From Delphinapterus leucas (Eukaryota; Chordata; Mammalia; Artiodactyla; Monodontidae), in contig NW_022098001.1 of the NCBI RefSeq assembly GCF_002288925.2, forward strand, positions 6,362,256-6,426,255: a stretch of DNA of 64,000 nucleotides. Reading direction: 5' to 3'. The position numbers and the translations under genes were made by a program. The notes below the pieces were generated by a model. It saw nothing but the letters and a program-made list of their open reading frames with translations. It was not told the DNA's origin and searched no databases. Shown piece after piece: positions 1 through 64,000 of this stretch. Positions within the stretch are counted from its first letter, which is position 1. Each line of letters starts with the position of its first letter.

Positions 1-2591
1 CATGGCCTTGAAGACCTGACCAGTGAATTAAGGGATTCTGCACCCCACTTTTCCTGGTCCGTTAAGCTTGGGGTAGAGGGCGGCAGGCGGGTCCCCAGGC
101 GTGGTACAGAGGTCAGAGCTGTGCCAGAACGGTGTGCCTGTCCACCTCCAGGCTTCCTGCTGTGAAGCCTTGCGTTTGCCTCTGTTTTTAACCTGTGCTG
201 TTGTGAGATTTGGTGTGTTTCTCTGTGAGTTTTTATTTAATTGCGTAACTTTGTTTTTCCGTTACTGTGAAAGTAAGGTGTTGTACTTTTAATTTTTTTT
301 AACAAATGTTACCATTCTTATTTAAGAGAGTAAATTCCAAACAGTCTTAAAAACAAAAAAAAGACACTAATGAAAGAAATCAAAAATGAACAGATGGGGA
401 GATATACCATGTTCTTGGATTGGAAGAATCAACATTGTGAAAATGACTATACTACCCAAAGCAATCTACAGATTCAATGCAATCCCTATCAAACTACCAA
501 TGGCTTTTTTTTTTTTTTCACAGAATTAGAACCAAAAGTTTTACAGTTTGTATAGAAACACAAAAGTCCCCTAATAGCCAAAGCAATCTTGAGAAAGAAA
601 AACAGAACTGGAGCAATATCAAGACAGTATGGTACTGGCACAAAAACAGAAAGATAGATCAATGGAACAGGATAGAAAGCCCAGAGATAAACCCACGCAC
701 CTGTGGTCATCTAATCTATGACAAAGGAGGCAAGAATATACAGTGGAGAAAAGACAGCCTCTTCAGTAAGTGGTGCTGGGAAAACTGGACAGCTACATGT
801 AGAAGAATGAAATTAGAACACTCCTTAACACCATACACAAAAATAAACTCAAAATGGATTAAAGACCTAAATGTAAGGCCAGACATTATAGAACTCTTAT
901 AGGAAAACATAGGAAAAACACTCTTTGACATAAATCACAGCAAGATCTTTTATGACCCACCACCTAGAGTAATGAAAATAGAAACAAAATAAGCAAATGG
1001 GACCTAATGAAACTTAAAACTTTTGCACAGCAAAGGAAACCATAAACAAGACGAAAAGACTAACCCTCAGAATGGGAGAAAATATTTGCCAACGAAACAA
1101 CTGACAGAGGATTAGTCTCCAAAATACACAAACAGCTCATGCAGCTCAATATCAAAAAAACAAACAACCCAATCCAAAAATGGGCAGAAGACCTAAATAG
1201 ACATTTCTCCAAAGAATATATACAGATTGCCAACAAACACATGAAAGCATGCTCAACATCATTAACCATTAGAGAAATGCAAATCAAAACTACAGTGAGG
1301 TATCACCTCACACCAGTCAGAATGGCCATTATCAAAAAATCTACAAACAATAAGTGCTGGAGAGGGTGTGGAGAAAAGGGACCCCTCTTGCACTGTTGGT
1401 GGGAATGTGAATTGATACAGCCACTGTGAAGAAAAGTCTGGAGGTTCCTTAAACTAAAAATAGAACTACCCTACGACCCAGCAATTCTACTACTGGGCAT
1501 ATACCCTGAGAAAACCACAATGCAAAAAGGCACGTGTAACCCAATGTTCATTGTAGCACTATTTGTAAATAGCCAGCTCATGGAAACAACCTAAATGTCC
1601 ATGGACAGATGCATGGATAAAGAAGATGTGGTACATATATACTATGGAATATTACTCAGCCATAAAAAGGAACAAAACTGGGTCATTTGTAGAGATGTGG
1701 ATGGACCTAGAGTCTGTCATACGGAGTGAAGGAACTCAGAGAAAAACAGATATTGTATATTAATGCGTGCATGTGGAATCATAGATGAACCTATTTCCAG
1801 GGCAGGAATAGAGACACAGATGTAGAGAATGGACGTGTGGACATGTTGGCGGGGGGAAGGGGAGGATGGAATGAATTGGGAAATTAGGTTTGACATAAAT
1901 ACACTACCATGTGTAAAATAGCTAGCTCATGGGACCCTGCTGTATAGCTCACGGAGCTCAGCTCCTTGCTCTGTGTTGATGTAGATGGGGGGGATGGGGG
2001 GGGGGTGGGAGGTCCAAGAGTGAGGGGTATATGTATGCATATAGCTGATTCACTTCATTGCATAGCAGAAACTAACACAACATTGTGAAGCAATTATACT
2101 CCAATTTAAAAAAAGAAAAGGAAAAAAGGCCCCACATCTGCTACTGGTAGCAGAACTTTTGCAAACACTTGTTTCCATGTATGGAAGACATGCATGTCTT
2201 CAGTGTGGGGATGTTTAAATTGTTATAGGTATACATCCCCACGTTTCTTTTTAATTCTAAAAGGCCAGAACAGAGTATTTAAACATTTAAATTCAGTTCA
2301 CTTTAGTAAATATATATATTGAGAAAGTAAGTGAAAAGTTTCAAGGCTTTATTCCAATTCTAGGCATTAAGAAAATAAAGTTTTATTTTCGTGTGCTATG
2401 TTTAGTGTTGTCTAGCATTTTTATTAGTTATGAGATGTTTAATGCCTACATTAGATCAGCTAATACTGTTACATGTTCACACATTTAAAGGCATTTGAAA
2501 GATGTTTATGATTTTATCTTCAGGCTAGCTCTGTAGGAAATTAAGTACATATGTGTATATATGTATATATCCTTTTCTTCTCTCTCTGAAG
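1..2591 (+). other. SLC25A32: Last intron of SLC25A32 (partial, 3' part)
   Basis: This is non-coding sequence ahead of the terminal SLC25A32 exon. It ends in a pyrimidine-rich tract (ttttcttctctctctgaag) with the acceptor AG at 2590-2591. Positions 1-357 show nothing recognisable. Most of the rest is an L1 fragment. The donor side lies left of the window. Confidence 0.75.
361..2125 (+). mobile_element. 5'-truncated L1 (3' end of ORF2 plus 3'UTR)
   Basis: The sequence starts inside the C-terminal part of L1 ORF2 and runs into an L1 3'UTR and an A-rich end at about 2104-2125. It is closely similar to the L1 at 17.5-19.3 kb. The reading frame is broken: a 14-T run at 505-518 replaces a short coding stretch, and later pieces lie in different frames (477-902, 1139-1429). 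A G-rich run (1986-2009) is part of the L1 3'UTR. It lies in the sense orientation within the last SLC25A32 intron. No clear target duplication was found. Confidence 0.85.
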
Positions 2592-2727
2592 GAAAGAAGG
2601 CATCGGTGGATTTTACAAAGGAATTGCCCCCAATTTGATTAGAGTGACTCCAGCCTGCTGTATTACCTTTGTGGTATATGAAAATATCTCACATTTTTTA
2701 CTTGGCCTTAGAGAAAAGAAAAAGTAA
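2592..2727 (+). CDS. SLC25A32: SLC25A32 terminal coding exon (mitochondrial folate/FAD carrier)
   Basis: The frame read from the acceptor at 2590-2591 gives the last 45 residues of a mitochondrial carrier: a [15 protein letters not shown] stretch, the last transmembrane helix ([11 protein letters not shown]) and a lysine-rich end REKKK, then TAA at 2725-2727. The exon begins with the third base of a split codon. SLC25A32 is an inner-mitochondrial-membrane carrier linked to folate and FAD import; the GFYxG loop and following helix form the end of the third carrier repeat. Identification rests on near identity to the mammalian SLC25A32 C-terminus as I remember it, and on CTHRC1 being the convergent neighbour. 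Upstream exons lie outside the window. Confidence 0.9.
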
Positions 2728-3840
2728 ACTAAAAGAAGATAATTCCAGTACATCTGCCCAAGGCAGCCATGTGCTCCTTTGTATTTGAGACATGAAACTC
2801 AGAAGAATACTGCACAGCAACATGGCTCATAATTGAATTCGGTCTATAATCATTAGAAGTCACAGAACTGCTAAGCCTTCACAATGTTTTTCTGCTTTTG
2901 CTTTCCCCATACGTATGGGACTTGGCTTCCTCTACCTGAAATGGGTGCCAGCAACACAACAGTAAAACTGACACCAAATGGAGAGTTTCACAGATTTTCT
3001 CCATTTCATTGTCCAAGTAGAAGCTGATTTGCAGCATTTGCTGAATGGATTTGAAGACCGCTCCTTTTTCTGAACTCGTTTGTCTGTATTGGCTTTAAAA
3101 TCAACCTCTGTGCAATAGCAAAAAAAATGGCTTCTTAAAAGATGTCATTGTTGTTTCAAGTGTTTGCTGGGAAAGATGTTGCCCAAATCCTGACCATTTT
3201 TGAAACGGGAAAGTTTGGTGGGGAAAAAAAATCCACTGTAAATGTGCTTTTGTTTTAATTCATTTGGAATGCAGTTATGTACTTCTCTTAATTTGAGAAG
3301 TACCTGACACCTGTTGTCATTCCATCACTAATTTTTTTTCCCAGAAGCTCTTTCATCATTTAAAATGTAATCCTGGATTCACATTATTTTTCGGCATAGG
3401 TACTTAGTGTCTTTTTATAAAATCTGAACTAGGATCCAGCTGTGTCAGCCCTTACTTAGCATATTTGTCTATAAATCACTTTACTGGTGTTGCTAATAGA
3501 TCACCTTATATAGATACTAGAATGACTGGGGTACATTTGTTGACAAACTGTATGGAAATGAGAAGCTTTAGCTTTCTACTTCAGATTTCAGATATGTGGG
3601 TCCAGATCCCAAATAAGTTACCAATCTACACTGGTTGCTCAAATTCAGGTTTAAATACAAATTACACTAAAGGCCATTATTGATTTTACTTTTTAGTTAT
3701 GGTAATTTTTCTATAAATACAAAGGCCTGCCCCAAAAAGGTGCCAGAATGATACTAACATTTTTATTTACGTAAACATGTATGAATGCTTTTTGCAGTAC
3801 CATCTATTTGTTATAAATAAAATACTGTGGCTGTCAAAGC
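2728..3840 (+). other. SLC25A32: SLC25A32 3'UTR
   Basis: Non-coding sequence after the stop codon, AT-rich and free of obvious interspersed repeats, as expected for a conserved 3'UTR. It runs to the polyadenylation signal at 3816-3821. The end is approximate because a second signal follows at 3908-3913. The small open frame at 3465-3683 lies inside this UTR and shows no sign of being coding. Confidence 0.7.
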
Positions 3841-3913
3841 CACATTTAAATGGTTCTTTGAAAAGAGGTCTATTTTTTTAATATTTTGAAAATGGCTTTG
3901 TTTTAAAAATAAA
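3816..3913 (+). promoter_or_regulatory. SLC25A32: Two candidate polyadenylation signals for SLC25A32
   Basis: AATAAA occurs at 3816-3821 and again at 3908-3913, about 1.1 and 1.2 kb after the stop codon. The first is the likelier main site, but nothing in the sequence decides between them. Confidence 0.55.
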
Positions 3914-4279
3914 GATAAGTACCTAATTGTATTTACTGTATCTCGTTACATGCAGAGGAATGCATTATAAATTAAATGTGATGTATTTTCCTCCTTCTGA
4001 ATAATACTGTTATTCACATGAAATCCTGATAATAGTCCCTGTATGGAAAGACAAGTTACAGTTGATATTTGGAGTTTTAGAGGTAGTGCCATTATTTGAA
4101 TGCCTCCTGTGTACCCCTAAATTAATAAGCCATAATTCCTGTCCTCTGAGAGCATACAGGCTTGTGGGATGAATAAGCATTAAATAACTACAGTTCCAGA
4201 TTAAGAACACGCAAGAAGATTTCTACAAGCCCTGCACAAGTTCTGAGAAGAGAATTCATTCCACTCGATCAACGGTTAC

Positions 4280-4560
4280 AGCACTCCTTCCTGCGCTGTG
4301 CCATGTATGTTACCAAGCATTGAGGATATGGCAGTAAATGAGCTACAAAACATTCCTGCCCTCAGGGAATTTTCATTTTAGTGTGAAGTGACAAAATATA
4401 AATATGCATAATTTCAAATATTAAATGCTAGAAGTAAAACTAAGGAGTTGGGAATAGTGTTGGCTATGCTAGGTAGGACAGCTGGGGTCAGGAAAGGTCT
4501 CTGAGGAGGTAGTATTTGAAACATTTTGACATATGGGAGGAAGCAAGCCACTATGAGATG
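4280..4560 (+). repeat. Ancient mammalian interspersed repeat fragment
   Basis: The text resembles a common old repeat with 'cctgccctcagggaatttt...ggtcaggaaaggtctctgaggaggt'. A later part of what looks like the same family is at about 20800-21000. I cannot fix the family name without a library search. Confidence 0.4.
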
Positions 4561-5690
4561 TTGACAAAAATCAGTCAACCTAAGGAATGGAAACTGTTAT
4601 TCGAGCCAAATTTGGATATTACAACCCAGGAAGAGCATCTCAGAAAGCTCCAAGAAGTGAAGTAAAGGCACAGTTATAGAATTTTGTTGAGACAGAAGGC
4701 TATACATTTAGATGATGTGTTGTTGACAGTTTACACAATCCAAGTCTAAGCATCATCTTGGCCCCTTACAAGATCAAGAAGGAATACTATCTTTTAAGGA
4801 GTTGTCTTTCTGATGCTAGGAGAGTGTTGCTCTCTATGGTTGAGCAGGTATCTCTGCCAATGGGGAAGGTTTGGCCGATGCATAATGCAGATACACAATG
4901 CATAGTAGTGGGGAGAGAGGCCACCAAAGGGCAGAGAAAAGTTTAAGTTTTTCTTGTCTTGCCATAAAATATGACCTTTAATGATCAATGGGGGGAAATT
5001 GTGAAATAATCTTTCAGTAGAAAGTGTTAGGTGATCAAATATTTGGTCCCTCAAAACCAGGATGGCTGCTTGCCTGTCCCTTGATGCCTGGTCTTAATGG
5101 CCCGATTCTCTCCTTTCGGGGCAGTTGTACTAGCAGGATGTTTGGCAAGGACTGACATTCAATTCTAAGTTGTCCAGTAAGACTTAAGCCAATTTTCCTC
5201 ACATGGGTGTGGGGTATGTCCATTATTTTATATAGAACTACAGATGTGATCTATAGTTTCAAGTCATTTAGACACTATCTTAGTACGAGTAGGTGACACA
5301 GCATGAAAGGCAGGAAAGTATCAACTTATAAGTTCCACAAACTAAATTGGTAGTAGTAGCAATATCATTAGCAAAGATTTAAGCCAAAATCCTCCTGAAC
5401 AAAACCATTTTCCTAGTATTTCCCCTAAACTAGGAAGAGGATTGTTCAGAGCAGAAATCTGACACTTCATGGGTCATAAGATGAGTAAACAAATATCATG
5501 GATAAATGTTCATGCCATTTGGAAAACTGATAGTAACCAGAGTACTCACATTACAGATTGACAGGGGCTGTTTCCACGGTAGCCATAGGTGACCTTGAGC
5601 CCAAGGAAAACCAGTTTTTTATCTTCTTAACCAACCTGGGGAGAGAGCCAAGGTCATAAACTTGTTCAGTAAATCCATTGGGTCCTGTTA
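4561..5690. other. Gene-free stretch, possibly retroviral 3' end/LTR on the - strand
   Basis: No gene is visible. The stretch lies just 3' (on the - strand) of the env relic at 5.69-6.07 kb, where the rest of an env gene and an LTR would be expected. Its start (gcatctcagaaagctcc) resembles endogenous-retrovirus LTR text, but no clear LTR ends were found. Confidence 0.3.
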
Positions 5691-6070
5691 GGAGCTACCC
5701 AATATTCAACATCTAATAAAAAAGGAGTATTACGGCCAGGTTGAGAACATGCACCGTTAATTGGCCAGGTAAGAGGGTATCAGTTAGTGATATTGGTGGC
5801 AATGTTAGCTTGCATGGTGCTAGAGTTTCGTTTGAAATAAAATGTCTAAGAACCATCCAGTTAGAGCTTTGGAGAGGAGAAATCCACCAAGGCAACCTGG
5901 GAGTACTGGTACTTGGCCACAAACCCAGCAATTGAATTGATTTTTTTTTTTTTGAAACTTGCATGGGATTAAGCCCAAGAAATACATTTGGTTCATTAGC
6001 AAAAGTGTGAGCAATTGTCAAAGTAATCAGTATACAGACCTGCTCTGGCATCTTGGGTCAGCTGTCTACT
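5690..6070 (-). pseudogene. Degenerate endogenous retrovirus env (surface subunit) relic
   Basis: On the - strand a start codon at about 6051 opens a hydrophobic, signal-peptide-like N-terminus. About 30 codons later a CWVC motif typical of gammaretroviral surface subunits lies in one frame, and a Pro-Trp-Trp, Asn-Trp region lies in the neighbouring frame, so at least one frameshift near a poly-A run (5940-5953) splits them. The motif combination is characteristic of class I ERV envelopes. The remainder is too decayed to follow, and no function is expected. Confident LTRs of the same element were not found. Confidence 0.5.
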
Positions 6071-8487
6071 TCTGATGTAATATTCTCATCCTGGTCTGGT
6101 AGTGCTGGTCTTAGTCTAAGTCAGGTGTGGAAATTGGAGTTGCAGTTCATTCAGTTGTAGAGGTCTGATAAGGTCCCCTCCGAAGTGGCCCAAAAGAGTC
6201 CTTTATCTGATGTCTTTTCCAGTATGCATAACGGTTGCAGGTCATGATGCATCTTGATCTTCTTCCAAAGTTAGATTACTGTGATAAACTTCAGAAACAG
6301 TGTCTTTTTAATGACTAAATTAACAAGGAGTTATCTGGGAAGTGAGTCTTCGCCAGTAAATACAGACATCAATTAACAAAACTATAATTCTGTATTCACT
6401 GAAACAATCTTTTTCTCTCTAAAAGTACCCTCATTTCTACAAAATATAGCCAAATTAAGACTTATTTGTTTGCAAAATAAGTCTAGGTAATTGACCACAT
6501 AGACTTTTAAATTGGCTGTGCTGGAACTTTTCATAAAGAATCTCAGATTGAACTTTAAAAACCTCAGGGCTAGGAAACCCATACCAAAGGTATGTCATAC
6601 ATTCAACCTGTGATATCTATAGATTTGGGTGATGGATTTAGGCGAATTCCTCTCTTCTCAAGGTCCCCAAAATACAGTGAGTTTCCTGTACCTTTTAGGA
6701 GGTGGCCTTCCTTACAGGCCTGATAAAGCTGCTGGGAACCTAAGCGTTTCCAAATTCTGGAGGCATCTGGTAGAGAGAAAAGATAAGGTTTCAGTTCTAC
6801 TTACAGAGGTATATTTTAAAGGTTTCCTTATATCTGGAAAACAGATTAAAACCCAGTAATATTTCAGACAAAAACCAAAAATTATAACCATAGTCTGTTC
6901 ACCCACTCCTGTGTGACTAGTCCTTGATCTTAATCTTCTGGTAACAGTTACATGAAGCCATCCAGTTTATTAGAATTCTAATTTCTTACCCAGTTCAGCA
7001 GTATGATGTGAAAATTATCAGAAATCTGTTCACGTCAAAAAGTACTCTCTGTGGATCTTGAAGATGAAGCATTTTGCAAAAAGAGTACAATGATAACTGC
7101 CTATAAATGTCAAAAGACTTAAAAAGTCAAGGTTAAAGACCTGATTATAATGCAATTGGAAAACTTGGTTACTGCTGTGACACACAACAATTTAAGATAA
7201 TTACTAAAATTATGACTGATATAATTTTTACCAGGACCTACCAGAATTTTAGGAGTTCCATATAATTTCTAGAATATGTATGTTGGTAACATTTACCCAT
7301 AGGGTACAATCTAAGAAGTTTCATCACCACCTATTTGACAATGCTTCCCATGTAATTTAACATACCAAAGAAGCCTAAGTAGTTTAATATACCTCTCTCT
7401 GAGATGGAGAGAAAACAAATATTTTGAGGTATTCTAGGGACCCTTTGGAAAACTTCAAAATTAGCTAGAGGTCAGATGAGCTTCATTTAGGATTTTATCT
7501 TTGGGAAGTTTGTCAAAAATATCAAGTTTTACAACACTTGGTCAAATAGAATCACGGGTCACTGTGAAACAACACCCATTCACTTAACTAAAGTGACAAT
7601 AGAAGATCTCACTAGCAAATACAGATCACTTAAACACAAAGAAACTCACAATCTATTATCAAAAACAGTTCAATATTTTAAGAAAACTTTGTCCTTTCAG
7701 AGAACCAAATTCAGGTTTTGTCCCACTTTACTTTTAAAATTCACTTTCTTAATTAAGTTCAATCTTATCTAATTTAGGCCAATCTTGATCATGTACAAAA
7801 CTCTCAGTGTTCCCTTTCCACAAACATTTGACAACTTTATGTATCCATTTAGAAACAACCAGCTCTAGGACAAAATGACCTTTTTTTAACAAAATACATT
7901 TTCATTCCTCTTTTTTTGGCTGAAAACACACGTCCTACTTTCCTTGCATACTGAAATGTTTCCCATATAATTCTTAACCTTAGAATCTTAATCTCTAGCA
8001 AAAACCAAGAAGCAAGTAATTATAAACTGTCATACCAGCATTTCCTGATTGACAATTATGAACGTATTTTATAACCTCTAGAAACATACACCTTCTTATA
8101 GAATTTCTTTCTTCAATGTGATACAAGCCATGTATCTAATAAACATCTTCAGTTTCTCATAAGACAAAAGTAGGTAAACTTAGGCCTGCCCATCAATTAA
8201 TGTTCTAGTATTTTATTCTACTTGTAATCACCCAGATAGTGAAGAAATTCTCGTAGTTTAACTTAGTTTTGTTTCAGGTTACCAAAATCTGGAGATATTA
8301 TCCTTAAAGTAGACATTCCCAAAACAGTTATTCCTAAAGAGTTTACCTAAAGCTCTTATTTACCTCTATTTTATTTACTTAAAACGTTTTCATACCATTA
8401 TTTTTCTTGCTGACAAACTTTAACAGTAATAAGGTCTTATTTGATTTCTAGTAAACCTAGGTACAGTGAAAGTATTATATTTAATAT
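6071..8487. other. Gene-free intergenic stretch
   Basis: AT-rich sequence without convincing coding frames or RNA genes. It lies 5' of the env relic on the - strand, so it could hold decayed gag/pol, but I see no motif that proves this. Confidence 0.4.
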
Positions 8488-9080
8488 TGATGACTCAGAC
8501 AGGAAAGGGGCAGGGCACAACCTTTAAAAGAATGACATAGCCCAAGGATGCATCATAAACTGGTTAGAACCAACTAGGTCCAAGATGGCAGACAAGTAGA
8601 CTTGAGCCTCAGTATACGCTCACTGTGACACATCAGCACACTAAATGACACATCCGCAGGTGCCATGACAGTTCCAAGGCCAAACATAAAAGGTCAAAAA
8701 AGTGGGCAGTGGCCCAATTCCTGGAAGTCCCCACCTCTTCCCCAAAATAGCTGGAATACTCCTCCCATTAATTAGCCTATGAAATTACCCACCCCTATAG
8801 AAACTGACAGCCCTATATATACCCTGGGACCTCTCACCTTCCAAGAATGCCCACACTGTTTGTGGAGTGTGTTTCTCCCATGGCCTCTTGCCTTCTGAGA
8901 TGGCCCACACTGTGTCTATGGAGTGTGTATCTCCCTGAATAAACCTTTCACTTTACCATGGCTCGCTCTTGAGCTCTTTCCTGAGCGAAGCCAAGAACCC
9001 ACACTCGGTGGCCATTCCAGAGACTCGCCCGAGACCTGGGACATGACCATCCTTTCGTGCCCCATTCCTTCCTGCAACAT
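8488..9080 (+). mobile_element. Putative solo LTR of an endogenous retrovirus
   Basis: The layout is that of an LTR read on the + strand: a TG start at 8488, a TATA-like tatatata at about 8815, an AATAAA at 8938-8943, and a U5-like segment ending near 9042-9080. The 3' part (ctcgctcttgagctctttcc... cctgggaca) resembles class I ERV LTRs. A degenerate 54-bp duplication (8850 and 8904, each starting cccacactgt) spans the expected start of R. No second copy is present in the window, hence 'solo'. No clear target duplication was seen, so both ends are approximate. Confidence 0.55.
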
Positions 9081-11184
9081 CTTTTCTAAAGACGTGTCCA
9101 TATTAATCAAACCAACAAGCTTAGACTAACTTTAATACCAGATATTAATTCAATATTGAACATTTTCCAGATCACGTGAACCTGAAGTTCATTCTGGCCA
9201 GTTTCTTTTATATTTCCAAGTATTTTTGTAAACACTTAATTTCCTTTAAGCCAATTAAGTAGAGCTCTTTTACAAATTAATTTTGGCAATACCACACATC
9301 TGCAACACACATCTACAACACACATATAGCTACGTACAAACACTCACAGAGACCTCAGCTCCCATTCCAAAATTTCAGTCATGAATCGTGTACAACAATA
9401 TAAAATCGATCAGTTACGAAAGAGGTTGGATACACACTGGGTTTCCGGCAGATGGAACAAATCAAGGTCACCTATCTATGGCTAAACACTTTTTACTACT
9501 ATTTATGGAAAAGACACTTAAGATTTCTATTTGTCCTTGATAAGTTCCAAATTACCTACCCCCTTTCCTGGAATTTGCATTTTAAAAACATAGCAGAGAT
9601 AAGCATTCCTGGAAAAATCAGGTAAAACATTTGCATCTCAAAGGCATAGGAGGAGAAAGGCAAGCTCCTTCTAGGATTACTTTGTTCCCATAAGGCCAGA
9701 AAACAAATTTTTTCCCTCAACACTTACAAGCCTCTTATGATAAATAGGGGAGGTTTGGGGAGTGGTAAAAGGATTGGTAGGCTTTGGATTATTTCTGGAT
9801 CCACACCTCTGGTCCTGTAAAGACTAGACTTGTAAAACAAGGACAGTTTTTTTTCCTCAAAGAATTGGGTGGCCACCTCAATGATATCAAAGGACTGACA
9901 ACACCCATTCATCTATGTTAGAATGTTTTACTTTCCCTCATTTAGCTTAGGGGAGAAGTGCCCCTCCCCCCAAAATCAATTCCTATCAGGCTCCAATTCC
10001 TATCAGGCTCCACCAGTCAGACTGGTGGCCTCCCATTTTGGGAATCCACTTACAAACACTTTTGAGGATCCTCCCCTGGGTTTAACTATGACCCTCAGTT
10101 TGGCCTTTGATACGAAGAGGCTTGCCTACAGCCTCATGTGGTCCCATTTCTAAAGGTAACCACTTAATAGTGTCTTCAGACTGGAAAGGCAATTCAGAAG
10201 ATTACTAGAATGAGTACTCAAAGAAGGATAGAGAGAAACAGTAGTTAAAGTTTTAGGTACCTTTTATATCATTACTTTCAGTAGCCTTCTACAACAAATC
10301 TTTCAATGAGGCTATTTTGGAATTTTGAAGCCTTTTGGGGCATCTACATACCAATTAGAATAGGTACAACAGCTTAAGATAAGAGCTCTCTAAAATTTTA
10401 AAAACTTGGATGTTTCTCCAAAGGATCCGTGGAGCTAGCCCTACAAATATTTTCCCCTGCTAATCTAATTTTAGAAAAATATTACCACTGTTGTTTCTGG
10501 TAAACGTTGCAGGCACAGATCCAGAAGACTGCCGGCTTTAACTTCACACTCAAAATCGTTTTGGAGTGTCAAAAGGACCCCAATTTGGCCATTTCAGGGC
10601 CCGATTTCCTTTAGTGCCCAACTGAGTACTTGCAAGCATACATAAACCCAGCTGGTATTCCCACAGGTGGCTGTTTGCACGGGCACAATTTCCCAGTATT
10701 AATTTCGTAGCCTAATTCAGATATGAGATATGATCTGAACAACTTTCTGAGGACAGTGTGGTGGATCACATGTGTGCTGCTTCTGAGTCTAGCTCCCCAA
10801 GGAGTTATCCTTGGATGGGTTCGACTTCTTTTATGTGGCTTGGTTTCTCCCTATGATGGCCTAAAACCATGATGGGTGGTTGGGGGGCTGGGTTATCAGC
10901 CTCTGTTGTGCCCCCTGGTTGAGCAGTACTTACTTTATGGTCATAGTGGGGTTCCCCTATAGGACTGCCTTGTGGCCAGAAGGAGCAATATGTCCCTTTA
11001 TTCTTCCAAGGTGAATAATTCATTACTCAGTCTCTTATTTCAATAGTAAAAGTATTGTTCAAACCATGCATCAACTCATTCTTTAAAATTTAAGCCAAAT
11101 TTAACAAAAACCCAGCCACCTATGAAAGGAGGTGGCCAAAAAGGAGGTTGGAGAAGTAGTCATTACACTGGTGGGGAAGAGTGC
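9081..11184. other. Gene-free intergenic stretch
   Basis: No gene, RNA or repeat family could be named here. It contains a perfect 17-bp tandem duplication (caattcctatcaggctc at 9977-9993 and 9994-10010). Short open frames such as 10805-11023 on the - strand have no recognisable motif. Confidence 0.4.
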
Positions 11185-11297
11185 AGGCTGGGAGCCAGAT
11201 TGTCTGGCTTCAAACTTCAGCTTTCCCATTTTCTGTTTGACCTTAGGCAAATCACTTTACCCTTCTCTGTCTCAAGTTTCATCATCTGTAAAATCAG
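11185..11297 (+). mobile_element. MIR SINE, first piece (core)
   Basis: Text such as 'tgaccttaggcaaatcactttaccc' and 'tttcatcatctgtaaaat' is the MIR core. The element stops abruptly and continues at 11712 and then at 20732, so later insertions have split it twice. Confidence 0.8.
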
Positions 11298-11711
11298 CTC
11301 CTCTGGAGCCATGCCTGAGATGGGGATTCTTGGGCAAGTATTTATTGAGGAAGTGCCCTTAGAAGAAATTTATAAGGGAGTAAAGAAAACAGCATTTGGC
11401 AGGGGAAAGAGAGTTTTCAGAAGTTCAGCCTCAGCCTGACCCAGCAGGGCACTCTGCAGTATGGATGGACCACAGAGGTTGTCCTGCCCAGAGTTGAGGG
11501 GCTGGGCTATTATGTTCCCATATCAGGCAGTCCTTGACTACCCATGGTGTGGGAAGGAGGAGTTGGAGGGCTGGCTGGGTGCCTCTCTTCAGTCAAGGGC
11601 AATCCTCCAAGTAAGGTGGAGGTATGAGCTATTAAGCAACACCTGCAGCAGCTGGGCTGTGGGTGCACCAGTCCTGTAAAAGGGATCTGGGTGGGTGGTC
11701 AACAGTATCTA
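11298..11711. mobile_element. Unidentified ~410-bp insertion inside a MIR
   Basis: It separates MIR text ending '...catctgtaaaat' from MIR text resuming 'caaatgaggatatt'. Imperfect short repeats at its edges (atctgtaaaa / atctactgcaaa) fit a decayed target duplication. The family was not recognised; the length would suit an LTR. Confidence 0.4.
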
Positions 11712-11743
11712 CTGCAAATGAGGATATTAAAAGTATGTAGCTC
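11712..11743 (+). mobile_element. MIR SINE, second piece, ending in the L1 target duplication
   Basis: The 'aaatgaggatattaaaagtatgtagctc' segment is the MIR section after the core. The last 12 bases (11732-11743) are duplicated at 20720-20731 after the L1 insertion, and MIR text continues there. Confidence 0.7.
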
Positions 11744-11810
11744 GGGAGACCTTCAAGATGGCAGAGGAGTAAGACGTAGAGATCACCTTCTTCCCCACGA
11801 ATACATCAAA

Positions 11811-12411
11811 AATACATCTACATGTGGAACAACTCCTACAGAACACCTACTGAACGCTGGCAGAAGACCTCAGACTTCCAAAAAGGCAAGAGAATCCCCA
11901 GGTACATAGGTAGGGCAAAAGAAAAAAAAAAGAGAGAGAGACAAAGGAATAGGGATGGATCCTGCACCTCTGGGAGGGAGCTGTGAAGGAGGAAGAGTTA
12001 CCACCCACTAGGAAGGCCCCTTACTGGCGGGGACAGGGGGTGGGGAGGTTCAGAGCCACAGAGGAGAGCACAGCAACAGGGGTGCAGAGGGCAATACATC
12101 CACACGTGGAACAACTCCTACAGAACACCTACTGAACGCTGGCAGAAGACCTCAGACCTCCCAAAAGGCAAGAAACTCCCGCACGTACCTGGGTAGGGCA
12201 AAAGAAAAAAGAATAAACAGGGCTTCCCTGGTGGCCCAGTTGTTGAGAGTCTGCCTGCCGATGCAGGGGACACGGGTTCATGCCCCAATCTGGGAAGATC
12301 CTATATGCCGCAGAGCGGCTGGGCCCATGAGCCATGGGCTCTGAGCCTGTGCGTCCAGAGCCTGTGCTCCGCAACGGGAGAGGCCACAACAGTGGGAGGC
12401 CCGTGTACCGC

Positions 12412-12442
<31 letters not shown>

Positions 12443-12617
12443 AAAATAAACAGAGACAAAAGGATAGGGACGGGACCTGCACCAGTGGGAGGGAGCTGTG
12501 AAGGAGGAAAGGTTTCCACACACTAGGAAGCCCCTTCACGGGCGGAGACTGAGGGTGGCGTAAGGGAAAGCTTCGGGGCCGCAGAGGAGAGCGAGGTAAC
12601 AGGGGTGCGGAGGGCAA
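11811..12617 (+). repeat. Two tandem monomers in the L1 5'UTR (~282-bp period)
   Basis: The stretch starting 'aatacatctacatgtggaacaactcc' at 11811 starts again at 12093 and follows the same order: 'gaacgctggcagaagacctcag', 'tagggcaaaagaaaaaa', 'gggagggagctgtgaaggagga', 'ggggtgcagagggcaa'. The second unit is stretched by the SINE at 12221. Such monomers form the promoter in rodent L1s; a promoter role here is inference. Confidence 0.8.
12221..12430 (+). mobile_element. CHR-type tRNA-Glu SINE inside the L1 5'UTR
   Basis: Full head ggcttccctggtggcccagt..., RNA polymerase III box B-like ggttcatgcccc, and an A-rich end. It is flanked by similar A-rich target duplications ending ataaacag (12213-12220 and 12446-12453). 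Confidence 0.9.
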
Positions 12618-14224
12618 AGCGGAGAGATTCCCTCACAGAGGATCGGTGCCAACCAGCACTCACCAGCCCGAGAGGCTTGTCTGCTCACCCGCCGGGGCGG
12701 GCGGGGGCTGGGAGCTGAGGCTCGGGCTTTGGTCGGAGCACAGGGAGAGGACTGGCAGCGTGAACACAGCCTGAAGGGGTTAGTGCACCACGGCTAGTCA
12801 TGAGGGAGTCCGGGAAAATGTCTGGAGCTGCCGAAGAGGCAAGAGACTTTTTCTTCCCTCTTTGTTTCCGGGTTCGCGAGGAGAGGGGATTAAGAGCGCG
12901 GCTTAAAGGAGCTGCAGAGACTGGCGCCAGCCGCGGCTATCAGCGTGGACCCCAGAGACCGGCATGAGACGCTAAGACCGCTGCTGCCGCCACCAAGAAG
13001 CATGTGTGCAAGCACAGGTCACTATCTGCATACCCCCTCCTGGGAGGCTGTGCAGCCCGCCACTGCCAGGTTCCCGGGATCCAGGGACAACTTACCCAGG
13101 TGAACGCACGGCGCGCCTCAGGCTGGTGCAACATCACGCCGGCCTCTGCCGCCTCAGGCTCGCCCTACATCCATGCCCCTCCCTCCCCCCGGCCTGAGTG
13201 AGCCAGAGCCCCCGAATCAGCGGCTCCTTTAACCCTGTCCTGTCTGAGCGAAGAACAGACTCCCTCCGGTGACCTACACGCAGAGGCGGGGCCAAATCCA
13301 AAACTGAGCCACTGGGAGCTGTGAGAACAAAGAAGAGAAAGGGAAATCTCTCCCAGCAGCCTCAGGAGCAGTGGATTAAAGCTCCACAATCAACTTGATG
13401 TACCCTGCATCTGTGGAATACATGAATAGACAACGAATCATCCCAAATTGAGGAAGTGGACTTCGAGAGCAAGATTTATGATTTTTTCCCCTTTTCTTCC
13501 TTTTGTGAGTGTGTGTGTGTATGCTTCTGTGTGAGACTTTGTCTGTATAGCATTGCTTCCAACATTTGTCCTAGGGTTCTGTCCGTCCGTTTTTTTTGTT
13601 TTGTTCTCAAAAATTTTTTTTTCTTAATAATTATTTTAATAACTTTATTTTGTTTTATCTTTATTTTATTTCATTTTATTTTATTTTATTCTCTTTCTTT
13701 CTACTTTTTCTCCCTTCTATTCTGAGCTGTGTGGATGAACGGCTCTTGGTGCTACAACCAGGAGTCAGTGCTGTGCCTCTGATGTGGGAGAGCCAACTTC
13801 AGGACACTGGTCCACAAGAGACCTCAAAGCTCCACGTAATATCAAACGGTGAAAATCTCCCAGAGATCTCCATCTCAACAACAACACCCAGCTTCACTCA
13901 ACAACCAGCAAGCTACACTGTTGGACACCCTATGCCAAACAACTAGCAAGACAGGAACACAACCCCACCCATTAGCAGAGAGGCTGCCTAAAATCATAAT
14001 AAGGCCACAGACACCCCAAAACACACCACCAGACGTGGACCTGCCCACCAGAAAGACAAAATCCAGCCTCATCCACCAGAACACAGGCACTAGTCCCCTC
14101 CACCAGGAAGCCCACACAACCCACTGAACCAACTTTAGCCACTGGGGACAGACACCAAAAACAAAGGGAACTACGAACCAGCAGCCTGCAAAAAGGAGAC
14201 CCCAAACACAGTAATATAAGCAAA

Positions 14225-15116
14225 ATGAGAAGACAGAAAAACACACAGCAGATGAAGGAGCAAGATAAAAACCCAGCAGACCTAACAAATGAAGAGGAAA
14301 TAGGCAGTCTACCTGAAAAAGAATTCAGAATAATGATAGTAAAGATGATCCAAAATCTTGGAAATAGAATAGACAAAATGCAAGAAACATTTAACAAGGA
14401 ACTAGAAGAACTAAAGAGGAAACAAACAACGATGAACAACACAATAAATGAAATTAAAAATACTCTAGAAGGGATCAATAGCAGAATAACAGGCAGAGGA
14501 ATGGATAAGTGACCTGGAAGATAAAATACTGGAAATAACTACTGCAGAGCACAATAAAGAAAGAAGAATCAAAAGAACTGAGGACAGTCTCAGAGACCTC
14601 TGGGACAACATTAAATACACCAACATTCGAATTATAGGGGTCCCAGAAGAAGAAGACAAAAAAAAAGGGACTGAGAAAATATTTGAAGACATGATAGTTG
14701 AAAACTTCCCTAATATCGCACATGAAATCGTTAATCAATTCCAGGAAGCACAGAGAGGCCCATACAGGATAAATCCAAGGAGAAACACGCCAAGACACAT
14801 GTCAATCAAACTATCAAAAATTAAATACAAAGAAAACATATTAAAAGCAGGAAGGGAAAAACAACAAATAACACACAAGGGAATCCCCATAAGGTTAACA
14901 GCTGATCTTTCAGCAGAAACTCTGCAAGCCAGAAGGGACTGGCAGGACACATTTAAAGTGATGAAGGAGAAAAACCTACAACCAAGATTACTCTACCCAG
15001 CAATGATCTCATGCAGATTTGATGGAGAAATTAAAACCTTTACAGACAAGGAAAAGCTGAGAGAGTTCAGCACCACCAAACCAGCTTTACAACAAATGCT
15101 AAAGGAACTTCTCTAG
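14225..15116 (+). pseudogene. L1 ORF1 (RNA-binding protein), frameshifted
   Basis: ORF1p is the trimeric nucleic-acid-binding chaperone of L1. The N-terminal coiled-coil part is read from ATG 14225 (MRRQKNTQQMKEQ...) to 14512. Near 14490-14495 about 2 nt are missing, and the rest, including the RRM-like part and the C-terminal domain (RPRLLYPA-type region near 14990), continues in another frame to the stop at 15114-15116. A single lesion separates the two halves, so the element is not very old. Confidence 0.85.
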
Positions 15117-15174
15117 ACAAGAAACACAAGAGAAGGAAAAGACCTACAATAACAAACCCAAAACGATTAAGAAA

Positions 15175-18100
15175 ATGGGAATAGGAACATACATATCGAT
15201 AATTACTTTAAATGTAAATGGATTAAATGCTCCCACCAAAAGACACAGATTGGCTGAATGTATACAAAAACAAGACCCATATATATGCTGTCTACAAGAG
15301 ACCCACTTCAGACCTAGAGACACATACAGACTGAAAGTAAGGGGTTGGAAAAAGATATTGCATGCAAATGGAAATCAAAAGAAAGCTGGAGTAGCAATTC
15401 TCATATCAGACAAAATAGACTTCAAAATAAAGACTATTACAAGAGACAAAGAAGGACACTACATAATGATCAAGGGATCGATCCAAGAAGAAGATATAAC
15501 AATTGTAAATATTTATGCACCCAACATAGGAGCACCTCAATACATAAGACAAATACTAACAGCCATAAAAGGGGAAATTGACAGTAACACAATCATATTA
15601 GGGGATTTTAACACCCCACTTTCACCAATGGACAGATCATCCAAAGTGAAAATGAATAAGGAAACACAAGCTTTAAATGATACATTAAACAAGATGGACT
15701 TAATTGATATTTATAGGACATTCCATCCAAAAACAAGAGAATACACATTCTTCTCAAGTGCTCATGGAACATTCTCCAGGATAGATCATATCTTGGGTCA
15801 CAAATCAAGCTTTGGTAAATTTAAGAAAATTGAACTCGTATCAAGTATCTTCTCCGACCACAACGCTATGAGACTAGATATCAATTACAGGAAAAGATCT
15901 GTAAAAAATACAAACACATGGAGGCTAAACTATACACTACTTAATAACGAAGTGATCACTGAAGAAATCAAAGAGAGGAAATCAGAAAATACCTAGAAAC
16001 AAATGACAATGGAGACACGATGACCCGAAACCTATGGGATGCAGCAAAAGCAGTTCTAAGAGGGAAGTTTATAGCAATACAATCCTACCTTAAGAAACAG
16101 GAAGCATCTTGAATAAACAACCTAACCTTGCACCTAAAGCAACTAGAGAAAGAAGAACAAAAAAAACCCCAAAGTTAGCAGAAGGAAAGAAATCATAAAG
16201 ATCAGATCAGAAATAAATGAAAAAGAAATGAAGGAAACAATAGCAAAGATCAATAAAACTAAAAGGTGGTTCTTTGGGGAGATAAACAAAATTGAAAAAC
16301 CATTGGCCAGACTCATCAAGAAAAAAAGAGAGAAGACTCAAATCAATAGATTTAGAAATGAAAAAGGAGAAGTAACAACTGACACTGCAGAAATACAAAA
16401 GATCATGAGAGATTACTACAAGCAACTCTCTGCCAATAAAATGGACAACCTGGAAGAAATGGACAAATTCTTAGAAATGCACAACCTGCCAAGACTGAAT
16501 CAGGAAGAAATAGAAAATAGGAACAGACTAATCACAAGCACTGAAGTTGAAACTGTGATGCAAAATCTTCCAACAAACAAAAGCCCAGGACCAGATGGCT
16601 TCACAGGCGAATTCTATCAAACGTTTAGAGAAGAGTGAACACCTATCCTTCTCAAACTCTTCCAAAGTATAGCAGAAGGAAGAACACTCCCAAACTCATT
16701 CTACGAGGCCACCATCACCCTGATACCAAAACCAGACAAGGATGTCACAAAGAAAGAAAACTACAGGCCAATATCACTGGTGTACATAGATGCAAAAATC
16801 CTCAACAAAGTACTAGCAAACAGAATCCAACAGCACATTAAAAGGATCATACACCATGATCAAGTGGGGTTTATTCCAGGAATGCAAGGATTCTTCAGTA
16901 TACGCAAATCAATCAACGTGACACACCATATTAACAAATTGAAGGAGAAAAACCATATGATCATCTCAATAGATGCAGAGAAAGCTTTCGACAAAATTCA
17001 ACACCCATTTATGATAAAAACCCTGCAGAAAGTAGGCATAGAGGGAAATTTCCTCAACATAATAAAGGCCATATATGACAAACCCACAGCCAACATCATC
17101 CTCAATGGTGAAAATCTGAAAGCATTTCCACTAAGATCAGGAACAAGACAAGGTTGCCCACTCTCACCACTCTTATTCAACATAGTTTTGGAAGTTTTAG
17201 CCACAGCAATCAGAAAAGAAAAGGAAATAAAAGGAATCCAAATCGGAAAAGAAGAAGTAAAGCTGTCACTGTTTGCAGATGACATGATACTATACATAGA
17301 GAAACCTTAAAGATGCTACCAGAAAACTACTAGAGCTAATCAATGAATTTGGTAAAGTAGCAGGACACAAAATTAATGCACAGAGATCTCTGGCATTCCT
17401 ATACACTAATGATGAAAAATCTGGAAGTGAAATCAAGAAAACACTCCCATTTACCATCACAACAAAAAGAATAAAATACCTAGGGAGAAACCTACCTGAG
17501 GAGACAAAATACCTTTATGCAGAAAATCATAAGACACTGTTGAAAGAAATTAAAGATGATACAAATAGATGGAGAGATATACCATGTTCTCAGATTGGAA
17601 GAATCAACATTGTGAAAATGACTCTACTACCCAAAGCAATCTACAGATTCAATGCAATCCCTATCAAACTACCACTGGAATTTTTCACAGGACTAGAACA
17701 AAAAATTTCACCATTTGTATGGAAACACAAAAGACCCCGAATAGCCAAAGCAATCTTGAGAACGAAAAACAGAGCTGGAGGAATCAGGTTCCCTGACTTC
17801 AAACTATACTACAAAGCTACAGTAATCAAGAGAGTATGGTACTGGCACAAAAACGGAAAGATAGATCAATGGAACAGGTTAGAAAGCCCAGAGATAAACC
17901 CATGCACATATGGTCACCTTATCTTTGATAAACGAGGCCTGAATGTACAGTGGAGAAAGGACAGCCTCTTCAATAAGTGGTACTGGGAAAACTGGACAGA
18001 TACATGTAAAAGTATGAGCTTAGAACACTCCCTAACACCATACACAACAATAAACTAAAAATGCATTAAAGACCTAAATGTAAGGCCAGAATCTATCAAA

Positions 18101-19000
18101 ATCTTAGAGGAAAACATAGGCAGAACACTCTATGACATAAATCACAGCAAGATCCTTTTTGACCCACCTCCTAGAGTAATGGAAATAAAAACAAAAATAT
18201 ACAAATGGGACCTAATGAAACTTCAAAGCATTTGCACATCAAAGGAAACCGTAAACAAGAAAGAAAGACAACTCTCAGAATGGGAGAAAACCTCTGCAAA
18301 TGAAGCAGCTGACAAAGGATTAATCTCCAAAATATACAAGGAGCTCATGCAGCTCAATATCAAAAAAACAAACAACCCAATCCAAAAATGGGTGCAAGAC
18401 CTAAATACACATTTCTCCAAAGAAGTTAAACAGATTGCCAACAAACACATGAAAGGATGCTCAACATCACTAATCATTAGAGAAATGCAAATCAAAATGA
18501 CAATGAGGCATCACCTCACACCAGTCACCTCGGCCATCATCAAAAAACCTATAAACAATAAATGCTGGAGAGGGTGTGGAGAAAAGGGAACACTCTTGCA
18601 CTGTTGGTGGGAATGTAAATTGATACAACCACTATAGAGAACAGTATGCAGGCTCCTTTAAAAAACTACAAATAGAAGTACCATATGACCCAGCAATCCC
18701 ACTACTGGGCATATACCCTGAGAAAACTATAATTCAAAAAGAGTCATGTACCAAAATGTTCATTGCAGCTCTATTTACAATAGCCAGGACATGGAAGCAA
18801 CCTAAGTGTCCATCATCTGATGAATGGATAAAGAAGATGCGGCACATATTTACAATGGAATATTACTCAGCCATAAAAAGAAACGAAATTGAGTTATTTG
18901 TAGTGAGGTGGATGGACCTAGAGTCTGTCGTACAAAGTAAGTCAGAAAGAGAAAGACAAATACCATATGCTAACACATATATATGGAACCTAGGGGGAAA
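15175..19000 (+). pseudogene. L1 ORF2 (endonuclease-reverse transcriptase), multiply disrupted
   Basis: ORF2p supplies the nickase and reverse transcriptase for L1 movement. ATG 15175 opens an intact endonuclease domain (early ITLNVNGLN, later QETH, SDHNAM) up to 15996, where about 2 extra bases cause a frameshift. Further lesions are a stop near 16110 (cga to tga), a disturbed frame near 16160, a stop at 16636-16638, a frameshift near 17308 just after the RT motif FADDMILYI (about 17272-17298), and a stop at 18056-18058. The Cys-rich C-terminus is recognisable to about 19000. No functional protein can be made. Confidence 0.88.
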
Positions 19001-19370
19001 AAGATGTCATGAAGAACCTAGGGGTAAGACGGGAAAAAAGACACAGACCTACTAGAGAATGGACTTGAGGATATGGGAAGGGGGAAGGGTAAGCTGTGAC
19101 AAAGTGAGAGAGTGGCATGGACATGTATACACTACCAAACGTAAAATAGATAGCTAGTGGGAAGCAGCCGCATAGCACAAGGAGATCAGCTCGGTGGTTT
19201 GTGACCACCTAGAGAGCTGGGATAGGGAGGGTGGGAGGGAGGGAGACGCAAGAGGGAAGAGATATGGAAACATATGTATATGTATAACTGATTCACTTTG
19301 TTATAAATCAGAAACTAACACAGCATTGTAAAGCAATTATACTCCAATAAAGATGTTAAAAATATATATA

Positions 19371-20719
19371 CAAGCAGCTCATGCAGCTCAATATCAGAAA
19401 AACAAACAACCCAATCCAAAAATGGGTGGAAGACCTAAATAGACATTTCACCAAGGAAGACATACAGATGGCCAACAAACACATGAAAGGATGCGCAACA
19501 TGACTGAATCACTAGAGAAAGGCAAATCGAAACCACAATGAGGTATCTCTTCACACCGGTCAGAATGGCCATCATCAAAAAATCTACAAACAGTAAATGC
19601 TGGAGAGGGTGTGGAGAAAAGGGAACCCTCTTGCACTGTTGATGGGAATGTAAATTGATACAACCACTATGGAGAAGAGTATGGAGGTTCCTTAAAAAAC
19701 TAAAAATAGAACTGTCATACGACACAGCAATCCCACTACTGGGCATATACCCTAAGGAAACCATAATTCAAAAACAGATATGTATCACAATGTTCACTGC
19801 AGCACTATTTACAATAGCCAGGACATGGAAGCAACCTAAATGTCCGTCGACAGATGAATGGATAAAGAAAATGTAGCACATATACACAATGGAATATTAC
19901 AGCCATAAAAAGAAACAAAATTGAGTTATTTGTAGTGAGGTGGATGGACCTAGAGTCTGTCATACAGAGCGAAGTAAGTCAAAAAGAGAAAAACAAATAC
20001 CGTATGCTAACACATATATATGGAATCTTAAAAAAAAATAAATAAAGGTTCTGATGAACCTAGGGACAGGACAGGAGTAAATACGCAGACGTTGAGAATG
20101 GACTTGAGGACACGGGGCGGGGAAAGGCGAAGCTGGGACGAAGTGAGAGAGTGGCATGGACATATATACACTACCNNNNNNNNNNNNNNNNNNNNNNNNN
20201 NNNNNNNNNNNNNNNNNNNNNNNNNNNNNNNNNNNNNNNNNNNNNNNNNNNNNNNNNNNNNNNNNNNNNNNNNNNTGTCATATAGAGCGAAGTAAGTCAG
20301 AAAGAGAAAAACAAATACCGTATGCTAACACATATATATGGAATCTTAAAAAAAAATAAATAAAGGTTCTGATGAACCTAGGGACAGGACAGGAGTAAAT
20401 ACGCAGACGTTGAGAATGGACTTGAGGACACGGGGCGGGGAAAGGCGAAGCTGGGACGAAGTGAGAGAGTGGCATGGACATATATACACTACCAAATGTA
20501 AAATAGATAGCTAGTGGGAAACAGCCGCATAGCACAGGGAGATCAGCTCGTTGCTCTGTGACCACCTAGAGGGGTGGGATAGGGAGGGGAGGGAGGCTCA
20601 AGAGGGAAGGGATATGGGGATATATGTATACATATAGCTGATTCACTTTGTTATACAGCAGAAACTAAAGCAACATTGTAAAGCAATTATACTCCAATAA
20701 AGATGTAAAAATTTAAAAG
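19371..20719 (+). mobile_element. Second, 5'-truncated L1 3' fragment nested in the tail of the first
   Basis: Just after the first L1 tail (…aaaaatatatatacaag) the text returns to the C-terminal part of ORF2 (cagctcatgcagctcaatatc) and runs through another 3'UTR to a tail at about 20700-20719. Its 3'UTR differs in many bases from the first, so it is a separate element, probably inserted in the A-rich tail. It contains the 100-N gap. Confidence 0.8.
19958..20493 (+). repeat. 218-bp duplication flanking a 100-N assembly gap
   Basis: 19958-20175 and 20276-20493 are the same 218 bases with an offset of 318; I see only about two differences (tacagagc/tatagagc and tcaaaaag/tcagaaag). The gap 20176-20275 is exactly 100 N, the usual placeholder for unknown size. 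This looks like an assembly duplication. Confidence 0.85.
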
Positions 20720-20731
20720 AGTATGTAGCTC

Positions 20732-20800
20732 ATAGGATTAAATGGATTAATTCAAGTAAAGTTCTTAGCACAGTTCCTGGGCCAATAGACATTAGCAGGA
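20732..20800 (+). mobile_element. MIR SINE, third piece (tail)
   Basis: Text 'ataggattaaatggattaattcaagtaaagttcttagcacagttcctgg' is the MIR 3' part and joins directly to the piece ending at 11743. Confidence 0.75.
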
Positions 20801-22389
20801 GCAAGGTCTTAGAGGCCATGATGAGGGGTTCAGATTGTATGAGAGACAGTTCTAGTGGTAGTATGGAGAAACAAGTAGAAGACAGGCAAGAAGCAGGGAT
20901 ACTAGCTAGAGAGCTTTCGCAAATATTCGGTCAAGAGCTGGTGATAGAGCATGGACCTGGTTAACGGAGTTGGAGGTAGTTCAAGTTTGGAGGAAACTAG
21001 AGCAGGGGTCATGGAGGAAAAATATTTAAGCTGAGCCTTGAAGGAAGATATTTCCAAGGGAACCTTGGAAAAAAGGATAGATGACATGTCTTGAGCAGTG
21101 AATAGTCAATGTGGTAATGGAACAAGAAGTGGAAGAGGAAGTTGAAAGATTGAGACCAGAAAGATGAGTACTTTCAGAGCCTTACTTAACCTGTCTATTT
21201 GATGCATAAAAGAGCAGTGAGAGAAATTAATAGAACAGAAAGACATGACTATGTCTTAGGACTGACAGAGGAAGACCAGTCAGATAAGAGGATCAAAGAA
21301 AAAGGGGTTATCAACCATGTAAATATTTTGGTAGGATGAAGATTAATGCCACTGATAACTTGAGGCAGATTCAAATTGTAGCAGCTGAAGACAGATTGCA
21401 AGCAACTAAGCAGGTGGGGAAAACTGCAAGTCTTCATTTCACTACAGGCTCTTTCTTGGATTTCAGCAGATAAAGGTAAAGAACTTTAGCTTGAAAAAAG
21501 TACTAGGAGTCTAGGAGGCAGAGGCTGACAAAGGGAAAACCAGAACATGACTGTAGGAGAATGCTTGAAGATTAAGATGCAGGGCAAGAGAAAAAGAAAA
21601 AAAGCTGCTGGAGCTCTGTACCAGAGAATGAACATAAGGTACAGTGTGATCCAAGGCAATGATGGAAACCATGCTTTGTGAAAAGAAGGCTATCAAGCTT
21701 CAATATGTGTTTTTGCCATGGCAATTTTAAAGACTCATGTTTTTATATAAACACCACACTAAAGAAGGAATATCACAAGTGACTTCATGAATCATCAGAA
21801 TGGGAATTTGCTCTTGAATGTGAACACTTTACTGAATATAAAATCCTCTAGATAAAGTTTCACTTTTGTAGCAAGGTCTCTTTGATTATAAGATCACTTA
21901 TAGAAATTAAATCGTTTCACATTATTTTACCTTTTTATTTTCTAAAAATGTGTTAGGTAACATGCAGAAAATATGTGAATTTCGGGGTTACCTAGAGTCT
22001 TAAATTTCTTTGAGTAAGTAGGAAATAGACTCTGGAAGTACCTATAATGAATACCTGTTATATGGCTGCCCAGTATCTATTTTTCTTCCTTCTTGGAGTA
22101 ATAGCCTGAATTTCTTTTCAGTACCTACCCCGTCTCTCCATTCTCACCGTTGTGATTTAGTTGGAAAATGGGCCTCACCTGCCCCAGAGAAAGGCCCTGA
22201 TTCATAGAGCCAATCTGAATGTGCCATCTCTGAATGTTTTGGAACTGGCACGATTACCTAAGTTGGTAAGTTGGTCCAATCAGTGACTCTTAGACACTTT
22301 CGCTGAATATATGATATAGATTCTCTGTTTCACAAAAAGGATTCATGTAATTCTTAGAGTTCCTCAAAGTCAGTTTAGGATTATGAACT
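20801..22389. other. Gene-free stretch with old repeat remnants
   Basis: 'aggtcttagaggccatgatgaggggttcagatt' (about 20802) and similar text to about 21500 look like pieces of an old, widely dispersed mammalian repeat, partly the same family as 4280-4560. No coding frame is convincing. Confidence 0.4.
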
Positions 22390-22411
22390 GGGGGGTGGGG
22401 GGGAGGGAGGG
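22390..22411 (+). other. Potential G-quadruplex sequence
   Basis: Four or more G runs separated by single bases (six G, T, seven G, A, GGG, A, GGG) fit the G-quadruplex pattern. It lies about 1.5 kb upstream of the SETD2 retrocopy. Confidence 0.45.
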
Positions 22412-23503
22412 AGTTTGTCCAAAAACAGTCAACGCCAGGGAAGTGACAGTTAAAAACTGAAAGAAACTAGGTTCTAAGTCACATTTTGTGAGCGTCTAGT
22501 CTCACTCCTAGCCACACGTATCTCTGTGGTTTCAAAGGAAGTTAATTGGTTCGCTCTATGTAAGCCATTCTCAGTTGGGTTTTTCTATTAGTTGCTGTAC
22601 TTGAAAGCTTCCTAGGTGACAGAATCTGTGATCTAGACCCTAAAGCCTATGTGTCACTTTTCCATCAGCTGTCAGGATGTTGGTGAACTCGTCTATGGAA
22701 ATAGATGTCATTTTTATGAAAAGTGAGCATTTTGGGACCCTTATGTATGTTGTATAGGTTCTTTAAAACGTTTAGTTTTACAGAGAAACTTTTTTTTTAT
22801 AATAAAGATATTCAACTCACCATGAAAATCATAAGAGACTTAGAAAAATAACTAAAACCTGCTTATAGTTGAAGGCCCAACTACACAAAAGTTGGATTTG
22901 AAGGTTGTCCCTTATCTATTTTCTGACAGCAAATATTGCAGGATTGTTTGTTTATATTAATGTAAGTTTCAATATATGTTAATTATGAATAGAACAAGCC
23001 TAGAAAGCGATAAAACCAATTCACACTCAACTTGTCAAAAGAAATAGTAACAAGCTTCTTCCCTTAAGTGAAGCATGTTAACCTCTTCCGTACCCAGGTT
23101 CTAAAGTAATTCATAAGTAGACAAGAGGTATGTGGAACATGATGTATTATCTTTATTACTAATAACCCTCATTCTCTAATTTCAGCCTTATATCTGTGTA
23201 AAAGAGGGCTTCCTTACACTGAGCCCCATAATGATACAGACATACGCATCCAGCCACAGACAGCACTGGGCCCAGACTATTTTGCCGCCTGCGCTTGTAA
23301 GACTTATGGAGAAATGGGGCCCAATGCATGCTTTCTGTGAGCAGCTTATTCCCAAAGAGAGGGGAGAAAGTGCTACTCATGCTCACTTCTTTGTTTCAAA
23401 CTCAAGCTAGTCATCACACCTCTACCAATCTAGGTCCAACCAGGAGACAGAACATGGTAAATTTAACCAGAATTGTTAAGCTATAATAGAGTGAAATAAA
23501 TAC
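22412..23503. other. Gene-free stretch upstream of the retrocopy
   Basis: No gene, CpG island or repeat family recognised. If the SETD2 retrocopy is transcribed, its promoter would be expected here or in the following repeat; no TATA box in a convincing setting was found. Confidence 0.4.
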
Positions 23504-23735
23504 AATTACCCCTCTGTATCCACGGGTTCTGCACCCCGGATTCAACCAACCGTAAACTGAATAGCAGTAGATTGAATCCTCGGATGCAGAATCCTCCAAT
23601 GTGGAGCCCCGGGGTACTGAGGGCAGACTGTACTACTCCATTTTATATAAGAGACTTCAGCAATCGCAGGGGACTGGGCGGGCAGGGGGAGCCTTAGGAC
23701 CAATTCCTTGCTCATGCTGAGGGATGACTGCATGT
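23504..23735. repeat. Old repeat with inverted ends (probable DNA-transposon fossil)
   Basis: Text begins 'tacccctctgtatccacgggttc' and ends 'ctgagggatgactgcat', with 'ccattttatataagagactt' inside, matching a common mammalian repeat. Family name not assigned. It ends about 200 bp before the SETD2-like sequence. Confidence 0.5.
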
Positions 23736-24890
23736 TGAGAACTCTTAACAGTATCCTAGGGCAGAGGGAGAGTACCCAAGGAAAGGCAAGCTTGGAAGAG
23801 GATCCCCGTCTGGCATTCATACCTCTGATGGAATAAAATTTAAAGGCAGGACAAAAAAAATTAAACACGGAATTCTGTTCGGGCCTTCTCCCTCCCTAAT
23901 GCCCAGTGTGCATCTGCATTACACATTAAGCAGAGCTCCTGAAATCTTCACGATCTAAAACAGAGAGATGATAAATCTTTTAGCTACTCAAAACTTGAAA
24001 GAGATACTCGTTATATATCTTCTCGCTGTAGATCAGAGAGAGAGCAAAGGCGGAGCAGGTCTCGTTTAAATCTGACAGAGGTTCTAGAACTACTTCATCC
24101 TATTCTCGGTCAGAACGGTCCCATTATGACGACTCTCATTATGATGGTCGTTACCATAGGAGCTCCCCTTATCGAGAGAGGGCACGCTAGTCTCGGCCAT
24201 ATACCAATAACAGGGCAAGACTGATGGATACTGTAAAACTGAGTCCTCTTACTTAGAGATGGAAAAAAGAGGAAAGGATTCTTCAAAATTAGAAGGAGAA
24301 TCCAAAAGGACTTCAGAAAATGAAGCAATGAAAAGATGTTATTCTCCCACTAATGAACAGGGATTCCGACGCGGGTCATCATATTCCAAGCACGGTAAGA
24401 GTGCTTCCCGTTATAAATCTGCCCCTTCAAAACCTGCACCCAAGTCTGATAAATTTAAAAATTCTTTCTGTTGTACAGAATTGAATGAGGAAATCAAACA
24501 GTCTCATTCTTTTCGTTTACAGACTCCTTGTTCTAAAGGTAGTGAATTAAGGGTGATTAGTAAAGTTCCTGAAAGAGAGAAGATCGGGTCTCCATCTCCA
24601 TCAAATCGATTAAATGATTCACCTACTTTTAAAAAGCTACATGAATCACCTGTTTTTAAGTCTGAATTTATAGGACATGATAGCCATGATAGTATTAAGG
24701 AATTAGACTCTTTATGTAAAGTGAAGAATGATCAATTACGAAGTTATTGTCCCACCGAATTTAATACAAACGGATCTCCTGGGGCCGAATCTGATTTGGC
24801 AGCATTTTGCGCTTCTAAACGTGACACTGTTTTGATGTCTTCTGATGATAGTGTGACTGCATCAGAGGTTCCCCTTTGGTCAAAACGTGC

Positions 24891-27800
24891 ATGCTTTCAT
24901 CAAATGGATTTCAAAACATTAATAGATGTAAAGAAAAAGACTTGGATGATACTCGCATGCAGCATAGTAAGTCAGAAAGCACATTTAGAGAAACAGAACC
25001 TCCAGTGTCGCCACACCAGGATCAACTCATACCTTTGCCAGTTATGACTATAGATTATTCCGAAACCATAGTTAAAGAACCAGTTGATGTGAGAGTTTCT
25101 TGCTGTAAAACCAAAGATTCAGATATATACTGTACTTCAAACGACAACCGTCCTTCTTTGTGTCATTCCGGAGCTGAAAATACTGAGCCTTTAGTAACAA
25201 AGATTTCTTCAAATAGCTTTATGAATGTGCATTTGAAATCAAAAACAGTTATATGTGATAATGGAAGTCTGACAGATCAGCACTCAAAATTTGCATGTGG
25301 AGAATATAAGCAGAGTGTTGGTAGTACTAGTTCAGCTTCTGTTAATCATTTTGATGATTTATATCCACCTACAGGGAGCTCATGTATTGCTTCATCTCTT
25401 CAGAGTCTTCCAGCAGGGACAAACGTAGACAGTTTAACTCTCTTGCAATGTGGAGAGAATACATCTCCAGTTTTGGATGCTGTGCTGAAGAGTAAAAGCT
25501 CAGAGTTTTTAAAGCATGCAGAGAAAGAAATAATAGAAGTAGCTAGTGGCCTTCCTGATTCAGGAAGAGGATTTGCTTCCTGGGAAAACAGGCATAATAA
25601 TGGACTATCTGGGAAATGTGTGCAAGAGGCTCAAGAAGAAGGGATCTCCATACTGCCTGATAGAAGAGGAAGACCAGAAATCTCTTTAGATGAAGGAGGT
25701 GGAAGACGACATGCACATACTTCTGATGACTCAGAAGTTGTATTTTCTTCTTGTGATTTGAATTTAATCATGGAGGACAGTGATGGTGTAACATATACCT
25801 TAAAATGTGACAGTAGTGGTCATGCCTCAGAGATTGTATCCACTGTCCATGAAGACTATTCTGGTTCTTCCGAAAGTTCAAGAGATGAAAGGGATTCGGA
25901 AGATACAGATTTTGATGATAGCAGTATTCCAAGAAACCGTCTTCAGTCTGTTGTGGTTGTGCCAAAGAATTCTACTTTGACCTTGGAAGAAACAAGTCCT
26001 TCTTCTTCTCAGAGCAGTCAAAGTTACAGACACTATTCTGACCACTGGGAAGATGAGCGATTGGAGCCAAGGAGGCATTCATTTGAGGAAAAATTTGAGA
26101 GTATAGCAAGTAAAGCCTGTCCTCAAACTGAGAAGTTCTTCTTTCATAAAGCAACAGAGAAGAATTCAGAAATCTCTTTTACACAGCCCAGCCGAAAACA
26201 GATAGATAATCACCTGTCTGAAATTGCTCATCCTCAGAGTGATGGGGTTGATAGTACAAGTCATACAGACATAAAATCTGACCCTCTAGGTCACCCAAAT
26301 TCTGAGGAAGCAGCAAAAGCCAAAATAACTTCTAGGCGGCAAGAAGAGCTGCCAGTTTATTCTCCTGATGATTCTGAAGATGTCTCAAGTAAGTCTCGGC
26401 AACAGGCCACTTTCCCTAACAGGCCAGATAGTAGACTGGGAAAAACAGAGTCAAATTTTTCTTCTTGTGAGATCTCCCGAGTGGATGGTTTCCGTTCATC
26501 ATCGGAAGAGCTCAGAAATCTAGGGTGGGACTTCTCTCAACAAGAAGAGCCTACTACCACATATCAGCAACCTGACCGCAGCTGTGGAGCCTGTGGTGGA
26601 CACAAGTATCAGCAAAGTGCAGAACAGCATAGCGGGACAGGTAATTACTGGCAAGGCAATGGCTACTGGGATCCAAGATCAGCAGGTAGGCCGCCTGGAA
26701 CTGGGGCTGTGTATGATCGAATTCAAGGGCAGGTACCAGATTCCTTAACAGATGACCGTGAAGAGGAGGAGAATTGGGATCAACGTGGAGGATCTCACTT
26801 TTCAGGCCAGTCCAATAAATTTTTTCTGTCCCTTCAGAAGGACAAGGGGTCAGTGCAAGCACCTGAAATAAGCAGCAATTCCATTAAGGACTCTTTAGCT
26901 GTGAATGAGGAGAAAGATCTTTCGAAAAACTTAGAAAAAAATGATAGGAAAGATAGAGGGCCTCTTAAAAAAAGGAGACAGGAATTGGAGAGTGATTCTG
27001 AAAGTGACGGTGAGCTTCAGGACAGAAAGAAAGTTAGAGTGGAGGTAGAGCAGGGAGAGACAGCAGTGCCTCTAGGCTCAGCATTGGTTGGGACTTCGTG
27101 TGTCATGGAGGACTTCAGGGACCCAGAGCGGTGGAAGGAATGTGCCAAACAAGGGAAGGTGCCTTCTTACTTTGATCTGATTGAAGAAAATGTTTATTTA
27201 ACAGAAAGAAAGAAGAATAAATCCCATCGGGATTTTAAGCGAATGCAGTGTAAGTGTACACCCCTTTCTAAAGATGAAAGAGCTCAAGGTGAAATAGCAT
27301 GTGGGGAAGATTGTCTTAATCATCTCCTCATGATTGAATGTTCGTCTCGTTGTCCAAATGGGGATTATTGTTCCAATAGACGGTTTCAAAGAAAACAGCA
27401 TGCAGATGTGGAAGTCATACTCACAGAAAAGAAAGGCTGGGGCTTGAGAGCTGCTAAAGATCTTCCTTCGAACACCTTTGTCCTGGAATATTGTGGAGAG
27501 GTACTTGATCACAAAGAGTTTAAGGCCCGGGTAAAGGAGTATGCACAAAACAAAAACATCCACTACTATTTCATGGCCCTGAAGAATGATGAGATAATAG
27601 ATGCCACTCAGAAAGGAAATTGCTCCCGGTTCATGAATCACAGCTGTGAACCAAACTGTGAGACTCAAAAATGGACTGTGAACGGACAACTGAGAGTTGG
27701 GATTTTTACCACCAAACTGGTTCCTTCAGGCTCAGAGTTAACATTTGACTATCAGTTCCAAAGATACGGCAAGGAAGCACAGAGATGTTTCTGTGGGTCG

Positions 27801-30437
27801 GCTAATTGCCGGGGTTACCTGGGAGGAGAGAACAGAGTCAGCCTCAGAGCAGCAGGACGGAAAATGAAGAAAGAACGATCTCGGAAGAAGGATTCGGTGG
27901 ATGGAGAGCTAGAAGCTCTGATGGAGAATGGTGAGGGTCTCTCTGATAAAAACCAGGTGCTCAGCTTATCCTGGCTAATGGTTAGAATTGAAACTTTGGA
28001 ACAGAAACTTACCTGTCTCAAGCTCATACAGAACACACATTCACAGTCTTGCCTGAAGTACTTTCTGGAACGTCATGGGCTGCCTTTGTTGTGGATCTGG
28101 ATGGCAGAACTACGTGATGGCCGGGAAAGTAACCAGAAGCTTCAGGAAGAGATTATAAAGACTTTGGAACATTTACCCATTCCTACCGAAAATATGTTGG
28201 AGGAGAGCAAAGTACTTCCTATTATTCAACGTTGGTTTCAAACCAAGACTGCTGTCCCTCAGCTGAGCAAAGGAGATGGGTATTCTAGCGAGAATACATC
28301 ACGTGCTCACACACCGCTCAACACACCTGATCCTTCCACCAAGCTGAGCATAGAAGCTGACACAGACACCCCCAAGAAGCTAATGTTTCGCAGACTTAAA
28401 ATTATAAGTGAAAATGGCATGGACAGTGCAATTTCTGATGCTACCAGTGAGCTAGAAGGCAAGGATGGCAAAGAGGACCTTGACCAGTTAGAAAACGTCC
28501 CTATAGAAGAAGAGGAACAACAGCTACTCACACAACAGCTACCTGAATCTAAAGTTGATAGTGACATTGCTGTGGAGGCCATTAAGCTACCCACATCTGA
28601 ACCAGAGGCTGACACTGAAATAGAGCCTAAAGAGAGCAATGGCACAAAACTAGACGAACCTATTGCTGAGGAAACACCATCCCAAGATGAAGAGGAGGGT
28701 GTATCTGATGTGGAGAGTGAGAGGAGCCAGGAACAGCCACATAAAACGGTAGATATAAGTGATTTGGCCACCAAGCTCCTGGACAGTTGGAAAGACCTAA
28801 AGGAGGTATATCGAATTCCAAAGAAAAGGCAAACCGAAAAGGAGAGCACAATAACCAAACGAGGAAGGGATGCTGTTGGCTTCAGAGATCAAACAGTTGC
28901 CCCAAAGACTCCTAACAGGTCAAGAGAGAGAGACCCAGACAAACAAACTCAAAATAAAGAGAAAAGGAAACGAAGGGGCTCCCTCTCACCACCACCTTCT
29001 GCCTATGAGCAGGGAACAAAAAGGCCAGGTGGCAGATATGATACACCAACTTCTAAAAAGAAAATACGAATTCAAGATCGCAATCAACCTTCTACAGAGG
29101 AGTGTCGAAAGTTGTTTGAGCAGGAGGTAGCTCAGCGGGAGGCTCAAAAACAACAGCAGCAGATGCAGAACCTGGGAATGACGTCTCCACTGCCCTATGA
29201 CTCTCTTGGCTACCATGCCCCTCATCACCCCTTTGCTGGCTACCCACCAGGTTACCCCATGCAGGCCTATGTGGATCCCAGCAATCCTAATGCTGGAAGG
29301 GTGCTCCTCCCCACACCCAGCATGGATCCTGTGTATTCTCCTTCTCCTTATGATTATTCTCAGCCCTTGGTGGGACATTCTACAGAACCCCTTGCTGCCC
29401 CTCCACCTGTGCCCGTGGTGCCACATGTGGCAGCCCCTGTGGAAGTTTCCAGTTCACAGTATGTGGCCCAAAGTGATGGTGTGGTACACCAAGACTCCAG
29501 GGTCACCGTCCTGCCAGTGCCAGCCCCAGGCCCAGTCCAGGGACAGAATTATGGTGTTTGGGATTCAAACCAACAGTCCGTGAGTGTACAGCAGCAGTAC
29601 CCTCCTGCACAGTCTCAAGCAATCTTATATTATCAAGGACAGGCTGCTCCAACTGTCTATGGTGTGACGTCACCCTATTCACAGACAACTCCACCAAGTG
29701 TACAGAGTTACGCCCAGCCAAGTCTTCAGTACATCCAGGGACAACAGATTTTCACAGCTCACCCACAAGGAGTGGTGGTACAGCCAGCCACAGCCGTGAC
29801 TCCAATAGTTGCACCAGGGCAGCCTCAGCCCTTACAGCCACCTGAAATGGTTGTGACAAATAACCTCTTGGACTTACCACCCCCATCTCCTCCCAAACCA
29901 AAAACCACTATCTTACCTCCCAACTGGAAGACAGCCCGAGACCCAGAAGGGAAGATTTACTACTACCATGTGATCACAAGGCAGACTCAGTGGGATCCTC
30001 CTACTTGGGAAAGCCCGGGAGATGATGCCAGCCTTGAGCATGAAGCTAAGACGGACCTGGGAACCCCAACATATGATGAAAATCCCATGAAGACCTCAAA
30101 AAAGCCTAAGACAGCAGAAGCAGACGCCTCCAGTGAGCTGGCTAAGAAAAGCAAACAAGTATTCAGAAAAGAGATGGCCCAGTTCATCGTCCAGTGCCTG
30201 AACCCTTACTGGAAACCTGACTGCAAAGTGGGAAGAATTACCACAACTGAAGATTTCAAACACCTAGCTCGCAAGCTGACTCACGGCGTTATGAATAAGG
30301 AGCTGAAGTACTGTAAGGACCCCGAGGACCTGGAGTGCAATGAGAACGTGAGACACAAAACCAAGGAGTACATTAAGAAGTACATGCAGAAGTTTGGGGC
30401 TGTTTCCAAACCCAAACGGGACACTGAATTAGAGTGA
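24891..30437 (+). CDS. N-terminally truncated SETD2-like retrogene ORF (1,848 aa)
   Basis: The first ATG of the long frame is at 24891 (the frame opens slightly earlier, without ATG); the stop is TGA at 30435-30437. SETD2 trimethylates histone H3 Lys36 on RNA polymerase II-transcribed genes and also methylates tubulin. Domains in order: a long disordered acidic/serine part; AWS (about 782-836, Cys pattern kept); SET (about 838-955) with GNCSRFMNHSCEPNC (catalytic Arg codon 27627-27629) and FDYQF (Tyr codon 27750-27752); post-SET CFCGSANC; a Gln/Pro-rich part; WW (about 1673-1706); SRI (from about 1750) ending DTELE as in SETD2. Several changes fall in normally invariant positions, for example Trp (30210-30212) where I recall Arg in the SRI domain. 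Start contexts are weak at 24891 and better at 25045. Whether it is expressed is unknown; it could be a young pseudogene. Confidence 0.7.
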   Translation: MLSSNGFQNINRCKEKDLDDTRMQHSKSESTFRETEPPVSPHQDQLIPLPVMTIDYSETIVKEPVDVRVSCCKTKDSDIYCTSNDNRPSLCHSGAENTEPLVTKISSNSFMNVHLKSKTVICDNGSLTDQHSKFACGEYKQSVGSTSSASVNHFDDLYPPTGSSCIASSLQSLPAGTNVDSLTLLQCGENTSPVLDAVLKSKSSEFLKHAEKEIIEVASGLPDSGRGFASWENRHNNGLSGKCVQEAQEEGISILPDRRGRPEISLDEGGGRRHAHTSDDSEVVFSSCDLNLIMEDSDGVTYTLKCDSSGHASEIVSTVHEDYSGSSESSRDERDSEDTDFDDSSIPRNRLQSVVVVPKNSTLTLEETSPSSSQSSQSYRHYSDHWEDERLEPRRHSFEEKFESIASKACPQTEKFFFHKATEKNSEISFTQPSRKQIDNHLSEIAHPQSDGVDSTSHTDIKSDPLGHPNSEEAAKAKITSRRQEELPVYSPDDSEDVSSKSRQQATFPNRPDSRLGKTESNFSSCEISRVDGFRSSSEELRNLGWDFSQQEEPTTTYQQPDRSCGACGGHKYQQSAEQHSGTGNYWQGNGYWDPRSAGRPPGTGAVYDRIQGQVPDSLTDDREEEENWDQRGGSHFSGQSNKFFLSLQKDKGSVQAPEISSNSIKDSLAVNEEKDLSKNLEKNDRKDRGPLKKRRQELESDSESDGELQDRKKVRVEVEQGETAVPLGSALVGTSCVMEDFRDPERWKECAKQGKVPSYFDLIEENVYLTERKKNKSHRDFKRMQCKCTPLSKDERAQGEIACGEDCLNHLLMIECSSRCPNGDYCSNRRFQRKQHADVEVILTEKKGWGLRAAKDLPSNTFVLEYCGEVLDHKEFKARVKEYAQNKNIHYYFMALKNDEIIDATQKGNCSRFMNHSCEPNCETQKWTVNGQLRVGIFTTKLVPSGSELTFDYQFQRYGKEAQRCFCGSANCRGYLGGENRVSLRAAGRKMKKERSRKKDSVDGELEALMENGEGLSDKNQVLSLSWLMVRIETLEQKLTCLKLIQNTHSQSCLKYFLERHGLPLLWIWMAELRDGRESNQKLQEEIIKTLEHLPIPTENMLEESKVLPIIQRWFQTKTAVPQLSKGDGYSSENTSRAHTPLNTPDPSTKLSIEADTDTPKKLMFRRLKIISENGMDSAISDATSELEGKDGKEDLDQLENVPIEEEEQQLLTQQLPESKVDSDIAVEAIKLPTSEPEADTEIEPKESNGTKLDEPIAEETPSQDEEEGVSDVESERSQEQPHKTVDISDLATKLLDSWKDLKEVYRIPKKRQTEKESTITKRGRDAVGFRDQTVAPKTPNRSRERDPDKQTQNKEKRKRRGSLSPPPSAYEQGTKRPGGRYDTPTSKKKIRIQDRNQPSTEECRKLFEQEVAQREAQKQQQQMQNLGMTSPLPYDSLGYHAPHHPFAGYPPGYPMQAYVDPSNPNAGRVLLPTPSMDPVYSPSPYDYSQPLVGHSTEPLAAPPPVPVVPHVAAPVEVSSSQYVAQSDGVVHQDSRVTVLPVPAPGPVQGQNYGVWDSNQQSVSVQQQYPPAQSQAILYYQGQAAPTVYGVTSPYSQTTPPSVQSYAQPSLQYIQGQQIFTAHPQGVVVQPATAVTPIVAPGQPQPLQPPEMVVTNNLLDLPPPSPPKPKTTILPPNWKTARDPEGKIYYYHVITRQTQWDPPTWESPGDDASLEHEAKTDLGTPTYDENPMKTSKKPKTAEADASSELAKKSKQVFRKEMAQFIVQCLNPYWKPDCKVGRITTTEDFKHLARKLTHGVMNKELKYCKDPEDLECNENVRHKTKEYIKKYMQKFGAVSKPKRDTELE

Positions 30438-31318
30438 CCTTCAGGGCCAGGGTGGGAGGACGGGCAAGCTGGTAGGAGGGACTCTGGGGAGAAGAAACCC
30501 CGTGGGCCCTCTCTCCCCACCCCACTGTCAGGGCTGTGCTACTCATGACACATCACCCTGGGGAATTCAAACCTGCAGAATGAGCTCACAAAAATGAGCT
30601 CCATCTACAACAAGCGGTCCCTGGTTGTGAGCTGTTGGTAGAGGCCATCTGAGGCAAGAGTTTAGGCCCTTGAGACCTTCCCTTCCGAGATCCCGGCCAA
30701 GCCTGACCCCACTCTCAAGGCTGGGTCTCCTCCTTGGCGGTGCTGTCAGCACACAGACTCATGTGCATCCCCACCCACGACCCCTTACCCTGACGATCTG
30801 TATTATATTTTAATGTCTATGTGAATATATTGAAAATAATTTGTCTTCCCTGGTTTTTGGCTTTTGTTTTGCTTTTAAGCCTCTGCGTGCTAGGATCACA
30901 GAAGACTTTGTAAGGATGGTTTAAGTTCTCCTGCAAGGTTTAATGTGTTATCATGTAAATATTCCAGAGCAGGCTGTCTTGTGGTTTCGGCCAGCCTTGT
31001 GCTATGTTGATAAGATTGATTTACTGCTTAAAATCACTTTACTTGGGCTTCCCTGGTGGCGCAGTGGTTGAGAGTCCGCCTGCCAGTGCAGGGGACGCAA
31101 GTTCGTGCCCCGGTCTGGGAAGATCCCACATGCCGCGGAGCAGCTGCGCCCGTGAGCCATGGCCACTGGGCCTGCTCGTCCGGAGCCTGTGCTCCTCAAC
31201 GGCAGAGGCCACAACAGTGAGAGGCCCGCGTACCGCAAAACAAAACAAAAACATCACTTTACTTTATCCAATTTTTACTGAACTTTTTATGTAAAAAATA
31301 GAATCAATTAAAGAAAAA
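30438..31318 (+). other. 3'UTR of the SETD2 retrocopy
   Basis: Non-coding text after the stop, matching SETD2 3'UTR style to 'gaatcaattaaag' and a short A run at about 31312-31322. A CHR SINE (31045-31252) interrupts it. The A run has no second transcript-like sequence after it, so it is read as the retrocopy's poly-A tail. Confidence 0.75.
31045..31252 (+). mobile_element. CHR-type SINE in the retrocopy 3'UTR
   Basis: Complete SINE from gggcttccctggtggcgcag to an A-rich end, flanked by the perfect 12-bp duplication atcactttactt (31033-31044 and 31253-31264). Confidence 0.95.
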
Positions 31319-31329
31319 AAAAAGGGTAA

Positions 31330-32656
31330 GTCTATGCCTTCAAATTCTAACAGGTGGAAGAGTTCTCAGTGCTTTCTGAGAATCTGCTTCCCAGGTTATA
31401 ATACTCAGTTTGGCACCAACAGAATTCCCTTTTTCTTAACTTGATAGTTAATTGAATTTTGGAGAAGGTGCGGTTGCAGACAACCACTGGCTGGTGAGAA
31501 AGTTTGCTGGGTTGCCTGTGCCAGAACTGGTTTAGGGTCATCTGATAAACAGGAAACAATCACCTAGGACACAGGCAAGCCAAGGCATGTAAGCAGGTTG
31601 CTGAGGAAGCTGGGATGTTTCTGCGGGTGCCAAGCCAGAGCAGACATCGCCCACCTTGGAAAGGTCTCAGGAACAGCCCTGCAGGGGCCAGGAAAGTCAG
31701 GCCTGGTCATGCTTGGGAGTGTGCGTGGTGAGGGCTGTGGGTTGCTACAGCATGAAGCCAGAAGCACGCGGTGTGCCTCTTAAGACCGCAGCAAGGTGAT
31801 CACCAAGGCTTCTGGGCTGGAGCTACAAGGTAGTCAAAGCACTGAGCACTCTGGGTGTGCAACTGGAGAATGAATTTGGAGCTGGGAAGCAATAAGTTCA
31901 TAGGCATCTCAGTCGACCCCTTTGACTTCTCAGCTTTCATATGCACCATTCTACACACATTTCAACGCCTGCCCAGCAAAGAAACTACATTTTAGCAAGA
32001 AACAGCTAACCCTCTGATAAGTGAAGTTCTTGCCCTTCTCCCAGGTAAAACACAAACCCCAACGGTCATTGAATCCATTGCTGCCTATATTAATTAGGCC
32101 TCAATTTCAGTCTTAGGTCCCACTAAAGACTACATTGTAAAGTTAACCTCCACCTAGTGTTATATAAAATTAAAATGGGAAGGAGAAGTTAGAATAAACA
32201 CATACATATAACAGAAAACATGCAAAGCTACCAGTCCTGGTTTCTGTAGTTATTCACAAGGTCAGAGTTGACATCTATAGCTTCCACCTTCACCCACTTA
32301 TTCCCTGTTTTCCTTGCCCACAGCCAGAACCCACAGCTCCATCCAGATTCTTTACTGGTAGAATGATTCAATCCTTCCCTTCTGAATGGTCTGAATCCTC
32401 AATTGTCCTGCCTTTTTCCAGTTCCTGTAGCTTTCCATTGATCTTTACTGTTGGCATGGAAGTATTGAAAGGAACCTCAGAAAATCTCCTGGGTTCCAGA
32501 GAAAATCTCCTGGGTTCCAGAGGAAATCCTCCTTGCTTCCATTATAAAGGCAACCAATTTCCTGCGGTAACTGAGATCATAACACCAGTAGATTAACCTT
32601 TTTCACCTGTTGGTTCAGTGGTATAAGGAGTGTAAGATGGCCAGGGGGCAGTCTGT
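31330..32656. other. Gene-free stretch downstream of the retrocopy
   Basis: No gene or named repeat seen. It holds a 21-bp tandem duplication (agaaaatctcctgggttcc twice, about 32479-32520). Confidence 0.4.
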
Positions 32657-32900
32657 GGTAGGCAGAATTCTAAGATGGATCCCACAATTCCTGCCCCTTG
32701 GGGTAAACACCAGTGTCATTTCCTTTGAGCACTGTAGGGACCTGTAAATACCATTGGATATCACCTTCATGATTATACAACAATATGGCAAAAGGAATTT
32801 TGCAGATGAAATTAGGGTCCCTAAACAGCTGACTATAATTCAATGGGAGATTATCCTGGGTGGGTCCAACCTATCTAATCAGGCAAGTCTTTTAAAAGCA
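32657..32900 (+). repeat. Ancient repeat, left half
   Basis: Text 'ggtaggcagaattctaagatggatccc... gagattatcctgggtgggtccaacctatctaatcagg' is a common old mammalian repeat of several hundred bp. Its right half is at 37746-38095; the two halves share aaaagca at the break (32894-32900, 37746-37752). Confidence 0.6.
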
Positions 32901-32975
32901 AAAGTTCTATTCTCCAGGATAGATCACATGCTAGGCCACAAGACAAGTCGCAGTAAATTGAAGATTAAAATCATA
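32901..32975 (+). mobile_element. Old L1 ORF2 fragment, left of the ERV insertion
   Basis: Encodes the endonuclease segment FSRIDHMLGHKTS. It is interrupted after tcata (32971-32975) by a provirus and resumes at 35363 with the same five bases and the SDHSAMRLEI part. Confidence 0.85.
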
Positions 32976-33394
32976 TGTTGGGCTGCACCCCACAGGCCTG
33001 CAAGGCTTGTAGTTGCCAGCCTCAAGACTGAAGAAAGAGCCTAGAGACAGCAACAGAGACATCAGTGACTTATCGGACAAGGGATCTTACACACCTGAAG
33101 CAAGGTCCTGGAGCAACACCTCACAGTTTGTGGCAGACAGCAAGCAGGACATGGCAGCAGTCTTTGCTACCCGGGGGAGGAGGAGGCTACCATTTATAGG
33201 GGGAGTTAACGGTCAGGTTGGCTCATAAATCACCAGAGAGACCAGCAGCTGGGCCAGGAAGCAAGCACATAGGCAGTTACTAATTAAGCCCTATAATTAA
33301 GAAGATTGGAGAGTCATGTGAGTGAAGCAGGTACTGGCTGAACAGGGGATATACAGAGCAAGAGGACAGTCATCTTGAATGGCATGGTCAAACA
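32976..33394 (-). repeat. 3' LTR of the provirus
   Basis: Shares long stretches with the partner LTR: agagacagcaacagagacat, gaagcaaggtcctggagc, ggctaccatttatagg, gcagttactaattaagccct, agagtcatgtgagt. It is shorter than its partner on the TG side of the + strand. Confidence 0.8.
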
Positions 33395-34237
33395 CTCCAC
33401 CCTTACATACCCTGTATGACCTCTATAATCTTGGCCCATACTTCTTCTGCTATATCCCCGAGGACAGGTAGGTAGAAGTGCAACTGCAACCAAATACCAC
33501 AAATGCAATAGAGACAGTCCAACAGGTGGGCAAGCTTTGGAACCAGGAGCTTATCAAGTCAATTTTTCATGGACTCTCAGAGGTTGACAATGGCATTTTG
33601 CTGTAGAGCCAGCAATCAAACTCACTTCTCAGTGAGGCCACCATTGTCACCCAGTCCACAAACAGATTCCCTTCACTCAGAGTAGGAGAAGCTGCAAGAT
33701 GACTAACAGGCACAATATAGGGAAGATCATGACCATTAAGCAAAATACAAGCAGTAACATCATTCTGAGGTAATGCCACCCCTGTCTACTCATTTTGTCC
33801 TGGCCTGCAATACCATACGACCTGCCCACCCTCAGTCTCCATAGCCAGTGCCGAATACAGGAGAGGTGGTGTAACAGTGCACAGGGTTAGCATAATGGTG
33901 CCTTTGGACAGTAGAGGCCTGGATTAATTACCTTAGTAATCTGAGGTGGGGCTGGGTAGAAGACAGGTGAAATCTGTAAATCCCTTTCTGATCCTATTCC
34001 CCAATGGGACAGCAAACCCAAACCACTGAGGACTTACCTGCCAGTCCTCAGGGCTATTTATAATATGTTCCCCTGGGGATAGATCCTGTGAAGGGCAAAA
34101 ATGAGTTGCTGTCCAGACCTGTAGTTGGCAACAGTCCTTCGGTGGTCAACAGTTGAACTCGAACAGTGCTGACTAGTTACCTCCGGGTTAACGTGGCATC
34201 GGCACTGGGATAAATGCTCCTGAGATGTGTCCACGTG

Positions 34238-34891
34238 TTAAGAGTGAGTTTCCCACCTCAACTGTTGTTTAAGTAGTCTCTTCATAGCCCGGTAGCAGTG
34301 GGGTTGTAAGACAGGTGGAAATGCCCCATATGTCCTTTGTATCGGCCCATTCCTGAACTTCATGGCCAATAAAGTAGATTCCTTGGTCACTATTGATGTC
34401 CACGGGGATCCTATATGTTGCATACAAATGAATAGTGGTTTTTTGCATGCTCAAAGAATCGGGTAGGTTTTTTGTAATGACTCCCACCTGTTGTAATGTA
34501 TCGTAGACTGCATATAGCTGTTGTTCCATCACACTCTATCATTGCTCTACACCCTTCTATAATTGGGACCAGAAGCCCAAGGGCACTCTTATTATGTTGC
34601 TGTTGCCACAGACCTCAACCAAACGCTCCTGGGTAATGGGCCATGTTAATTCACAAGTCTGTCTCTGAATTCATATCCCTAAAGCCTGTGTCTCTAATTG
34701 TTTAGGGGTGGTAGTTCAGGGGTATGCTTGTATTTTGTAGATAATCCAGGTCCTTGAGTTTTGTCTCTATTCACCAGCCACCCCCATGTAGTCAGATGAA
34801 CGAGGAGCACTGGGCTGCTACTTTTAAACTGGGAAAAGACTGAGGTTAACAGGATATCATCAACATAATGGAAGAAAAAGACATCTCTCAT
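34238..34891 (-). pseudogene. Degenerate ERV pol (reverse transcriptase and integrase remnants)
   Basis: On the - strand, 34694-34891 contains the RT active-site motif YVDD followed by the usual downstream region. 34269-34532 contains an integrase-like stretch with the Asp-Gln-Gly pattern of the catalytic core. The pieces are in different frames, with a deletion or decay between them, and no full domain remains. Confidence 0.7.
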
Positions 34892-34904
34892 GGTACACAG
34901 CTAC

Positions 34905-35362
34905 CACAAGGCCCCACATGCTAGTAGACGGCCTCCTCCCGATCACCTCCACAACTTTCTGTTTCCCGTCCTTATGTCCTGACATCTCAGCTCCCAGGAG
35001 TTTTCTCACCCAGAGACAGCAACAGAGACATCAGGGATTTATTGGACAAGAGAAACTTACACATGAAGCAAGGTCCTGGAGCGACACCTCACTGTGCGTG
35101 GCAGACAGCAGGCAGGACATGGCAGCAGTCCTCACCACTCCGGGGAGAAGGCGGCTACCATTTATAGGGTGAATTGACGCCAGATTAGCTCATCAATTAC
35201 CAGGGAAACCAGCAGCTGGGGCAGGGGGCAAGTAGGTAGGCAGTTACTAATTAAGCCCTATCATTAAGAGGATTAGAGAGTCATGTGAGTAAAGCAGGGA
35301 CTGGTTGATGAGGGGAGGTACAGAGAGCAAGAGAACAGCCATCTTGAGGGCCTGACCATACA
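34905..35362 (-). repeat. 5' LTR of the provirus
   Basis: On the - strand it shows a TATA box (tttata at 35161-35166 on +) and a polyadenylation signal (tttatt at 35038-35043 on +) in the correct order. It ends in ca at 35361-35362. The inner boundary is approximate. Confidence 0.75.
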
Positions 35363-36530
35363 TCATAGCAAGCATCTTTTCTGACCACAGTGCTATGAGA
35401 CTAGAAATCAACTACAAGGAAAAAACTACCCAAAACACAAACACGTGGAAGCTAAACAATATGCTACTAAACAACAAACTGGCCATTGACGACATCAAAG
35501 AGGAAATAAGAAAATACCTGGAGACAAATGAAAATGAAAACACAATCCAAAATCTATGGAATGCAGCAAAAGCTGTTCTAAGAGAGTTTTATAGTGATAC
35601 AAGTCTACCTCAGAAAGCAAGAAAAATATCAAATCAACAATCTAACCTTACATCTAAAGGAACAACAAACAATACCCAAAGTTAGTTAAGGAAAGATATC
35701 AAGATCAGAGCAGAAATAAATGAAATAGTGACTAAAAAAAAAAATAGAAAAGATCAATGAAATTAAGACCTGGTTCTTTGAAAAGATAAACAAAATCGAT
35801 AAACCTTTAGCCAGACTCATCAAGAAAAAAAGAGAAGGCCCCCCCAAATAAAATCATAAACAAAAAGGCACAGTTACAACAAACACTACAGAAGTACAAA
35901 GGATCATAAGAGATTACAATGAACAACTATATGTCAATAAAGTGGACAAACTAGAAGAAGAGGACAAATTCCAATAAAGGTACAATCTCCTGACTGGATC
36001 AGGAAGAAGTAGAAAATATGAACAGATGAATGACCAGGAATGAAATTGAGTCTGTAGTAAAAAATCTCCCAACAAACAAAAAATCCCAGACCAGATGGCT
36101 TCACAGGTGAATTCTACCAAACATTTAAAGAACAGTTAACATCTACCCTTCTCAAACTATTTCAAAAAACTGCAGAGGAAGGAACTCTTCCGAACTTATT
36201 CTACGAGGCCAGCATCACCCTGATACCAAAACTAGACAAACAGAACACAAGAAAACAAAATTACAGGCCAATATCACTGATGAACACAGATGCAAAAATC
36301 CTCAACAAAATATTAGCAAACTGAATTCAACAACACATTAAGAGGATCATACACCATGATCAAGTGGGATTTATTCCAGGGATGAAAGAGATTCAATACC
36401 TACCAACCAATCAGTGTGACACACCACATTAACAAACTGAAGAATAGAAATCATATGAACAGCTCAATAGATGAAGAAAAATCTTTTGACAAAATTCAAC
36501 ATCTATTCACACACAAAAAAAGGCCACCTA
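35363..36530 (+). mobile_element. Old L1 ORF2 fragment, right of the ERV insertion
   Basis: Continues the ORF2 copy of 32901-32975 through the endonuclease/RT linker (KARKISNQQSNLT) and the first part of RT (…[19 protein letters not shown] text near 36085-36130) with many stops. Near 36510-36530 it jumps to L1 3' end sequence, so the middle and end of ORF2 are deleted. Confidence 0.8.
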
Positions 36531-37165
36531 CTGAATGAAAGAAGATATTTACAAAGACAAATATTGTTCGGTTTCACTTATATGTGGAATCTAAAAAACA
36601 AAACAAATGAATAAGCACAACAAAACAGAAACAAGAGTCATAGATTCAGAAAACAAATAGCTGGTTGCCAACCAGACTTATCATGGCGATTATTTTGAAA
36701 TGTATAGAAATATCGAATCACTATATTGTACAAAAGGAACTAACATAGCGTTGTAGGTCAATTAGGTTTCAAAAAGAAACAGACAAACTTATGGAAAAAG
36801 AGATCAGATTTGTGGTTACTAGGGGTGGGGACTGAGGGGAGGGGGAAGTGGATGAAAATAGTCAAAAGGTACAAACTTCCAGTTATAGAAATAAGTACTA
36901 GGGATGTAATGTACATGACAAATGTAATTGACACTGCTGTATGTTATCTGTGAAGGCTGTTAAGAAAGTAAGTTCTCATCAGAAGGAGAAAAAAAATTTT
37001 TTCTCTTTCTTTTATTTCGTAACTATATGAGATGATGGAGGTTCACTAAACTTATTGTGATAATCATTTCAAGATGTACTTAAGCCAAATCATTATGCCA
37101 TGCACCTTAAACTTATACAGTGCTGTATGTCAGTTATATCTCAAGGAAACTGGAAGGAAAAAAAA
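36531..37165 (+). mobile_element. Two L1 3' tails in tandem
   Basis: 'acttatatgtggaatctaaaaaacaaaac...' to about 36775 is one L1 3' end; 'ggggtggggactgagggg... cttatacagtgctgtatgtcagttatatctcaa' to about 37165 is another. Both are old L1M-type tails. Confidence 0.65.
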
Positions 37166-37745
37166 GTTTCATAAGATCCCATGCTGGCTAGGGTAGGGAG
37201 AACAGAAATTCTCCAACACTATTGGCAGGAGTGAAAATTGTCATAATAATTGAGGGTAAGTCAGTGATATATCAAAATTTGAAACATGCTTCCTCTTGGA
37301 CCCAGGGATAATTTGCCCTACAGGCACTCTTGAAGAAATGCCCCAGGACATACTGTGTGTGCAAGGAAATTTCACTGCAGCATTGTTTGAAACAGTGGGA
37401 ATAGAAAGCAATGTTAACCGTCAGTCACTAGGGTCTAGCTAACTAAATGATGATCTATTACTACAATGGAATGCTGTGCAACTGTTTACGAGGATGAGGT
37501 AAACATACATTTGTCTACATGAAAAGACATTCTTGGGACTTCCCTGGTGATCCAGTGGTTAAGACTCTGTGCTTCCACTGCAGGGGGGAACGGGTTCGAT
37601 CCCTGGTCGGGGAACTAAGATCCTGCATGCTGCACTAGTGGCCAAAAAAAAAAAGACAAAAAAACAAAAAAAATCCCACAAAACAACAACAACAAAGATG
37701 TTCTTAATGTTAAATGAAAGATAAAAACATGTTTCAGAACACTAA
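37166..37745 (+). mobile_element. Very old L1 fragment
   Basis: 'ctacaatggaatgctgtgcaactgttt' and 'cactgcagcattgtttgaaac' are old L1 ORF2 C-terminal text. The SINE at 37535-37695 interrupts it. Confidence 0.55.
37535..37695 (+). mobile_element. tRNA-Glu-derived SINE (short type)
   Basis: Head gggacttccctggtgatccagtggtt, box B-like gggttcgatccctgg, A-rich end. Similar 10-bp duplications (agacattctt 37525-37534, agatgttctt 37696-37705) flank it. Confidence 0.85.
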
Positions 37746-38095
37746 AAAAGCAGAAGAGTTCTCTTGCTAGTCTGGAAGCAAAACAGCCATATTGAGATAG
37801 GAGGGGCTGCGTGGCAAGGCCCTGAGAACGACCTCCAGGTGCTGAGAGCCATCCCCAGCTGACAGCAAGAGAACAGGGACGTTAATCATGCAGCTGCAAG
37901 GCACCGAGTTCTGCTAACGACCACATGACCTGTGCAGAGGACCCTGAGCCCCAGATGAGATTGCAGCCTCAGCCAACACTTTGATTTCAGCACGGTGACA
38001 CCCTGAGCAGAGGACTCAGCTAACCTGTGCCTAGATCCTTGACCCACAGAAACCAGGGGATAAAGACATTTCTGTTATTTTAAACACATAGTCTC
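37746..38095 (+). repeat. Ancient repeat, right half
   Basis: Continues the repeat of 32657-32900 with 'gtggcaaggccctgagaacgacc', 'gctgacagcaagagaacaggga', 'caacactttgatttcagc' and the end 'gacccacagaaaccaggggataaa'. The break is the insertion site of the L1/ERV block. Confidence 0.6.
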
Positions 38096-38521
38096 ATCTT
38101 CCAATTCTGTGGAAACATTGTTGTATCCCCTGGCAGAAGCATTCCCTTATTGGATACTTAGATATCCAAACCAGCAGAGCTCAAAGTTGTCAGGACAGGA
38201 AGCAAAAATCTGCAAATGGGTTATAAGATGTAATAGTGAGAGAAGCCACTTCCACTTCTGCCATTTGTATTCTGGCTATAGGAGCGAGAACACCATGTAA
38301 TGCTTTCTGATCCAAAGCATATACTGCACCTGTAAGACAGAACCCCATTCTTTCGGGATGTTGTCTACCAACTGGTACCATCAATGAGTCCTCAGTAAGC
38401 CATTTCCCCTCTCATTTAGGCCAGTCACTCCCAGGTGATGGGGGATGTGGAAAGACGAGTTTATTCCATGGGACAAGCCCTATCGCTGCACTTCTTCGCT
38501 GTGACATGAAGTTTCTTGATC
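38096..38521. other. Gene-free stretch
   Basis: No gene or named repeat recognised. Confidence 0.4.
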
Positions 38522-38540
38522 AGAAACAATGCTGTTTAGA

Positions 38541-38748
38541 GACTTACCTGGTGGTCCAGCAGTTAAGACTCCGCGATCCCAATGCAGGGGGGCCTGGGTT
38601 CAATCCCTGGTCAGGGAACTAGATACTGCACATCGCAACTAAAGATACCGCACGCGGCAATGAAGATCCCACATGCTGCAACTAAGAACCAGCACAGCCA
38701 AATTAAAAACAAAAAATTATATATATATATATATATTTATGTATAAAA
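38541..38748 (+). mobile_element. tRNA-Glu-derived SINE with an (AT)n tail
   Basis: Head gagacttacctggtggtcc, box B-like gggttcaatccctgg, tail with a ttatatatat run (38717-38737). Flanked by imperfect duplications of agaaacaatgctgtttaga (38522-38540 and 38749-38766). Confidence 0.88.
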
Positions 38749-38769
38749 GAAACAATCCTGTTTAGAATG

Positions 38770-39339
38770 TAAGGTGGTGGATAAGGCATTCTTGAGTCCA
38801 TGAATGGTAGTGCTAGCATAAGCATTAAGGGCAGGGAAGACAAATGTGTATCCAGAATATATGTCTATTTCCATGAGAACAGATCTCTGCCCCTCCATGA
38901 CAGAAGTCCAGGGTAATCAGCCTGCCACTAGGTGACTGGCTTGTCCCCCTGGGAATGATGCCATATTAGAGACTCCAGGCTGGACTCTCTGTTGGCCCAT
39001 TAGGCACTCAGCAGAAGCACTAGCCGGGCCAGCCTTAGTAAGGGAAATTACATGTTGTCGAATCCATACATAACCTCCATCCTTGCCACCTCAGCCTCTT
39101 TGTTTAGGGGTCTATTGAACTAGCACTGGAGTGCTGGGGAAAGAAGCTGACTCACATCCATAGCGAGTTACTTTGTCCACCTCATCATTAAGAGCCTCTT
39201 ATGCAGTTGATGTCCTTTGGTGGGCATTCACATGGGACACAAATACCTTCACAGTCTGTGCCAATTCAAAGAGATCTTAACTAATGTTCTGGTCTCCACT
39301 CAATATGTCCTTAATCCCAGTCCCCACTTGTCACAATTT
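38770..39339. other. Gene-free stretch
   Basis: No gene, RNA or repeat family identified. Confidence 0.35.
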
Positions 39340-40440
39340 TTACCCATCTTGGTTAACTTCTACCTGTCTTCAACATGATTTCATCTAGACCCCCTCTCAC
39401 CCACTTTTCCTTTCCAGGTTATTCTGAAGCAAATTCCAGACATCATATCACTTTATCTTGAATATTTCTGTATCTCTAAAATATAAGTGCTATTTTTAAA
39501 TAACCACAATACTACTTCACACCAAACCCCCAAATCATTTTATATCAAATATCTATCAATGTTTAAACGTCCTGAACTACCTCAAGCACCCAAATAAAGT
39601 CAAACACCGAAAAGAGTTGATATCTATTCAACCTTTTAATCCATGTTTTCCTTTTTCTCTTTTGTTGCAGTATATTTGTTGAAGAAACCCAGCTGTCTTT
39701 CAAGTTTCCCATAGTCCTGCTTTGCTGATTATAATCCTGATATGTCAATTAACATATTCTTCTATCCCCTGTATTGCCTAAAATTTAACGGTTGTATCTG
39801 GAGGCTAAATCAGATCCAGGTTTGATTCTTTCTTGCAAAACAACTTCTCGGGTAGTGTAACGTGCTTTCCTTAGGGGGCACGTAGTCTTCTTCTCATGCT
39901 GGAATGTTATCGGTCATTGATGATCATTGCTAAAGCCCTAAAATCATGCAGGGTTGAAAAGAGGGATATCCTATCACTTTCTTCATTTGTTATCTATACC
40001 AATATATAGTGCTATAAAATACACACACACACACACACACACACATTCTATAGAGAAATTTTCCTTCATCAACAAGTTGGTTACCCAGAAGTACAGTTCC
40101 TGTAGAGAAAGCAGAACAAATGCTTTGCTTTTTCCCCCAAATTTCAAAGTAACAAGTTGATTTCCTGGCATCCTCTAAGTTGACCAATGAATTTTATTTT
40201 AATATCATTATGAACTCATGCATTTAAACATACCTGATGTGTTTCAAACCATTCCAGTTGTTATCTTCATTGATGCTCAAATCGTATCATCTCTGCCAGT
40301 GAGAACCAATCCACATTGGCTCTTGGATCCTGTTGAGTTGTCTTTCATAGTTGCCAAATGGTATATAGAGATCACAATCTGGGCATTACTAGTTTGGTCA
40401 TTATTTCTAGGTCTTTTCAGTAAACAAAGCTAGGAGATTC
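39340..40440. mobile_element. Probable very old L1M-type fragment
   Basis: 'ttctgaagcaaattccagacatcatatcactttatc', 'tatatttgttgaagaaacccagctgtc' and 'ctggaggctaaatcagatccaggtttgat' match a common old LINE 3' region in mammals. A (CA)13 microsatellite lies at 40021-40046. Family and strand were not settled. Confidence 0.5.
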
Positions 40441-40954
40441 TATTGTTAATTGTTTTATAGCTTTACTTAAGACAAAGTAACTTATGAGTTCATACTGACA
40501 CTTCCAAGTCAAGCCCAGGATTTACTTAACTTTATCAGTCTTACACCTGTACTTACTTCTTCATGAATTCTTTCTGATCACCTCAGCCAGAAGTGATAGG
40601 TCATTCTTTGAATTATACCACCTCTTCAACAACTTTTGTCACAATCAACATATTAATCTTTGATTTGTTATTTTTGTATCTTAGTTTCCCTACCAAATGG
40701 TAAGCAATTTGAGACCAGAGTCCCCGTCTTTTTACTCTTTGTTAAATTAAGATAAAATTTCTCAAGTGCTAGTGCATTTCCTGACACATAAATATCACTT
40801 TCTCTTTGAATCCCTCAAAATATGGAACAGGACTATTGTACTAAAAAAACATGATTGTCAAACGGATAAATACAAAATCAGGTTTATCCTCAACTCTCCA
40901 GATATAAAGTACCAGAAACCCTGATTTTAGTGGCAATTACGTTACAGATATTAA

Positions 40955-41344
40955 GGTTGTTTGAAATAAGTTTTATTTCACAGATATTAAACAATTCTGA
41001 ACATTTACAACTTATACAAAGACTGGTAGCTTTTATATCTTAAAAAGTGCTACACTAAGAGAACAGGAAAGAAACGGAGACCACAATAACATTCCAAATT
41101 ATAGGTTCAGGGAATGGGAATATGAAGAAAGTATTTTAATCTTCTACAAAATCCCAAAACCAGTTTTGATGGGAGGAAAATGAATACTGGATCTAAAAAC
41201 AGTGTGAAATCACACTTTGGTCTGTAAACACATTTAATTTTGTTTTTTCATTCAGATGTACACATAAAAATTATATAAGGGGTCACAAAAATGAACCATT
41301 CAAAGGTATAATACAAGAGAGGTAGGGAACAAAAATGAAAGGAT
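40955..41344 (-). other. CTHRC1: CTHRC1 3'UTR with polyadenylation signal
   Basis: About 390 nt after the CTHRC1 stop on the - strand. A tttatt at 40972-40977 (AATAAA on the gene strand) sits near the end, and the length is typical of this gene's 3'UTR as I remember it. Another AATAAA overlaps the stop codon itself (41345-41351) and is probably not used. Confidence 0.65.
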
Positions 41345-54320
<12,976 letters not shown>

Positions 54321-54321
54321 C

Positions 54322-54490
54322 AGGACTGGCTGCATAATATGTGGAGCCCGGTGCACATAAAAATTCAGGGTCCTTTGTTAAAAAATTATTAAGAATTTCA
54401 AGACAGTGTTAACAGAGAAATACAACAAGCATGGGACCTGCCTTAGTGCAGCCACACGGGCTGCTCACCCATGAAACCAGCCCTGTGTAA
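54322..54490. mobile_element. Probable DNA-transposon fossil (MITE-like)
   Basis: Near-inverted ends ccaggactgg (54322 region) and accagccctg (54476 region), with old-repeat text 'ttaaaaaattattaagaatttcaaga' inside. Family not assigned. Confidence 0.5.
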
Positions 54491-55146
54491 AGCTGAACAG
54501 GCTCCCAGCTGATGCCCTTATGTAGCCAAACCAGTGTAGTGGCAGCAGTCTACAGGCTGGAGAGGAGAAGAGGGTACCACCAGAGTCTGTCTTCTATCCA
54601 CAATTCTTGCTGCTGTTACTGCCGCCGCTACTACCACCCAGTGACTTCAGATGGTCCCTTTCTGTGTGAATTTGGGTCAAGATTAGCAATTAGCTAATCC
54701 TGTGTTAACATCCATGTGTTTTGAATCTACACATTCACATAGTTAATTAAGTTACACTGCAAGATAAGTAAACCAGATACTGTTATCTATATTTCAAATA
54801 TATAATAATGTATAAGTGCTTTACAGCATACAGAGGGCTTTCATATACCCTGTCTCTCAGATCCTAAAATTATCATAAAAGTACTCCCACTATGGGTTTG
54901 ATTAACTTCACTCTCTCTATGCTTACTTCTATACGTCTGTGGGTTTGCAAAGTCATTTTTCCTACTACCTCTGGAATTTGAGTTTTCTTGGTTTAAAACT
55001 TAGACCCATTCTACCATTATAGATTTTTAGTTTATATTGGGGATTATGGATTAAAGTCCTAGTTGCTATTTCCAGAGTGATCTTTCCTGAAGATTTCCAA
55101 ATGTTCTACATATTTTCTGTTCAAATATTTAACTTTTTTTCCTATC
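54491..55146. other. Gene-free intergenic stretch
   Basis: No feature recognised. Confidence 0.4.
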
Positions 55147-55154
55147 GAACTATT

Positions 55155-55300
55155 TTTTTTAATTAAAAAAAAATTTTTTTTTAATTTTTGGCTGTCTCAC
55201 GTGGCATGCAGGATCTTGGTTCCTCAACTGGGGATAGAGCCTGTGCCCCCTGCAGTGGAAACACAGAGTCTTAACCACTGGACCACCAGGGAAGTCCCAC
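55155..55300 (-). mobile_element. Short tRNA-Glu SINE
   Basis: Reverse SINE ending 'ttaaccactggaccaccagggaagtccc'; gaactatt repeated at 55147-55154 and 55305-55312. Confidence 0.85.
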
Positions 55301-55376
55301 TAGTGAACTATTAATGCATTTCTTATGTCATAAAAACGCCTTTTTTAATAGATTTTTTTTCATACAGTTAGTAACT

Positions 55377-55697
55377 TTTTTTTTAAATTTTATTTTTGGC
55401 TGCATTGGGTTTTTGTTGCTGCATGTGGGCTTTGTCTAGTTGCGGCGAGCGGGGGCTACTCTTTGCTGCGGTGTGCTGGCTTCTCATTGTGGTGGCTTCT
55501 CTTGTTGCAGAGCACGGGCTTTAGGCGTGCAGGCTTCAGTAGTTGTGGCTCGCGGGCTCTAGAGTGCAGGCTCAATAGTTGTGGCGCACGGCCCCAGCTG
55601 CTCCGCGGCATGTGGGATCATCCCAGACCAGGGCTCGAACCCGTGTCCCCTGCATTGGCAGGCAGATTCTCAACCACTGCACCACCAGGGAAGCCCC
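55377..55697 (-). mobile_element. Long-form CHR SINE
   Basis: About 320 bp in reverse, with the long-subtype end (tttggctgcattgggtttttg) and the head 'ctgcaccaccagggaagcccc'. Target duplication not clear. Confidence 0.88.
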
Positions 55698-55984
55698 CTA
55701 GGTGTATCTTTGATGCATCAGTTGATGATAAACATTTCAAAGTATCACATAATCACCGCCTGTCAGTCCAAAATTTCATTTCAGCAGCATTTCTATCTTT
55801 GTAAACAGTATCTGTGCAATTATTTGATAATTTTTTCGTATCTTCTAAAAAAGTAGTGATAGTAATGATAAGAACTCTTAAACTTCGTATAGTTGAGATA
55901 CATATAGAAATAAATGGGCTGAAAGTGCCAATTGTTTAGAATCAATGGGACACTTACTAGAATTAAGGGGGAAGGACTTTTGTA

Positions 55985-57090
55985 TTAGTCAAGGTCAAGG
56001 TCTAGTCAGAGTAACATAAACCATGCTAGATATTTCAACCAGAGGAGATTTAATACAGGATATTGTATTGTATTTCCAGATGTTGGAAAGCCAGGATGCT
56101 GAGGTAAACCAGACAGTTACTGAAGGAAGCAGCTGCCACACCTAGGGCTGGAATCCAAAAGCGAAGAGTCTCTGGGGGAGGTCCTAGAAGGTAGAGCTTG
56201 GAAGAAGTCCCAACCCCAAATCTAGGGCGCCTAGTTGGTCCTTAGATTTCTGGCTGGAGCGCCGAATGCATAGTATTTGGACCACCAAGGAGGTCATGGG
56301 CAGCTGGTGCTGGTACCTCCGAGGGAGTATAACATGGCTGCTGCCAAGAGAAGCTGGAGGCTGAAGCTGGGGGCTAAAGCTCTGGCTATCCTCTGCTGAG
56401 TTACTTACTCAGTACTTTTACCTGGTACTTATAAAGTGCTCAATATACATTAGCTATTATTATTTTTATTATAAAAGTAGGGGATTCTGTATAAAATTAA
56501 AGGAAGCCTTGATTTAATAGATGACAACCTACAAAACAATTATATCATTCAGGATCCAATTAGGACACAGAAACCACTCTGGGTATTTAAAACAGAAGGA
56601 ATTTAATGTAGGAAGTTGACCACAAAGGCTAGAAGCTCAGCAGGGGACAGTGAAGCAACCCCAGACTGGTCATAGCTATAAGCTGCTACCACTCCTAAGC
56701 TGGAGAGACATAGGTGACCAGTCAAAGCTGGGATCATACTGGGCTTGTCCATTGGAAGCTGGAACCAAGGAAGAGATGAAGCCACTACCAGAGAGGGAAG
56801 ATGATCAGTACTCTGGCTTCTCCCCTTTTGCCACCCTCCAATTTCTGATGGACCAGACCCAGCTAGAGGAAGAGAAAGGAAGGGAGGGAGGGAGGGAGAA
56901 GAAAGGAAAAGTAGTGATATTAATGATAAGAGCCTGGGAAACAGACAGAAGCCTGGAAACAGCCTGCAGAGGTCAGCCTCCTGGGATACAGAGCAGGGCA
57001 GGAGAAGCACAAAGAACGGTACTGAGGGCACACAGCACTGATAAGTCCTGAAACGGGGGACTGAATTCCTCCCTCCACTGGCTCAAGTTC
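55985..57090. repeat. Two related ancient repeat copies in tandem
   Basis: Around 55990-56060 and 56548-56620 the same order recurs (…cagagta/cacagaaac… gatatttcaaccagaggagatttaatacagg / gggtatttaaaacagaaggaatttaatgtagg), followed by similar glycine-codon-rich text. An old interspersed repeat; family not assigned. A (GGGA)n run is at about 56882-56900. Confidence 0.35.
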
Positions 57091-58233
57091 ACACATGCAC
57101 ACACAGTCAGCAATAAAATCCAACAGTGTAGTGGCTTCATCTACATTCCTAAATCCCTAGATTACCAGACTGTTCAAATCGGTATTAAATGGTTAATCTA
57201 CCCACACCCTGCACTGATAGACATTAAATACACATTTCCCTTACCAGCTCACGAGTGACTGGAATTTTTATAGTCCTAAAAGAATAAAATTTCATGGAAA
57301 ATTATAGAACCGAAATCATTGATGAAAGATGAGTAAGAGTCCCTTGCCCACGATCATGGCAAGTACATTCTACATGCATCCTGTTTTATTTGTGCATATG
57401 TATACAGCTGGAAACTGGCATCCTTTGCAGTGCTTGAGGGCAAGCCCTGGTCTGTGCTAGACCAGAAGAGTTACACTTCGAGTTACATTTCCTTTATTCT
57501 GAGTCACAGCATGCTACATGCTTTCTACTTGGGTAGTCTTGCATTTCCTGTCAAATCTTCTTCCTTTTTCTTAAGTTACCCAAAGCTGTGGACTTTCTTT
57601 CCCTCTTCATTATGCCCTGTGTACAGAGGTTTTAAAATCAGCATCCTCTGAACAGACTCTGCATTGTAAGAATTCCTTAGAAAATTCTTCACCGTGGACA
57701 TCTGTGTTTGAAAATGGTCAAGATTAAAGACATTTCTGGACAGTTCAGATGAGTCTTTGCAGCCTGTGTCTCTTTCCAGGCACAAAGCACTGTCTGTTTT
57801 ATGACAAAAGAAAGCCAAAGTAAGCAGGATATTTGGAATTACATCTTAAAACATTTAGGTTTACAAAATACATCTAGGTCTCCTGTCCCCCCCCACAGAT
57901 ATCCAACCCCAGCAGCTAAAACGTGGATTCTGGTTACTTTTTTTCTCCAGCTCCCCTGATATGATTGCTTTGTTGATATAAAGTCAGACCATTGCAATGG
58001 AAATTGAAATAAGCCAGTAATATTAATCTCCTCCCTCACCTATCAGAGTTTTTATGAAATGACAAAGCAAGCTGAATGCAGTTTTACAACTCCCAAATCT
58101 GTCCAATAGAGGATGCTAAACAGTGACAAAATGGGAATTGACTGGTGACAGGTGAGAGAAAGAGATCAAGAGGTTTGGATACAAAACACGAAATGGGTAA
58201 ATGTCCAAAGAAAAAACAAAAGTTAATGGAATA
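57091..58233. other. Gene-free intergenic stretch
   Basis: No gene or named repeat seen. Confidence 0.4.
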
Positions 58234-58526
58234 GGGGACTTCCGTGGTGGTGCAATGGTTAAGAATCCACCTGCCAATGCAGGGGACACGGGTTCAAACC
58301 CTGGTCCGGGAAGATCCCACATGCCACAGAGCAACAAATCTCGTGCACCACAACTACTGAGCCTGCGCTCTAGAGCCGGTGCTCTGCAACAAGAGAAGCC
58401 ACCACAATGAGAAGCCCGCGCACCACAACACAGAGTAGCCCCCGTTCGCCGCAACTACAGAAAGCCGGTGTGCAGCAACAGACCCAATGCAGCCAAAAAT
58501 TAATTAATTAATTAATTAATTTTTAA
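58234..58526 (+). mobile_element. Long-form CHR SINE with (TTAA)n tail
   Basis: Head ggggacttccgtggtggtgcaatgg, long-subtype end 'gacccaatgcagccaaaaa', then a (TTAA)n run (58499-58520). Flanks share aaagttaatg (58219-58228 and 58528-58537). Confidence 0.9.
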
Positions 58527-58539
58527 AAAAGTTAATGAA

Positions 58540-59105
58540 TAATTCATTGTCAATTATGGCATAAAAGTTAGTGGTCATAGGACTTGCTACCCACTGTGTA
58601 GAATTTAAGTCTAGACAAACTCCCTTCCCATGTTCCTTACCATGATTTGAAAATAACCCTTTGGCAACATTAATAATACTTTGGCAGTATTATCAGAATC
58701 ATCAGAATTACAGAATTATCAGTGTTGTCAGAAACATCCTCTTACCACTTTCCCTTCTAACTCTTGGCTAGATTAATGATTCCTATTTTTATGGACCCTG
58801 CCCCCCCCTTTATTTATGGATTCTATGGAAAGCATGTTTGAAATTTATAGGTGACCCAAAGCTGGAAGAGATAGCTCAAGTTGTCTGCACTAAAGCCAGA
58901 TGGGAAAGATCAGCTTTGCAGCAGTTTCTGAGAAAAAGATCAGGGAGGATAGATCTGGGGGTGAGGGGAGCAGGGCGGAATTAGCCACTGGCTAAGTGAA
59001 AACCAAAGAGTTGTTATACAGAGGAAAGTCATCTGACACTGAATAATGAGAGAGAATAAAAAGTCTCACTTATTCATTAAACAGATATAAAAGTCTACTC
59101 ACCCC
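58540..59105. other. Gene-free intergenic stretch
   Basis: No feature recognised. Confidence 0.4.
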
Positions 59106-59640
59106 ATCCATATACAAATTTCCTTTGGATCTTAAATTCACCGATTAGATGCTGCCAGTAGTTGTGTGTGACTCCCACACCAGGGGTGATAAGAAACTCC
59201 CTGGAGCTTGACCTCCTCAGGGTTTCATTGTGAAATCTCTTCATTAGGTAACTGGAGTCTTTGGCACGGACCTTAATTTTTAAGTGACCGCTCCCTCGAG
59301 CATCACAGGAAATCTGTACTCGTGTCCTAGTGCTTGCTACTACTTCCGTTTAGGTAGAGTTCTTCTGAGAGCCGGGTCACAACCTCAGCATCTGCTAGGT
59401 ATGTCTCCAGGAGCTTCAGCTTCTTGGTAATCCTTTGTTAAGTGTCTGATGACACGTCAGGGCTGTGTTTGGAATGTCAGATTCTGGGGCTACCTCCCAG
59501 TCCCCTTGCCTCCCCAGCCCATATTCATGCACGTAGACAAAGGCAAAGTCCTGAATTTCTGCTCTGATTGTAATTATATGGCTCCATATTTCACAAGTAT
59601 CAAGGCCAGGATGATGTAGCTACTATAAACAAAGGTAATC
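59106..59640 (-). pseudogene. Antisense coding-like stretch, unidentified, frameshifted
   Basis: On the - strand three consecutive open stretches read like protein and follow each other across two probable frameshifts. First, about 59465-59600, with RAEIQDFAFVYVHEYGLG and GDWEVAPESDIPNTALTCHQ. Then about 59335-59435, with ITKKLKLLETYLADAEVVTR. Then about 59115-59335, with VQISCDARGSGHLKIKV and SREFLITPGVGVTHNYWQHL. The composition, with charged residues and few repeats, suggests a decayed processed copy of a cellular gene. I do not recognise the family. It could also be chance. Confidence 0.3.
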
Positions 59641-60098
59641 TTAGTGGCATTATAACCACTATAAGAAACAAATCCACTGACAGACATACACTGTCCTGCA
59701 TGGTGAAGAACTTGCTGGAGTACTGTATTCTCGTCTAGGCAACATGTTTAAGAGGAACATGGGCAAATACAGCACAGGAATGTTTCTAAGTAGAATGAGC
59801 ATGAGTGTAAGGGGGTTTAGAAACCATCTCAAAGAAGGAACAGTTGAAAAAATCAGAGCATGGTGGCTTAAGAGGAGACAAGATGCAAAAATCTGAAGGG
59901 CTGTCACAAAAGGGAGAGAAGAGCCTTCGTCTATTGCACTAATAGGGTGGTGTAAACTTCTCTGAGAGTCACTGCTACGTTCCAGGAAGCGCGAAGAGTG
60001 GAAGTGATCATTGAGGATGTTGCTTGCGTTGCAACAGACATCCCCATGTCCTGGCTGTGGGTAGGCAGGAACAGAGGTGCTGTCAGAACGTGCAGTGG

Positions 60099-60220
60099 GG
60101 GAATTCCCTGGTGGTCCAGTGGATGGGACTCCCAGCTTTCACTGGTGAGGGCCCGGGTTCAATCACTGGTCAGGAACTAAGATCCCACAAGCCTCGTAGT
60201 GGTTAAAAAAAAAAAAAAGT
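60099..60220 (+). mobile_element. Short tRNA-Glu SINE
   Basis: Head gggaattccctggtggtccagtgg, box B-like gggttcaatcactgg, A tail; perfect duplication acgtgcagtgg at 60088-60098 and 60221-60231. Confidence 0.92.
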
Positions 60221-60231
60221 ACGTGCAGTGG

Positions 60232-62344
60232 TACCTCTGTGAGGCCTCCTCTTTGGGGATCGTTCGCATAGGGCAATTTCAGTTGATTCTGGAAGACCAA
60301 GACTACATTCCGGAAATAGGCATGTGGACAAAGCATCCCCCTATCCCCCAGCCTCTCCACCAAATTAGGCTTTCAGAACGGTCTAGCTAGAGACCCAGCC
60401 CTTACTTCTTCTGGTCTGCTATTTGCTTTACCTTTCCACTCTATTTTTAAAGTATAGGACTTTATTAGACTGCGGTTTTGAAACTCACCTACATTTTAAA
60501 AGCCATTCCTTTCCAGTTCAAGGACAGATAGACTTTGGATTTCAGGACACATGCTGGGCAATACAGATTTGTTAATTGAATAACTAAATATAGATTAGCA
60601 TTCTTCCAGAGGCAGAAACATGAAATGACCCTGTTGTGTGTTCCCTTTCAAGGGTAAGAGCATTCTTTCCTGAGTCCTCCCTGTAGACTTCCTTCCAGTC
60701 TCACTGGCCAGGATTGTCTCACATGCTTGTTGCCTAAAACAAATCTCTTTGGCAAGAGAAATTACCTCTGTGGGGCTAAAAAGAGACTGTGCCTCCCCTG
60801 AAGAGCATGGCTTCTTGGAGGACAATGAACATTTGGGTTCTATTAGCAAAAGGAAGAAGGGTGAGTGGCAGGCATAGCCGGTTGACTATTGGGTAGGCAC
60901 CTGAGTTTATCTGCCACAAGATAAGATAAACTGAAACCCTCAAAGTGATAATCTTGCCATTTCTCCCTTCCTGTCAACCTCAGGAAAGTCCTTCGTTTAT
61001 TTATCCAACCAACCATCAGTCATTTCAGTTCTGGATATCTTTTGGAAATGGGAGACTCCTGGGTGACAGGCTTAGGGCAAAGCACCAGAGGAAGTAAACC
61101 CTTAAGTTCAAAGGATGTATCACCAAGTTCCATTCACAGATATTAACCCATGATACCTACTCTCTTCTTGTACTGGTACTTTTCCTAGTATACAAAGGCC
61201 AATCAGAGAACGAGCTCTAATTTTAGGGGAATAGCACCATCTCAGTGTGGTTGCAATGGAATGTTCCTGAGAAGATCCATTTTTATGAGTGTCTTATGCT
61301 AAGTCCAAGAAGCTTGCATACATTTTTCTGCTTACTCAGTGTCTTGTCTGTAATGTTTGCTTCCCCCCCTCCACAGTAATTCTAATCTCAAAGGAATGTG
61401 CCTTTTCCTTCTGGGGTGATCATCTGGGGGGCCCCATTTTCCAAAGAGCCTGTGTAAGCCTGGGAAATGCCACTGACAAGCAAAGGTTTTCTGGTCAGTC
61501 ATTCTTCCATGGGCATTTTACTGTCTCTTGATAATGTCTCAGATGAAACTTAGGCTCTCCCCTGATGCTCATATTCTTTCCTAGGCTCATTACAGTCTCC
61601 ACGTTCCTGAAGGATTGGTCCATTGGTAGAATCTCAGTTATTAGGCACTGGTTTCCAAATTACTATTAATGATTGCTATCATGCCTCTATTATAATAATC
61701 ACTATTGTACTTTAGTTCACTAGCTGGTTGTTTCCACACCAGTCTTTTTTTCCACTGATGCGGTCGTTATTTCCACGCCAAAGAAGAAAGTATGAGTCCT
61801 TGTGATGTTTTCTCCATTTACAGAGTTCTCCACCAATTTATCTATTTGAAAGAGGTATAAGATGATTGCTCCATTCCTTCTTCTACTCTGCTTGCTGTAG
61901 TTCAGTGCATCAGTAAAAATGATAGGTATATGCAGTTTATAAGTTTATAAGTTAATAGTTCTCAGTAAAATACCTGCCTAATTGATCATCACCTTTCATA
62001 AAACATCTTTTAAATGTATGTAGATAGAAACTTTGAGTTTTAATTAGATCAAAAACTTTCACGGTAAGTACTTAGAGGGGATAACACACATATGGCAATT
62101 AACCTTTTATGTCCTTCAGTGCTAATTTTTTTATAGCCATATTTTTGGTTCCCCCAAAGATTTCCAAAATGGCAAGGATTGTATCTGACATGTCTTTGTA
62201 TCTTTGACAATACTTAAAGCAATGTGTGGGGACACATAATAGATGTTAAATAATGTGCATTATATTGAACTGAAATTCTAGCCTTGCCTTCCTATGATTC
62301 TAGAGTAGCCAAAATAGATGGGATGAGGATCAATCTCTTTTGAA
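60232..62344. other. Gene-free intergenic stretch
   Basis: No gene, RNA or repeat family recognised. Confidence 0.4.
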
Positions 62345-63290
62345 ATCTGTCAACAAAATAAAGTTAAAAATTTGGCTCAACAATGAGAAAACAAATACCC
62401 CTATCAAAAAATGGGCAAAAGGCCTGAGCAGATACCTCAGCAAAGAAGATTTATAGATAACAAATGAGTGTATGAAGAGATATTCACATCATATGTCATC
62501 AGAGAATTGCAAATTAAAACAACACTTACTGGTACCACTACATACCTATTAGAATGGTCAAAATCCAGAACACTGACAACACCGAACGTGGAGCCACAGG
62601 AACTCTCATTCATTGCTGATGGGAATGCAAAACAGTGCAGTCACTTTGGAAGACAATGTGGTTGTTTCTTACAAAACTAAACATATTCTTACCACATGAG
62701 CCAGCAATTATGCTCTTTTGTGTTTACATGAGTTTAAATGAGTTGAAAACGTATGTCCACACAAAAACCTGCACATAGATATTTATAGCAGCTTTATTCA
62801 TAATTTCCAAACCTTAGAAGCAGCCAAAATGCTCTTCCGTACGTGATTCCAAGTAAATGACATTCTAGAAAAGGCAAAACTATGGAAACAGTAAAAAGAT
62901 CAGTGGTTTCCAGGAGTGGCAGGGTCAGAGGAGGAGGGAAGGATGAATAGGCAGGGCACAGAGGATCTGGTGGGCAGTGAAATTATTCTGTATGATACTA
63001 TAATAATGGACACATGACATTATTTATTTGTCAAAACCCATAGAATATACAACACCAAGAGTGAACCCTAATATGAGGTGTGGATCTTGGGCGACAATGG
63101 TGTGCCCATGTAGGTTCTTCTATTGTAACAGATGTACCAATCTGGTGAGTGATGGTGATAATGGGAAAGCCTATGCATGCGTTGGGCAGGCGGTATATGG
63201 GAAACCTCTATACCTTCTGTTCAACTTTGCCGTGAACTTAAAACTGCTCTAAAATAAAGTCTGTTGTTTTGGTTTTTTTTTTTTAATTGG
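62345..63290 (+). mobile_element. Old L1 (L1M-type) 3' fragment
   Basis: Decayed ORF2 C-terminus ('aaaaatgggcaaaaggcctgagcaga', 'gctgatgggaatgcaaaacagtgcagtcactttgg') followed by an L1M 3'UTR and A-rich end near 63280. Much more diverged than the other L1s here. Confidence 0.8.
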
Positions 63291-63877
63291 GTATGACTGT
63301 ATAGAATAGTATCGTGTTGAATAAGGTCCCCATGAATTTATGGCTCTGGGTCATTTTTTGAACAAAGTCTTCCTAGAATTGCCATTTCCCCCTTTGCAGA
63401 AATCACTTTGAATGTGCAAAGCAGATCTGTATGGAGTGGCATTTCTCTAAGTATGTACAAAACAGTACAGGAACTCAGGGCATAGCCAAAAGCTTTAAAC
63501 CTGTCATCTAAAGGTTCTGTATCTGTTTCATTTTTTCTCACCAGGCCTCAGATTGGGAAAAGCTTTCAGCTTACCAGTTATTATTCTGCTCTGCCACCAT
63601 TCCCCCATGTTTATAGCAGAATCTTCAAGCATTTCACACTGAAGGTTGAAGTCCCTGAAGGCATAAACCACATTTCCTCAGCCAGCTGGTTACTGCTGCC
63701 TTCCCTGCTGACTCGTGACCATCAGTGATCCACAGATGTGCCCACTCTGCACAAACCCTACCATGTCCTCTTACTTTGCAACTCATTTTGCAGTATAAAC
63801 AAGCTCAAATTCAGTCGTATTGGGTGGAATGATGTAACTCTAGTTGAGATCATCAGAGGTCTGATATATACATTCTT
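63291..63877. other. Gene-free intergenic stretch
   Basis: No feature recognised. Confidence 0.4.
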
Positions 63878-63960
63878 ATAATATTTCAATAAACATTCAT
63901 TGAGCATCATTTGTGTGATAGACACTTTGTGTTGGGGGTTATGTATCACCCCCAACGAGC
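63878..63960 (+). repeat. Old repeat fragment with a perfect hairpin
   Basis: 'caataaacattcattgagcatcatttgtgtgatagacactt' matches a common old mammalian repeat end. Next to it a 9-bp perfect inverted repeat (gttgggggt 63931-63939, acccccaac 63948-63956) with an 8-base loop. Confidence 0.45.
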
Positions 63961-64000
63961 TGATTCTTATATCAGTTAAGATGCTTTCAGCAGCAGGTAA

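Follow-up and report, generated by a model that had tools for sequence, protein, structure and literature searches.

SETD2 is an H3K36 methyltransferase, and the human protein without residues 1-1403 is reported to be stabilised, with H3K36me3 raised (PMC7542105). The human variant R1740W is described as a recurrent pathogenic variant with a predicted gain of function (PMC10630252). SETD2 has also been placed among the adaptively evolving genes of marine mammals, in a study of downloaded coding sequences whose species include Monodon, Phocoena sinus and Physeter (PMC10993460). Among the papers listed by searches of open-licence literature, none has a title or abstract opening that describes the present copy. 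The copy described here lies in a window of 64,000 nucleotides (the whole stretch of DNA that was analysed, C10:6,362,256-6,426,255) of the Delphinapterus leucas genome, which was searched as a 2.35-Gb assembly of 324 contigs. The copy and its coding parts are the following.

23941..31323, forward strand: SETD2 retrocopy, 5'-truncated within parental exon 3 and including the 3'UTR and an A tract (parental exon matches)
24891..30437, forward strand: open reading frame (ORF) of 1,848 codons plus stop (ORF listing)
27291..27395, forward strand: AWS domain (Pfam above cut-off, residues 801-835)
27435..27755, forward strand: SET domain (Pfam above cut-off, residues 849-955)
29913..30002, forward strand: WW domain (Pfam above cut-off, residues 1675-1704)
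30165..30410, forward strand: SRI domain, with Trp at human position 2490, which is Arg in the Tursiops parent (Pfam above cut-off, residues 1759-1840)

The ORF listing agrees with the single 1,848-codon frame put forward in the preliminary description, and the uninterrupted frame that contains it (24876-30437, forward strand) has 1,853 codons when counted from a TTG and 1,848 from the ATG at 24891. The domain content first claimed also stands: AWS, SET, WW and SRI are recovered by Pfam, a post-SET region is found beside them, and phmmer aligns ORF residues 722-1848 end to end with solved structures of human SETD2 (9egz, 2385 bits). By the phmmer offset, the ORF lacks about the first 710 residues in human numbering. 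With the same numbering, the ORF retains R1625, N1628, H1629 and Y1666, together with Cys at 1499, 1501, 1516, 1520, 1529, 1533, 1539, 1631, 1678, 1680 and 1685, which we take to be the catalytic and zinc positions of SETD2. The catalytic positions are thus kept as claimed, yet this is weak evidence, because 97 of the 1,847 codons compared (about 5%) differ from the parental cetacean protein and about one change would be expected by chance among 15-20 key residues. Taken at face value, the presence of the domains, catalytic residues and zinc cysteines would favour a working second H3K36 methyltransferase in the form of an N-terminally shortened, stabilised SETD2. The reported stabilisation of human SETD2 by removal of its N-terminal part (PMC7542105) points the same way. 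At about 97% identity to the parent, domains and catalytic residues say little, and an open frame with full domains can mislead; sister copies and conserved-residue tests are informative where domain matches are not.

The description of the locus as an intronless copy of most of SETD2 is borne out by the genome, where the ORF matches, besides itself, three SETD2 loci and a short stretch of C78. The parent on C29 has many exons spread over about 80 kb, most of them bounded by GT/AG and some with ends in N runs, whereas the copy on C10 is contiguous. The two are 96-97% identical over most aligned exons, and 138 of 4,451 comparable ORF bases differ (DNA about 97% identical); this comparison covers 4,451 of the 5,544 ORF bases, the remaining ∼20% being N or trimmed or unmatched exon ends, with parent matches of 88% identity or less dropped along with 4 bases at each match end. 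One 34-base match that was kept (27197-27230, 88.2%) crosses an exon joint and could inflate the tally of parent differences by as many as 4; both sister copies read N there, so the region lies outside the polarised counts given below. The C78 stretch (G000:C78:86494416-86494507) matches 92 bases of the SET region at 80% and is perhaps a related methyltransferase gene.

The match to parental exon 3 begins at 23941 (C29:30991795), and the 3' end reads ATTAAAG followed by A10 at 31314-31323, so that the copy carries the poly(A) end of a processed retrocopy. A search for a target-site duplication found no word of at least 8 bases common to both retrocopy ends except A8; such a duplication may have decayed. 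A repeat interrupts the 3'UTR, and the 5' end is marked by a second frame and a deletion.

31045..31251, forward strand: putative SINE-type repeat interrupting the retrocopy 3'UTR (13 seed matches in the window, itself included)
24259..25047, forward strand: upstream frame of 262 codons from ATG 24259, in the context GAG then ATGG (-3 G, +4 G)
24870..24870 (about), forward strand: one-base deletion in the window copy that removes 211 N-terminal codons (C2 and the parent are one base longer; C3 is deleted here)

Between 23941 and 24890 the SETD2 homology persists in broken frames and is out of frame at several points. The ATG at 24259 is likely the original start of the retrocopy frame, and the SETD2-like proteins of Delphinus and Kogia begin at the corresponding Met. 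The deletion at about 24870 splits the 24259-25047 frame from the long ORF, and the upstream frame now overlaps ATG 24891 out of frame. The context of ATG 24259 is strong and that of ATG 24891 is weak (-3 T, +4 C); under the scanning model, initiation at ATG 24891 should be poor if the locus is transcribed from upstream.

The window copy has two sister copies in the same genome, C2 (C10, ∼17.40 Mb, minus strand) and C3 (C24, ∼25.04 Mb, minus strand), and the following features relate the three.

12100..39820, unstranded: segmental duplication unit that includes the retrocopy (collinear 91-98% matches through both retrocopy flanks)
28516..28517, forward strand: site of an in-frame 12-bp deletion common to the window copy and C2 and absent from C3 and the parent (copy alignment)

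The unit matches C10:17.389-17.414 Mb (minus) and C24:25.026-25.050 Mb (minus), ∼25 kb each with the retrocopy included; its left edge falls at about 12.1-14.7 kb, and its right edge at 37,966 in C2 and 39,823 in C3. Because the similarity of C2 and C3 to the window extends past either end of the retrocopy, the copies were spread by segmental duplication and not by three retropositions, and the duplicated retro-locus is present at least three times in the genome. Decayed L1-like sequence occupies 13900-20700 (forward strand), mostly within the duplicated unit, and a Pfam scan of flanking frames matched one of ten, an L1-type endonuclease (frame 15103-15993). In the same L1-like region, at 19958-20493, a 100-N assembly gap (20176-20275) is flanked by 218-bp stretches that share 99% identity, which points to contig ends that were left unmerged. 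Elsewhere in the window, 52501-53500 has a GC content of 64-75%, a CpG observed/expected ratio of 0.5-0.8 and open frames on both strands; five frames scanned there gave no Pfam match, and the segment may be the CpG island of a gene. An Rfam scan of the whole window at gathering thresholds returned no match.

Both sister copies are damaged in the part homologous to the ORF. Among the 1,587 comparable codons of C2 there are 5 stops, along with 7 clean frameshifts; C3 shows 6 stops among 1,501 comparable codons, 2 clean frameshifts and a deletion of 1,128 bp that covers the start. C2 and C3 have one stop position in common, and the frameshift counts exclude two indels beside N runs (C2 at 25715, C3 at 26841). 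The window copy has no stop and no frameshift within 24891-30437. A neutral model, in which the indel rate was finally calibrated on the duplicon's own flanks, roughly predicts the damage in the sisters (C2, 4.6 stops and 8.9 frameshifts expected against 5 and 7 seen; C3, 2.8 and 2.3 expected against 6 and 2 seen). For the window copy's own branch it gives ∼3.5 stops and ∼6.9 frameshifts, and the joint probability of seeing none is ∼1.3e-4. The window flanks carry 13 private small indels in 9,684 aligned bases, 12 of them not multiples of three, and the ORF carries none (P 0.003); the ORF row of C3 in this alignment was left out, being misaligned by the 1.1-kb deletion of C3, whose values come from separate comparisons. 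A calibration on eight SINE copies (2 indels per 199 differences, 32 of these being Ns in one copy) was rejected for subfamily and CpG bias, and in ten long repeat pairs gap openings numbered 78 against 1,131 mismatches (∼0.07).

None of the 19 distinct disabling changes of the three copies lies in the window ORF (P ∼5e-4, or 1.5e-3 when tripled because the most intact of three copies was picked), which agrees with the view taken earlier that so long an intact frame is unusual in a retrocopy. These figures would suit a retrogene in which selection acts on the frame and not on SETD2-like catalysis: the locus would be expressed, truncation would be harmful or a bulk disordered product useful, and most residues would be free to change. 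From the sequence we judge such a frame-constrained retrogene unlikely, as 211 codons have already been lost to a frameshift, ATG 24891 stands in a weak context under an overlapping upstream frame, and no amino-acid constraint was detected in the window copy. The open-frame P values (1.3e-4 to 1.5e-3) are a local calibration, and the case was picked for its intact frame from among many retrocopies, so chance is still a plausible cause of the open frame.

Purifying selection on the window protein was detected neither by dN/dS nor by the sparing of conserved residues. When polarised by the parent and the sisters, the private changes of the window copy number 66, comprising 43 nonsynonymous, 23 synonymous and no stop changes, against 45.3, 17.8 and 2.9 expected. 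The dN/dS of its own branch is 0.73 (0.43-1.27), an interval that includes 1 and allows moderate constraint, and as far as these data go the ratio is near 1, the outcome that the preliminary description had named as telling against function; the broken sisters have 1.08 (C2) and 1.01 (C3), and the window copy does not depart from them (Fisher p 0.33 for nonsynonymous against synonymous changes, p 0.06 for stops). Residues that are invariant in 24 vertebrate orthologs received 47 of the 97 codon changes, where 48.3 are expected without selection, and five held-out real orthologs have 0, 0, 2, 3 and 3 changes at such residues against 45-73 expected. The test rests on these held-out controls, an earlier run having been circular with Cervus and Capra in both training and controls. 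The DNA-polarised changes give the same picture, with 21 of 43 at invariant residues in the window copy (20.4 expected), 29 of 66 in C2 (31.6 expected) and 19 of 36 in C3 (17.9 expected).

By region, the 278 codons of the AWS-SET-post-SET block carry 12 changes (15.7 expected), the SRI domain 8 (mutational share 6.0) and the N-terminal part 37 (37.0). The substitution density of the ORF relative to the duplicon flanks is 0.94 in the window copy (p 0.37) and 1.08 in C2; it is 0.73 in C3 (p 0.02), though C3 is plainly broken. The changes in the window copy have a mean BLOSUM62 score of -0.16 where -0.40 is expected, and so are a little on the mild side; 9% of simulations were as mild. Since the dN/dS, invariant-residue and density tests all lie near neutrality, the window protein is without detectable constraint. 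This comparison lends no support to the proposal that the locus encodes a second, working H3K36 methyltransferase: the dN/dS resembles that of the broken sisters, invariant residues are hit at the unselected rate, and the start is weak. Within the catalytic block itself, 11 of the 12 changes fall at invariant residues, where 10.6 would be expected without selection, and Trp stands at codon 1740 as well as at 2490 in the SRI domain. Such an enzyme would be highly improbable at this locus.

Related proteins occur in other toothed whales. Among the best 120 of 253 database matches are 'SETD2-like' proteins of Delphinus, Kogia, Mesoplodon and Physeter, a 'hypothetical protein' of Monodon and an 'H3-lysine(36) N-trimethyltransferase' of Phocoena, all of which appear to be retrocopies. 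The Delphinus entry is marked LOW QUALITY, a label that NCBI gives to gene models with corrected breaks. The Mesoplodon protein covers 1,439 residues, and the Monodon, Phocoena and Physeter proteins omit parts of the frame; in a locus that has no introns, such omissions suggest that the annotators jumped over damage. The idea that all of these are orthologs of the window copy was ruled out by locus-private residues. The Monodon protein has 19 of 24 residues private to C2 but 1 of 12 private to the window copy; for the Phocoena protein the figures are 7 of 11 private to C3 and 1 of 8 private to the window copy. On these residues the former is assigned to C2 and the latter to C3. Of the four loci, the window copy is the closest to the Delphinus protein (76 of 1,170 residues differ, against 85 for the parent, 87 for C3 and 109 for C2), yet only 6 of its 27 private residues occur there. 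On inactivation in close relatives, which had been named as a further sign against function, the picture is mixed: the LOW QUALITY label falls on Delphinus, the nearest annotated relative, the Kogia protein is uninterrupted, and Monodon and Phocoena represent the sister copies.

In a tree built without the Monodon and Phocoena proteins, the five copies used group together (78/86, not starred), and the window copy, Delphinus and Mesoplodon are firmly grouped (99/96). The retrocopy probably predates the split of beaked whales and delphinoids, and the duplication probably predates the divergence of the narwhal, porpoise and dolphin families. At the odontocete rate of 9.1e-10 quoted in PMC4895049, the 1.5% private divergence would correspond to ∼16 million years since the duplication. 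Over all copy branches, with events mapped by simple parsimony and Physeter residues 786-800 and 1225-1330 (annotation joints) dropped, folded domains received 65 of the 369 inferred missense events (93.6 expected) and invariant residues 167 (191.0 expected). The Kogia branch is the main source of this signal (folded domains, 6 against 19.1 expected; p 1.2e-4, the lowest among the 9 branches tested), with the same lean in Mesoplodon (20 against 26.8, p 0.07) and Delphinus (12 against 17.0, p 0.10); the path to the window copy displays no sparing (folded domains, 22 against 24.3; invariant residues, 49 against 49.8). The Kogia breviceps copy (P0005), whose frame of 2,069 aa is likewise a point in favour of selection on the frame, would thus be the better candidate for a functional retrogene, and its derivation from the same insertion as the window copy is weakly supported (78/86).

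The copies also agree at one codon of medical interest in the human gene.

27972..27974, forward strand: TGG (Trp) where the human protein has Arg1740 (copy and protein comparison)

Trp is present at 1740 in each of the eight toothed-whale copies with sequence at this codon (window, C2, C3, Monodon, Delphinus, Phocoena, Mesoplodon and Kogia), Arg is present in the Tursiops and fin-whale parents, and the parent in the window's genome reads N. The Trp may have arisen by an early CpG transition. It is conceivable that a toothed-whale SETD2 retrogene was amplified by segmental duplication and that one copy per lineage, with a retained frame of 1.8-2.1 thousand codons, is expressed as a shortened SETD2 with Trp1740; we consider this quite unlikely. 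If true, such a copy would naturally modify H3K36 methylation in a dominant manner, and translation of the window frame, should it occur, would make whales a natural test case for shortened SETD2 with a change at codon 1740. A role at the RNA level would need no protein, the transcripts of the copies acting as antisense, sponge or small-RNA source for SETD2. The 96-97% identity to the parent and the presence of at least three genomic copies would be in line with it; such a role would not alone keep a reading frame open, and we regard it as very unlikely.

The reading that we favour, and hold to be probable, is that the window copy is a lucky, still-open member of a processed-pseudogene family and is not maintained as a methyltransferase. 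In an early toothed whale, reverse transcription of a SETD2 mRNA would have led to the insertion of a 5'-truncated copy, and segmental duplication would later have carried the retro-locus with its flanks to at least three places. All three copies of this genome would then have gained missense changes without detectable amino-acid constraint; C2 and C3 would have been broken by stops and frameshifts, and the window copy would have escaped both in 24891-30437, losing only the N-terminal 211 codons of the earlier frame. The intron-bearing parent, the common flanks, the damage in the sisters and the neutral pattern of change are observed directly; the retroposition machinery, the dates and chance, aided by the picking of the most intact case, as the cause of the open frame are what we infer from them. 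Whale retrocopies could be taken for the gene in comparative work that relies on database coding sequences of SETD2, and such mix-ups would be worth excluding in the whale SETD2 alignment of PMC10993460.

Compared with known systems, the window copy resembles processed pseudogenes in being intronless, 5'-truncated, provided with a 3' A tract, unlinked to its parent and neutral in its changes. It differs from them in a frame that is very long for its divergence, in its occurrence at no fewer than three places by segmental duplication with flanks, and in that a target-site duplication was not recovered. Like functional retrogenes, such as those reported for UTP14 and TP53, it is intronless with an open frame; unlike them, it has no detectable amino-acid constraint. 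With SETD2/Set2 H3K36 methyltransferases the ORF shares the AWS, SET, post-SET, WW and SRI regions and the catalytic residues, whereas it departs from these enzymes in the absence of ∼710 first residues, in the change of invariant residues at the unselected rate and in Trp1740.
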